Part shown: positions 1-64,000 of the stretch, piece by piece
Numbering within the stretch: position 1 is the first letter of the stretch
Layout: the number at the start of each line of letters is the position of its first letter
Assembly: GCF_042453785.1 (NCBI RefSeq)
Contig: NC_091676.1
Span: 2,487,501 to 2,551,500, forward strand
Direction of reading: 5' to 3'
Origin: Malus domestica
Lineage: Eukaryota > Streptophyta > Magnoliopsida > Rosales > Rosaceae
DNA: 64,000 bases
Position numbers and translations under genes: made by a program
The notes under the pieces: generated by a model
Database searches by the model: none
What the model was told of the DNA's origin: nothing
What the model saw: only the letters and a program-made list of their open reading frames with translations

Positions 1-1825
1 TTTAGAAAGTCCCTACGCGCTTCTCAAAAAAAAATTAATGGGCAACTTTATGGGTTATTACCATATAATTGTGTAGCTAGGGTTAGGGTTTTTGGGTGGA
101 TGAGGTGAATGCGTGGTGGGTCATTTGCATAGAACCCTGTGCATGCATGGAACTTCGAAGCAGACAAATGGTCCGGATTTCAGCTAAATCCCAGCTCTGT
201 GCAATGCAAATTATGCAATACGAAGGAAAAGGCCGGATGATTGAGCAATAAGACTCTCTCGTTTTAACGTTTTAATACGTCAGCTTAATCGTTAATTATA
301 CACAGAAAGATGAACTAATAATAATAATCATGATGAAGCTAATGAAGAACGTAAAGATTAAGTTTAGGCAACGTTAAGATGATCCTTTTTGTAGAGTTAT
401 GATTAGCGAGCATGCATATTCCTCTATATGCCCGCATGATCAAACCGGATCACATGATATCTTTTCGGCCATGCATGTTTTGATGCTTCAAACTTTAAAG
501 CTAAATCATTATATTTTCAGTGGGTTGGGTTCAAAGATCTCTACCTTTTCAAATCACAAATGTCTTAGATTTTCCTCTTTACACACTATGTATTAGCAAG
601 AAATCAGGGCATGGTCATATGTCTCCAAAATATATAAATACTAGCTTAAATTGTACTGATCAAGGCTATCCACAACTCATTTTTACTTTTAACACACCGT
701 TCTCAATTTCCGATCATCGAATTAAATGAATTGAAGAAAATTAATGGTCAAAATTAATCAGGAATAAAAATGGATGTGTGAACAACACTATTGTTTTTAA
801 AATATACTTTAAAATGAGAAATATCAGCCAAATCGTCTACTTTCAACTCAACACGTAACATTATACACCATATTAACTTGTAGTCTCTAGATATCCATGA
901 AAATATCTCTCAAATTATTGATAGTTTGTCAAAAGGAAGATCGTGTGGGTGGTTTGATTGCCTTAACCCAAGAAACAAACAAAGAAAATGAAGCAAAATC
1001 ACTTTGCCAAGGATACGTCCATGACATGATAAAGTAAAAGTTTATAAAGACAATGCATAAGTCAGCGCTCAGATTCTTTGTCTGTCACTTTACCAATTAT
1101 TTTCTCTATTAACTATTTAAAAAATATATATCTGGTGTTTTGAATTGTCATGAACAAATGGATGATACTGTGCAAACCAGTCCACAAGAAGTTGGTGGAC
1201 TGTCTCCATCTGTGTTTTTTCAGAACATTACCTCGAACAGCCGTCTGATCCTGATCAAACGACTTGTGTTTTGACAACAATTATGTGTGGTAGTTGTCGT
1301 GAAAGTTGACATTCTGATCCATCATGGAGCAATAATAAATGGGACCCATTACGCATTTGGGGGTAGGGCCCCAGCTCCTGATCGTAGAATTTGAGGACTA
1401 GCATTTTTCATGCTCAGCCTCACTGAGTGGCCTCCTACAGTCCTCCTCCTGCAAAATATATTTAAAAGTTGATCATATCATCGTTATTAATTAACACGCC
1501 AAGTTTTACGTCTTGATTACGTCATTTGTTACATCAAGTGAACGCTGATAATCTTCTTCATCTAGTGGTTGGCCTTAGGGTTAAACCTTTTTTATAAGGA
1601 AAGTTATAAAAAAACTTGAAAACTTTGGGTTTAACGATAAAGATAAAATAAAAAATAAAGTTAATAGTAACATGATTGATTGTTTAGTGTAAAAATGTGA
1701 TTTTTTGTTAAAGATAACAGTACTATTAAGTTTTTCGTTAAAGTTCTATTTTTTATATTATTTTGAATGTAATTGTGTTATTTACTCACCCAAAATTAGT
1801 CACATCCTAGATCAATTCACTAATA
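1..1825. other. AT-rich intergenic DNA, no gene seen
   Basis: Short ORFs here have no recognisable domain, no splice context and no codon bias that would mark a gene. The only structure I can support is a dispersed repeat near 1600-1746, listed separately. Confidence 0.6.
1600..1746 (+). repeat. Dispersed repeat copy 1 (three copies in window)
   Basis: This segment shares a run of motifs (AACTTTGG..TTTAACGATAAAGATAAAATAAA, a tract reading TTTTTAGTGTAAAAATGT-like, and TTTTTCGTTAAAG) with 41331-41478 (opposite strand) and 48749-48857 (same strand). It is probably a short non-autonomous element or its fragment. I see no clear terminal repeats or target duplication, so the class is unassigned. 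Confidence 0.55.
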
Positions 1826-2806
1826 GCGTATTTACGTGCCCGTAATCAAAATCAAAATAAGGAGTTGAATTCCGATTACAGAGTATTGAACCGTTTACTA
1901 ATTTTGGAGGAATCAAAAGTGTGGTGGGGCCCACACGAAAGAGGGAATCCAACTCCCCAAATTGAAGGAATTGAAATCCCTATATAGATGTGGTATCTGA
2001 GTTCCGGAAGATTGAGGTAATGGGAATGCATTTGTCCTGCCTATTATGCCCTCTGATTATTTTTATAATTTCAAGTCTACCACTCAACTCACCGCTCCCC
2101 ATCGCTCCTTTTGCACTCTGCTTCATGCAGCACACCTCACCTTCCAGTTCCACCTCCCCGTGCGACCTTCACTACCCAACCCACCAACTCAAGAACTACA
2201 TCCACGTATTCCGAAATTGGATTAAAAAATCAATCACCCAAACCCTGAAAATAAACAATTCAAACCATACTAAAACCCACAGATGCGAGGAAGCAATCAT
2301 TCAAAAACCCATAAAATTATGAAATACTTTGCGGGCATAAGAGGTGGTGGCTATGGGGTAGGGTGAGTGGGGAAGATGGAGGTGAGGGCAGGGATAAAAG
2401 ATATGAAAAATTGCAGGGAGAGAGGAGTGTTCTATTCAAATGGGTTTGAATAAGGGCATTATTGATACCACGGGTCTCCTCGAGGAAGAAAAGAGAATCG
2501 TGGCTCTGGTGAAGAGCACGGGTACTTCCAAGGGAAGCAGGGAATGATGAGATTTGCATAGATTTTCTAATAAATTTGTATACAAATTTAATTTTTTTGA
2601 AGAAGGGCATTATAGTAATCACATTGGTTTTCATTCCGATTAAGGTGAATTAGTAAACAACTTATATGAATTCAATACTATTTTTATTCCGATTCCAGAA
2701 TATTTAAGTAAACAACTTCAACATGAATCTGATTTTGATTCCTTTTCATTTTAATTCCTCATCAATTCAATTCGTCTCGTTTTGATTCCGGTTACGTAAA
2801 CAGACC
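1826..2806. mobile_element. Non-autonomous DNA transposon with terminal inverted repeats
   Basis: The left end (GCGTATTTACGTGCCCGTAA) and the reverse complement of the right end (GGTCTGTTTACGTAACCGGA) match over about 27 bases, giving an element of roughly 980 bp. Inside are two short overlapping ORFs of 105-110 codons on opposite strands without recognisable domains, so no transposase is encoded. The target-site duplication is not clear, so the superfamily is undetermined. The interior could be captured host sequence, but I recognise nothing. Confidence 0.55.
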
Positions 2807-3766
2807 ATAAGAGTATAACTTGTACGTAATAAAAACAACCTAATTGTATTAGAGAAGTGAACTCCTAGTTGAGAATGAATTTCAAGTTTCCATTTTATAC
2901 GGCATGTTCTGAATTCGATTCTTAATGTTGTGTAAATCACACTATAATAGCAAAAACATTGCTAAAATACCTCTGTAAATATTTCCGTCACGTATAAAAA
3001 CTAAACAAATTAAGATTATCCATGCATACACATAAGCATTTTTAAAGTTTGACAGTGATAACCCATGAAACTAGTCGAGTCATCCCGAATCCCAACCCCA
3101 GTTCATGATTCTAATTTCATCATATCCATCCAGAAAAAGGAGAAGGAGAGAAAGCAAGCAACATCCAGAAGTAGCGAAGAAAAAATAAAATGAAATTACA
3201 ATCATTGGATACTCGAGAAATATCGAGTTGTCGTCGTCCTCGTCAGGAAAATCCAATAAAGCGCCATGTGTTCCTTGACTGTCTAGTGGTTGGTGGACAG
3301 GAAGCGGCGCGTGAGGCCTCGATAGTCCATCTCAGCTAGCACCGCGTTGGTCCCCTCCCAACCCCCGAACCCTTTTTAGCCGTTTCAGGTCAAATACGGC
3401 GCCCCATTGGACCAGAAAGCAGCGTCCAACCGAGCCAGCACGCACGCTTCCGCATTGGATCCCTCGTAGGCATGTAAAAGCCCAAATAAAGAAAGAAAAG
3501 GAGTTACTGTTCTTCTTCTTTTTTTAACTGTGGTTAATGGAGGCCAGGTAACATGACTGACTACAAACTTAATGGAGAAATAAATTAGGGTACTTCATGT
3601 ATTTTATCTTAATTGTTGATTTGCACTCGAAACTTTTATTTTGGGCAATTTCTCCTTGAATAATTATAAATATTTAAATTCACCGCTACTGTTATGTTAT
3701 TTTTCACTTGTTATTTCGTTTAGTTTTATTTCTACAAATGTTAATTTTAACAACGTTAGTTGTTAA
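2807..3766. other. Intergenic DNA with a GC-rich island
   Basis: No gene is visible. Positions 3240-3480 are strikingly richer in G+C than the surroundings and contain several GGCGC and CCATTGG-like words; the rest is AT-rich. Confidence 0.5.
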
Positions 3767-4145
3767 GACCATCTCCAACCCTTGGGCTAAAAACCAAATT
3801 TTTTAGCCCATAAAATTTAGCTTTTAGTCCAGAAACATCTTTTCTGCTCCAACCCTTCTACCCTAAAATTTTAGCCCGGAATTATTAAAGAATGAAATTA
3901 GCCTAAATTTTTTTCTTAAATCAATTTAAAAAAAAAAATATGTAGATTATTGTAAATTAATTTTATGAACATTTTAATCTAAAAAAATTTAAATTCCGAT
4001 AAACATTTCACATTTAGCCCGGGGGGAAAGCTGGGGGGTATTTGGCCCAGAAATAGCATTTGTCATTTAGCCTAAAATTTTAGCATGGGTTGGAGAGTGT
4101 TTGGGGGGGGGTAATTCGGCTTTTAGCCCAGGGTTGGAGATGGTC
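3767..4145. mobile_element. Tourist-like MITE (PIF/Harbinger type)
   Basis: The element begins GACCATCTCCAACCCTTGGG and ends with the inverse CCAGGGTTGGAGATGGTC. It is flanked on both sides by the trinucleotide TAA (3764-3766 and 4146-4148). A 3-bp TAA/TTA target duplication with such ends is the hallmark of PIF/Harbinger MITEs. At 379 bp it is too short to encode a transposase. The arms stay complementary well into the element, so a transcript would fold into a long hairpin. Confidence 0.85.
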
Positions 4146-4210
4146 TAAGAAGAGATTTTGGCTAAAATAAAAATTTTAAGACACTATTATTCATAAGTTC
4201 AGTTAAAAAA

Positions 4211-4420
4211 GGATTTGGATTGTCTACCCTCCCCATGCCCACTTATTTCTGTGGTCACAGTTAAATCACATCAACATTTTATATTCATATTACTTTTTCT
4301 CTTATTATTTCTATAAAAAAAATTCATATAAAATGTTGACATGGTTTAACCGTAACCACATAATATAAAAGGGCATGAGAATGGTATGGGATGGAGAGGG
4401 CAGACTGACAATCCAAGTCT
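4211..4420. mobile_element. Foldback MITE, family A copy 1
   Basis: The left end GGATTTGGATTGTCTACCCT and the right end (GACAATCCAAGTC) are inverted repeats. The middle halves are also complementary (ACATCAACATTTTATAT against ATATAAAATGTTGACATGG). The same element, diverged, lies at 38906-39107, which supports its being a mobile repeat. Confidence 0.75.
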
Positions 4421-4850
4421 GTAAAAAAATCGGCACAAGATGCTATTAACAGTTTTTTTTTTTTTTTGTTGATGAGTTTTAAAAAAAATCTATTTAGTTT
4501 ACTTGGCCTTCCCTTTTTTGTTTTGGGTCCTCTCTTTTTCTTTTATTTTTTTATAAACGATATTATCTATATTAAGAGTGGGAGAGTAGGCTAATCCTCA
4601 CAATAAGCAAGTTATAATAATATAATTCAAATTTAATTTTGACGAGAATCAAATTTTTTCTATTTAGGGGTCTCTTTATTCTTTTATATTGTCTTGGAGT
4701 GATTTGTCATCTTTGATATGATATATCATTTTAGGGATATGCCCTTCGCATAAGGTAGTGATTTAATATTATTTCAGGGGACGAGGATTTGAGTATTCCG
4801 GTCGCTCTGTGTGAGATTTGGGTACTGGGGATTCCTCCATCAATATCGAA
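4421..4850. other. AT-rich intergenic DNA, nothing seen
   Basis: Poly-T and AT-rich sequence with no supported feature. Confidence 0.5.
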
Positions 4851-4890
4851 AGAGACAATGACTGGGCTCCTCCCCTTGGTCACAAAGAAC

Positions 4891-5058
4891 GGAGCTTGGC
4901 TGTTGAAAAATCAGCAGCAGCTCCTGCTGCTAGCAAATTACAGGTAGATATGTGTTCAAGTAATAAATTTTTTAATCACAACTTTAACACGTGTTTATCC
5001 GTAATTCACTAACAACAGGAGTTGTTGCTGATTTTTTCAGCAGCCAAGCTTTCTCCGG
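4891..5058. ncRNA. Strong foldback, MIRNA-like candidate
   Basis: The arm at 4891-4930 (GGAGCTTGGCTGTTGAAAAA and the following CAGCAGCAG/CTCCTG block) is nearly the reverse complement of the arm at about 5016-5058. This gives a stem of about 40 bp with an 80-90-nt AT-rich loop. A direct repeat (AATGACTGGGCTCCTCCCC and AATGACCGGGCTCCTCCCC, near 4857 and 5075) flanks the structure. Size and pairing would suit a plant microRNA precursor. A small foldback transposon is equally possible, and I do not recognise a mature sequence. Confidence 0.4.
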
Positions 5059-5237
5059 TCATAAATCTTAACAATGACCGGGCTCCTCCCCTCAGTCATA
5101 AATCTTAATAATTAACAGGCTTTAACTTTCAAACAGAAATTAAAAGGATTGGATACTACAGCCTCCTCATGTAAAACGACAAGTAATAAGATTAGAGGGA
5201 AAAAAAAACAAGGTAAGGAACAAGTTATGAACCACGA

Positions 5238-5366
5238 AGGATGTATGGAACATCTAAATCAGAGAACTGGCTCATAGTCACATATAGCATTTCAGCACAC
5301 AACTTTTCTTGTTCGTTTTTGTTGTGTTCTTCCCAATCTCCACATTCCACAACTTCCTGCTACTTC
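5238..5366 (-). ncRNA. miR482/2118-like hairpin 0, eroded (unit I)
   Basis: The plus-strand segment 5327-5348 (TTCTTCCCAATCTCCACATT) is, read on the minus strand, a typical miR482-5p-like arm. The following CCACAACTTCCTGC block matches the equivalent part of the hairpin at 8857-8992. The partner arm around 5238-5270 is only partly complementary, so this looks like a decayed member. It occupies the third position in unit I, matching the 8.9-kb hairpin in unit II. Confidence 0.35.
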
Positions 5367-5447
5367 TACCTTCCCATTCTATTCCTTTCTCTATTTTATT
5401 TCCCCTCACAACTATACACCTAATTTTTCGAGGGAACAAACTAAGCA

Positions 5448-5610
5448 GGGAAAGTAAGGGAAAGAGACCAAAAGACATGGAATCATTGGCCTTGGTGGTT
5501 TTAGGGAGAGAAGAAAAACCTCCCATCATATCAGATATATGAAGTTTTAAGGTTTTCTCTTCTTCCTAACCCACTAAAGCCAATAATTCCATGTTATTTC
5601 TCTCGTTCCG
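5448..5610 (-). ncRNA. miR482/2118-like hairpin 1 (unit I)
   Basis: The arms 5448-5513 and 5553-5610 are complementary. On the minus strand the 5' arm reads ATTGGCTTTAGTGGGTTAGG.. and the 3' arm TCTCTCCCTAAAACCACCAA.., with about 40 nt between. The lower stem shares the block found in the other hairpins of this cluster (CATGGAAT..ATTGG against CCAAT..ATTCCATG). A miR482-like 22-mer would lie on the 3' arm at about 5488-5510 on the minus strand. The family assignment is by pattern only. Confidence 0.5.
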
Positions 5611-5670
5611 TCCTACAGTCCTACTGCTTTCTCTCTATTTTATTACAAACCTTTTTTCTATGCAGGAAAA

Positions 5671-5820
5671 GTTAGGGAAGGAGATGAAAGGGCATGGAAT
5701 CGTTGGCTTGAGTGGTTTTAAGAAGAGAAAATACTCCACTTTATGATTTTCATATTTGTGGATTTTTCTTCTTCCAAATCCACTCAAACCAATAACTACA
5801 AGTCTCTCCTCTTTTTCCCC
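5671..5820 (-). ncRNA. miR482/2118-like hairpin 2 (unit I, promoter-proximal)
   Basis: Arms 5671-5730 and 5765-5820 form a long imperfect stem including the basal pairing TAGGGAAGGAGA with TCTCTCCTCTTTTTCCCC. The miR482-like strand would be about 5705-5726 (minus, TCTTCTTAAAACCACTCAAG). It starts about 45 nt downstream of a minus-strand TATA box at 5864-5870. The equivalent promoter-proximal member of the duplicated unit is the hairpin at 9270-9440. Confidence 0.55.
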
Positions 5821-5860
5821 CTCCTTTCTATTTTATTCTCTCCAGAAGGAGAAGATGGGA

Positions 5861-5870
5861 TGTGTATATA
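5861..5870 (-). promoter_or_regulatory. TATA box for hairpin unit I
   Basis: Read on the minus strand this is CTATATACACATCCCATCTT. It lies 45-60 bp upstream of the first hairpin, and the surrounding 100 bp is conserved in the same position at 9480-9580 beside unit II. Shared promoter-like sequence argues that both units are read on the minus strand. Confidence 0.5.
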
Positions 5871-5959
5871 GTGGAAGAGGGAGAGATCAAAGTACAAATG
5901 GTGGGTGAGACTTCTAGTTCCTGAATTCAAAAGCATTGAATTTGAACGCATGCAGCTGG

Positions 5960-8840
5960 CTCCTCTGCCTGGGAAGATTATGGGAGCTATGGTGCAGTCT
6001 GACATATTGATTCTCTCCAGAGCACTAGACGACAGCCTATACGAGCTTCATGTTGGGCTTCTCTTACCAATTTACCATAGCTCGGACTTTCAGTTTCAAG
6101 AATAACAAAACGAATGCTCAGCCATCTTCAACCGACTCGATCAAGGTGTTATAGGGTAAAAAATAGCTCGAAATGACACGAAAATCGTTTTCAATCGAGG
6201 GCTAGGCCAAATGGCTTATAGGCCCCACTAGGCCCAAACCTCTAAATCAGGCCAGCTGGTTGGCCATTTCTAGCCAGCTAGAGCCAGCCTCCAGTCTAGC
6301 CCTCCAACGCCAGAATGTCAAGTTTGACATTTTATCAGCTGTCCAGCTCCAGATTGTCAAGCTCGACATTTTGCCAATCCTCCAACTCAGCCTAATTGAA
6401 TGCTAACGGCGACATGAAGTCAACATGACGCCATCTAGCAACGGTTGGCTAGCGTCATGTTGTTGTTAGGTTACCGTTGGAATTTGATATATATATATAT
6501 TTTTTTTACGAATTTAAAAAAAAATTCTAATTTTTTTTCTATAAATACCTACATCATTCCTACAACATTGAAAGCTTAATATGAGAAGTGTCATGTTAAT
6601 AAGAATCTTATTTAAATTTGCAACACAACCAATACATCTCGACACGTGGCACCCGAAATCCTATCCGATAAATTATTAAGATTACATAAAGATAAGAAAT
6701 TTGGAGAGTTACTCACTTTAACGATATGTGTAACTCTATATCCTATCCAAAAAATTATTGAAATTACATAAAGATAAGAAATCTGGAGAGTTACTCACGT
6801 TAGCGACATGTGACACACCCCGACCCGGAATGTCCACTAGGACTCCAAATCAAGCTGTGCTGGCTGACACCAGGAACAAGTGTCACTTGAAATCATATCC
6901 AAAAAATTATTGAGATTATATAAAGATACGAAATCCGGAGGCTATTCATTTGGCAACAAGTGGCACTCAAATATGTTCGAAAACCTTATTTTAATATGGT
7001 AGTTTAATTTAATTAAAATAATAAATTATGTTTGGCCTATGATCCTTTGGCCTTCTCAGTTGGAGATGATTTTTTATCAAAGGGTTATGTTTGGCCTATG
7101 GTCCCCTGGCTCCATCGGTTAGAGATGGTATAAAATATGGCATAGTACTGTTCATTAAAATATAATTTCTTGCAGAGCTATAGAGTTAAAAGGAGCTCTT
7201 TGGCCCTACTTCGATTGGAAATTACCTCATATGTTGGTTTTAGGTTTGGATCAACGCTTACTCGCGAAACACGATAATGAGATGTTATCTTTGTCATATA
7301 TGATTTTATCTCTTTTTTTTTTTTTTTAGGAAAGAAAATCATTTAGTAAACATTATAACTTATTTTCCAGGTATGATTTTCATGGTCAAATGGTTTGGAC
7401 ATTTGTTATATAATAACGTTTTTGACATAAGATTTCATGGTTTTATGGCCTGTTTTCTCTATGTTCTATTTGATATGATTCGAAAATGTTTTGTAGTTTT
7501 TTGTTCGATTGACAAAAGGAAAGAAAAGAAACAAGTAAACAGGTGAAATACAACACGTGACATATTGTAAAATCTATAAATGGTTCATAATTAGACACGA
7601 TATGTTAACATGTTTGATTGAGTTAAGCATAATTTCACCCGGCCCGAAATTGACAAGAGTCGCGTTGTTAGACATAAAGAATGATATATGAAATGTTTGA
7701 GCGTTGTGTTACTATATCCCCAGTCCATGTCCACAGACGGTCATAATTCCATGCAACCTCACCCTTTGCCTCTCTTGCATTAATTTGTCGAATAACGATA
7801 ACAACTTTTATTAATTAATTACTCTCTAATTGGGATTAAGCTCTTGTGGCTATGAGTAATCTTTCAAGGTATTTTTGGTGGGTTAGTTGAGATAGGTTTG
7901 TGACGAATTAAAATAGACTTGATTTCAGTCATTTATTCATTGTGGCAAAATATGAGATGGATATAAATGGACATGATAGGTTATAAATCCACAATAGAGG
8001 AGGTTATCCAACATATTCTTATACATACGTTACAAGTCTTGCCTTACATGTCTTTGCCAATCCAATTATAATTGAAGGTCCAATCCCATCCAGCTCACCA
8101 TATATGTCAGGGTTAAGCTCGTCTCTAGTGTCAGTTGGAACATAAGAAATGATGCAATTTCTCATTAATTTTGGCGTAAAATTTTATGATACAAATTAAT
8201 TTTCAGGCTTTAAACGATGCATATAACACATACTTGATTAATTAATACTAGCAAACATTTGCACAACAGTTTGAGTTTTTGACTAAAAACTATTGAGATT
8301 ATGAATCCCACAATCAGGAAAAGTAGCGAATTTGCAAGTGTTTATAAGGAGTTATACGATTCCTCATATTGTCAATTGATTCCAACTTCATTCACGGTAT
8401 CAGATTGATCAAGGTCTTATATACATGGTCCAATGAGATCGGAATACATAGTACAAAAATACAACGTTGTAACATTTGGTTCAATAAGATCGGTTAACCA
8501 GGTCAATAATATTGTCATAATGATTTGTCATCGATAATAAGATTTGGTTCCAAAATTTTCAACGTGAATTTTAATTTTTTTTATACAATGGTAAAATTGA
8601 TTACAAAGAAAAGTTACAAAGCAAATGTCCACAATAATTACACAAAGGAAAAGTGGATTAAGAAGTCGCAAAGAGATTTCCAAATTTCTCACTGTTAGAA
8701 AACAACTCCAAATTGCCAAAAACCAAGGATCATCTTCGTGAAAATTAGATGAAGCTGCAAAGTATGATTAATTAATATAATGCATCTTTAACGAATACTA
8801 CTTAATTAGGAAGAAAATTAGATGAAGCTGCCGATGGAAG
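5960..8840. other. Intergenic repeats, no gene seen
   Basis: The region holds a near-perfect palindrome at 6427-6467 (AACATGACGCCATCTAGCAA with its inverse). It also holds about three diverged direct repeats of 100-130 bp at 6640-6950 (each with a TTACATAAAGATAAGAAAT-like core) and a short doublet at 7030-7130 (GTTTGGCCTATG). These look like remnants of unclassified transposons. Nothing in it resembles a gene. Confidence 0.5.
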
Positions 8841-8856
8841 AAAATGCAGGAAAAGA

Positions 8857-8992
8857 TAGGGAAAGAGATGAACAGTAGGAAATCGTTGAAATGAGCGGTA
8901 TTGGAAAGAACTTTTCTTTTTCTTTTTCAAAGATTGTGTTCTTTCCACTCCGCTCATTTCGACAACTTCCTGCCACTCCTCCCTTTCCCCTT
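8857..8992 (-). ncRNA. miR482/2118-like hairpin 3 (unit II)
   Basis: Arms 8857-8912 and 8938-8992 pair almost perfectly around a 25-nt loop. On the minus strand the 3' arm at 8888-8909 begins TCTTTCCAATACCGCTCATT. This is close to the 22-nt miR482 consensus (TCTTTCCxAxxCCxCCCATT as I remember it). The 5' arm at 8940-8963 reads GAAATGAGCGGAGTGGAAAG, the expected star strand. This is the best-paired member of the cluster. The usual role of miR482/2118 is cutting NBS-LRR resistance-gene mRNAs at the P-loop and triggering phased siRNAs; target use here is inference. Confidence 0.65.
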
Positions 8993-9073
8993 ACTCCTTT
9001 GATCACCATTTTATCTCCCCCCACAACTAGAAATGCACCTCTTCCTCTGATGGAACAAGCTAAGTAGGAAAAG

Positions 9074-9227
9074 CTAGGAAAAGAGACGAAAAGGTAGGGA
9101 ATCATTGGAATGAGGGGTTTTGGGGAGAGAAAAAAACACCACTTTATGAATTTATGTGAGTTATTTTTTTTCTTTCTTCCCAATCCGCTCATTCCACTAA
9201 CTCCATGCCTCTCCTCTCTTTCCCCCT
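9074..9227 (-). ncRNA. miR482/2118-like hairpin 4 (unit II)
   Basis: Arms 9074-9130 and 9171-9227 form a long stem with a 40-nt AT-rich loop. Minus-strand 3' arm at 9107-9129 begins TCTCTCCCCAAAACCCCTCA; the 5' arm near 9174-9196 contains GGAATGAGCGGATTGGGAAG, a canonical miR482-5p pattern. The basal stem (CTAGGAAAAGAGACGAAAAG with CCTCTCCTCTCTTTCCCCC) is shared with the sister hairpins. Confidence 0.65.
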
Positions 9228-9269
9228 TAATCCTTTATGTTTTAATTTCCTTAGCGACTTAAATTAAAC

Positions 9270-9440
9270 AGGAAACGGTAGGGAAAGAGTAAAAAGGCAT
9301 GGAATCATGGGTGTAAGTGGTTCCGAAAGAATAATCTCCACTTTCTGATTTAATTTTTTTAAATAGTTGTGGGTTTTTTTTTCTTTATTTCCGATCCACT
9401 TACACCAATAACTCCATGCCACTCCTCTCCTTCCCCCTTC
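9270..9440 (-). ncRNA. miR482/2118-like hairpin 5 (unit II, promoter-proximal)
   Basis: Arms 9270-9332 and 9379-9440 pair across GGCATGGAATCATGGGTGTA and its partner TACACCAATAACTCCATGCC. The 3' arm candidate on the minus strand is about 9309-9331 (TTCTTTCGGAACCACTTACA). It lies about 60 nt downstream of the minus-strand TATA at 9499-9506 and corresponds to hairpin 2 of unit I. The variable middle with conserved base is what all cluster members show. Confidence 0.6.
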
Positions 9441-9498
9441 CCCTTTTTATTTGATTTTCCATAGCTCACATAGAAGAAGAAGAAGATGGTGTGTTTGT

Positions 9499-9506
9499 AT
9501 ATATAA
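9499..9506 (-). promoter_or_regulatory. TATA box for hairpin unit II
   Basis: Minus strand: CCCATTATATATACAAACAC, 60 bp upstream of hairpin 5. The neighbouring CTCTCCCTCTCCC tract and the AAAAGCCTCACCAACC block recur beside unit I at 5870-5920. Confidence 0.5.
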
Positions 9507-9619
9507 TGGGAGAGGGAGAGGATAAAAGTACAGGGGTTGGTGAGGCTTTTAGTTTCGGAATTCGAACGACTTGAAACACGCATTGATTGGAACTTGAATG
9601 CATTCAGCTGGCGTGCTGG

Positions 9620-10500
9620 CGTGCTTGCATGGACGACTGGCTGTGTTGTATGGGCTTCACATTACATTGGGCTTGTTTATTTTGGGCCTTGAGTTTACAA
9701 TTTAATCATAGCCCAAATTTGGAACGAAACTGAACCAAGGTAGACTAGAAGACGTGTTCAAAGCTCAAATCCACCTTGACCTAAAAGTCCTCCAACTCCT
9801 TCTCTATCAAGTCTCTAAAGTTAGGTCTGTGTTGTTGGTCACAGGCACAACTCATCTATTAGTATGTCTTACCATATATCATATCATCGCACAAGGGATT
9901 TGAAAGCACCATTTCTTTTCGTATTCCATAAAATCCTATATGTGCTAGTGAACACTCTGTTTTTTGTCTTTGTTTTTATTTTAGTAAATAAAAATTTTTG
10001 TGTTTCATTTTGTTTATTTATTTATTTTAAATACAGTTGGAATGAATATCTTTTATCTTTCAAATCACGGTTAGTGCAAATACAATGATTGCGAGTTGAA
10101 ATTTTGTAAAGGTGCATTTTTTTTCATCACCTTCAAGGGATGGTAATGATCATACTTTATTTTTCACCATTTAATGAGTTTAAATTTCGAGATATGTGTA
10201 ATGGATATACACAAATATTAAATTATTAAGGTCTCAATCTTTCAGATACAACGGATTTAGAATTAATCCACATATCTAATAAAAAATAAATGTTAGAAAA
10301 TATTAAACAAGGCAAAAAATGGGCAAATCAAACTATTAATGAAAAATAGCACTGCAAAAAACAAATATTAAAGTAGGAAGATGATTAGTTAAGAAGAAAA
10401 TGAGATCACGTCACAGATAAGTTCTGCACTGTGTGGACCCATTTTGGGTGCAGAAGATCCTGTCGGCTCTCTCAAAAGTTCAAGGCAAGAGTAGAAGCTA
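9620..10500. other. AT-rich intergenic DNA, no gene seen
   Basis: Only short ORFs without domains. No repeat structure stands out. Confidence 0.5.
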
Positions 10501-10511
10501 ATGGAGGATAA

Positions 10512-10620
10512 GTTAGGGAAAGAAAGAGATGCGAAAAGTCGTTAGAATGAGCAGTTTTGGAGACAACTCTAGAATACTTTCGTGTTCTTCCCAAAATTCA
10601 TATTTTAACAACTTTATGCA
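10512..10620 (-). ncRNA. Eroded miR482/2118-like hairpin 6
   Basis: AAGTTAGGGAAAGAAAGAGA with GTCGTTAGAATGAGCAGTTT (left arm, 10512-10567) and GTTCTTCCCAAAATTCATAT with AACAACTTTATGCAACTCAT (right arm, 10583-10620) keep the shape of the cluster members but pair poorly in the middle. A stretch at 10760-10800 (GGAATGGAGGGGGTGGGGAA) resembles a miR482-5p arm on the plus strand without a good partner. Both look like relics of the same family. Confidence 0.35.
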
Positions 10621-10859
10621 ACTCATCTTTTTTCCCCCTTATTGCACGATTTTCTCTTTTCACTCGTGTTTTCTTCCCCGAAAAAACAAACAAACAAACA
10701 AACAAACACACTATTTGCTAGTATGTATGTTGAAATACGCAAGAGGGGAAGGAAACGGGAGAAATTTAGGAAGTTGAAGGAATGGAGGGGGTGGGGAAGA
10801 AATGCCCTAGCTATTTTTTGTTTTCGTTTTTACCCTTTATCCTATTGCAGCCCCCACCC

Positions 10860-12240
10860 AATCCTACCCCTTAAATTAACTTTTTCAATTTTTATTCGAA
10901 TATCGTAGATGGTGAATTCAATACTAAATTAAGCTGTCTATTATGTGGCTTAACTGAATTCTCCCTCCTCTTAGTATAAAAATATCGATGTACTAAAAAA
11001 ATATATAAATGTTTGGGATATAGTACATTGATGGAGTTTTTCTGATAGAAAGAGATATATGGAGACTGACGAAAGATTACGATTTGAGGTGGAATTGGAA
11101 TCCGATGCGGATGCTTTGGTGTTCTTCTTTCCTCCACCAAAGTATAATTAGCCAGGCAAAAGAACAAGTAATTATTACAAATTAAAAAATCTCATGACCA
11201 ATCAAAGAGAAATTATGAATTTTAATTTACCAGAGGTAATTTGCTTTCTTGAAATTTCCTCATTTTCCTGTCGGTTATTTTTCTTGGTGAAAAAGGTTGA
11301 TAACAAGAATTTGATTTTACGAATTTTTTTGTTATCTTTGTACATTTTGGTCAAGTCATGCTCCTATGTTATTACTTTTAGGCTTATTTTTCACCATGAT
11401 TTACGAAAATTTATTACCTCCTACTCTACCTTATTTTCACTCATTATTTTGGTCTTTTTACCACGTTTCGTCAACTGAGTGTTTTTTTTTTTTGTAACTT
11501 GTTTTCAAATTTTAAACATTTTAAATTATTAAAAAATAAATACGTTAATCATACTTTTTATCGTTTTTACTATTAAACTCATCGGTTTGGAGTCGTAGGG
11601 CAACCAGACAGTCGGTAACGCAGGGTCATCAAAATGATTTAGCGGTTACAACGGATTCCAAGCAAGGTTTGGACTCGAAATTGGAGGTCTGGGAGGAGCG
11701 GAGACGCCAAATGATACAAGAAGACGACGCTCGCATAAACACAGGGCCAGAAAATTCTCGACACCCAAGTCCGGTGAACGTTAACAAAAGGACAGAGCCT
11801 GCCCGCAGGTAGGCAAGGGTAGCAGGATTTCCTGTATTTGTCAATGGCGTTGGAAATTCCATGCCAAAATATTGCAGGATTTACAGTTTGCAGCTTAAAA
11901 TATAATAAAATGAGAAATACTTTCAGGGAAGTAAAGCGCAATTTACAAAGTTTCTGTGAGCCTTTATTTTCTTTCAAATTTATCCTTTTCTTTTACAAAC
12001 AAGGGACCACTTTCATGAACCAAATTAAGCTGCTAATTAACATCATTAAATTTTGCTACGCAATAATATTAAAACAGATCAACTTACTTGAATCCAAAAT
12101 ATTGTAAACAATTAACAGAAAATTAAGGAATAACAAAGGAAATTGAAAACGAGAGGGCAAGAGATCTGATGACTTTACCAGCATCTGAAAACGCATAAAA
12201 TAATTACAGATAATAATTTAATTAGAAAAAAGGTGGGAAA
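10860..12240. other. Intergenic DNA, no gene recognised
   Basis: Mostly AT-rich. Positions 11590-11840 have more G+C and overlapping 77-112-codon ORFs on the minus strand, but no domain, splice pattern or RNA structure I can name. Confidence 0.45.
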
Positions 12241-12250
12241 AGGAGGAGGC

Positions 12251-12353
12251 AGAGGAAATCATGGGACTTAGTGGCATCGGTAGGAGAAGAAGAACTCCAG
12301 ATCCTCAATGTTTTCTCACCGAGCTACTAAGTCCAATAACTTCCTCAAACTCT
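12251..12353 (-). ncRNA. miR2118-like hairpin 7 (unit III)
   Basis: Arms 12251-12291 and 12310-12353 pair strongly around a short loop. The minus-strand 3' arm at 12262-12283 reads CTACCGATGCCACTAAGTCC followed by CA. By my hand alignment this matches a remembered miR2118 (TTGCCGATTCCACCCATTCC followed by TA) at about 15 of 22 positions. The star arm is GGACTTAGTAGCTCGGTGAG. The precursor starts about 75 nt downstream of a good minus-strand TATA box. Confidence 0.6.
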
Positions 12354-12427
12354 TTCTCCCTTTCCCCCTTCTCTCACGTCATATTTCTTCCTCCAGCGGA
12401 CGACGGGTACAATGCTTGCCTGCTCCC

Positions 12428-12434
12428 TTTTATA
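12428..12434 (-). promoter_or_regulatory. TATA box for hairpin unit III
   Basis: Minus strand: GTGTGTATAAAAGGGAGCAG, a close match to the plant TATA consensus and correctly placed for a transcript starting near 12400 that contains hairpin 7. Confidence 0.6.
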
Positions 12435-12936
12435 CACACTACACAGAGAGCGTCACGAAGCCCTAGTCAACCAAAAACTGTTCAGGCCCTGGACAATATT
12501 GGACTGGTTTCGTATATGGGCCGAATTTTATGACCCACTGAACCGGCCCAACACAAACCACAAACTTTCATTTTTTGTTTCATGTTTTTGTTTAAGTAGA
12601 TATATATAAAATTGAAGTATATATGATGATGCTTCCAAATGTTCAATTTAGTTAAAACCCAAATCAACATATACAAAAATGAAATAGGAGCTCATATTTT
12701 GTCCACCTTCCGGGCCATGAAGTCTTTCCACATTTTACCTCAACAAATTTACCGTAGCATATGACACTAATTATTATTTGTTTTATGTATTTCTGTCCGT
12801 ATTTATACTTACTTCATACCTGGTATATACCATTTATATACGATATCTTCCGATGGGAGGCATATGTAACATAAACATTTGGCTCTCCTTTCTCATCTTA
12901 TTACTGTTGTCTCCATCATCATAATACCCCTTTATT

Positions 12937-14286
12937 TTACCTGTCCAGATTGAACTGCCTTTGCCTGGGCTTGTTTGGAACCATCAGCTTTTCATTCTCG
13001 GTGAGGGCGTGGCGGAAATGGCAGCGGTGACCGTATGGGCAGACAACGCCGGAAAGCACCATCCTACAGACCTCGGTCTTGTAGCGTGGGTGGCGGATCA
13101 CAGGGCGGAGCTCCTCAATCCCATGTGCAAACTGGCAGTGATCGCCGTAAGGACACTCTCCAACCTCCTGCCACTTGTTGCACAGCTCTGTCTTGTACAT
13201 GCCTTGGTTGTACACCTCCAATTCCAGCGGCGCCTCCTCCTCTTTCACCCCTCTCGGAACAAACACCTTTTGCTGCATCATCCATCGTCATCATCAGTTC
13301 CCACCACCATCATTACACAAAATCAAACCTTAAATTAGTACACTGTTTATTAAAAAAAAACTGTAAAGGCTACCAACTAGTCACTTTTTCTGTTGGAAAA
13401 TTTCACAAACACCTTGCATGTCATCCGCCATTGGTGAACTTCCGAAATAAACAAGTGGCAAATTAAAAATCAAAGCCGCATCGAAGTTAGATTAAGAACT
13501 AAGCAAATCAAACAAACTAAGTAAAATCAAAACCGCATTAAAATTAGACTGAAAATTATTATTTTGTGAATTAACTTAAAGAAAAATCAATGGTGGAGGA
13601 TGTAGAAAATGGCTTACCGAAGCATTGAATGTAGTGGCGGCACGAGGTCGAGAGGTGGTCCGAGTCCGAGAGGCAGTGCTAGCACCGGCTTGAGCGGCCT
13701 GAGCAGCCTTCACGTATCCATCAGACCTCACAGATATGCTCTTAGGCAGCGAAAACCTCTCCACATCAATATTCTCCGCGTCACCGCCTTCGCTCTCAAT
13801 CACACTCATAGGGCTCTCGTCGGACATGTCCTGCTCTGCTCGCTTGTCATCAATTTTCATGTCACGAAGTCCGTTAACGATCCCAAACGGCGCGGTCGTC
13901 TGAACAGAGGAGGGGGAACCGAATTGTTTCTGCACGGAGGCGTGGACGAGCAGACTGAGGTGCTTGTTGAGCTCGAGATTGAGAGAGCGGAGATGAACGT
14001 TCTCGCGGCGGAGAGCGTCGGCTTCCTCGGAGGTTTCTTGGAGGCGCTTGAGGCAGCGGCTGTGGCGGTTCACCATCTCCTGATGATCTTGAACGAGGAG
14101 CGAATTGTAGAGTTGGCGGTGGCGGTGAGCTGAAGACGAGCTGTGGTCCGATTCGACGTCGTATTGACTGACCGAAGCCTTGCGATCAAAAATGGCGGAG
14201 TAGAGTGAAGCGAAGACGGCGTCGTCTGTGTGGGATTGCGGCATTGCAGATGTGGCGTGGCCGCCATACGCGGTGTCATTTTGCAT
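12937..14286 (-). CDS. Tandem CCCH zinc-finger protein (C3H14/C3H15-like)
   Basis: Two coding exons, complement(12937..13272, 13618..14286), give 334 residues. The intron has a GTAAG donor and a GCAG acceptor in phase 0. The C-terminus carries two C-X8-C-X5-C-X3-H fingers at residues 254-273 and 292-311, each led by YKTE-L/V-C, separated by 18 residues. This is the plant tandem zinc-finger arrangement related to animal TTP. Such proteins bind AU-rich mRNA; Arabidopsis C3H14 and C3H15 (CDM1) act in secondary walls and pollen-wall callose. The N-terminal 200 residues hold a predicted coiled coil ([20 protein letters not shown]). I chose the ATG at 14286 because a CAG acceptor at 14306-14308 precedes it and a 5' UTR intron to about 14641 then reaches a TATA box at 14733. 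C3H14 versus C3H15 is not resolved. Confidence 0.9.
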
Positions 14287-14305
14287 CTGCGCGGTTGTTG
14301 TTTCG

Positions 14306-14641
14306 CTGCACAAAAGTAGCGTTAAATTCAATTCGCGAAAGGAAAACAAGAAACCTCTCGCTTTATAATCAAGAAAAGCACGCAAGGGAAGAGGAATCGT
14401 ACTTTTTCTCGAAATTTCGCTTTTATTTCTTCAATTTTACTCTGGAATTTAACAGAGGAGTAGTGTTGTGAATTTCAGAAGCAATCTAATTAATCAACGG
14501 AATCAGATCTAGGTTTAATTTCACAAATATTGGAAAAATAAATATAATTATCGAAAAAAATTGATGAGAAATTGAACAAAGAATTAAAGCAGAGACTGAA
14601 AAGCTGTTTGGATCGAGGGAAAACGAAGAGCAGTCGTTTAC
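14306..14641 (-). other. 5' UTR intron of the CCCH gene
   Basis: A GTAAAC donor at 14640-14641 (minus strand, after CTTCGGAAG) and a TGTGCAG acceptor at 14306-14308 delimit an intron of about 336 bp ahead of the start codon. This is inferred from splice motifs only. Confidence 0.5.
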
Positions 14642-14732
14642 CTTCCGAAGCAACAGAAGATCTTCTCCTCCTCCTTCTCCTCCGTTGGAGTGAGAAGAGT
14701 GACGAATGGAGGTGCTCAGGTCCGGTGGCTGG

Positions 14733-14739
14733 TTTTATA
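14733..14739 (-). promoter_or_regulatory. TATA box of the CCCH gene
   Basis: Minus strand: AGCCTATAAAACCAGCCACC. It lies about 90 bp upstream of the proposed 5' UTR donor, so transcription would start near 14705. Confidence 0.5.
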
Positions 14740-14817
14740 GGCTTGGCGGTGGAGGAGAGATTTGGAGGGAAAGGGAGGAGCAAAACAGATTCGAAACTGT
14801 TTTGGACAAGCGTTTAA

Positions 14818-16252
14818 CTGAATGCCTCATCAGCATTTCAATCGAGGCGGCTTAGCGTTGTTTTGCCTGATCTGCCCTCACTGTCAGACCAGCTTCGTTG
14901 CATTATTCATGGTTTTTAAGTCATTCAGTAGCAACAATTAGTTAAGACTGAAAAGCAAGAAGTTGTTTCACTTAGCTACTTTGAGCCTTTGGATTTTTAT
15001 GTGCTTGATCGAACGGATTCAAAAACTCTAGGTCCCGCCAAACGCGGGGAATGATGAGATATAACAAACAGGCGCCCCCTGCAGATGATTACTCTTTTGA
15101 GTGAGTGCCAATTAGTAAACAGTAACAAATACAGATGTTACAAATTCCATCCATCCAATTGAAATGACTTAATTGATCAACAATCTCAATCCTCTATTTT
15201 TAGAACACTATTCATAAATTATAGAAGAAAAAAAATTAGATAAATTCAAAACTACTAAGTATACATTTGTAATGAATAAAATGGATGAATACGGCTTTAC
15301 AAATAAACTCTTAATCCAGTGATCATATGGTTTCAGGTTTGGGTAATTTTTGGTGGAATTGATCTTTGAGGGAATACCTAAAAAATAAACGGTTTGAATC
15401 GTTAAAATATATTACAAAGTAGGTTCAACAAAAACGTATGTCAAAAGTTGTGTCACAAATCCATTGTCTAATTTGTATCAACTTATGGATTGGTCAACAC
15501 ATAAATTGACATAAACGTTCACATTCTATCAGTCGAGAAGGGGTAAGAGCGAGAAGTGGTCCGCTTAAAGCAAGCACCTTGCTAGTTCATGCTAAACCAA
15601 TTCCTAGAAGAAGGCTTCACTAAAGCCTGGTAATAATATAGTAAGGGTAGTGATCAGATCAAATAAATTAAAGAAGATCAATAACAAAAAATCAATAACG
15701 GTGTGTGGAAACTAAAAATAGATATGTGAGTATCACTATCATGTAATAATACTATAACTCATCTTATTACACACACACAAAAATTAAAAAAAATTAAAAA
15801 AAAGAGAAAAGATATTTCCACCTAATCCACCTAGCCCGGGATCCGAACCTTTGTAATTTGATCAAATGACTACAGTTATTATCATATTTAAAGGGGCCCC
15901 ATGTTTGTAGCCGTTGAATTAAATTTCAACGATCCGAATCCCAAACTGGATGGATTAGGTGGAAAAGGATCCGGAGATGATCCCTTTCCTTAACAATATA
16001 CACATCAAGTTTTATATTTGTAAAAAATTTGATTCATGTAACGTGTTATGTTCCGAATTGTGATCCCTGCCCATATACATATTGTTCAAAGGAGAGACTG
16101 CTAGAGGTAGAGCTAGAGCTAGAGGATTTAGGTTATGTTGTTGCTTGGTTTGGAAGGTAATTGAGAGACGGGTGAGGGGGGAGATCTTGCTTCATTTTGC
16201 TGTAAACCGGTTTTCCATTAATTTTTAATTAAGGTGGTTAATTAAAGGAGCG
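14818..16252. other. Intergenic DNA
   Basis: No gene is seen. A small inverted-repeat element at about 15815-15975 is listed separately. Just before the copia insertion, 16099-16125 contains three CTAG motifs in a GAGCTAGAGCTAGAGG tract. Confidence 0.5.
15815..15975. mobile_element. Small inverted-repeat element related to the MITE at 40.7 kb
   Basis: Ends TTTCCACCTAATCCACCTAG and GGATGGATTAGGTGGAAAAG are inverted repeats. The interior (TTTGATCAAATGACTACAGT.. and TTTGTAGCCGTTGAATTAAA) resembles the repeated core of the element at 40696-41005, so the two probably share an origin. Confidence 0.5.
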
Positions 16253-16257
16253 ATTAG
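16253..16257. repeat. Target-site duplication, left (ATTAG)
   Basis: ATTAG precedes the 5' LTR and recurs at 21533-21537 directly after the 3' LTR, marking the exact limits of the copia insertion. Confidence 0.9.
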
Positions 16258-16846
16258 TGTTGGTATATGGTCCAGCCCATGATCAATGTTCTAGATTATT
16301 CTAGTAAGCAAGAGATGAGGCTGGAGCTTGCTAGACAATTCTAGAATGTTATTAAGTTGATGGAAAAAGCTAGAGAGTACTAGCTTCCTTGGTTGCAAAT
16401 GGAAAGATCTAGAAGCTACAAGTATATGGCTAGTCTAGATTTTTCTATACTAGAGGTTTGAAGAAGGAACTAGAAACTAGTAGAATGCCAAGCCCTCACC
16501 TATAAATATGGGTGTGATGTAACCAATTGAGAACCAAGAGTGAGTAGCAAAGGATCAAGTCCAAAGCTAGAGTTCCACTCCAAGAGTGAGAGTGAGAGTG
16601 TTCCACTACACATTGTGTGAGTGAAGTTTAGAGTGATAGAAAGTGTGTGTTATACTTTCTTGTATCCATCAAGCCTTGTCTTTGGCTTGGTAAGACTACT
16701 CTTGTTGTATTCATTTTTTTTTCTTGTAGTGAAGATTCCTTGTTTGGTGGACGTAGGCATAAATTGCCGAACCACATAAATTCTTGGCGTCCATTTTCTA
16801 CTTTACCTTGTGCATTCTCTATCTTGTAGTACCGACATTCCTAACA
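16258..16846 (+). repeat. 5' LTR of copia element
   Basis: 589 bp, TG..CA ends, with a TATA-like TATAAATATG at 16501. The U3 part (16290-16480) is packed with CTAG tetramers. Confidence 0.95.
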
Positions 16847-16848
16847 AG

Positions 16849-16860
16849 TGGTATCAGAGC
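16849..16860 (+). other. Primer-binding site (initiator Met tRNA)
   Basis: TGGTATCAGAGC lies two bases after the 5' LTR. It is the standard plant copia primer site, complementary to the 3' end of initiator methionine tRNA. Confidence 0.9.
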
Positions 16861-16881
16861 CCGGTTGGCTCGTACTGCGAG

Positions 16882-19800
16882 ATGGAAGGAAGTGGCACTA
16901 TGATCAAACTCACCAACTCCAATTGGGTAACATGGAAGCCAAGGATGGAGGACATTCTCTATTGCAAGGATCTGCATGAGCCAATTGAAGGAGATGCCGC
17001 TAAGCCAGAGAGCATGTCCGATGCCGAGTGGAAGAAGATGAATCGCAAGGCTATTGGCACAATTAGACAATGGGTGGACGATAGTGTTTTTCACCATGTG
17101 TCTAATGAAACCAATGCTCGCGAGTTTTGGACGAAGCTTGAGTCCTTGTTCGAGAAGAAGACCCCAGCCAAGAAAGCCTTCTTGATCAAAGAGCTCATCA
17201 ATGTGAAGTACAAGGATGGTTTAAGTGTAGCAGAACACTTGAACAATTTCCAGAATATCATCAACCAGTTGGCTACTATGAAAATGACGATCGAGGACGA
17301 GCTACAAGCGCTCTTGTTACTTGGATCCTTGCCAGACAGTTGGGAGACCTTTGTGGTGAGTATAAGTAACTCTGCTTCTAATGGTGTTCTTACTCTTGAT
17401 AATGTTAAAAATAGCATGCTCAATGAAGAAACAAGGAGAAAGACTTCTGGCACAGATAGCAGCCAAGTATTTGTCACAGAGAACCGCGGAAGAAGCACGA
17501 GTAGAGGGCCTAGAGGTCATGGCAGGAGTCCTAGCCGATCCAAGTCAAGGTTCAGGGGTGCATGCCACCATTGTGGAAAAGAAGGCCATATGAAGAAAAA
17601 TTGTCGAGTTTGGAAGAGAGAGCAAAGGGAAGGAAACAATCAGAAGAAAGATGATACTGGCAATACCACTGCTGTCATATGTGGTGATGTACCAGAAATA
17701 TTGTCTGTTGGTGAATGTCTGCATATGGGCAACTCTGACAGAGACATTGAATGGATCTTTGACAATGGAGCTTCCTTCCATGCTACGTCCAAACGGGAGT
17801 TCTTCAGTACATACAAAGAAGGTGACTTTGGCATAGTGAAGATGGGGAATGAAAGCTATTCCAAAATTCTTGGAATTGGTGATATATGTCTAAGAACTAA
17901 TCTCGGCTGCCAATTGATGTTGAAAGATGTGAGACATATTCCTGATATACGTCTCAATCTGATATCCATTGGTACCCTTGATCGACAAGGATATTATCAC
18001 CATATTGGCGAAGGAAAATTGAAGCTTACTAAAGGCTTAATGGTGGTAGCAAGAGCACGACTTTGTTGTACGTTGTACCGGTCAAATGCCAAGGTTTTGA
18101 AAGGTGAGTTGAATGCTGTGGAGGACTCATCTCTAGACTTGTGGCATAAGAGGCTAGGTCACATGAGCGAGAAAGGCCTACAGGTTTTAGCAAAGAAGTC
18201 TCACATTCCCTTTGCCAAAGGTACGTCGTTAAACTCTTGTGAGCACTGTTTATTAGGAAAACAAAGAAGAATTAGTTTTTCGATTCCATCTACAAAGAAA
18301 GGAAACTTGTTAGATCTTGTTTATTCAGATGTGTGTGGTCCCATGGAAGTCGAGTCACTTGGAAGAAATAAATATTTTGTTACTTATATTGATGATGCTT
18401 CACGAAGGGTGTGGGTGTATTTGTTGAAATCCAAAGACCAGGTGTTTCAGACATTCCAGGAGTTCCATGCCATGGTGGAGAGGGAAACTGGGAAACCTCT
18501 CAAGTGCCTTCGTAGCGACAACGGCGGCGAGTACACATCTCACCAGTTTAGAGAGTATTGTGTAAAACATGGCATACGTCATGAGAAGACAGTTCCTGGA
18601 ACTCCACAACATAACGGTGTTGCTGAAAGAATGAACCGAACCATCATGGAGAAAGTCAGGTGTATGTTGAGGACTGCAAAGTTATCTAAGCAGTTCTGGG
18701 GTGAAGCTGTAAGGACAGCCTGCTATTTGATCAACCGATCTCCATCAGTACCATTAGGTCTTGATGTTCCAGAAAGAGTATGGACTGGTAATGATGTGTC
18801 TTACTCTCATCTGAAGGTGTTTGGTTGCAAAGCTTTTGTGCATGTGCCCAAAGAGCAGAGATCGAAGTTAGACTACAAAGCTACACCGTGCATCTTTCTT
18901 GGTTATGGCGGTGAAGATTTTGGTTACAGATTATGGGACCCATACCAGAAGAAGTTTATCCGAAGTAGAGACGTGGTCTTTTATGAAGAACAAACAATTG
19001 GGGATTCGGATAAAGAGGCACAACCAGATGGCGCAGTCAGAGGAGTTGATCCATTAGCTTCAGATGAAGAAAGTCACGATGACATCCCTGAAGCAACTGC
19101 CAATGAAGTGCCTGCAGAATCAGATAATGCTAATCAAGAGGAGCCTGATCAAGATGTGCCAAACCATGAGATTGCTGATCAGGGGGAGCCTAGTCAAGAA
19201 GAGCATATTCAAGGAGAACCCAATCAGGGGGAGCCTCCAGCCCTACAAGAGAATGAAGATCAGGTCAGAAGATCCATCAGAAGTCGAAGACCGTCTACCA
19301 AGTATTCTTCATCAGAGTATATCATGTTGACTAATTATGGAGAGCCCGAAACATATGAGGAGGCCAGAGCTCATAACGACAGTGACAAATGGATGAAGGC
19401 AATGGAGTCGGAGATGGATTCCTTATCAAAGAATGATACCTATGAGCTGGTGGAGCTTCCAAAGGGCAGGAAAGCATTGAAAAATAAGTGGGTGTTCAAA
19501 TTGAAAAGAGACGACAACATGACAAGGTACAAGGCTCGTTTGGTTGTCAAAGGTTTTGGTCAAAAGAAAGGAGTTGACTTTGATGAGATTTTCTCACCGG
19601 TGGTGAAGATGACTTCCATTCGAGTTATCCTTGGTATGGCAGCAAGCATGGATCTTGAGCTCGAGCAGTTAGATGTTAAAACTGCATTTCTCCACGGCAA
19701 TTTAGAAGAGGAGATATACATGGAGCAACCCAAAGGCTTTGAAGTCAAAGGTAAAGAAAATTTGGTGTGCAAGCTTAAGAAAAGTTTATATGGTCTTAAG

Positions 19801-20895
19801 CAGGCTCCGAGACAGTGGAATAAGAAGTTCAACTCATTCATGGTGAGTAATGGGTACAAGAGAACTCATGCTGACTCTTGTGTCTATATCAAACAATTTT
19901 CTGGAGGTACATTCATCATCTTATTGCTTTATGTTGATGACATGTTGATTGTCGGACAAGATGCTTCTATGATTAAAAAGCTCAAAGAAGAGTTATCTAA
20001 GTCCTTTGACATGAAGGACTTAGGGCCAGCCAAGCAGATTTTGGGCATGGAGATAATTCGTGACAGAAAATCCAAGAAGTTGTGGCTGTCACAAGAAAAG
20101 TATGTTGAACGGGTGCTTGAAAGGTTCAACATGAAAGCAGCCAAACCGGTAAGCTCACCTTTAGCCAATCATATCAAGTTGAGCAAAGAGTCATGTCCAA
20201 AAACATATGAAGAAAAGGAGAAAATGGCAGTTGTTCCCTACTCTTCAGCAGTAGGAAGTATCATGTATGCAATGGTGTGCACACGGCCAGATATTGCTCA
20301 TGCAGTAGGTGTGGTGAGCAGGTTTCTCTCTAATCCAGGGAAGGACCACTGGGAAGCTGTTAAGTGGATTCTCAGATATTTGAAAGGGACTTCTAAGATG
20401 TGCTTGTGCTTTGGCGGTTCCAAACCAATCTTGGAAGGATTTACAGATGCTGACATGGGAGGTGACCTGGATGGTAGAAAATCTACGTCTGGGTACTTGT
20501 TTACTTTTGCAGGGGGAGCCGTGTCTTGGCAATCCAAGTTACAAAAGTGCATTGCTTTGTCCACAACCGAGGCTGAATACATAGCCGCTACAGAAGCATG
20601 CAAGGAGTTGTTGTGGCTGAAGCGGTTTCTCCAAGAGTTGGGTTTGAAGCAAAGTGATTATGGCGTTTATTGTGATAGTCAGAGTGCTCTGGACTTGAGC
20701 AAGAACACTACATATCATTCACGCACTAAGCACATTGATATTCGTTATCACTGGATTAGAGACGCTATCGAGAACAAGTTGCTGCAGCTGAAGAAGATTC
20801 ATACCGATAATAATTCTTCAGACATGTTGACAAAGGTAGTCACAAAATCAAAGTTGGAATTCTGCATTAAGGCTGCTGGGATGAACTCCAGGTAA
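16882..20895 (+). CDS. Copia gag-pol polyprotein
   Basis: The likely start is the ATG at 16882 (MEGSGTMIKLTNSNWVTWKP), after the primer site. In order it encodes a UBN2-type gag, a CCHC zinc knuckle near 17563, an aspartic protease region near 17750, a GAG-pre-integrase/integrase region with an HHCC finger from about 18150 and a core domain to about 18800. Next come a reverse transcriptase with the YVDDM motif near 19930 and an RNase H near 20430-20850. All parts lie in one frame, as usual for copia. Products build a virus-like particle and copy the element's RNA. This is a self-contained mobile-element gene, not a host gene. Confidence 0.95.
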   Translation: MEGSGTMIKLTNSNWVTWKPRMEDILYCKDLHEPIEGDAAKPESMSDAEWKKMNRKAIGTIRQWVDDSVFHHVSNETNAREFWTKLESLFEKKTPAKKAFLIKELINVKYKDGLSVAEHLNNFQNIINQLATMKMTIEDELQALLLLGSLPDSWETFVVSISNSASNGVLTLDNVKNSMLNEETRRKTSGTDSSQVFVTENRGRSTSRGPRGHGRSPSRSKSRFRGACHHCGKEGHMKKNCRVWKREQREGNNQKKDDTGNTTAVICGDVPEILSVGECLHMGNSDRDIEWIFDNGASFHATSKREFFSTYKEGDFGIVKMGNESYSKILGIGDICLRTNLGCQLMLKDVRHIPDIRLNLISIGTLDRQGYYHHIGEGKLKLTKGLMVVARARLCCTLYRSNAKVLKGELNAVEDSSLDLWHKRLGHMSEKGLQVLAKKSHIPFAKGTSLNSCEHCLLGKQRRISFSIPSTKKGNLLDLVYSDVCGPMEVESLGRNKYFVTYIDDASRRVWVYLLKSKDQVFQTFQEFHAMVERETGKPLKCLRSDNGGEYTSHQFREYCVKHGIRHEKTVPGTPQHNGVAERMNRTIMEKVRCMLRTAKLSKQFWGEAVRTACYLINRSPSVPLGLDVPERVWTGNDVSYSHLKVFGCKAFVHVPKEQRSKLDYKATPCIFLGYGGEDFGYRLWDPYQKKFIRSRDVVFYEEQTIGDSDKEAQPDGAVRGVDPLASDEESHDDIPEATANEVPAESDNANQEEPDQDVPNHEIADQGEPSQEEHIQGEPNQGEPPALQENEDQVRRSIRSRRPSTKYSSSEYIMLTNYGEPETYEEARAHNDSDKWMKAMESEMDSLSKNDTYELVELPKGRKALKNKWVFKLKRDDNMTRYKARLVVKGFGQKKGVDFDEIFSPVVKMTSIRVILGMAASMDLELEQLDVKTAFLHGNLEEEIYMEQPKGFEVKGKENLVCKLKKSLYGLKQAPRQWNKKFNSFMVSNGYKRTHADSCVYIKQFSGGTFIILLLYVDDMLIVGQDASMIKKLKEELSKSFDMKDLGPAKQILGMEIIRDRKSKKLWLSQEKYVERVLERFNMKAAKPVSSPLANHIKLSKESCPKTYEEKEKMAVVPYSSAVGSIMYAMVCTRPDIAHAVGVVSRFLSNPGKDHWEAVKWILRYLKGTSKMCLCFGGSKPILEGFTDADMGGDLDGRKSTSGYLFTFAGGAVSWQSKLQKCIALSTTEAEYIAATEACKELLWLKRFLQELGLKQSDYGVYCDSQSALDLSKNTTYHSRTKHIDIRYHWIRDAIENKLLQLKKIHTDNNSSDMLTKVVTKSKLEFCIKAAGMNSR

Positions 20896-20929
20896 CTTGG
20901 AGTCATGATCGGAATTCCTCCCTCATGGA

Positions 20930-20943
20930 CTGGAGGGGGAGAT
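20930..20943 (+). other. Polypurine tract
   Basis: TGGAGGGGGAGAT lies directly upstream of the 3' LTR, the usual site of plus-strand DNA priming. Confidence 0.8.
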
Positions 20944-21532
20944 TGTTGGTATATGGTCCAGCCCATGATCAATGTTCTAGATTATTCTAGTAAGCAAGAG
21001 ATGAGGCTGGAGCTTGCTAGACAATTCTAGAATGTTATTAAGTTGATGGAAAAAGCTAGAGAGTACTAGCTTCCTTGGTTGCAAATGGAAAGATCTAGAA
21101 GCTACAAGTATATGGCTAGTCTAGATTTTTCTATACTAGAGGTTTGAAGAAGGAACTAGAAACTAGTAGAATGCCAAGCCCTCACCTATAAATATGGGTG
21201 TGATGTAACCAATTGAGAACCAAGAGTGAGTAGCAAAGGATCAAGTCCAAAGCTAGAGTTCCACTCCAAGAGTGAGAGTGAGAGTGTTCCACTACACATT
21301 GTGTGAGTGAAGTTTAGAGTGATAGAAAGTGTGTGTTATACTTTCTTGTATCCATCAAGCCTTGTCTTTGGCTTGGTAAGACTACTCTTGTTGTATTCAT
21401 TTTTTTTTCTTGTAGTGAAGATTCCTTGTTTGGTGGACGTAGGCATAAATTGCCGAACCACATAAATTCTTGGCGTCCATTTTCTACTTTACCTTGTGCA
21501 TTCTCTATCTTGTAGTACCGACATTCCTAACA
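20944..21532 (+). repeat. 3' LTR of copia element
   Basis: 589 bp, same length as and identical by eye to the 5' LTR; followed by ATTAG at 21533-21537. Confidence 0.95.
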
Positions 21533-21537
21533 ATTAG

Positions 21538-22200
21538 GACGTGAGTAGCATTCAAATGAAAGACGGAATATAATCATCACTTTCTATCGGTTATGGTTAC
21601 GGGGAGGAGGTTGCTTGTTTAACACAGCCGCAGGTATAACAACCAGCTTGTGCTTTTGGGGAGAGTTGATCTCCCATCAAAATCTAATATCCAATGTTTG
21701 GTGGTGAATGATAATAATATGATCGATCCCACATTGACTCCTCCCAATAGCACTGCCACTTGTTAGCAACACATGTTTTTCTCAGTCTAATTAACCTTTT
21801 TTGTTTTTAAATTCAATTTTTCATCGTACGTATTTAATGAGAGGATTGTTTATTTTCTTGTTCATCATTTAAAGATTATTTATGCAATAAATTTGAAGAT
21901 AGTTTAGTTTTTTATATGTATGAAACACTTGATGATTTTGGTAACAAATAAGATCGTCGTGATTAACTGTGTATTTATTTGATAAATAAGGATGGCTAAA
22001 GCATATTCATTTTTATTGTTTTTTTTACACATATGATTTTCTAAATGTAAATTAAGAAATGAACCATTTTGATTATGACAAGTGCATGTTAAAACTCGTT
22101 AACCACAATTGGTGGACAATGAATAACTGTTTATGGGTTTTTGATTCACTGCATGTAAGGCGCGTTCTAAACTATCATTTTGTCGAGTTTACAAATTCGT
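21538..22200. other. AT-rich intergenic DNA, nothing seen
   Basis: No feature beyond scattered A/T runs. It is the right flank of the copia insertion. Confidence 0.5.
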
Positions 22201-22467
22201 GATATATATCAACAAGGAAATCATATTGTATTAAGTAAAGTAAAAGATGGCGACCCAAGCCAACAAGGCTCCCCGCTTTGCCAGGGTTGAAGAAGAGATG
22301 TCTATTGTACATAGTCTTGTCGTTTTGCAAAGCGACTGTTTCCACAACTAGAACTCGTGACCTTTTCGTCATAAAGGAGCAACTTTTCCGTTGCACCAAA
22401 GGTCGCAAAGTAATTTCTAGATGTGATATTTACCAACAAGGAAATCATATTGCATTAACTGAAGTAA
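22201..22467 (-). mobile_element. Au-type SINE between ~40-bp direct repeats
   Basis: On the minus strand about 22247-22412 reads CCTTTGGTGCAACGGAAAAG.. then AAAAGGTCACGAGTTCTAGT.., GGAAACAGTCGCTTTGCAAA and GTACAATAGACATC.. to GGGGAGCCTTG. This is the tRNA-derived Au SINE of flowering plants, with recognisable A- and B-box regions of the RNA polymerase III promoter. The flanks 22201-22243 and 22424-22467 are direct repeats of about 40 bp (CAACAAGGAAATCATATTG core) with several differences. That is longer than a usual SINE target duplication. Confidence 0.85.
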
Positions 22468-22848
22468 TTTTTTTTTTTTATAATTTAATGTAATGTGAGA
22501 TGATATCAAGATTTTTAAACGAAGCATGAAATGTATTTTTAAACCAGAAAATCAAGCTGTACAGGTATATGTACAAGACCAAGATGCATCCAATGCAGAA
22601 ATTCAATCAGCTTCTTCTTCTCATCAGAAGTCACGTTAATCGCGTCCAAATCAGAGTCTTCTCACTTTGCAATTCTGCCTTTTGCCCGCCTTCTTAAGTC
22701 AGACGTAGATGATTGATGTCGATTTTTTTCTCTGAAGTATTAACATAAAACGAGAACAGAATTTGTTAATTTAGATAAAACCTCGTATTTGAAAGGTTTA
22801 GAAGAGCAGAGAATCCTTGTTCTTACAGGCTTACAGCCGGGAATGCTT

Positions 22849-24933
22849 CTAATCTTTGTTCCTCCTCCTTTTACTTACATGAGGTGAACTGCTTGAGCTC
22901 TCCCCTCCGGTGATGGGGGAAATCTCGCTGTTATGACAATCATTCCCACTGCCTTCGGTGCTGTGCCTTGAAATACAGAACGACAGAGTTGAACACGGTT
23001 GAATAGGACATGGAGAATCCATGTTTTCTTGATGGTTTTCAGGTTGGTTACAAGCCTTATCGTTGTCCAAGTGAGCAGACCGATTAATGAAAACAGATGA
23101 AGCCTCTGATGCATCATGTTCCTGCCAAATGATCATTTAGGAACATAAATGAGAAAAGAGTTTAAGTCAGAAACCAGAAGAGAAGGAAAATCAAAATTCG
23201 CACGCTGCACTTGCATTGCCATTATCCGATTTGTCCAGGGATATGCCCTTCTCCACCGACGAGTAAGACACATCTTTATCATGAAGCACTGCAGCTCTGA
23301 TAGGATCTTGATCACCTCCGAATAGTTCTTCGAAGTTTTGAAATGTCATATCAACATCAGGTATATCGAAATCATCAGAACAAACAAGTTCTTCACAAAC
23401 CCCTATGTCTTGCATATTTTGAGGCCACAACTGCAAAACCAATACATGATCATATGGAAAAACAAAATGAAATGTGTTATGATCTTTAACAAGGCCTAAA
23501 GTTATCAGTTGTTGTTGAACATAATTAAAACTTAATCTCCCTTGTGGCACTTCTAAACGATAGCCTATCCGTGTTTAAACGAGTAACAAGTGAGATGTAA
23601 CTACATATCATTCCAAATGAATCAATTTCACCGGCGTTGATCGAACCTGATTACTTTGAACCGGACTTCTGCATTGCCAAAAGGATTCTGTATGCAATGG
23701 AAGTCCAGCAGGTGAAGATGGTTGCATATGCTCCATTTGAGAAAATGGAAATGATAAATGATCAACTTTCAGTTCCTGAACCGGACTGTCCCTTTGCCTA
23801 AATTTAATGCCGGCATTCTGAGAATGTTGTAAACGCTGATCAAGATGAACATCGAGCCTCTTCGATGTCCGAAGTACTGAGGAAGATAGGTCACTTTGCT
23901 CTCTACCGGGTTCCAGCAGTGAAGGGCCGTTTCCCCCAGAAAGCTGAATCCTTTTCAATTCTAGAATCTGGTGCAGAATGAAATTGTTCTCTTGACCTTC
24001 AGGAGATATCTGCAAGATAGAACGCAGTCAGATACACTTTAACGCACGAAGTTACAGCGAATTCCCAGACCTAGTCACATAAGACTGCACCTCATCCATA
24101 ACGGCAGATGTTCAATATCAAGAGAAACTCCAATTCTGATACTCTCATGCTTTTTAAGCGCGGATAAATATAAACTAGTTAACGAATATTTACATACCAA
24201 ATTCATATTGTATATTTCAACAGTGCCAATTACATTGTCAGCCAAGTTTAAAGAGAACAATTAAAAGCTCCTGCATACCTTGTATTGTTGACTGCTCGAT
24301 CCCGCTTCAGGTTCAGCACCTGAAATCCAGGTGAGAGAATTTGCTGCCAGAAGGCCTTCAGCTTGAGAGCAAGACTGCTCTAGACTATCCAAGTTTACTG
24401 CACTTGAGTCGCACGAAGAGCCACAAGAATTGGACAGAGTCCCATTCAAATCCAAATGCGCACTACAATTGTCGGTCTCGTTCAATTTGAAACCCCACAA
24501 TGCTGCAAAGTCCTCAGCAGACGGGGAACCTGTGCACGAAAATTCTACAATGCATCAATGTACTGCGTATTTTGCGGCCGTCAGATATACCAGTTCTATC
24601 TTCTATCTGTCCAGTTGAAGAATGTAGTGCATACATTGATGCGTACTAGAAAAACTCACCTGTGTAACTGCTGATTGCCCTTTTTGGATGTTGGGAGGCG
24701 ATCGTGTGCAAAGCACGGTCACAGGCACGGCACATAAACATCTTGTGATCCAAACACTGAATACAAGCCGGGAAATGTCTGCACAAGTCACACAAGATAC
24801 TGCGCAAATGCCGGTTGAAAAGTGTGTTTGCCGAATGGACCTTCGCATCGCAGGAGAGGCAAAGAAGTGCTGCATCAGCTTTGCAGTACACAACCGGCCT
24901 CAATGCCAAGCAGAACTCACAAAATTTCTCCAT
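22849..24933 (-). CDS. BBX27: Two-B-box zinc-finger protein (BBX27-like)
   Basis: Exons are complement(22849..23121, about 23194..23430, 23647..24009, 24279..24529, 24660..24933). The start MEKFCEFC at 24933 leads straight into B-box 1 (about residues 5-45), followed by B-box 2 (about 48-85) with its Cys/His/Asp zinc ligands. Later exons carry DFAALWGFKLNE, ILELKRIQL and LWPQNMQDIGVCEE..DDFDIPDVDMTF, all matching my memory of Arabidopsis At1g68190 (BBX27). The family acts in the nucleus in light signalling. The last exon ends in a short basic SKRRRNKD rather than a full CCT domain, like BBX27. The first three introns fit GT-AG and keep frame. The donor of the last intron is not clear: a phase-0 site is needed to enter the last exon, and candidates near 23194-23250 are weak. 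A 5' UTR intron probably spans 24967-25379. Confidence 0.85.
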
Positions 24934-24966
24934 TTTATTATCCTTCCAAACTTTGAAACCCCAAAT

Positions 24967-25379
24967 CTGCCGAGCCCTATTTCTGCCAGATATAACCAAC
25001 ATGAAATGTACAATCTTTTTTGCATGTATATATACAAACGTACTATTTGAGATTTTCTGATTAGATCTTAATAAGATCAGAGCTTCATGTTCCTCAGCTT
25101 TTAGATCGGATGCGGATGGTTGAGAGACAAGGCAATGAATCTTTATGCATTAACCGAATGGCTAAATGATTTCCGATTTCGGTGAATTTCTACGGGGATG
25201 ATCTTTAAACGAGAATTTAGAAGATAAACTGTTCGGATCGTGTGTTTAAGTTAATGATGCGTGGTTAAACAGGTAATTAAGGCTGCATTAAAGTTTGAAA
25301 TTTTAACATCATATAGAAAATTCAATTACAATTTCAAATAATAAAAAAAAAGGTTGGACGAAATTCGGAGAAAAAGTAC
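24967..25379 (-). other. 5' UTR intron of the BBX27-like gene
   Basis: Donor GAAAGAG/GTACTT (25378-25379) and acceptor CGGCAG/ATTTGGGG (24967-24969) on the minus strand fit an intron in the leader. The upstream exon would run to about 25430-25700. Confidence 0.5.
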
Positions 25380-25699
25380 CTCTTTCTGTTGAGCAGGGAA
25401 TTAAAGGTGAGATGGTGAGTGAGAGAGAGCACAGAGCTCGTTTGTTTTGGTTATCTTCTACTTCCTTCTTCTTCCTGCTTTTATCGCGCTTTATGGGTCT
25501 GACGTGGACATGTAAGAGGGGAAACTTTTCCAGCGTGGATTCGGATACGTGGCTCGTGGCAATGGGATCATCATCCACGTTATCCAGTTCCAATTGGCTG
25601 AGAGACAAGTGTGAATGCACGTGAATTACGCGATCCATGTGATCCGAAGTCTCACTTGCTGTTTCAATTTCTCTACTTTCTTTCGGTTTGTAATCCACC

Positions 25700-27080
25700 C
25701 ACCTATTCTGTTCTTTCAGTTACATAAAATGTGAGTGCACTTTTTATATTTTATACGTGTTCCTTTCGTATTGATTTGAAATATTATCATAATTGCGTGA
25801 TTGATTTAAATTACTATCATAATTGCGTAAATGAGAATTCTACAGTTTTCGTTATCGAAATAGGCTGAAAATAGCTATTGTGGTTTTGAATTTTGATAAC
25901 GAATGGCAAAAGAGATGGAGATAGCATCTCAAAAATTGAACTAGCATTAGCAAATAATCGCTCGTTTGGAAGTATTTTTAAAATAACTAAAAACGGTCTT
26001 AGAAAAAATGTTTTTGGGTCCAAAAGCACTTGAAGCACTAGTTATGTGCTTCTTGTAGGAAACATTTAAAGTGTTTTTTCAAGATTCACCTGCATTTTTA
26101 TAATGATTCGCTCCAAAAATCTTCACCAAAAGCGCTTTCAAACATTGTAAAAGCACTTCTAAACGAATGCTAACAAATCACAAATTCCAGCCAAATAAAG
26201 CTACGTGCCCGTTTAATGCAAAACAGAATTAGGGAGTACTGAATCAGGTCCACTATCCACGTTCACATGAGATTTGTGAAGAATATTTTCTTTCTCCAAA
26301 TCCAATCTCTGTACTTCGAAGCTTGCACTTGTTCTAAAATAATTTCAAAATACAATGACACACTATACAGTTAAAGAGCAGGTACTGCACAAACTACAAA
26401 CATACACCAAAAGATGCCGGTCAAAGGCCCTTCCAGTCCCCATCAAAGATTCATCAAGGTGACGGATTAAGTTCTTCGGTTGAAGAAACACCTGAATTCA
26501 AAGAGGAAAGCCGAAAGGAACCAGAAACACAAACTATTATAGCTAAAACTCAAACAATGGGCAAATATGAGAAATAAACATCTAAAACAAGTATTTGTCG
26601 ACAGCAGCAGTAACGAAGCAAAATTGGATTAGATTCCAGAAAACAATGAACTCAACCGCTAGAATCAATATCTAGAGTACTGATGTTTCAGCATTAGGAC
26701 CAGCCACGGTTACACGATATGACAATTATTCCACTTCGAGATCAAAACTTCGTAATTTGGTTCTACCTAAAAAAAAGACTTTCTTGGCACATCTAATGAT
26801 TTTAATGTGGCAACATGTTTATGAGATTCCCCAGTTCTGAAGCCGGCGAAACGGGTTCTTGCTCTTAATCAACCCAACCATGTCCACTCTTTCAAATTTA
26901 AGCATAACCAAACCAAGGCTTTTGCTCCTAATCTCCTTTTTCCAGGAAATTTGATGAATTTATACTTTTATACCTAAAACGTTAATACCATGAGTGTAAG
27001 GATATACCCTAAAGCAAGAATGTAAAAAGCGATACAAGTCGAAAGATAGATTGCGAAATCATATTTGATGCATTACCATG
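25700..27080. other. Intergenic DNA with a MITE; 3' end of the SUMO-like gene
   Basis: Contains the MITE at 25960-26170. The segment 26340-26500 has a CAG/GTGTTTCTTCAACC acceptor-like site on the minus strand near 26490, so it may be a 3' UTR exon of the downstream SUMO-like gene. This is weak evidence. Confidence 0.35.
25960..26170. mobile_element. hAT-like MITE, family B copy 1
   Basis: Left end GCTCGTTTGGAAGTATTTTT and right end (AAAAGCACTTCTAAACGAATG) are inverted. The same family is found at 42453-42724 and 46533-46742. Imperfect 8-bp flanks (TAGCAAAT and TAACAAAT) would fit a hAT-type duplication. Confidence 0.6.
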
Positions 27081-28545
27081 TCATCTTGAGGTAAAATGCA
27101 CTTCAATAATGTCATTTTCCTCCATCCCAAGGGCATCAGGCGTAGCAGCTGGACCTATTTTGTCCCCATCAAAACAAAACACCAGACTCTGAAGGTCAAG
27201 CTTAACATTATCAGCATACATTTTGAAGAGCCGCTCAAACTTGTCGTCCTGTTGAAGTAGAAGAAAACACAATTGAAATATTACATTGTTTAATATCACA
27301 TAGCCCGTATATACATCAGAGATTAGGCCAAAGAGTACTAGACAAAAATATTGTAAAGGTTAATACTTCTGCACAACATACCGCATAAATACGGAACTGC
27401 TTAACTCCATCTTTGTCTTGAATAGATATAACAATTTTGTTTCGTTCAGGGCGGGGCTTTGGAGGTTGTTCTTCAACAGCCTCCAATGAGCTACTAAGTT
27501 CTCTTTTCACAGACTCCTCTACCGATCTCAACACATTTTCAGCTGATTGTGCAAATGATGCCAGCTCTTGCTTCTTTTTCCTACATTCACAGACCACATT
27601 TAATTGGAAAATTTGAATTGCAACAGAGAAACCAAAACGAAAAAGGGTAAACCAAAAACAACAAGCATAACTCGTCATCACTATATCTGAGACCCAAATA
27701 AAGCCTTAATATTCTAAGATAACTGGCCACATTGAACTATACTTCTTTCATAAAACAATAAACGCATAAATTCCAATTACCAACTTGAATCTAATGAACG
27801 GGAAGCGCATGCACTAGCTGCTAACGCGTCACAAATTTCTACTTGAGGCAAAGATAATCTATATGTTTTGAGAGATATAATAATTACAGTAAAAAACCCA
27901 AAATCCAAATACCTCAGTTCCATTATGGTAGAATCCCCACCCTTCCGCTTAGCGCCGGCAGAAACCTTGGGTGGAGGAGGTAACCAGTCCTCCTCTTCCT
28001 TATCTTCACAGCTAATAACATTCACTACCTTCACAGGTTCGTCAACCTTCTCAACCTAATCACAATATTATCCAAAATAATGTCAACAGATACTGCAATT
28101 TACATCAATTCCTCTTATCATATGGAATTTAACCCACACAGAGACAGAGCACAATTTCAATAACAAATTGTTACCACGGAATCGGAAATTTTCCTCCTTT
28201 TCGGAGGAGAAGCTGACGGAGCATCTAATTCATCGTCTATACAAACATAAAAACAAAAACAAAAATCGAATCAAGCTTTTTTTTATGAAAAAGTTGAATA
28301 ATTTATGCGTCCTCTCAACCGAATCGACCAAAATTAGGAGGAAAGAGCTCACCGTCGAGGCATATTAGATTGACGGGCTGAACGCGTCTGTAATCGAATA
28401 AGGGCTCGAGCTCTTCGGAAAAATCCTCCTGGAAAATCAGAAGTTACAGTGAGATGTGCGACCACTGCTGAATATAGTTATAGAATAAAAATCGAAATCT
28501 GAACAAATTAAAACCCTAATGCGTTTGGAGTGAGCATCTCACCAT
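27081..28545 (-). CDS. Rad60/NIP45-type SUMO-like domain protein
   Basis: Seven coding exons, complement(27081..27248, 27382..27580, 27781..27858, 27913..28055, 28175..28236, 28353..28428, 28543..28545), give 242 residues; every junction is GT-AG and in frame. The first coding exon is the ATG alone. The protein starts MEDFSEELEPLFDYRRVQP, has an acidic/basic linker (EDKEEEDWLPPPPKV) and a coiled region (KKKQELASFAQSAENVLRSV). It ends in a ubiquitin-like Rad60-SLD domain (about residues 165-242) with FERLFKMYADNVKLDLQSLV and a final MEENDIIEVHFTSR. The domain lacks a Gly-Gly end, so it is not conjugated but should bind SUMO enzymes. It matches my memory of Arabidopsis At1g68185, a neighbour of BBX27 there too. 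Related yeast and animal proteins act in SUMO-dependent genome maintenance. Confidence 0.88.
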
Positions 28546-28599
28546 TGTCGACCCGAGAAGTCAGACTCTCCGACTTTTCAATTCAATTTAATTCAAGCG

Positions 28600-30320
28600 A
28601 TAGTTTTATCTTTTAAGCGTCCCGCCGAAAGAAGCAGCCTAATCAAACACATTTTCGAAGAAAAAAATCTCTGGGCTGGGCCTGATCTATTGATCCAATT
28701 ATCCAACATGCCAAATTTTTTATACGAATTTCAAGAGTCATGCTCTTTTAAGGTTCTCATTTGAGAATTTGTGAAGACCAAATACTTAAAATATTTGATA
28801 ACTTAATAAAACATACAGTATGTTTTGAAAAACTTGGTGGTTTTTTAATTTTTAATTTTTATTATTCAACGATGCATTACGAGTAGGGGATAAACTGATA
28901 TCAAATTCGAGTTTAGGAAAACTTGACGATTTTAGAGTGTGATGACAGGATTTTGAAAAGTCGCGATGACATTTCCCTTGAACCCTTCTTTAAGGTGACA
29001 TTCAAAATTGTTGTATAAAAAAGATAATCATTAATTGTTATTTGGGTGAACCACTTAAGACTCTTAAATTTTAAGGTCGACTTCAAATTAGTACCGGAAT
29101 TTTGATGGCTCAACAAAGTCATATCCGTCGATAGACTCGTCGACTAATGTGCCTAAATGTATAGTTTTCGCGTGTTGGGTCTAGTTTGTTAAGACATCAA
29201 AGTTCAAGTAGTAGTTTGGAATCAACCCTAAAGTTCGAATAATTTTAGGTAATTCACTCCTCTCTTCTTTTTATATGGCATATAACGAGAATTTTCTTTT
29301 GTAAAGCAAAAGTTATATTGAATTAGTAATATATGGAAGTTTTACAAATTAAAAAAAGATTGAAGCGCGGGAGCGCCTACCAAGAAGCCCAAGGCTACTT
29401 CCGCCACGCCAATAGGCGCAAACTTTGTTTTAATTTTTAATATAACAAGTTATTCACACTAATCGTGGCTAAACTAGTTGCTCAAATTATTTTCTATTTA
29501 AGTATTGAGTAATCCGACTCCAATTAAATTCGTCTGTAATATATAGGGCTAGTTATTCGTAATTAACAGATTTAGTAACATTATTTGGTACTCATAAGTA
29601 ATCAGCCTAAGCTGCAACATAATTTTTATTTTAAAATAATACTAGTCATTTTAAATATTAGGAAATTAAGTTTAAAAATAAAAACCTCATTAAAACTCCA
29701 AATAACTAACTCTTTGACTCATCATTTCTTGGAGCAATTTTATACTTTTAAGAGAAGTCAATTCAAGCCACGTGTCAGAGTTTGTTGCTGACTTTGAACA
29801 TTTTTTGGATTTTTTTCACTTTCCATCAAAATTAAGAATTGGAATTAAACATTATTGTTAATCAGGATAAGGGCTTCTAAATTAGTCATGAGTCATGACT
29901 TTTGAATTAATTTGCCTAAAAAGCTCATTGGTCAAAAACCTTAATATTAGGGAATTTTTTCATAATTTTTTTTCTTGTTCTATACTTTCCTTGTAATTAT
30001 GCAGAACATGCATCTGCAATTTTTTTAGAACTATAATAACAATCAAGTCTTAATTGAGTGGAATCGGCCTTAAGAAACTAAGTACAGTTTGGACATGTAC
30101 GGTTTAAAATTACGTCGAGGATCTTCGTTGTAATGTTTTCTGTTTTCATAAACAAAAATAATGGCTAAAACTTAAAAATGCATTACAAATAAGAAAATAA
30201 TTGAAATTTTCTCCTTCACTTCTTCTTAGTACTTCAGTTTCAAGTTTTAACCACATTGGTCGACACTCCGTTGACCAGAGTGTGGCCATTTCACTCACAA
30301 TTTGAGCTTCACTACAATTT
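28600..30320. other. AT-rich intergenic DNA between divergent genes
   Basis: Lies between the 5' ends of the SUMO-like gene (-) and the response-regulator gene (+). No ORF, repeat or RNA gene can be supported. Confidence 0.5.
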
Positions 30321-30327
30321 CTTCAGT

Positions 30328-30334
30328 TATATAG
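30328..30334 (+). promoter_or_regulatory. TATA box of the APRR6-like gene
   Basis: CAGTTATATAGATAAATG, about 270 bp before the start codon. A 5' UTR intron from 30402 (GGTAACTC donor) to 30531 (TTTTCAG acceptor) would place the leader correctly. Confidence 0.5.
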
Positions 30335-30597
30335 ATAAATGTGAGCTCTCACAACAAATAAATTTCAATTTTGCTTAAGCACCTCAAAGTTCATGTCATT
30401 GGTAACTCTCATCTTTTCTCTCTCTATATCTCTCTCTAGGTTAAGAGCTTAAAGCTTCTTAATCTATATCTAATCCTTTTTCTATGATATTAATCCCCCT
30501 AATCTAACTTCTAAATAATTTTTCTTTTCAGATTCAAGCTTCTGGATCTCGTACTTTCTTTGTCGCACTCAGTCTTGTTGTAATTGTTTTGGTGTCC

Positions 30598-33500
30598 ATG
30601 GAAGACATGAGCCCTAAAGAAAGTAATGGTCTCCCTAGCTTTGCCCATGGCCTCCAAATCTTGGTGGTAGATCATGATACATTGTCCCTCATGTGCATAG
30701 CGTCGACGTTAGAAAAATACTCCTTCAAAGGTAAATCATTCCATAATTCTCATCATTTCTTTTGTCTAGGCCTATGTTTTGATACCTTCAAAGATCTTTA
30801 GTCAACAAAAGCTTAATTTGATACGCCAATATTAATATATGGTGTCAAGTTGATCTATGAAATAAGAGTGACATGGATACGAAATTCCACCTACATTTTA
30901 TGTATACACGTCTATAACAAAGTAATTGATTTTAGATTGAAAATTTGAAATTGTTTGTGTGGATCTAAAGCATGAATAACGGGGATTTTCTTATGAACAA
31001 GGGACATTTAAATGATTAAAGTAGTTATCGCATACACAACGATATAAGATTTATCCTGATTTTATCAGTCTATATAATTTTTGGTCTCTATATTCTTGCA
31101 TACACATTAAGATAAAATTTCTTTGATTTTATCTGTTTATATGTCTGTATAATTTTTCGTTGATGATTAAGATAAATTTTTCTGATTTTATCGGTTTATT
31201 TGTGTGTATAATTTTTCGTTAATATTATCACTTGAAGATTTCTTGTGTGTAGGCATATGTATTAATTTTCTTTCATATACATCATTTGTTTGCACATAAA
31301 GTTTATTTATTTATTTATTTATTATTTTTTTAATATCTGGATATTTTGTAACTTGGTTAATGGCTCTCTCTCTCTCTCGTTTCTCTTCTAGTTACCACAA
31401 CTGCACTGGCTTCTGTTGCTTTGTCGATGATTAAGGAACAAAAGTATCATTACGATCTAGTAATGGCTAACATCAGCATGCCAGATAAAGACAAATTTTC
31501 GCTTTTACAGGTGCTTCATAAGAACGAGATTCCTGTCATATGTAAGCCTCAATCTATCTAGAACTTTCTTTTCGGATTGATTGGCTTCTAGAACTTTCTT
31601 CTAGTTGTGCACCAACTGTTCCATAACTTATATTTCATCGCAGTCATGTCCTCCGAAGTGAACATTGATGTCGCCAAGAAGGCCCTGGCTGAAGGAGCAT
31701 GCTTTTTTCTTCAGAAACCAGTTTCTTCAGAGGATCTGAAAAATGTGTGGCAACACGCTTATCGGAAGGTAAGGAACCCAAGGAAGGACACGCATAAAAC
31801 AAAATGTGGCAAGAAGATTCACGAGGCCGGTGGTGTGCTTATACCTCCCACTGGAGGTATTAGAATCCATGAGGTTGGCGGTGTGTCTAGGCTTCCCACC
31901 GGACGCGAATTGTGTCTTGACACACAAGACACTCGCGATGAACGGCAGATAGCCGCAGAGAATTATACACAAGGAGCATTGGGGATAAACAGACCAGTCG
32001 ATGATAAAGAAGACCAAGAAAAAGCGAAGAAGGTTAAACTAAACACAGAGCAAGATTGCGATGAGGAAGGAATGGAAAATCAAGATTGCGATGGCAGCTC
32101 CAAACGGAAGAAGTGGCACCCCGTTTGGACAACGGAACTTCATCTCAAGTTTACAGCAGCCATAAGTGCATTAGGAGATCAAAGTAATTCTTACTTCTCA
32201 TAAAACAATCTAATATTTCGTTGTAGTTTTCCTTTCACCTTGAAAGGTGCTAAATTATGTTCGTTTTCTTGTTTTCTTTTGGATGCAGAAGCTCGTCCTA
32301 GAAGGATTCTGAAATGGATGAATGTGCCTGATATAACGGTGCGCCAGGTTGCAAGCCATCTGCAGGTTTCTCTTCTACTTGTATCTCAAGTAACTTTTTT
32401 TCACATTTGTAATTGTTTTCAGAAGGATTTATGTTACGTTCTTTTTCCTTCCAGAAATATAGAAAAAACGTACACCGGATTCAGGAGGTTGGCACGACGA
32501 GCTTACCTTCATTAGGCAAATCATCCATTTGGAATAACAGAAATGAATTTCCACCAGCAAGGCAGACTTCTCTGGTATGCCACCTGTACGAACAAAGGAC
32601 TTCAAGTTCTGGAGCTCAAGGCAATCCAACGCAATTAATGACTCCGAATTCTTTCACTGGATTCAATGACTACAGAAGGCAGAATCTGTATACAGAACAC
32701 AGAGTCATGTCTCACAACACAAATCATCAAAGCGAAAGCCTCTATGACTTTTATCTGAGAACTCAAGGAAAGTTTGAGAATTTGGATCAGATACTAGAAA
32801 CAAACAGTTTCACATTAGGAGCTGACATGAATAAAATCGAGAGAAACCAACCACTTGGATTGGAAGAGATCATGTTTAAAGCAAGCGAAAGAACCTTACC
32901 GAGTACCAACTACATGACACCAGAGTTTGGTTCTCCCTACATATCAGCAAATACTTTTCAGGTCCCGAATGCGTCTGTCAGCATAAATCAAGCGCAGAAT
33001 TATTGTCCAGCACCGACTGCTCCGTTCAATGCCCAAAATCAGGACCATTTTTCAGCAGAAGCCACGAGAACAACTGAAGTAGGCCTGAATCAAGCGCAGT
33101 TTTATGCTCCAGCCCCAACAACTCCTATCAATTCCCAAAATCAGAACCATTTTTCAGCAGAAGCCACGAGAACAACTGAAGTAGGCATGAATCAAGCACA
33201 GTTTTATGCTCCAGCGCCGACTACTCCTATCAATTCCCAAAATCAGAACCATTTTTCAGCAGAAGCCACGAGAACAACTGAAGTAGGCATGAATCAAGCA
33301 CAGTTTTATGCTCCAGCGCTGAATACTCCTATCAATTCCCAAAATGAGAACTACTTTTCAGCGGACGTCATGGGAACAACTGAAGCAGGCATGAATCAAC
33401 CACAGTATTATACTCCAGCCCCGACTGCCCCAATCTACTTCCAAAATCAGAACCACTTTTCAGCAGAAGTCACCGGAACAACTGACGTACTTGAGGTTGT

Positions 33501-33789
33501 GCCGGAACAGATACCTTCAGTCAATGAAACCAATGCAGAAACATTTCCAGCAAACTTTACCGGTGGAAGCCAAGAGCTGGATGCTGCAGCAAGAGAAGCT
33601 CATCCAGCTAGTTCAAACAATAACCAACCCATGTCGGAGTACGATGATCTGTTGAAGCTGCTTGAAGAAGATCCAGAGAAGTTCAACTGGTTTGAGCCGT
33701 TTGACAGTGCACCAAATGCAGGTGATGCCAATCGTTACCGTGCATGGCTGACGGAAACTTTACTTGAAAAGAGCCCGGATTCACCATAG
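30598..33789 (+). CDS. APRR6: Pseudo-response regulator with GARP/MYB domain (APRR6-like)
   Basis: Five coding exons, join(30598..30730, 31392..31541, 31644..32183, 32289..32365, 32455..33789), all GT-AG and frame-consistent, give 744 residues. Residues about 20-130 are a receiver domain: ILVVDHD at 21-27, the phosphorylation-site position read as Asn71 (VMANISMPD), and the conserved Lys119 in FLQKPVS. With Asn in place of Asp the receiver should not take part in the usual His-Asp phosphotransfer. A GARP/MYB DNA-binding domain follows at about 246-312 (KRKKWHPVWTTELHLKFTAA .. TVRQVASHLQKYRKNVHRIQ), as in type-B regulators. Residues about 477-646 are five 34-residue repeats. Arabidopsis APRR6 (At1g68210), which I remember in the same neighbourhood, is the likely relative. 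A nuclear transcription role is inferred. Confidence 0.85.
32983..33492 (+). repeat. 102-bp coding minisatellite in the APRR6-like gene
   Basis: Five tandem units start at 32983, 33085, 33187, 33289 and 33391. Each encodes 34 residues of the form MNQAQFYAPAPTTPINSQNQ then NHFSAEATRTTEVG. Units 2-4 are nearly identical in DNA; units 1 and 5 are more diverged. All keep the frame, so copy number can change without breaking the protein. Confidence 0.95.
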
Positions 33790-34109
33790 TTTATCAGTTC
33801 CCAATGCAGGGTTTCATTCAAGCATGCATTATATTTCCTTCAAGTTCGTAATTTTAGTTTCGCTTTACAGAAGACTTCCTGTTTCCCTTCCATCTTTTAT
33901 GTTGGTTAAAAGTTTGTTTGTATCAAGTCAAATATTTGTAGCCAAATGAGATTTCATTTCTATAATCTGCAATATTATTACCATACAACGAGTAATTTAA
34001 ACAAATTAAGCCAATCAGCTTTTGATAAAACAAAGTAAATTCCATGTGTAGATTTTCTTAAAAACTAAACCTATTCTATAGATGATTGCAACATTGAATA
34101 TACACAAGT

Positions 34110-36932
34110 TCATGCTTCTATGTTCGTTATAGGACCTTTAAACCAGTGCCGAGCGCTCAGGATCCAAGCTAAAACTGTGATGATCAGCAAACCGCCAACA
34201 GCAACGGGAGTATAGTTGAGTGTCTCGATGGTAATTGGATAGGCCACGGGCAACGAGAAGAGGACAGAGATAGTTGCTACCCAAAGAACTGAAATCCAAC
34301 CAACAAGGACCCCGTAGCGTCCCAAGTTGAAAGGTCCCGGGACAAAGGATTTGCGTGCCATGGTCACCCTAAAAAAGATGGGTAGGGCATAAGCAATGTA
34401 CAGTCCAATGGTTGCTATAGAAACCATGGCATTGAATGCCACAAGGCTTCCGAGAGACTGCAAAGATCGAAACAAACATGGTTAGCAGTTGCCGAAGAAA
34501 GCAGAAATAAAATTTTTGCTACAAGTGATCATGTGCTTACTGTTAGTGCCATGCAAAACGATATGAAAGCAGAAAGCCAAACAGCGTTTACGGGGACTTC
34601 GTGTTTGTTCACTTTATGCCAAAATGGTGATAATGGCATGGCTCCATCTCTAGAGAATGCATACACCATCCTGAGAAGAAAATTAAGTGCAGCGAACAGC
34701 TGAGAGACTAAAACCTACCCAGATGGCTCTTGTTGTAGGAGAAGAATAAAACAGGCTTGCTTACCTGGAGTTGCTAGTAACTGAACTCATACCACAGAAG
34801 AATATGGCAACCGCAACCACTCCCAAGCATACAATTCCTCCAACTCCACTGCCGTATCTACTCTTGAATGCAAGGTAAAATATTTCAGCAATGGCATAAC
34901 CGCCAGCTTCATTGTTCTCATCCAAAAGGTACGGGATGTTAGTAACTGCAAAGGTGATGCCGAGTATATAACCCCATCCAACGATAATGGATATCACGAT
35001 GGAACTAATTATTCCTTTTGGTCCATTCGTATCAGCGTTCTTTGTTTCCTCTGTCTAGAAACAGAAGTTGACGGAAACACAAGGATTTAGTTAGAATTAT
35101 TTGGCCAAGTAATTTCAAAGTAAGGGAAATATATACTAACCATATGGGCAGAAGCATCATAGCCAGTTATGGTATATTGACTCAACAGAAGTCCCAGAAC
35201 AAAAATGTGAAATTTGTTGCTGATTCCCTCCCCGTTATCAGTGTTGAAGTGAGTGAATACAAACTTCGCACTAGCCCTCTCCGTTGCAACACAGGGTATG
35301 AGAATCATGAGGAGAAAGACACCTAATATTCCAAAAGCAATAAGAAATACAAGATATAGAAGGCCTCAAACAGTAAACTGAAAACGAGCAAAAAAGAGCT
35401 TGAAAATACATTGTAATTTACACCTGCAACATTCCACGCAGCAGCGACTTGTCCAAACAAAGATAAGTACGAGATGGGCAGACTGTTTATAAGAGCATGT
35501 AGAAACAAGATTCCTGCATGGATACCAATGGTTCCGTACTTATTTATCGAAGTGCCATCACCACCATTCCCTCCACGTGTGCTAAGGAGAACGATCACGT
35601 TAATCAGCTGTGCAAGTGAGAAATCCACGCTAGTTGTAACTGCCCACTGCAATTTAAAGGTATAAATGCAGTTAGAGCTTATAATGGATTATATCACAGC
35701 CATAACAAGCTTGATATCACAATGAACAATGGAGGAATTTAAACTCTAGAATGTAAAAATTCATGGAAGTACCTGACCAACTATGTTGAACCTGCAAAAC
35801 ATAAAAACATTTACCGTCGTCAGAAATAGTATGGCAGAAAGACCAACTTGGAACTGTCTTGTGATTAAAGTTGCAGGGCAATATACATTTCAGTTTTAGG
35901 CTCAGAATAACATGGTAATCATATCATCATTCTAGTATCTTTGAGACATCACAAGCGAAAAAAAAAAAACTCTTAAGCGGATGCATCAGAGCCTATTCCC
36001 TCCTTCATTCCACATAAATTCTACTAAAACTGATCATCATCACCGTCCTGATGTCTAATTTACCTTATCTAAAGACAGAGCTATTCATGTTGAGCATGTC
36101 CTACATTTAATCCCCACCACGATTGTGAGCAACCAAAAAAAGAACTACACACCAACCTATGCCAAATCAAGTTTCCTTCACAAAATTTGGAAGTTGACAT
36201 ACATGTCTTCAACATACGCTGGATCTAGTAACTTATCCAATCCGATCCAATCCTAGCAATGAAGCATCATAGCAATGAAGGATTGATTTTCAAACCAGTA
36301 AAAACTACTTAAACACATACTCACAGACAAAACTCCAAAATTTTATTCATTTTCTAAGCAATCAAATCCAAAGTGAGTGAGTAGCACTGTTAGTAAAAGT
36401 AAAAGAACTGAAAGGAGAGGAAAGTAGTACCAGCCAGTGAGCCAAGAAGCAAAGGGTGCCCATTTGGGGCCAGCAAGCTTGGCACTCCAGTAGTACAGCC
36501 CCCCAGAAGTTGGGTACGAGGAGCAAATCTCCCCCATTGACAACCCAACGAAGACGGTGAAGACACCCGTTATAAACCACCCATAAACGAAAGACACAGG
36601 GCCGCCGTATCTCAGCCCAGTATTATACAGAGTGGTCACTCCGGTGAGCACCGATATGATGGAAAACGAAAACGCAAAATTTGAAAGCAGCCTGCAATTC
36701 CAAACCAGCCAACCCATCAACCAAAAAAACCTCAGAAATCAGTAAAGCTTGAAGCTTTGGATTCAAAACGAAGTAAAAGAGTGGAAGTTTTGAAAAATTA
36801 CGAGAGGTCACGCTTGAGCTCTTGCTTGTAGCCGAGTTCGTGGAGGCGGGCGTGGCCGGAATCCTGTGAAACGCCACCGTTTGGAGGCTGATGAGACGGC
36901 AGTGCCATTCTGTCACCGCCACCACTCACCAT
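34110..36932 (-). CDS. BAT1: Bidirectional amino-acid transporter (BAT1)
   Basis: Eight coding exons, complement(34110..34457, 34541..34670, 34765..35054, 35141..35322, 35424..35646, 35773..35791, 36431..36691, 36802..36932), give 527 residues against 516 I recall for Arabidopsis BAT1 (At2g01170). All introns are GT-AG. Exon 3 is a 19-nt microexon encoding FNIVGQ plus a split codon. The protein belongs to the amino acid-polyamine-organocation (APC) superfamily: the N-terminal ARLHELGYKQELKRDLS, first transmembrane FSIISVLTG and the GLSMGEICSSYPTSGGLYYW segment are family signatures, with about 12 membrane spans. BAT1 moves Ala, Arg, Glu and Lys in both directions and is linked to phloem and mitochondrial membranes in Arabidopsis. 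A second in-frame Met at 36908 is an alternative start. A duplicate of exons 1-2 lies upstream at 38535-40194. Confidence 0.93.
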
Positions 36933-38534
36933 TTGTTCTTGGATTCAAAGAATCAAACCCAAATCTCTTCTGGTATTCTGTTTCCTTGACTTCTTGGCAG
37001 GGTGGGAATAGTCAACGGGATGGGTGGGAATAGAAAAACAAAGAACGGAGCTTTAGGAAGAAGAGGTGAGGCCAAACAGATCAGCCAGTACCAGTAGGCA
37101 ATGCACCTTGTCGCGCGGAGAAGATGATGCTCCCAACGTGGCAGGGCATGGACTTTGGGTCTTTGGACTTCCCCAACGACAATATAATTATTTTAATTAA
37201 TTTTTCTGTTAATGGCGTGTTCATCCCATAAACATTTTCAGGAATTGGTGCCAAATCTTTGGGTTCCTATTTGTTTGGTGTGAACGCTGAATTTTCTTAT
37301 CATGTATATTTTGGCTTCAAAGATGAAGCAACACGTAACTCTAAGGAAAGGGTTGTTATATGATACGTTGCAAATTTCGAATCTAACACACGTGTGTAAC
37401 AAGGTTCGGAATGAATCTGCATTGATCCATACATACGAATTTATTCATAATTAAATTATCAAATTTAAATATGATCGTTTCTAAAATCTCATCCATTCAC
37501 TTTCTGTTAATTGAAACCGAATTAAACACGATTTATTAACAGACAAAGTCGTGTGTGTAATCTTCCAAATAAAACAAAGTTTTGAATTTTCATGAGCTGA
37601 CAAATTATTTGTGAAAGGTCATTGATAGCATGGCAATTACAGATATGGGAGGACAAACTAGTGTCATACCACAAGTGACAACCCCAATAAATGATAGGAC
37701 AGGCAAATCATGTTACTCAAGAGATTTTTCACCATATTGAAAATAAAGTTGAGTACATTAAATATCATAATATAAATGATTGAACGCATAAAGGAAAACT
37801 TTTAATTACTTGTATTACAATACTCGGTATATCGAACCATATTTTCGATACATTAAAAAATTTCTCATGTTGACAGAAAATATCACTCCGGTTATTGATA
37901 CTAGAAAATAATTATCATACACTCGTCCGTGCGTAATTTATTGAATATAAAAGTCAATAAAATGCAATTACGAGAGATTCTGATCTCAAATGATTAGTAG
38001 TTTTGAATCTGAATATTTGACCGAGTATCCCATGTGACCGTCTAATTAGAATAGTAATAGTGGATTAGTGATTAAACAAACTATTAATCAATCAATGAAC
38101 AAGTTAAAAATTCCTCAAAAATATCCCGTCAATGGACGAACAACAGTGATGGTCCCACTAAATGGGTCGTGGGCCGACGACTTCCTTAATACTTGAGCAC
38201 ACGAATTGTGGAGGCCCACTTCATAAATTGGGCTCTAAATTATCTTTGGCCCATATCCACCAAAATTAACACATTAATATTCAAATTTATTAGGAGTTAA
38301 ATTTAGTTAAAACAGCATGCTACTTTTCTTTGGAGTTAATTAAATTTGAAATGTTTTTTCCACGATTAAAATTATATTAGAAAATCGCTTAAATAACAAA
38401 ATAATTTGATTCTAAATGCTAATGCTATATTTAATACTTCATCAAAAAAAAAAAAAAAAAAAAAAAACTTCAGAAACAAATAAAAATATTTTGACAAAAA
38501 AAAAAAATCAAAAGAGAAAAAATAAAAAACGTAC
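36933..38534. other. Proximal BAT1 upstream region / possible long intron
   Basis: No BAT1 exon 3 or other coding exon is present here. It holds the proximal BAT1 promoter and would be intron if the distal exon pair splices to BAT1 exon 3. Confidence 0.5.
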
Positions 38535-40194
38535 CAGCCAGTGAGCCAAGAAGCGAAAGCGCCCCATCGTTTGCCAGCGAGTTTGGCGCTCCAGAAGTAG
38601 AGCCCACCAGAAGTTGGAAAAGCAGAGCAAATCTCGGCCATGGACAGGCCCACCAGAAGTGTGAGAAAGCCCACTACGGGCCACCCGTAGACCATGGTAA
38701 CGGGCCCACCATATCTGAGGCCCATACTGTACGTTGTGTTCAGACCGGTCAGAACCGATATGATGGAGAAAGTCATCGAGAAATTGGCTATTGCCCTACA
38801 CAACGTAACATGCACCGTGTGAGTAGCGCATTCCTACCCTTTTTTTGCTCTTGAAAATCAAGATCACAAAAACGAGTTACACGAGGTTATGTACAATTTT
38901 GGATTGGACAAGGATTGTTTGCCCTTCCGTATCCTGTTGTTTTGTGTGATCACGGTTAAGTCATGTCAACATTTTATATTTTTTTTATAGAAATAATAAG
39001 ACAAAAATGAATAGTATATATAAAATGTTGACGTGGTTTAACCGTGACCACACAAATAAGAGGGCACGGAAGGGCACCGGAAGTAGAAAGGTAGACAATC
39101 CTTGTCCTTTTGGATTTTCTCGTCTTGCCTAACAAATTACTTAATTTAGAAATCAAGAATTTTAGATTCGATTTTGTAATGTTATCTATACACGTAAGTT
39201 GTTATTTCTCTTTTTATTCTTCGTTTGTAACATTTTGACTGCAGATTGGGTCGTAACTAAGTAAGTTATTTATTCAGTGTGACCAATTAAATTATTAGGC
39301 GGAAAAGTAGAAAATTAAAATAAATTGACTAGATATTTGTTTAAAAATATTATTCAAAGTCACTCTCTAATGTGACATGTTGAATCAATAAATGATGTTC
39401 AAAAACAACGGCCAGGAAAATATGCAAAAGAAATAGATGGCATGAAACCCCAAGCAATTTGAAACATTGAAAATTAAAAGAAAGGAGCTTTTCCTGGTTT
39501 AAAATATCTATGAAATTGTGGATATAGGAAAATTTATGAAGATTCACTACAAATATTTTGCCATTGCAGGTTTCAAACTTTCAATTTTCTTTTTATTTTT
39601 TTTCTAAGTTCGACTAAATATAAATGAGTTGATATATTCACCCTATTGCAAATGTTCAAGACAACCTATATCGATATTTTTATAAATTTGCTTCTCGTTA
39701 TTCCTATATTAATATTTTAAACAGTAGTTGAGAGTGACAAGAAATATACCAAAATATCTGATGCATTTTCGATATTTTAGTGGAAATTAGCAATCATATT
39801 ATATGTGCTCATGTTAGAACTGATATTCAACGACTAAAAGTCCAAAACAGCTGTGATGAATAAATGATAATTATCCAGAAGTAAACAGAACTGAAAAATA
39901 TGTGATTGTGATGTGGGAAACAAAATGCACACACAATGAAAAGTGCTTTAACTGCATAAACCCAGCAGCCCCAATACAGAAAGGTCAAAACTCAAAAGTG
40001 CTTTCAGATATACAGCAGAATCAGATTCAAGTACAGAAGAAGTTAAGGGTAAAATGAAATTCAAGGGGATAGGGTTCATACGAGAGGTGACGACTGAGCT
40101 CTTGCTTGTAACCGAGCTGGTTCAGGCGAGTGTCGTCGGAAGAAATGGCGTCCCCGCCTTGAAGAGGCTGATAAGGACCTTCCTCCTCCTCCAT
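38535..40194 (-). CDS. Second copy of BAT1 exons 1 and 2 (partial duplicate or alternative 5' end)
   Basis: Two exons, complement(38535..38795, 40082..40194), encode about 124 residues: MEEEEGPYQPLQGGDAISSD.., TRLNQLGYKQELSRHLS and the first membrane spans up to GAFASWLTGW. Exon 2 is 261 nt, exactly the length of BAT1 exon 2, and both donor phases (2) equal those of BAT1. No copies of exons 3-8 follow before the proximal BAT1 gene. So this is either a broken partial duplicate or a distal promoter whose exon 2 splices over 2.7 kb to BAT1 exon 3, which would restore a full transporter with a different N-terminus. Intact frame, splice sites and signature residues argue for constraint. The N-terminus is closer to Arabidopsis BAT1 as I remember it than that of the proximal copy. 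Confidence 0.75.
38906..39107. mobile_element. Foldback MITE, family A copy 2
   Basis: Left end GGACAAGGATTGTTTGCCC pairs with the right end GTAGACAATCCTTGTCC. The core (GTCAACATTTTATAT .. ATATAAAATGTTGACGTGG, GTGATCACGG/CCGTGACCAC) is the same as in the element at 4211-4420. It lies in the intron between the duplicated BAT1 exons. Confidence 0.75.
39110..40080. other. Intron/intergenic DNA, nothing further seen
   Basis: AT-rich sequence between the two duplicated BAT1 exons, without supported features apart from the MITE listed. Confidence 0.5.
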
Positions 40195-40695
40195 GCTATC
40201 ACTTGTTGCCCTCGATCTCTCGAAGCACTGAAAGATTAAAAGATCTGTCAACTGTTGAGAAATAGAGATAGCTACTTAACAGTCAAACACAAGCACATGG
40301 ACCAAAGAGTTCGAGCTTAAAAGCTAAAAGCACTTTTCCAAATAGTGGGTAGAACTTATTATAAAGTTAGGTCGAATGGGGCCAGACACAGTAATATAGA
40401 TATGATCTTTAGTTTGCGTTGCAGGGAACTGAACTGCCATAAATTGACGAGTTTGAGGCGTGTGGGGAACTGCTTTTTTTTAATTTGCTCTCTTTTTTTC
40501 CATAATTGTTCAATTTTTCTTCGGTACAGCTGAGCATGAATACAGAATATTTTTCTCACCTTCTGATTTGATCCTGCGGCTGCGATTGAGTGACATGTTG
40601 ACAACACAAAAAAATTGTTAGTTGTCTTCTCTCTTCTTCTTTCTTACCAAACAAGCTGATTCCACTCCATCTTACTTGTGTGTCAATGCGCTATG

Positions 40696-41005
40696 GAATT
40701 GGATCCTCTCCTGAGCACAAGCTCATGATCCTCTTGATCAACCCACGTGAGCGGTTGGATTTTGATCAAACGATTACAATTATTATAATTTTTAAAGGAA
40801 TCATCTGTTTGTAACCGTTGGATTTTGATCCAACGGTTCACGTGGACTGGTCAGCAGGATCTGATTAGCCCACGTGAGCAGTTGGATTTTGATCAAATGA
40901 CTACAATTATTATAACTTTTAAAGGAATCATCTGTTTGTAACCGTTTGATCAAAATCCAACTGCTCACGTAATCCTGAGCTTGTGCTCAGGAGAGGATTC
41001 AATTC
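40696..41005. mobile_element. MITE with long inverted ends and an internal tandem repeat
   Basis: GAATTGGATCCTCTCCTGAG with CACAAGCTCA at the left is the inverse of TGAGCTTGTGCTCAGGAGAG at the right. Between them a core of about 115 bp (CACGTGAGC.GTTGGATTTT .. TTTAAAGGAATCATCTGTTT) is present twice in tandem. Too short to code for a transposase. Confidence 0.8.
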
Positions 41006-41330
41006 TGAGAGTTATGTAACACAAGATAATCACATACTGTTATACATTTCTTGTATAATAATATTTTATTAGTTTAAAATATTGACACCCTAATATCATA
41101 AAAGTCCTCAGCGAATGATCCGCATCATGTATGTTCTTTTCCTACACACCCTTTTTGAAGTAAGACTGGAACAGTTACATACTGTATAATTAATTGGTCT
41201 TATCATTGAATTTAATCACAAATAGTTATCTTTTGTCTAAAGAAAAGTCACAAAGTTATCTACTGAGAGATGATTGAGTTCTCAAAATATATAAAAACGA
41301 TTGGCACGTAGGAAAATTTTAAGGGAACTT

Positions 41331-41478
41331 TAACGAAAATCACCCGGTACTGTTCACTTTAACGAAAAACCACATTTTTACACTAAAAAGTCAATCCTGG
41401 TACTATTCACTTTACCCTTTATTTTGTCCTTATCATTAAAACTCAAAGTTTTCAAACCCTTTTCATTAGTTTTTCTAA
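41331..41478 (-). repeat. Dispersed repeat copy 2
   Basis: Minus-strand relative of 1600-1746 and 48749-48857 (TTTAACGAAAAACCACATTT, TACACTAAAAAGTCAAT, TTTATTTTGTCCTTATC). Confidence 0.6.
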
Positions 41479-41660
41479 ATTTTAAACACACTTGATGAGT
41501 ACTTCAAAAGGTCCCATGAGGAGTGAGGAGAACATTTTTACAGTTACAAACTGTTTAGTTATTACAACGTCACTGTCTCAAACAGCCTAACTTTCAGACT
41601 TCTGATAAACAGGAAGAAAAGTGAAGTAAATATGAAACTAAATGTATATCTGAATTCGAA

Positions 41661-42074
41661 TCAGCAGCCAGCTGCTAGTTGGCGAGAAGCAGCCAGCCTC
41701 TTGTAAATCTCCAAAACCAATCTGCTGTCAACTAATTCGTCACCACAAGAAGCCATTGAAATCTGGTCTTGGGGTTTTGCAATCTTCTTCGCGGCAATCC
41801 TTCCCACACCCCCGGCCTTGCCCGCCATCCGAATCATCATGTCAACGTAACCATTATGCAACTTTGCCAAAAGTTTTATTGGTGAAACAAACTTCAGAAA
41901 CCTCAGCTTGGTCTTGAGCTTCCAACTCCGCCTAGGACTGTTGCTCCCTTTAGCTCCTCCGCCGAGCCTGGTGACCCTCATCTTCTTTCTGGTCTCACCA
42001 TTCATCCTTTGGTACCTTCTCCTCCTCCAGTACCTCTTCAAGTTGTCGTAGTATGTTGTCGGGTCGATCTCCAT
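41661..42074 (-). CDS. Small basic plant protein of unknown function, tandem copy 1
   Basis: Single exon, 137 residues. It starts MEIDPTTYYDNLKRYWRRRR, has a KK/RR-rich stretch (TRKKMRVTRLGGGAKG), a conserved core (KLKTKLRFLKFVSPIKLLAK, LHNGYVDMMIRMAGKAGGVG) and ends LVDSRLVLEIYKRLAASRQL. No signal peptide, membrane span or named domain is visible. The high basic charge suggests nucleic-acid or acidic-membrane binding, but that is inference. Two close paralogues lie at 43854-44261 and 47064-47522, all on the same strand with matching promoters. I recall a similar small family in Arabidopsis but cannot name its function. Confidence 0.85.
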   Translation of the reverse strand: MEIDPTTYYDNLKRYWRRRRYQRMNGETRKKMRVTRLGGGAKGSNSPRRSWKLKTKLRFLKFVSPIKLLAKLHNGYVDMMIRMAGKAGGVGRIAAKKIAKPQDQISMASCGDELVDSRLVLEIYKRLAASRQLAAGC

Positions 42075-42193
42075 TTTAATTGATTTCTACTAGCTAGTAG
42101 TGTGTCTGCACCCAGTTTCTTTGTTGTGTTTATATAAAGAGAGAGGGTTTTGAGGGTTTGAAAGAGGTGTGCCAAGAGAGGAAGTAAGAAGGG

Positions 42194-42201
42194 TTTATAT
42201 A
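42194..42201 (-). promoter_or_regulatory. TATA box, tandem copy 1
   Basis: Minus strand CTATATAAACCCTTCTTACT, 120 bp before the start codon. The TATATAAACCCC block and the following CTTCCTCTCTTG segment recur at the other two copies. Confidence 0.65.
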
Positions 42202-42452
42202 GACGAGGAGGAGAACTGTGTGCCAAGTCAGAAAGTAAGGCTAGGTCTTACATTACTAGAGGGAATATAATCATACTAATTTATGAGAATATATATGTGA
42301 GTTTTGCAGTGTACTTGGTCAATATTGTACGTCTGACCAGGTGGGCTAATCTTGTTTATTTGAGTAATCAACATTGATATATCCTGCATGTTATACCGAA
42401 TTGATTATACTAAATCTAATCCATGGAATACTTATATCTGTATAATTACTAG

Positions 42453-42724
42453 GGCTCGTCGAGAAGTGTTTTTAAAATAACTGAAAGTGTTTTTGGTGAA
42501 AATGTTTTTTTTTCTAAACTAATTTTTAGTAAAAATGCAAGTGAATCATGAAAAAGAACTTGAAGTGCTTCTTGCATGAAGCACATAACTGGTTCTTCTT
42601 ACATGAAGCATATAACTGGTTATTCTTGCATGAAGCACATAACTGGTAGTTAGTGCTTTTGAAATCTAAAAACATTTTCTCTAAAAATGTTTTCAGTCAT
42701 TTTAAAAACATTTCCAAATGAGTC
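42453..42724. mobile_element. hAT-like MITE, family B copy 2
   Basis: GGCTCGTCGAGAAGTGTTTT and the inverse of TTTAAAAACATTTCCAAATG form the ends. A short unit (TTCTTACATGAAGCATATAACTGGT-like, here in three variants) is repeated inside. Confidence 0.65.
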
Positions 42725-42729
42725 ATTTT

Positions 42730-43162
42730 GCTATCATCCATATCCTTTGCAAAAACAAACAAGAAAAAGGCACAAAATTAATATAACAAATTTACACCAC
42801 ATTCAGATGGAAAACGGAATTAATTATATAAATATAAAAATATTATCTTGTCATATAATTTGATAAGCAATGAAAAGGAAGACACAATTTGGCACATAGC
42901 TAGGGAAAAAAATTGGTGGTTGAAATTTCACTTAGGAAACTCTCATATCAAAAATCCATATATTTGTGCTCTTCTTGCATGCATGAATGGTGAATTATAT
43001 ACGATTGACTTTGTGCAAGTGATCATCTTAAATTTGTTGTATGCATGCAGATTTTGATCATGATCATATGTTTTAAGTTTTTAGAACTTCACAACAACAG
43101 TTGTAAGCTTTCAAATTAACCATGTTTCATCAGATGATTATCCCTTGACTACATAAAATTAG

Positions 43163-43195
<33 letters not shown>

Positions 43196-43850
43196 CTTCT
43201 CACTATCGGTATCTAATTTCACAGTGGTCCTGTTTCCGATCAAGGCCATCAACCGCATGCAGTTGACTTAACTTGTGCTAAAAGAAAATAAGAAATGAAT
43301 CTATCGTATGTGATTTGACTAATGTTAAAAGGTTAAATGTTTGCTTGAGATTGCTTTTAAAATGGTTAGAAGAGGTTTTTAATAACCCAAAACATTTTTT
43401 ACTACGTCTGTCAAAAATTACATAAGCACTTATGAGTGGTAAAAATATATTTTCAAGAAGCATTTTAATTTTTCATCAAAGTCGCTACATGTTTATAATA
43501 AACGCACTGCATTCAATGCTCTATCAATTCTCCAATGAACCCAAATTTCATTGCTTCATACACACACACACACTCTCGTGGTTTGACTTTCCATCCTCCT
43601 CTTTTGTGTTCAGAGATAAAATTTTAAAGTACAGAAATTGAAGCGGAGATGGTTAATTAAGTTATAAGAGATTACATACACATACAAAGAAAAATTAATT
43701 GAATAAATAATTGAGTTCTTGAGAAGCTGCCATGAATACAAAATTCATACAATTACAAACTTTTTGAGTAACAAATATAACTAATCAAACACTGGTCACA
43801 CTGAAGATGAAACTAAATACGAAGAAGTTGCTTGGGCTTCAACTTATCAA
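42730..43850. other. AT-rich intergenic DNA with an AT microsatellite
   Basis: Positions 43164-43193 are an uninterrupted (AT)n tract; nothing else is supported. Confidence 0.55.
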
Positions 43851-43853
43851 GAT

Positions 43854-44261
43854 TCAATAGGCAGCTAGTTGGCGAGAAGCTGCCAACCTCTTGTAAATCT
43901 CCCAAACCAATCTGCTGTCAACTAACTCGTCACCACAAGAAGCCACTGAAATCTGGTCTTGGGGTTTTGCGATCTTCTTCGCGGCAATCCTTCCCACACC
44001 GCCGGCCTTGCCCGCCATCCGAATCATCATGTCAACGTAACCGTTATGCAACTTAGCCAAAAGCTTTATAGGGGAAACAAACTTCAGCAGCCTCAGCTTA
44101 GTTTTGAGCTTCCAACTACGTCTAGGACTCCCCTTAGCTCCACCGCCACCGAGCTTCGCCACCCTCATCTTCTTCTTGGTGTCAGCATTCAGCCTCTGAT
44201 ACCTTCTCCTCCTCCAGTACCTCTTCAAGTTGTCGTAGTAAGTGGTCGAAACAATCTCCAT
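43854..44261 (-). CDS. Small basic plant protein of unknown function, tandem copy 2
   Basis: Single exon, 135 residues, beginning MEIVSTTYYDNLKRYWRRRR. Except for a few substitutions and a shorter Gly/Ser linker (GGGGAKGSPRRSW) it repeats copy 1 through the SPIKLLAKLHNGYVDMMIRM core and the KRLAASRQLA end. The 1.8-kb spacing from copy 1 and shared upstream sequence show a local duplication that included the promoter. Function unknown. Confidence 0.85.
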   Translation of the reverse strand: MEIVSTTYYDNLKRYWRRRRYQRLNADTKKKMRVAKLGGGGAKGSPRRSWKLKTKLRLLKFVSPIKLLAKLHNGYVDMMIRMAGKAGGVGRIAAKKIAKPQDQISVASCGDELVDSRLVWEIYKRLAASRQLAAY

Positions 44262-44366
44262 TTTAATTGATTTCTAGTAGTACTAATGTGTCTGCACTCA
44301 GTTTCTTAAGTTGTGTGTGTAGAAATGACTTGAGAGAGGTGTGTCAAGAGAGGAAGTCAGATGGGG

Positions 44367-44374
44367 TTTATATA
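44367..44374 (-). promoter_or_regulatory. TATA box, tandem copy 2
   Basis: Minus strand CTCTATATAAACCCCATCTG, 106 bp before the start codon, within upstream sequence conserved with copy 1 (GTGCCAAGTCA, GGCTAGGTCTTA). Confidence 0.65.
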
Positions 44375-44399
44375 GAGGAGGAGAAGAATTTCGGTGCCA

Positions 44400-45375
44400 A
44401 GTCAAGGTGGCAGGCTAGGTCTTATGGTTGAGCGCGGGATATATCAAACAATTATGTGAATATATTCAGTTTTGTAAAATGAACTTGATCAATATGTCTG
44501 ACTGGGCAAGGGCTAATCCTTTTTTGTTTGAATAATGAATCGACATAATATTATATTCGAATTTGATTACTAATTCAGTCCCTGTTACATATGATTGCTG
44601 TCATCCATTACAAAAACAAACAAAACAAAAGGGTATAAAATCAACATCAACAAATTCACACCACATTCCGATGGAAACGGCATCAATATTATATAAAACA
44701 ATAATATTCTCTTCTCAAATAATTTTATATAAGCAAAAAACAAGATTTGGCACATAGAAAAAGACTTGGTAGCTGAAAGGCCAAATATATTCCAGTTAGA
44801 AGCTCATGATCAACCCGCAAAAAGAGAGATTTTTTAGTGTGATTGGAATATGGAGTGATACACTACGTGTTACTAAATAAATTGCGGGTATGTGTATTAA
44901 AATGTTAATAATTTAAAAATTAAAATTTATCACCACTTACATAAAAACAAGTGATGTATCCCCCGTGTTCCCTTCCCAATGAAAAATTTCTCCCGCATAA
45001 GAAGTGCGGCTCGACTTTCTCGTTATCCATATTAATTATTAAATAATTCCGATATCCTTGTGCTCCTATTGAATGATTCGTGAAGTATATATAATTGATT
45101 TGTGCAATTTGGTAGTATTTAGACTAAATTTGTAAATCATGTGATGTGTCATCAATAAAAAATAAGCACGTTAATCAACATTTAAGTAATAATTCAATCA
45201 TTAACAACCACGTCATATGATTTATAAAATTTGGTCTAAATAATTGATCTCTCTAGCATTACCTTTTCAAATCATTTAACCATTATCAGTATAGGTTATT
45301 TACAATAAAACCATAACATTTTAGCCCTTGATTACATAAATAGCTATTTAACCCTAGCTTTCCTAAAAACTCTCA
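44400..45375. other. AT-rich intergenic DNA, nothing seen
   Basis: No gene or clear repeat. Confidence 0.5.
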
Positions 45376-45376
45376 G

Positions 45377-46414
45377 GAGGTGTTTGTTGTACCGAACTGT
45401 CTCGGACTGGACTAGCTTCAGGAACTAAGCTGGACTGGCTTAGACTAGACTAAGCTGGACTAGCTTAATGTAGTGTTTGGTGCAGTGTCGGACTAAGAAG
45501 CAGACTAATTAATAAATTATAATATTATATATATATCTATCAATATTTTATGTATCTATTAATATTTTATCTATTTTATTTTTAATTTATTTTTTTCTTT
45601 TTGGATTCTCTTCCTTTTTTCTGGAAACATCCACCATTTTTCCACCATTCTCCCTCGTTTTCTCCGGCACACCGTCTCCCTCTCATCCCTCTTTTTTCTC
45701 CCCTTTTTCTCCCTGTTTTCTTCTTCAACGGAGGAAGCTGTGCATTTTGCACCTAATTTGGATCAAAGACCAACAAGTCTTTCTTCTTGTTCCTCTAACT
45801 AGAGATAGCTCTCTTTTTCACAAAAATCCCAAATCAAGGTAATAGATTTCTGGGTTTCTAGAGAAGAGCATTGTGGATTTCTGGAGGTCTTTCGTTTTTT
45901 GCCTACAAATTTCTGGAGAAGTGCACAGCAACCCAAGGTAATAGATTTCTAGGTTTATTGCAGATTTTGATATTTTATATATTTGGGATTTATAAGGTTT
46001 AATCTTCGAATTGAAGTGTTGTGTATGGTGTGGATTAAGCTTATTCGAAGCTTAACTGAATGAATTCATCTCTGAAGCAAACAGGGGGTTGGGTTCGCGG
46101 GACGGAATGGGCAGAGCCATTTCAGATTTGGTGACTAGAGAAGAGGGCGGAAGGCATGATTTGGTAACTGGGTTCGCGGGAAGAAGGAGATCCGGGATGT
46201 ATGCTTGCAGACGACGTGGGCGCTAGAGACGAGATTAGCAATCCGCCAGTTTTTGGGGGGACCAGCTAAGAACAGCTAGTGAAGCTTTTAGTCGGTGCGA
46301 GTCCGACTTAATCTCATTAAAGGCAGTCTTTGTTTGCGCCATACACGGGCTAGGACTCCTACCTAAGGCAGTCCAGTCCAGTGAGACTTAAAGAGGCCAA
46401 ACAAACGTGCCCTC
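45377..46414. mobile_element. Non-autonomous DNA transposon with GGACTGGACT subterminal repeats
   Basis: The left end (GAGGTGTTTGTTGTACC) and the inverse of the right end (GAGGGCACGTTTGTTTGGCC) match. Both flanks carry repeated GGACTGGACT / CTAGACTAAGCTGGACTAG words in opposite orientation. The roughly 1.04-kb interior has a pyrimidine-rich stretch (45590-45730) and no transposase. Target duplication is unclear, so the superfamily is open. Confidence 0.65.
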
Positions 46415-46532
46415 AAGTGACTAATTATAAAGACTAGGACTGCAATATTTTCTACCAAATAGTATAACTGAGTTCTAAAATTTATGGAAAATGTGGTTTG
46501 ACTCACAAGGCGTACATAGTTTGAGAAGTTAA

Positions 46533-46742
46533 GGGCTCGTTTGAAAGTGTTTTTAAAATGACTGAAAACGTTTTTAGAGCAAATGTTTATGGGTTACAAA
46601 AGTGCTTCCTGCGTACAAGAAGCACATAACTGGTGTTTAAAGCACTACAAGTATGCACTTGCATTTTTACAAAAGATTGTTTCTAATAACATCTCCACAA
46701 AAAGCACTTTCATCCATTTAAAAAACAGTTTCAAACGAGCTC
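46533..46742. mobile_element. hAT-like MITE, family B copy 3
   Basis: GGGCTCGTTTGAAAGTGTTT at the left is the inverse of AACAGTTTCAAACGAGCTC at the right; the interior matches the copies at 25960-26170 and 42453-42724 (AAGCACATAACTGG). Confidence 0.75.
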
Positions 46743-47063
46743 TAAGTTTCATTGCTTAGGCCGCCTCGGGAGTACAACGTTTTTTCAAAGATGGCTTGCA
46801 GACTTTGTATACACACTCATTTTTAGTTTCATGCACTTCCCTTGCGTGTTGTAAAAAAATTCAGTTACCAAGTGTAGGTGGATGAAATATGTATGAGTGT
46901 TAAATTAAACGCACATACGTACCAAAAATTCAACCAATTTATATTGAGTTTCTTTAAAGGCTCCCAGAGTACAAAAACTTTACAATTTCTGCAGACGTCC
47001 AAACTTTTGATTAACATTTAACAAATAGAATTATCAAAATGGTAACACTAATTAAAAACGAAA

Positions 47064-47522
47064 CTACATATCCATCAAGTTGAAGAAGTTGCTTTGACTT
47101 TCAACTATCAATCCATGATCAGCCAATTGGCGAGAAGCTGCCAATCTCTTGTAAATCTCCAAAACCAATCTGCTGTCAACTAACTGATCACCACAGGTAG
47201 CCACTGAAACCTGATCTTGGGGTTTTGCAATCTTCTTCGCGGAAATCCTCCCAACGCCGCCGGCCTTTCCCGCCATCCGAATCATCAGGTCCACGTAACC
47301 GTTATGCAACTTTGTCAAAAGCTTCATTGGTGAAACAAATTTCATCAGCCTCAGCTTGGTCTTGAGCTTCCAACTCCGTTTAGGACTAGTGCTCCCTTTA
47401 GCTCCTCCGCCGAGCCTTGTGACCCTCATCTTCTTTCTGGGCTCACCATTCAGCTTTTGGTACCTTCTTCTCCTCCAGCACCTCTTCAAGTTGTCGTAGT
47501 ACGTAGTCGGAACAATCTCCAT
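47064..47522 (-). CDS. Small basic plant protein of unknown function, tandem copy 3
   Basis: Single exon, 152 residues from the ATG at 47522 (MEIVPTTYYDNLKRCWRRRR). The frame is open 19 codons further upstream, but the other copies start at the MEI Met. The core KFVSPMKLLTKLHNGYVDLM and KKIAKPQDQ are conserved. It differs from its sisters by a C-terminal extension of about 15 residues (HGLIVESQSNFFNLMDM). It is the most diverged of the three. Function unknown. Confidence 0.85.
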   Translation of the reverse strand: MEIVPTTYYDNLKRCWRRRRYQKLNGEPRKKMRVTRLGGGAKGSTSPKRSWKLKTKLRLMKFVSPMKLLTKLHNGYVDLMIRMAGKAGGVGRISAKKIAKPQDQVSVATCGDQLVDSRLVLEIYKRLAASRQLADHGLIVESQSNFFNLMDM

Positions 47523-47682
47523 TTCAATAAAAAAAAAGTAGGAATATATAGCTCGCACTCGCAGTCGTGTTTGCCTCAAATCTCAGCCGTAGCCCCTGAA
47601 ACAGACGAACAAGTTGAGAACTGATGGTTTTTGAGGTTTTGAGGTTTCAGAGAGTTGTTTGAAGAGAGGAAGTGAAGAGGGG

Positions 47683-47690
47683 TTTATATA
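47683..47690 (-). promoter_or_regulatory. TATA box, tandem copy 3
   Basis: Minus strand CTATATATAAACCCCTCTTC, 161 bp before the start codon. Confidence 0.6.
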
Positions 47691-47839
47691 TAGAGAGATT
47701 AGAGAGGCGAGGAGGGGAAGAATTGGGTGGCAAGTCAAAACATGAGGGCTTGGTCGTACTAGGGTTTCTCCAGGAAATGAGGGCTTTGTAGGGCAGTGTG
47801 CTTGGTCAATATTGTCTGTCTGCGTGTGTGTGGCCACTT

Positions 47840-49290
47840 ACCAGGCAAATGCTAATCTTATGCAATTGAATAATTAATTAGGTTTGATTAAGTTAAATAT
47901 GCTTTTAATATTTTGGGTCAAAATATGCTTTTAATTGATGAATCGGTTACTAAATCCAATGCGTGGCATTCTTCAAAAAAAAAAAAAAAAATCCAATGCG
48001 TGGCATATTTATATATTATATGGTTAATTCGTCGAATATTCTCATGCTTGAATTGGTTAACAAGTCCAATCGGTATTGATCCATGGTCCAATCTCTAATT
48101 AATGCTCTAACTCTGACTTAAACAGAACTCTTCCGTACATACCAACTAAGGGTGCTTGCTTTGAAGTTAAGTGATCAATATTAAATGGTTCAATATAAAA
48201 TTAGATATTTAAATGGTTTATTTTTCATTTTTCATTTTTTCAATGCCCATTTTCCCTTTTCAATTTCTGAAGAAAATATGGGTATTGATTTGACTATAAT
48301 ACATATGAGTACAAAATATTCTTGCATTTGGAGCCTTTGATATAATTCTAAGGGTTGGATCTAACGGCTCTAAATGACGAATGTAATACATCAGTGTATT
48401 ATAAAAAAATTAAAATAATGATACGATTAAATGTAAATGAAAGCTTTATTTTTCATTTTCTGGCAATGAGCACTTAAAATTCTGATCGTTGATCCCGTTT
48501 GATTATTCAATTTAATGGTTAAAAATAAAATAAAAATGTGCGCCGATAGGTAAAATTGCCTAAAAATTACTTGTCCAAATTAAAATGTGAAGGGTATTTC
48601 TCAATTCCACATCTTATTAGAAGATACGCTCACTAAACCAGTATTGGGCCTACTGAAGAAGAAAAAAAGTGGCTGGCCCATTGATTAGAAAAATCAGCAA
48701 TGCGCCAACACCATGCGTCTGGACGCGAACACATGCTTATAATATAAGGAAAACTAATGAAAAGTGAATGGAAATTTGAGTTTTAACAATAAGGATAAAA
48801 TAAATAGTACCATGATTGACTTTTTAGTGTAAAAATGTAGTTTTTCGTTAAAGTTTAGAGTGTAGAATGAGATTTTTGGAATACTAATAACAATTATATA
48901 TATATATATATATATATATTAAAGAGAGACAATTAGTTATTTAAAAAAAAATAACTAGTGACAAGCCATGGTTATTTACTTTTTTTTTTTTTTCAAATCC
49001 AGCGGTATGAAAAGGACAAAGCATATAGTTTATGACGTGAAATGTGAACGTGAATATTGGCATCTGGTTGGCAGGGAGTGTTGATCAAGAAAATCCTGCG
49101 GCTTGACTTTGGCTGCTTCTCGAATCTCATGTATTTCAAAAAAGGCATATAACATGTCACATCACTATTCTCTTCTGTTTTTCAAACTAATTCGTTCCTC
49201 ACACTCCAACCGGATGACAAAGAAAAACTGGGTAGATGTGTCTGCTCACGTCATTTGTAGAACATCTTTCACCTTAACATCCAATAATAG
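47840..49290. other. Intergenic DNA with small repeats
   Basis: No gene. Contains dispersed repeat copy 3 (48749-48857) and an (AT)n tract at 48894-48919. Confidence 0.5.
48749..48857 (+). repeat. Dispersed repeat copy 3
   Basis: GGAAAACTAATGAAAAGTG, GATAAAATAAATAGTACCAT, TTTTAGTGTAAAAATGTAG and TTTTTCGTTAAAG follow the order seen at 1600-1746 and, inverted, at 41331-41478. Confidence 0.6.
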
Positions 49291-49294
49291 CCAA

Positions 49295-50640
49295 TGTTGG
49301 TACCACATATATTCGGCTTCAGACTTTGACACATTAGGCCTCAACATTTGAGCCTCATTACCCAGCCCATAATTATGTAAAAGGAGGATCCCCTTATTCT
49401 ATAAAAGGGGACTCCTCCCCCCTCACAAATGAGACTCTAGGATACCCCAAAACATACAAGTCTCAGACAACTCAGAGACAACACTTTCTTCCTCAGGGGG
49501 ACTCCCCTTGAGCTTGTAATCCATACATACAGTTATAGAGAAATACAATCAACATCAGTGTGGACGTAGCCCAAACATTGGGGTGAACCACGATACATCT
49601 TTATGTTCTTGGGCGTTTGCACGATTCACGGTCGGATTTACGTTGTACCAAGACCTTCCGGTTTTGTGCATCAACATTTGGCGCCGTATGTGGAAATCGA
49701 CATGAAAAACTATGTCGGTTCTCTTTCATTTTTTCATCTCACCACCGTGAAAACTTCACGACCTCCACCGTGAATCTGCAGAGAAATCAGAAATCCCAAG
49801 CATACCCCAACCCGGTCCCGAATTCCCAATTGGCAAAGGACTCCCACATAGAGAGGGAGAGGGGGTCAATTCTTTTGTACGCCCACCAAACCCACACCCT
49901 CCCCCCTTCTCTCTCAAAACCCAAATTAGAACCCAAAAATCCAAATCAATCGCCCAGCATTACTTCCTTCGGCTGCTCCAATCCCAATACCACACTTCTC
50001 CAATCTTTTCTCTTCTCAAATTTTAAGGATTTTTTGAAGCGCAGCCGCCTCGCAACGAGCATCGCCTCCAGCCGAGCAAACGCCTCGCCGCGAGCATAGC
50101 CTGTAGCCGAACAGCCTCGCAACGAGCATCGCCTCTAGCCGAGCAATCTCGTAACGTGTGATACCTATGGCCGAGTATTGCTTTATGTTGAGCATTGCCT
50201 TGGGTTGAGTACTGGTTCAAGACATTTAGTCACTTCGACCCATACATGAATTTGATTTGAAGTCTCTAGCCAAAAGACTCTCTTGACTGAAGACTTGGGG
50301 GACTACTGTTGGTACCACACATATTGGGCCTCAGACTTTGACACATTGGGCCTCATTACCCAGCCCATAATTATGTAAAAGGAGGACCCCTTATTCTATA
50401 AAAGGGGACTCCTCCCCTCACAAATTAGACTCTGTGAACCCAACAGAGGACAATACCCTCACAAACACAACAACACTTTGTAATCCATACATACAGTTAC
50501 AGAGGAATACAATCAACATCAGTGTGGACGTAGCCCAAACATTGGGGTGAACCACGATACATCTGTGTGTTCTTGGGCGTTTGCATGATTCACGGTCGGA
50601 TTTACGTTGTTCCAAGACCTTCCGGTTTTGTGCATCAACA
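49295..50640 (+). mobile_element. TRIM-like miniature LTR retrotransposon
   Basis: LTRs at 49295-49676 (382 bp) and 50307-50640 (334 bp) both run TGTTGGTACCACA.. to ..GTGCATCAACA. They share the CCTTATTCTATAAAAGGGGA promoter block and the GTAATCCATACATACAGTTA segment but differ by insertions and substitutions, so this copy is older than the two large LTR elements here. A TTTGGCGCC primer-site-like sequence follows the first LTR, and a GACTTGGGGGAC purine-rich tract precedes the second. The 630-bp interior has no reverse transcriptase, and flanks are GCCAA and ACCAA. Size and lack of coding fit a TRIM. Confidence 0.85.
50040..50190. repeat. Short tandem repeats inside the TRIM
   Basis: GCCTCGCAACGAGCATCGCC and TAGCCGAGCA-like units recur several times with small changes. 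Confidence 0.6.
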
Positions 50641-50759
50641 ACCAATGTAATACGAACAACGCAAAATTCATCTGGATTATAAACAACGATTACCGTCTAC
50701 CAAATTCACACGGCATGGATCCTAGAATATGAACATCTGCTCATTAACACTATCCTACT

Positions 50760-52561
50760 CTACAAACAGCCTATACTCGGGTGCCTTCTCCCATTTTCGT
50801 GTCCGTGTAGCATGGAGTTCGTGTCTCCGCTATTGCCTCGCGATAATTCAGCGCCATTGTGAGGTTGGACGTATATACTCGTCAGCTCTGCTGGCTGCAC
50901 ACTAAGACTATTGGCATTGTTAGACGAGGATTCATCGCGATTTTGAGATTCTGCCAGCATCTGAAAGTATGCATGAGGTCCCCAACCTGCCCATCCAACC
51001 AAATAAACAGAAAGAATCTCGTGAACAATGAGTCCGCCAGGCTACTAATATGCACACGAGTTCAAATAACGAACTCTAGAAATCACAGTTTTTCATTGCA
51101 AGATAAAATGTTCATGGGACTTGACAGAACTAGAAAGCCTTTGCAAGGAAGACAGAGTTATATATACAGAAGATAAGGAAGATAAAATTACCATCTGCGT
51201 CGTATGGAGGTGGAAAGAATTGCAGGTAACAAAATGAAGCAATGGTGATTCCTGCACAAAGAACATACAAGTAAAATGGAAAACCCGACAAACTCATTGT
51301 TTTCCCACAAAATCATGCCGGTGATGCCAGAGGCAGACAAGGTACCTATAAGGCTGCCAGCACAAACATCTTGCCAATGATGCCAATAGTCATCAACTCG
51401 AGAAACTCCCACCAGTGCTGCAATAAGTAGTGGTAGAAAGACAATACAAAGCTTATCAACATGTCCTCTACGATCAAACGCCCGTACTTTCCCCGATAAG
51501 TACCATGCAAGGAAACCAAGACCTGCAAAGGACCCTGCATGTTGACAACGGCACTGTCTTTTGAGCTACACAGTACAATGTCAAACATACATATGCACTA
51601 AAGAAAATAGTTGGGTAACACGAAGACAGAATATGCAGATAACCTATAGGAAACAGATAGGCAGCATGCAGCCCTAAACTTTAATCGTCTTTCATGTATA
51701 CAGTTTCTCGAAGTATCAAAATGCTTACATGAAGTATGCCCGCTTGGGAAGCTTTTATGTCCTTCCTTAATGACACTCTTGCTTCCAGTACACATGACAT
51801 CCTTTGTGGTAGGATCAAATACCTGGACGTGGACAGTGGATCAATCGTGTATCATATGCATGTGTAAGTGAGGAGGATCAAAACTAAACAACGAAAAGAA
51901 GGCCCACCCCTTTTCCATCGGGGAAACAACGCCAAAAGAAGTCCGGACGAGGTCGACCAACACCATCTTTGATTGCATCAGTTAAAATGGCGGTTATGAA
52001 GACAGAGAATAGAAGGCCTAAATGAGCATAGATAGACAATGCAAGCGTTAACAAAATACAACAACACGCAAACAACATTACGCAATGCAAAAATCACAAA
52101 AACGAAAAAGAAAGAGATGATAGTTACCCAAAATGGCCTGGTGCAGATCATAGACATCCTTTCGGATGAAGTAGTACACAAGAATGACAGCAAGCGGCAA
52201 CAGTACCGCAATTATCTGTTACCAGAAGTACAAAATAAGATTCTTCTTCTCCTTACAGTGTCATCACAAAAGCGAGACCAATGCAAAATTCAAACTTATC
52301 CAAATTTTCCCAGCATGACATTGTTTTCGCAAAAACAAAACCTACCGGGACACTCCAGAAGGGAACTGTATTGACTTTCAAAGGGTACTTGAGGTCTGTC
52401 ATCATGTCCTCCCCAACAAAGCGGTGAAACGGCTCTATCAGGTTCAAACCAAGATCAATTCCGGCCAGAACCAACAGAATCAGCCAATCATGCATATGAA
52501 CCTTTGCCACCTGGACTCCATGGGACCTTACAGTGTGGCAACCCAACTGAATTTCTGGCAT
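50760..52561 (-). CDS. LPP2: Lipid phosphate phosphatase, LPP2-like
   Basis: Seven coding exons, complement(50760..50986, 51192..51251, 51346..51534, 51729..51822, 51908..52017, 52128..52215, 52346..52561), give 327 residues with GT-AG introns in frame. It starts [15 protein letters not shown], as I remember for Arabidopsis LPP2. All three PAP2-type phosphatase motifs are present: C1 [10 protein letters not shown]2 KSFPSGHTS (catalytic His) and C3 [12 protein letters not shown] (nucleophile His and Asp), with about six membrane spans. The enzyme removes phosphate from phosphatidic acid to give diacylglycerol; LPP2 acts in ABA signalling. A 5' UTR intron (52568-53393) contains a MITE. The stop codon is only 120 bp from a TRIM LTR. 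Confidence 0.92.
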
Positions 52562-52567
52562 TTTTCA

Positions 52568-53393
52568 CTAAATGGAAAATGAAAAACACTGTAATTATCA
52601 AGTAATCACATCTTAGGGGTGTATTCAATTGGAATTTTGAAGGATTTTAATTCTTTTAATGTATCTAAGGGTATTCAATTGGGATTTTGAAGGATTTTAA
52701 TTCTTTTAATGAATCTAAGGGTATTCAATCAGGATTTTAAGTGATTTTCTGAAATTCAAGGTATATTCAATTATAATTTTAAGATAGTTTTTTAAAATCC
52801 TCAGAAATCTAGGTGTATTCAATTAGAATTTTAAAGAAGTTTATAACATCCTAGGTATATTCAATTAGAAATTTATTTTAAAAAATTTGAGAAAGTTGAG
52901 GAATTAGAGGGAATTGGAGAGATTTCGTAATGTATTTTAAGTATCCACAAATATCACATCTCTCCATGAGATTTCGAAGGAATTGAATCAAAATTTTATA
53001 TAAAATATCTACAAATTAATTAAACTCCATAAAAATCTATGAATTTATAAATCCAATCTCACTGGCATTTCAAATTAAGAAATGAATTTAAACAATAAAA
53101 TTAAATTCAACATTTCGGCTTGATTGACATTAGAGTTTTTCCAAATTTTCTTTCTTCGGAAACAAAAGCGACTACGTGAAGTTCTAGTTTCTTTTACTTT
53201 CCTAAATTTTCTATGCAACAAAACACAAAACATAACTAAAAAAAAAAGCCAGAAAATTTGAAGAAACAAACCATAGTAAGCTGGATACACAGAGTAAAAA
53301 TTAAAAACGAAATGAACAATTTGAAACAAGAACATTACAATGTGCATAAAAACTTATAAAAACTAACAGAGAGAGCAAGAGAGTGAGAAGTAC
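52568..53393 (-). other. 5' UTR intron of the LPP2-like gene
   Basis: Acceptor CCATTTAG/TGAAAAATG sits just ahead of the start codon, and a GCAT/GTACTT donor lies at 53392-53393, with a leader exon to about 53560. Inferred from motifs only. Confidence 0.5.
52614..53060. mobile_element. MITE with tandemly repeated ends, in the LPP2-like 5' UTR intron
   Basis: The word GGTGTATTCAATTGGAATTTT is repeated six times in variants between 52614 and 52870 (first two copies 52 bp apart and nearly identical). The right end (ATAAATCCAATCTCACTGGC region) is its partial inverse. Confidence 0.6.
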
Positions 53394-53619
53394 ATGCAAA
53401 TTCCGTACGACAGGAGCAGTCTCCGAGCGAGTAATAGTAGGGGGCGGGGTTCCGGCTTCGAGCTCAAGGCGGCGAAGGGAGCAGCAGGGTGAGTGGTTTT
53501 TGGGGAAGAAGAGCGGAAACCAGAAAACTGAAAAAGGAAAAGCGTGGAGTGAAAGAAAGTACAACGGAGTTTACAAAAAACTTTTTGAATTTTGGATTTT
53601 AAATATTAACCAAAAGCAG

Positions 53620-55290
53620 TGAGAAATCGCGGCTTTTTGCCGAGGGCTGATTGCTGGCCGTGGACGTCGAGGACAGGCAAGCATAATTTGATCAAAACTA
53701 ATCACGATTAATAGTAAATTACTTAGGTTTATCCGAAATGAAATGATTAACAACATGCTTAGGCGTCATTTTAGCTTCATAACGTACAAATGAATATATC
53801 TAGGCTTGAACTTGCGATTTTTTTTTTACCTTTTACACACTCCTTTCAATTTCAACCGTAACATCAAATAAATTGAAGAAAATTAAATGATAGAAATTAA
53901 CAAAGGTAAAGAAAATAGATGCAATTTGTAAAATATTGGCTAACAAATTTCTATTAATTAAAAAACTTATTAAAGTAAACTTTTTTTAAAATTTTGCTTG
54001 AACCTTATAACTCGAGCAATTAAAAACATCAATATTTGACTCAGTGTTCTCTTAAATTAAAAAAAATAAAAATTGCAACTTAAGTAATTAAAAATATTTA
54101 TTACTGGGCTCGAGATCACGTATTCAAATCCCACATCTCTTGGAGCTTTGTTGCAGGCAAATGGGATTCGATTCAAAATTCCAAAAGGGAATGTCTTTAT
54201 AAAGAGAAGCTCTTTTGGTGCTTAACATTCCATGCACCAACTACAAAACTGGTGATTCTCTCTCCGTGTTCTTTACTTGTTCTACGGGCAAGCCTTTTCC
54301 ACTTTTTTATCTTTTCAAAAAATTTCACCGTTAAAGGAAACAGAGTAGGTGGCACCACACCATTTGTGGAGGAGTTTTAACTTTTAAGATAATCAAGATT
54401 AACTTAATTATATTAGAAGATAAGCTAGTATAGCAAGATTAGTTATTCCAATAATTTAATCCAACCAGGGCGTGCCAAAGTCAAAGCTCTTAAGGATTAA
54501 GCTTTTTAGTCAAAATGATCCATGAGATTTGACAACTCCTTACTTTGATCTCACATATTTGAATATCAATAGAAGTAGTGCCTAAGTTTGTCCATCATCA
54601 ATCATTTTGGTCATTCCATGAAAAATCTCCATTAAATAAGGCTAAAATGACAAAAATACCTTCAATTTTTGCCAAATCATTTGGCCAATTGTTTATTAAA
54701 TTGAGGGTATTTTTGTCATTTTGGTCCTTACTTAATATAATTTTTCATGAAATGATCAAAATGATTGATGATGGTCAAACTAAGGGACCACTTCTATTGA
54801 TTTCAAATCTCAGGGACCAAAGTGATGAGTTATGCATATGTCAATGACCATTTTGGCTAAAAAGTCTGAGGATTATTTGGTGAAGTATGATGATAGAGTC
54901 TACAGAAAACCAAAAATACACACATTCATCTTGAGGCATACCTAAAATCTACCTCAAATAGTCAGGTACTCGGTATCGTAGAGTCTACGGATTACTTCCC
55001 AGATACCGTATTATTCTCTATGTTCCGTATTTTTACTTACGTGACGGTATCTAAATCTTTACTTTAGCCTTTAGTCACACCTTGATCTGGAAAAAATGAA
55101 AAGTTAGATCAAAGGAAGAAATGTTAGGCCAACTGCAGATTTAGACTTCTTCATAAATTCATCATTAGCAAACTAAACTCTGTATATGGTACTAAAAACT
55201 AATAACCTGTCTACGCAAGGTGTCTTAAACCGGTATCTACATAAGCATAAGCAGTACGTGGAGTACCTAAACAAAGCCCGCCATGTACAA
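53620..55290. other. Intergenic DNA between the two LPP genes
   Basis: No gene. A long foldback at 54501-54865 is listed separately; the rest is AT-rich. Confidence 0.5.
54501..54865. mobile_element. Long foldback element
   Basis: The left half (GCTTTTTAGTCAAAATGATC, CATTTTGGTCATTCCATGAA, AAAATGACAAAAATACCTTC) is the near-perfect inverse of the right half (GAGGGTATTTTTGTCATTTT, TTTCATGAAATGATCAAAAT, ACCATTTTGGCTAAAAAGTC). AGGATTA flanks both ends (54493-54499, 54869-54875). A foldback MITE is most likely. Confidence 0.75.
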
Positions 55291-55292
55291 CA

Positions 55293-57559
55293 CTACTTTT
55301 CGCCCGATTCCATTTCATGCAAACTAATGCTTGTGTATCGGTTGTGAGACATTGCTGCAAGTGCATCGCCAATTTGTATGTGTTGTTCGTTCACATTCTG
55401 AGCCCCGATCACCTGCACACTCAGTGCATTGTTCATAGGATTGACACCCGGATTTGAATGGCTACGTGTTTCCTCCAATGCAGAGAAATACGCATAAGGA
55501 CCCCATCCTGAATTCATCAAGAAATAGTTAGCGAACTGAAACGCAAAAACAACAAACATACAGAACAAACGTAATCTAGCCACAGGTATTTTGTGGAAGT
55601 ATACAGGAAAAATAAGGAACAGATGAAGAAGATGCGACCTTGATCGGTATAAGGGGAAGGGAAGAATTGCCGGTAACAAAATGAAGCCACAACAAGTCCT
55701 GCAAAATATGAACCGCGTATAAAGCTCTCACATTCTTACATTAGAGCGTTAACTAAAGAAAAGAGATGGGGAATGGGAATGAACATGACCTAAGAGGCCT
55801 CCAGCAAACACATCTTGCCAATGGTGCCAATAGTCATCTACTCTTGAAATGCCAACGAGAGATGCAGCAAGTAGAGGAAGCAAGACAATACATAGTTTCG
55901 CCACGTGCCCTTGGCGATCAAATGCTTTAATCTTCCCGCACAAGTACAACGAGAGAAATCCCAAACCTGCAAAGGACCCTGTAGAACAATGGCAAGCTGT
56001 ATCAGTTGTATGGACATACATGCTGAAATTCGAGAAAGTAAACGGGTCTGGTAGACTTAAACTGCGTATAACAGCAGGAAGCATTTCTTACATGAAGCGT
56101 GACCGCTTGGAAAACTCTTATGTCCTTCCTTTATGTCACCGCTCTTACCATGGCACATTACACCCCCAAAAGTATCATAAACCTACACAAAGCAAAAAGA
56201 TATATAAGTATCAGATTTTACACGATACAGAGCAAATTTCCATATCACATTACAACAAACTTTCCATCAGGATATTAATGGAAGCATACATCTTTTCCAT
56301 CAGGAAAGCAACGCCAAAAGAAGTCTGGTCGAGGCCGGCCAACCGCATTTTTAATCGCATCCGTGATAACACCAGTAATCAGCACGGCGAACAAGAGGCC
56401 TGCTCTTGCAGATAGATATATAACCAAATTAATCCACAGAACAAAATAAACAAATAAAAGGTTCCGAGTTTGATAAAACTAATCAAACAGCAAAAGAAAT
56501 ATATTACCTAGAATGCTGTGGTGCAGATCATAGACATCTTTCCGACGCATATAGAAAAAGAGGAAAATCGCAATAGGCAACAAAACCGAGTACATCTAAA
56601 GACATCGACAGAAGAATCAATCCCGTTAACCTTAGTACTGCTATCAAATCCATACAATCCAACCAAATGAACATTGATAAAAAATGGAATTGGACTAAAA
56701 GAAGAAGCGAAAAACGTACAGGGACAGCCCACAGAGGCACCGTGCTCTCTTTCATGGGATATCTAAGGTCTTCCATCATATCCTTCCCCACGAAACGGTG
56801 GAACGGATGAATGATGAACAAAATGAGATCTATCACTCCAAGGAGCACCAGTATAAGCCAATCGTGCATGTGCTTCTTTGCAAGTGCAGCTCCATGGGAT
56901 TTAATCGTGTACCTTCCCAGTTCCGTCTCCGAAGTTCTTCCCTGCTCGAACAAATACACTAAATCACTTCCCAACAGAAATACATTGGCCAAGATAATAT
57001 TTGATTTCATTTGAAATTTTATTAAAAGATGTCTCCAAATCTATATCAACGAACGGACAAAAAGAACCCAAAAGTTTACCGCTTTATGTGTCACAGTTTG
57101 AAGCTACTACAAATTAATCTTCCAAAACACAAAAAACTTGATACCAATTTAACCTGAGACATTGAACTTCAATCATTCTTAAACAATAAATCATACTTTA
57201 ATAAAGTAAAAATCTGCTAAAAGAGGCATGTGACTGATAACAGCGTAAATTCGAAAGAGAAATGTTAAGGGTTCTCTCTCAAAAGTGGAACTCTCAGACT
57301 CTCTGTCGCCTCACATTTTAATGTCAATTACCGTCCCAACATTATAAAAAGTTGTGCCAAAAACATGATATGACAGAGAGTCTATAGAGATTCCAACTTT
57401 TTGACAGAGTCCTCTTAGCATTTCTCAATTCGAAATGGAAGTTACAGTCACTATTCCAATTTCCAATACGATAAACAGTACATTCAAAAGCTAGATTAAT
57501 TTACCAACCTGAAAGATACCCCGGAAATTAAAAAGCGATCCCAGATTCCTCCACGCCAT
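55293..57559 (-). CDS. LPP1: Lipid phosphate phosphatase, LPP1-like
   Basis: Eight coding exons, complement(55293..55507, 55639..55698, 55790..55978, 56092..56182, 56290..56399, 56508..56595, 56720..56941, 57509..57559), give 341 residues with GT-AG introns in frame. An extra first exon ([17 protein letters not shown]) precedes the common start, so its N-terminus is longer than that of the neighbour. Catalytic motifs are [18 protein letters not shown] and [12 protein letters not shown]. The C-terminus (GDALAAMS .. HEMESG) recalls Arabidopsis LPP1 (At2g01180), a stress-induced phosphatase for phosphatidic acid and diacylglycerol pyrophosphate; LPP3 is the alternative. Exon sizes 88, 110, 189 and 60 equal those of the LPP2-like gene, showing common descent. 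Confidence 0.92.
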
Positions 57560-59187
57560 AACCTACAGAACCCAGAAATCCACAGGTAAAGTTGTCAAAG
57601 TGAACAAACACAACAGAAAGAGGAGGATATAAAAACTCACAAACAGCAAAGAAACAAAGAAAAAGCAGACGAGTGGTGAATTGAATTCAAAGCAAGGACG
57701 CTTCAGCAACTTGGTCTGCCTCCAATACCTTAATAAAAGAAGACTTCAAATATTTTTCCAGGAAAACGCGAGCACTTCCCAGGAAAATTTGAGTACGGAA
57801 AATTTCTTCTTCTGGCGGCGGACGGTTAAGATTTCTCGGAACACCAACGTTAACAATAATGTAGGATATAGTAGAAGAAGGGTTGCTGTGAACTCTGGAA
57901 AAAGAAAATTGTGTGAATATTAAGGAGGCTGATGAGATAACGACCGTTTTAAATTTTTTGGCAGTTTTCTGTTTGGAGGGGTCAAGACTTTGAAGCGATC
58001 TCGCAGAAGCCGTCCGATTTGTTGACCTTTACCGTCGTACAAGGATCATCCGTTTGCTGACGTATGCGGCCGTGCGGCACGTTGGAATATTATTGTTTTG
58101 AATTCTACGAGCCTACGGCGTCGTTTTATCGTGGATGACAGCTCTGCTTGTAACATGGGGCTTTGATGAAGGATGGATAACCGGCGCAGTGGGTGGTTGG
58201 TACGGACGGTTACCTTCAGTTGGCGGGGCTTTTGTTCCATTCACCTCACAACTATACATAAGGGACTTGTCGTTTTATGATTGTTTTTGTTTTTGTTGAG
58301 CTTGTGGTTCGCACTTTATGTTGAGTAATGAGTTTCTTAACTTCAACATTTGCCGACACCTTTGAATTTAGTGTTGTGTTGGCAAGTTGGAAACGTTACG
58401 GAAGCGATGTTTGAACTCATACATTGTTAGATCGAAATATTAATATAGAATTTTTCTTATAAATCTTGAATGGTTTATAAGTAATGGGTGTTTTTAGTAT
58501 TGTTTTGGCTACTTTAAAAATGTTACGGTAGCTATGTTTTAAACAGTATATTATTAGCTATGTTTTAAATCCTGAATGGTAAACAACCAAATAGCCCATA
58601 AATCGTGGATGGAATGTGATTCATGAGTTGGGGTTGGATTAGCAAAAATGAGGAAATTGGCCACTTTGCAACCATGATTAAGAAACATTAACCAATCATT
58701 AAGGTAAAGAAACTGAAAGATGATTAGCACTACTCACCACCATTGACAACGACCCCCACCAGCTCCTTGTGGAATATTATCCTTTAATATGAATCTAACT
58801 TTGAATTAATTACGAATTAGTTGGGCTATTCTTACCAATTTTATACCACATTTGGACAAGCCACGTTATTTAATTTCAATTTCAATTTTTCTTGTTAATT
58901 CAAACACTTAAATAAGGTAAATTGCAAACTTCAAGTCTCTCTCTTGGGTTAATAACTTAATTGGGTATGAACCCCAATCCGATAGACATTTGATTTTAAC
59001 TCCTAATTCTCATGAAAGCTAATAGGCATTATTTAATGAAATAATTAGATGAAATCCTTCTTTTAAACCAATGTTTGGGCCCAAAAATATTGTTTTGGGC
59101 CGAGTTTAGATCTTTCTCGGCCCAGTGTTGGATAAGCTAGAGTTTAGAATCCTTCTTGGCCCAGAAGTCGTGTGCAAGTGTCATTGG
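57560..59187. other. Intergenic DNA and flank of LTR element
   Basis: 57560-57900 probably holds the LPP1-like leader and promoter. No other gene is supported. From about 59073 (TGTTTGGGCCCAAAAATATT .. CTCGGCCCAG) the sequence resembles the start of the LTR next to it and may be part of an older related element. Confidence 0.45.
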
Positions 59188-59192
59188 GAGAT
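59188..59192. repeat. Target-site duplication, left (GAGAT)
   Basis: GAGAT recurs at 63908-63912 directly after the 3' LTR. Confidence 0.9.
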
Positions 59193-60778
59193 TGTTTGGA
59201 CCCAAATTTACATCATCGGCCCGTGTAATCGAGACCGTAGAGTAAACATAGTTCTCAGCCGTCGGATGGAAAAGTGAAAATATTTTTGTTAAAAGATAAT
59301 ATTATGGTTTTTATCATGATTATCTTTTAATTTGAATTATCTTGACATATTCTTAAACGGGATGGATATGATGCAAATTATATCCTCAAGTAAGAGTGTT
59401 TGGGCTCAAATTAACATGTTGGGCCGAGTGTAGAACCATTCTCGGCCCGGAAGGCCTTGCGACAAGAAGACCATGGATCGTTCAGCTTATGGGCTTCCAA
59501 ACCTAGGCCGGTTAGGTCAAAATGCAATGACTAGTCGAGTCCTAACGCGATAAGTAGTCTCGGCAAGGGTAATAACCCGGAAGTGAATCCGGCTCAATAG
59601 AGGACTAGGCTCACAATCCTAGTAAACATAGGACTGGTCGAGTGGGTGTTTGATCCGGAGAAGAAGACCTAGTTCGAGTAGGGTTTTGACTCGACTTCAA
59701 AGGTATCTAGTGCTATAAATAGAGGAGGCTGTGCATCATTCAGGAGGACCTCCAACACACACAAAACTGCCCTGCGCAAACTTTCTCAACACCTTGAGAT
59801 TTTTTTATTTTCTTTTTTCGCCGACACATCTTCCGTTGGCATCAACAGCACTGTGAAGGCAACCGGTGATATCTTAAGTCGGCATAGATAGCTCTGTCAC
59901 CGTAGAATCAGCCGATCTCGCAGCATCTTCCGTTGGCATCAACAGCACTACGGCGAGGACGACTGGTTACCTATCCAAGTCTCGGTCGAGAAGGATTTCC
60001 GAATCCTCATTGGTCGAGGTCATCTCATCAGCCTTCTCGGCGAAGTGGGGTGTTACCAGGTTACTGTATTCGGCACATTGACAGCCGAATTTGAGATTGA
60101 ACTTCGCAAATTAGCAGCTTTGTCTTCAGGCTCTAGAACCCAAGAGGCCGAGAATTGTTCCTTCCTCGGCCGCAATCTCACCACAAAAATCAATACAAAA
60201 TTGCCCTGCGCAAACTCTCACAACTTGAGATCTTTTTCTTTTCCTTTTTCGCTGACACATCTTCCGTTGGCATCAACAGCACTGTGGAAGCAACCGGTGA
60301 TATCTTAAGTCGGCATAGATAGCTCTGTCACCGTAGAGTCGGTCGGTCTCGCAGTATCTTCCGTTGGCATCAACAGCACTGCGGCGAGAACGGTCGATTG
60401 CCTATCCAAGTCTCGGTCGAGAAGGGTTTTCGAATCCTTGTTGGTCGAGGTCATCTCATTAGCCTTCTCGGCGAGGTGAGGTGTTACAGTTATTACATTC
60501 GGCACATTGTAAGCCGAATTCGGTTCGTGAACTTTGTAAGAAATAGCAGCCTTGTCTTCAGGCTCGAGAACCCAAGAGGCCGAGACGCGTTCCTTTCTCG
60601 GCCGCAATCGCAAGACGCAGAAGTCAGTAGCGCGACCCAACGCAGCATCATCAAATTTACTCCTCGGCCGAGCCTCGGCCGACGAGTTGGCACGCCCCGC
60701 AATCACCGAAGGACGTAGTTAGCTTAGAATATATTCGGCCTGCGCGCCGCGTAGGCTTGGTAGATTTTAGGGTCAACA
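59193..60778 (+). repeat. 5' LTR of LARD-like element
   Basis: 1,586 bp, with a TATA-like GCTATAAATAGAGG near 59713. About 59760-60193 and 60194-60620 are a diverged tandem duplication of some 430 bp. CATCTTCCGTTGGCATCAAC occurs four times. Confidence 0.93.
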
Positions 60779-60824
60779 TTTTGGCACGCCCAGTGGGACC
60801 CAGTGCTAAAACTACGAAGTTCAT

Positions 60825-61700
60825 ATGATATATCAAGATGTCAATCCGGCTCCATTTAGCCGATTGTACGAGCTCCTAGAGGAATTGAGAAAACACAATG
60901 AGGAATGTAAAAGATCTTTGGAAGTGGAAAAAGTTCTTCGTGGCCATGGAGAGATGCAAAAGTCATTCGCTTGCATGTTGAGAATAAAAGCTCATGTTAC
61001 CCTGCAAAGGCAATGGGTAAATGAAGACAGGGCTCGATTTAATGCCTGGCTAGATGAAGAAAATTTTCCTTACGTTTCTGATTACAGATCAATTCCATTT
61101 GAAAAATGGTTAGGCTCAAAGGCCGGGGGGCAATTTTTCGCTCCGGCCGTAATCAGACATCGGCCTAAGAAAATTGTTAATTTGGCCGAAGAACAAAGGC
61201 CACTTATTTTTTCGGTCGAGGCTGAAGATATGGTCGGCCACGAAGAAAAACTTAGGCCACCTATTTTTTCGGTCGAGACTGGAAGTGTGGTAGGCCTAGA
61301 AGAAAAAGTTAAAGTTTCTGAGCCACAAATCGACTCAGAAAATGATTCGTCAGAGGAGTGCTCCAATGACGAACGAGGCCGAGATATTGGCCTCGCCCAA
61401 GAATCTACGCCAATTGATATGATTATTGGCGATAAAGTCGATATGGAGAAATCCTATTCGGCTAAGTTGTTTGAATTAAACGCCGAAATTATGCCTGGGG
61501 GGCATAATACTTGTTCCACACATTCGGCGGCCGAAAATGCAAAATATTTCACCAAGTCAGAAATATTGGGAGATGATCTTTTATTCGGTTTTGGAAAATG
61601 TCAAAGTGAAAATTTTGATGTAAAAAGATCTTGGCTTGGAATAAAGCATCGTTGGCCTCCTCCTGACTACGTTTCGGCCACTTTTCTTTTCGTTTGCTAA
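60825..61700 (+). CDS. Unrecognised 291-residue ORF carried by the LARD-like element
   Basis: It starts MIYQDVNPAPFSRLYELLEE, 47 bp after the LTR. The N-terminal third is charged and helical (LLEELRKHNEECKRSLEVEK, VTLQRQWVNEDRARFNAWLD). The middle has a repeated unit (EEQRPLIFSVEAEDMVGHEE / EKLRPPIFSVETGSVVGLEE), followed by an acidic Ser-rich stretch. No CCHC knuckle, protease, reverse transcriptase or integrase motif is visible. It could be a highly diverged gag-like protein or a captured host fragment. Position and an open frame in a young element suggest it is, or recently was, expressed. Confidence 0.6.
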   Translation: MIYQDVNPAPFSRLYELLEELRKHNEECKRSLEVEKVLRGHGEMQKSFACMLRIKAHVTLQRQWVNEDRARFNAWLDEENFPYVSDYRSIPFEKWLGSKAGGQFFAPAVIRHRPKKIVNLAEEQRPLIFSVEAEDMVGHEEKLRPPIFSVETGSVVGLEEKVKVSEPQIDSENDSSEECSNDERGRDIGLAQESTPIDMIIGDKVDMEKSYSAKLFELNAEIMPGGHNTCSTHSAAENAKYFTKSEILGDDLLFGFGKCQSENFDVKRSWLGIKHRWPPPDYVSATFLFVC

Positions 61701-61979
61701 AAATATAATTATATATAATAAATTATTTTCTTAACCATTCGGCCCTTGACCGATACTTAAGAAAATAAGAGGGGCAACAAGTGGTGTGCTCGGCAAAATT
61801 TTGGTCATTTTGTTTTTAGCCGAGCTCGACAAACAAGCCGACCCGAGAAGAGTTATTTTCGCTGCTATCAATAGTACCATGCCTATGGTTAAAGTGTGGG
61901 GACAAGTTTCAAAACCATTTAATCAGGAAGATGTTAGGGTCAAAGTTTGGCCGAATAAGTCATGGTTGCTGTTTTGAGG

Positions 61980-61980
<1 letters not shown>

Positions 61981-62021
<41 letters not shown>
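61981..62021. repeat. AT microsatellite inside the LARD-like element
   Basis: About 41 bp of uninterrupted TA repeats between the ORF and the 3' LTR. Confidence 0.9.
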
Positions 62022-62028
<7 letters not shown>

Positions 62029-62321
62029 GTCATGATTGCTGACAATGGGTTTGATATGCATATATATGTAGGCAGGCCGAGCTGCCAAGAAAAGACTCTT
62101 CTCGACCTCGGCCAAATTTATCCTCGACCCCAATTCCAATTCTTCTCGACCCTGGTTCATAACTGTTTATCTTCGGCCATGAGTTGTTCTTTGGTCGAAA
62201 GGAGCCGTGAGTAAACAGCAGCAAGGGATGACGGTCAAAAGTACATCTGATTAGGCTGGAGATACTTAATTTCCTTAATCATTCGGCTTACGAGCCGAAG
62301 TTCAAGGAAACTGGGGGGCAA

Positions 62322-63907
62322 TGTTTGGACCCAAATTTACATCATCGGCCCGTGTAATCGAGACCGTAGAGTAAACATAGTTCTCAGCCGTCGGATGGAA
62401 AAGTGAAAATATTTTTGTTAAAAGATAATATTATGGTTTTTATCATGATTATCTTTTAATTTGAATTATCTTGACATATTCTTAAACGGGATGGATATGA
62501 TGCAAATTATATCCTCAAGTAAGAGTGTTTGGGCTCAAATTAACATGTTGGGCCGAGTGTAGAACCATTCTCGGCCCGGAAGGCCTTGCGACAAGAAGAC
62601 CATGGATCGTTCAGCTTATGGGCTTCCAAACCTAGGCCGGTTAGGTCAAAATGCAATGACTAGTCGAGTCCTAACGCGATAAGTAGTCTCGGCAAGGGTA
62701 ATAACCCGGAAGTGAATCCGGCTCAATAGAGGACTAGGCTCACAATCCTAGTAAACATAGGACTGGTCGAGTGGGTGTTTGATCCAGAGAAGAAGACCTA
62801 GTTCGAGTAGGGTTTTGACTCGACTTCAAAGGTATCTAGTGCTATAAATAGAGGAGGCTGTGCATCATTCAGGAGGACCTCCAACACACACAAAACTGCC
62901 CTGCGCAAACTTTCTCAACACCTTGAGATTTTTTTATTTTCTTTTTTCGCCGACACATCTTCCGTTGGCATCAACAGCACTGTGAAGGCAACCGGTGATA
63001 TCTTAAGTCGGCATAGATAGCTCTGTCACCGTAGAATCAGCCGATCTCGCAGCATCTTCCGTTGGCATCAACAGCACTACGGCGAGGACGACTGGTTACC
63101 TATCCAAGTCTCGGTCGAGAAGGATTTCCGAATCCTCATTGGTCGAGGTCATCTCATCAGCCTTCTCGGCGAAGTGGGGTGTTACCAGGTTACTGTATTC
63201 GGCACATTGACAGCCGAATTTGAGATTGAACTTCGCAAATTAGCAGCTTTGTCTTCAGGCTCTAGAACCCAAGAGGCCGAGAATTGTTCCTTCCTCGGCC
63301 GCAATCTCACCACAAAAATCAATACAAAATTGCCCTGCGCAAACTCTCACAACTTGAGATCTTTTTCTTTTCCTTTTTCGCTGACACATCTTCCGTTGGC
63401 ATCAACAGCACTGTGGAAGCAACCGGTGATATCTTAAGTCGGCATAGATAGCTCTGTCACCGTAGAGTCGGTCGGTCTCGCAGTATCTTCCGTTGGCATC
63501 AACAGCACTGCGGCGAGAACGGTCGATTGCCTATCCAAGTCTCGGTCGAGAAGGGTTTTCGAATCCTTGTTGGTCGAGGTCATCTCATTAGCCTTCTCGG
63601 CGAGGTGAGGTGTTACAGTTATTACATTCGGCACATTGTAAGCCGAATTCGGTTCGTGAACTTTGTAAGAAATAGCAGCCTTGTCTTCAGGCTCGAGAAC
63701 CCAAGAGGCCGAGACGCGTTCCTTTCTCGGCCGCAATCGCAAGACGCAGAAGTCAGTAGCGCGACCCAACGCAGCATCATCAAATTTACTCCTCGGCCGA
63801 GCCTCGGCCGACGAGTTGGCACGCCCCGCAATCACCGAAGGACGTAGTTAGCTTAGAATATATTCGGCCTGCGCGCCGCGTAGGCTTGGTAGATTTTAGG
63901 GTCAACA
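62322..63907 (+). repeat. 3' LTR of LARD-like element
   Basis: 1,586 bp, offset exactly 3,129 bp from the 5' LTR along its whole length, so no length change separates the two. Confidence 0.93.
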
Positions 63908-64000
63908 GAGATATTCAGCCCATGGACCACGCGGTCGAAGATATTCAGCTCATGGGCTGCACGGTCGAAGTTGGCCATATCCTATCGAAAATTAGGAATG
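63908..64000. other. Right flank of LARD-like element
   Basis: ATTCAGCCCATGGACCACGC and ATTCAGCTCATGGGCTGCAC form a short direct doublet with GGTCGAAG. The host sequence appears to be an older repeat that runs out of the window. Confidence 0.5.

Follow-up and report, generated by a model that had tools for sequence, protein, structure and literature searches.

A duplicated minus-strand miR2118-type MIRNA cluster in apple whose miRNAs read as complementary to P-loop-like codons

The stretch of apple DNA analysed here, 64 kb in length and hereafter the window, most probably (we put the figure at roughly 85%) carries a minus-strand MIRNA cluster of the miR2118 type, made up of two duplicated units and a canonical hairpin, whose P-loop-complementary miRNAs would serve to damp NLR immune receptors. 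The kind of locus is already known, namely a cluster of the miR482/2118 family, which usually keeps immune-receptor genes in check, and four miRNAs so far listed as 'apple-specific' or 'pear-specific' belong to this one family and this one locus. A miR482/2118-type MIRNA cluster on the minus strand had been proposed in the initial annotation, and the proposal holds: all but one of the six intact hairpins contain published 21-22-nt RNAs, and hairpin C passes the Rfam threshold of RF04185. Unit II contains three intact hairpins and unit I two intact hairpins plus one truncated copy; between the units and the canonical hairpin C lies one decayed copy (S), or two if the doubtful one at 10747-10889 is counted. 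Neighbouring hairpins within the two units are 33-69 nt apart and all on the same strand, and in each unit a TATA-like box lies upstream of the first hairpin, at a distance of 37 or 54 nt. The features are as follows.

5301-5375, minus strand: I-1, truncated copy with a 5' arm only, homologous to II-1
5445-5622, minus strand: hairpin I-2 (z = -9.9), with pear miRn9 and its star
5660-5828, minus strand: hairpin I-3, closest downstream of the unit I TATA box (z = -6.8), with the pear miRn15 duplex
5861-5940, minus strand: unit I upstream region, with the TATA-like box TATATA at 5865-5870; 73% identical to 9496-9575
8845-8998, minus strand: hairpin II-1 (z = -9.6; RF01911 64.2 bits, E 6e-11)
9062-9232, minus strand: hairpin II-2 (z = -6.3), with apple miRC26
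9266-9445, minus strand: hairpin II-3 (z = -8.1), with apple miRC25
9496-9575, minus strand: unit II upstream region, with the TATA-like box TATATAT at 9499-9505; 73% identical to 5861-5940, within the unit I/II alignment
10502-10645, minus strand: hairpin S, decayed copy related to II-1 (52.6 bits to the covariance model)
10747-10889, minus strand: possible further remnant, doubtful (covariance model 20 bits, E 0.004)
12246-12352, minus strand: hairpin C, canonical MIR2118 precursor (RF04185 121 bits), with exact matches to apple miRC3 and its star
12428-12434, minus strand: TATA-like box TATAAAA upstream of hairpin C, a motif position

Hairpin C, the decayed copy S and the doubtful remnant, all on the minus strand, had been overlooked in the initial annotation.

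Folded as minus strand against 200 dinucleotide shuffles per hairpin, six of the eight candidates (I-2, I-3, II-1, II-2, II-3 and C) fell below all 200 and qualify as stable precursors. The minus strand gives the lower fold energy in I-2, I-3, II-1, II-2 and II-3, and transcription from the plus strand was rejected, as plus folds are worse in seven of eight candidates (S being the exception) and all eight published arms lie on the minus strand. Six hairpins had originally been claimed for the two units: five of them indeed fold below all shuffles, whereas I-1, placed at 5238-5366, lacks its 3' arm. The 5' arm of I-1 aligns with II-1 at a score of 95 (maximum of 100 shuffles, 23), the region where the 3' arm is expected does not match II-1 (score 16, whereas 200 shuffles reach up to 29), and a working precursor was rejected on the missing arm and a fold no better than shuffles (z = -0.9). 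Hairpin S, with a local score of 51 against II-1 (maximum of 100 shuffles, 24), folds at z = -2.9 on the minus and -6.2 on the plus strand and carries a stop codon within its P-loop reading. The stretch at 10747-10889, which has a plus-strand reading GMEGVGK at 10779-10799, was rejected as a further gene, as it folds at z values of 0.94 (minus) and 0.06 (plus) and aligns significantly with none of the other copies.

Units I and II are segmental duplicates. Their minus-strand alignment contains 491 identical columns out of 696 and scores 329 (best of 200 shuffles, 31), which upholds the core of the earlier proposal of a segmental duplication with divergent mature regions; it takes in the sequence between the hairpins as well as the minus-strand TATA region, with some 70 bases beyond the latter on the upstream side, so that the common inter-hairpin sequence and the common TATA region described at the outset both fall inside it. 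The TATAWA motif by itself is common, with 12 minus-strand matches between 5.0 and 12.8 kb. A promoter origin shared by hairpin C and units I/II was considered and is not clearly supported: the alignments score 24 and 23, values reached by 2 and 7 of 200 shuffles, and the aligned stretch is mostly hairpin base.

Every intact hairpin except II-1 has a published small RNA on its minus strand, seven of the eight arms matching exactly and one with a single mismatch; as a control, 1 of 44 other novel miRNAs, a set that represents part of the rows of the apple and pear tables, matches the window within 2 mismatches. In unit I, I-2 holds exact matches to pear miRn9 at 5486-5507 and to its star at 5561-5581, and the pear miRn15 duplex occupies I-3, with an exact 3' arm at 5703-5724 and a 5' arm with one mismatch at 5770-5790, the latter being taken as the miRNA and the 3'-arm RNA as the star by the pear authors (PMC4791883). 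In unit II, apple miRC26 (22 nt) matches II-2 exactly at minus 9105-9126 and apple miRC25 (21 nt) matches II-3 exactly at minus 9308-9328; no star was reported for either (PMC3446319). Apple miRC3 and its star are exact in hairpin C, at minus 12262-12283 and 12316-12334, and the 22-mer was later named miR2118a (PMC5328274). These published RNAs fix both the strand and the identity of the cluster. The spacing on the published apple contig is 2955 and 203 nt and that in the window 2955 and 202, the apple table giving one matched locus per miRNA (PMC3446319), and because these spacings agree we take the window to be the published apple locus or that of a close relative.

The 3'-arm RNA is 22 nt long in four of the five hairpins with published reads, miRC25 having 21 nt. 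When stars were predicted from the folds with 2-nt 3' overhangs, the published position was identical for I-2 and I-3, and the published star of hairpin C comprises the first 19 of 21 predicted bases, ending 2 nt short; in all three star-bearing hairpins the 5'-arm RNA starts at the base predicted for a 22/21-nt duplex. II-3 deviates from this geometry, its 21-nt miRNA having a predicted partner of 25 nt. For II-1 the fold predicts a 22-nt miRNA at 8886-8907 and a 21-nt star at 8940-8960 (minus); the arm singled out earlier as the best, minus 8888-8909, is present, with 8886-8907 as its inner 22-mer, and no small RNA from II-1 was found in the main texts of published papers. A search of papers likewise gave no hit to the star sequences predicted for II-1 and for II-2, or to a 20-mer of the site at 10777-10798.

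Several repeated hairpins close together might also be fold-back transposons (MITEs) that make 24-nt siRNAs and resemble MIRNA genes in appearance only, and the window has further hairpins of comparable energy that may themselves be MITEs. We consider this explanation highly improbable for the cluster in view of the published 21-22-nt reads, three of them accompanied by stars that lie where the overhangs would place them, and of the Rfam match of hairpin C, the only one of eight candidates to reach a gathering score (RF04185 MIR2118_2, 121 versus 120 bits). The other five intact hairpins score 41.6-64.2 bits on the minus strand against RF01911, for which gathering is at 85, with E values of 1.9e-5 to 6e-11; plus scores above minus in I-2 (50.9/41.6), II-2 (47.5/42.9) and II-3 (51.5/50.5), a result that runs counter to the minus-strand assignment. 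A covariance model built from the six good hairpins and run on the whole 64 kb gave, at E < 1, nothing beyond these six, S, the 10747-10889 stretch and a weak match to I-1, and further evidence against transposons is that these copies all sit in a single 7-kb stretch (about 5.2-12.4 kb) and that for each one the model prefers the minus strand. Stem covariation argues in the same direction: in a structure derived from the same alignment as was tested, 12 of 46 pairs show a kept change at both partners, against 8.3 in shuffles (12 or more in 17 of 500), and the covarying cells number 25 versus 10.5 in shuffles (none of 500 as high), dropping to 2-7 once the partner is slid by 1-3 columns.

Within the miR2118-type cluster, all six miRNA complements (five published, one predicted) have a P-loop-like reading, GLSGIG, GVSGSE, GMRGFG, GLGGFR, GLSGFK and EMSGIG, with the frame at offset 2, which we take to be a 'miR2118 register'; the reading is only partial for GVSGSE, GLGGFR, GLSGFK and EMSGIG. 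The same frame offset is found in peach miRC3 and miRC5, which lie 2.5 kb apart on Scaffold_1 and for which the degradome target is an NBS-LRR gene. Judged from these arm readings, the miRNAs are predicted to pair with P-loop-like codons of NLR immune receptors, all in a single register. The full Walker motif GxxGxGK[ST] has no match in the window, in any arm; a strict heptapeptide pattern, composed like the other P-loop patterns after the arms had been inspected, has four matches in the six frames of the 64 kb and none in 30 mononucleotide shuffles, and all four fall on a star or miRNA complement of the cluster. Target sites scoring 5 or less in the window are confined to the cluster's own arms, and a Pfam scan that covered 40 stop-to-stop ORFs, out of 46 that reach 110 aa, detects no NB-ARC domain among them. 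Variation in the miRNA complements amounts to 0.76, 0.45 and 1.20 bits at codon positions 1, 2 and 3, and the excess of position 3 over position 2 has a permutation p of 0.006 in the miRNA complements and 0.08 in the stars, values to be read in light of six related sequences, two arms that are not independent and a lower-stem control of five (C omitted). Given third-position variation in stems that stay paired, the copies may cover different P-loop variants.

Against this stands the view, in our estimation unlikely, that units I and II are former miR2118 genes no longer aimed at NLRs, whose hairpins still yield miRNAs but now hit unrelated genes, such as CYP86B1 or a heavy-metal ATPase, or nothing, and which persist by drift. 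Key P-loop residues are gone in several copies, for instance those reading GVSGSE and GLGGFR, I-1 and S have already decayed, and between the two units the miRNA site is no better kept than the remaining hairpin (64-73% versus 60-80%); within unit I, when I-2 is compared with I-3, the miRNA (77%) and the star (81%) rank among the parts that have changed least. Apple miRC25 and miRC26 are moreover rare, at 24 and 15 normalised reads (PMC3446319). None of the degradome targets printed for cluster miRNAs is annotated as an NLR: they are MDP0000485327, an 'unknown protein', for apple miRC3 (category 0) and cytochrome P450 86B1 for miRC25 (category 2) (PMC3446319), and heavy metal ATPase 2 for pear miRn9 (category 2; PMC4791883). 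Loss of the NLR aim is, however, difficult to square with compensatory changes that keep the stems paired, with the codon pattern in the miRNA-complement variation, and with unit I duplexes that pear shares almost unchanged (85 of 86 bases across the four arms). Elsewhere, a target of apple miR2118 is printed as 'TIP-NBS-LRR', MDP0000184039 (PMC5447065), and another apple study gives NADP-malic enzyme 3 as a miR2118 target. According to the available part of PMC8453155, the miR482/2118 family falls in apple roots on Pythium infection, and phased siRNAs arise from an apple locus that bears a miR482c site, a finding on miR482c and not on the present cluster. Md-miRln20, a candidate product of the cluster, is said in the accessible portion of its source to target a 5' UTR. 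A scan of viral contigs for a miR2118 site found none.

The published expression data bear on another possibility, that the locus is a flower-biased miR2118 cluster of pome fruits that triggers pre-meiotic 21-nt phasiRNAs from non-coding loci. Reads of miRC25 and miRC26 come from flower only and miRC3 peaks there (1,567 of 2,751; PMC3446319), the pear reads derive from winter flower buds (PMC4791883), and miR2118/482, some of whose columbine precursors are polycistronic, starts reproductive 21-nt phasiRNAs in columbine and flax, as described in the available part of PMC8368212. In the same portion of that study, the distribution of miR11308, which acts as the trigger in strawberry and rose, is consistent with an origin within Rosoideae, but miR2118/482 in these two plants acts mostly on disease-resistance (NLR) genes; the apple reads are also few, and miRC3 occurs in other apple tissues as well (PMC3446319), so that we hold a reproductive trigger to be improbable. 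In fruit, miRC3 gave no or barely any RNA blot signal, though its reads are abundant there (PMC3446319).

We favour an NLR-directed cluster, for which the following course can be proposed. The hairpins of one unit would be carried on one primary transcript, a putative polycistron of about 0.6 kb that is probably made by RNA polymerase II and starts below the unit's own TATA box. From each stem DCL1 would presumably release a duplex in which a 22-nt miRNA pairs with a 21-nt star, at positions that published reads document in three hairpins (I-2, I-3 and C), and AGO1 would take up the miRNAs, as it does elsewhere in the family. By analogy, cluster members may then cut NLR or NLR-derived transcripts and, given that a 22-nt length is expected to initiate phased siRNAs, generate 21-nt phasiRNAs that would damp the NLR repertoire.

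Membership in the miR482/2118 superfamily (RF04185 MIR2118_2, RF01911 MIR2118) is indicated by the passing score of hairpin C, by the low E values of the others against RF01911, and by 3'-arm 21-22-mers that complement P-loop-like codons in the register of peach miRC3 and miRC5; the unit I and II hairpins differ in scoring below gathering and, in several cases, in being without canonical P-loop residues. As described in the available part of PMC4700956, the Solanum miR482a/b/d/g cluster (8.2 kb, chromosome 6) likewise contains tandem family members within a few kb, whereas the apple locus has two homologous multi-hairpin units, a duplicated upstream region and a canonical MIR2118. The Populus MIR482-MIR1448 polycistron, in the accessible portion of PMC3475693, shares a tandem copy diverged from MIR482 and compensatory stem changes; one transcript is reported there, whereas apple has up to three hairpins per unit and a putative polycistron. 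Apple miRC3, miRC25 and miRC26 (PMC3446319) and pear miRn9 and miRn15 (PMC4791883) are products of C, II-3, II-2, I-2 and I-3, respectively; the two studies list these miRNAs individually, as specific to apple or to pear. The apple main text (PMC3446319) does not contain 'miR482', 'miR2118', 'polycistron' or 'tandem' and uses 'cluster' only for MYBs, and the pear text (PMC4791883) names miRn9 and miRn15 in tables only and contains neither 'polycistron' nor 'tandem'.

Four 'species-specific' miRNAs and one hairpin that lacks a published read are thereby joined into a single duplicated miR2118 locus with a known strand, a known register and likely promoters. With miRNA sites that vary most at third positions of P-loop-like codons and stems that stay paired, it offers a compact test case for the diversification of such clusters, and it provides apple research with a defined set of small RNAs for the control of immune receptors or for flower phasiRNAs.

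The locus holds a genuine and expressed cluster of MIRNA genes of the miR2118 type, expanded by segmental duplication, as the initial annotation had proposed for the miR482/2118 type, and this reading is carried by the alignment of its two units, a match to Rfam family RF04185 and published minus-strand reads. Its hairpins and TATA-like boxes are as follows, with distances measured upstream of the hairpin base used:

5301-5375, minus, hairpin I-1 (5′ arm remnant)
5445-5622, minus, hairpin I-2
5660-5828, minus, hairpin I-3
5865-5870, minus, TATA-like box of unit I (37 bases upstream)
8845-8998, minus, hairpin II-1
9062-9232, minus, hairpin II-2
9266-9445, minus, hairpin II-3
9499-9505, minus, TATA-like box of unit II (54 bases upstream)
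10502-10645, decayed hairpin S
12246-12352, minus, hairpin C (MIR2118 precursor)
12428-12434, minus, TATA-like box of hairpin C (53 bases upstream)

The minus-strand alignment of units I and II scores 329, where the highest of 200 shuffles reaches 31, and has 491 identities in 696 columns. It begins some 70 bases upstream of the TATA-like boxes and extends into the last hairpin as far as its loop; each unit runs from the TATA region through hairpins 3 and 2 to hairpin 1. The two units had been annotated as carrying three hairpins each: five of these fold well on the minus strand (I-2, I-3, II-1, II-2 and II-3; z −6.3 to −9.9 against shuffles), whereas I-1 has lost its 3′ arm and folds at shuffle level (z −0.9) because the 5′ arm alone remains. 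Unit II is therefore complete, and unit I consists of two working hairpins and one truncated. Fold-backs with arms of 56 and 45 nt are found at 4906-5036 and 4247-4363, just past the truncated end of unit I. The shared minus-strand TATA region lies inside the unit alignment and is indeed homologous; the argument rests on where the boxes stand and, in units I and II, on homology, since TATA-like motifs occur often (12 between 5.0 and 12.8 kb of the minus strand). The region upstream of C shows no clear relation to those of the two units. We infer a single transcript per unit.

The sole Rfam match at gathering level in the 64 kb is MIR2118_2 (RF04185) at 12246-12352 on the minus strand (121 bits against a gathering score of 120), corresponding to hairpin C, which had been overlooked together with S. 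In a permissive scan, RF01911 (MIR2118) scores 41.6 to 64.2 bits on the minus strand of the five intact unit I/II hairpins (E 1.9e-5 to 6e-11), all below its gathering score of 85, and 41.2 bits at S (10508-10642); at I-2, II-2 and II-3 it scores the plus strand higher than the minus. Our own covariance model, built from six good hairpins (I-2, I-3, II-1, II-2, II-3 and C) that match by construction, gives S 52.6 bits in a window scan, with weak matches to I-1 (21.8 bits) and 10747-10889 (20.0 bits) and no further match with E < 1 in the window. S aligns to II-1 with a score of 51 (maximum of 100 shuffles, 24). The segment 10747-10889 folds no better than shuffles and is doubtful as a further copy. 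At 10779-10799 on the plus strand, the complement of a miR482-like 22-mer reads GMEGVGK, without a convincing hairpin.

A literature search with the predicted 3′-arm sequences located published reads from apple (PMC3446319) and pear (PMC4791883). The apple Table 1, which gives one locus per miRNA, places miRC3, miRC25 and miRC26 on the plus strand of contig MDC017130.228 at 6,809, 9,764 and 9,967, and all three match the window exactly:

12262-12283, minus, miRC3
9308-9328, minus, miRC25
9105-9126, minus, miRC26

Their successive 5′ ends lie 2955 and 202 bases apart here, against 2955 and 203 in MDC017130.228, and this near-equal spacing of exact matches indicates that the window is most likely that locus or a very close relative's. 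miRC3 is the 22-mer named miR2118a in PMC5328274. Pear miRn9 and miRn15 and their stars, all printed as lying on scaffold2.0 (PMC4791883), match I-2 and I-3 with 85 identities in 86 bases; a control set of 44 further novel miRNAs, drawn from excerpts of the same apple and pear tables, contains one that matches the window at two mismatches or fewer. Pear has I-2 and I-3 almost unchanged, which suggests a date for unit I before the apple-pear split. For II-1, no published read was located in the main texts searched. Pear miRn11 has two minus-strand matches within a hairpin region (40763-40784 and 40890-40911, two mismatches each) and may be MITE-derived.

The window fold alone served to predict, for each published miRNA, a star leaving 2-nt 3′ overhangs. 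The prediction equals the published star at I-2 and, at I-3, the position of the published 5′-arm RNA (one mismatch to the window); at C, the published star corresponds to predicted bases 1-19 out of 21. II-1 folds into the same 22/21 duplex geometry, and II-3 is less regular, the 21-nt miRC25 having a predicted partner of 25 nt. In the six hairpins, changes on both sides keep the pairing at 12 of 46 pairs (shuffles give 8.3, and 17 of 500 reach this count). Counted as cells, there are 25 such changes against 10.5 in shuffles (0 of 500 as high), and 2-7 with the partner slid; 8 of the 12 covarying pairs lie within the miRNA/star region (columns 45 onwards). Between units, the miRNA site is not more conserved than the remaining hairpin (miRNA and lower 3′ stem identities of 73% and 80% for I-2/II-2, and 64% and 75% for I-3/II-3).

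Read as codons, star strands or miRNA complements resemble the P-loop of NLR immune receptors. A strict pattern composed after inspection of the arms, G[MLFVI][GSA]G[ILVF]G[KR], has four matches in six frames over 64 kb, three at stars (those of I-2 and I-3 and the predicted one of II-2) and one at the complement of the C miRNA, and zero in 30 mononucleotide shuffles. The general GxxGxG[KR] adds 10779-10799 and one site in a copia element, for six in all, and the full GxxGxGK[ST] has none in the window. The P-loop-like frame stands at offset 2 in six of six miRNA complements and in peach miRC3 and miRC5, and at offset 0 in the apple miR482-like RNA miRC5*. Among the six complements, codon position 3 varies most (1.20 bits) and position 2 least (0.45; permutation p 0.006); in the stars these positions differ less (1.00 vs 0.53 bits, p 0.08) and position 1 is lowest (0.46), and the pattern is absent from the lower stem of five copies.

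Elsewhere in the window, a Copia-type retrotransposon (16258-21533) contains a 1371-aa open reading frame (16780-20895). Its two end repeats of 590 bases show 100% identity, which makes a very young insertion probable. A direct repeat of 1,586 bases (59193-60778 and 62322-63907, 99.9% identical), each copy holding an inner repeat of ~421 bases (87%), resembles the LTRs of a young element. At 38921-39080 (MIR2630/MIR8675), 40841-41000 (MIR2646) and 54601-54760 (MIR8562), hairpins with a stability similar to that of the MIRNA hairpins coincide with sub-threshold Rfam matches and are possibly MITEs. Minus-strand exons at 34110-38833, 51188-51565 and 55749-56087 resemble two amino acid permease and two PAP2-type phosphatase copies, which look like other tandem gene duplications.

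The cluster belongs to a known kind: four miR482 genes are likewise clustered within 8.2 kb in Solanum (PMC4700956), and poplar has a MIR482-MIR1448 polycistron (PMC3475693). In literature search listings and in the main texts of PMC3446319 and PMC4791883, checked by terms and sections, we found no paper placing miRC25, miRC26, miRn9 or miRn15 in miR482/2118 or describing the cluster; their family assignment thus appears new.

As reported, 22-nt miR482/2118 RNAs cleave NLR transcripts and initiate 21-nt phased siRNAs (PMC8453155, PMC8368212), and in apple roots, family levels drop under Pythium infection, and phased siRNAs arise from a locus carrying a miR482c site (PMC8453155). By extension from this mode of action elsewhere, the cluster may control NLRs. 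The published degradome results pair miRC3 with an unknown protein (category 0), miRC25 with cytochrome P450 86B1 (category 2; PMC3446319) and miRn9 with heavy metal ATPase 2 (category 2; PMC4791883); for miR2118, NADP-malic enzyme 3 is listed in one apple study and a gene printed as 'TIP-NBS-LRR' in another (PMC5447065). The nearest support for NLR targeting would come, by analogy, from peach miRC3 and miRC5, which have the same frame offset, lie 2.5 kb apart on one strand and share an NBS-LRR degradome target (category 2; PMC3542160). In apple, the printed miRC25 and miRC26 reads are from flower only, as are 1,567 of 2,751 miRC3 reads, yet miRC3 is present in all four tissues (PMC3446319); this flower-biased expression leaves room for a reproductive role.
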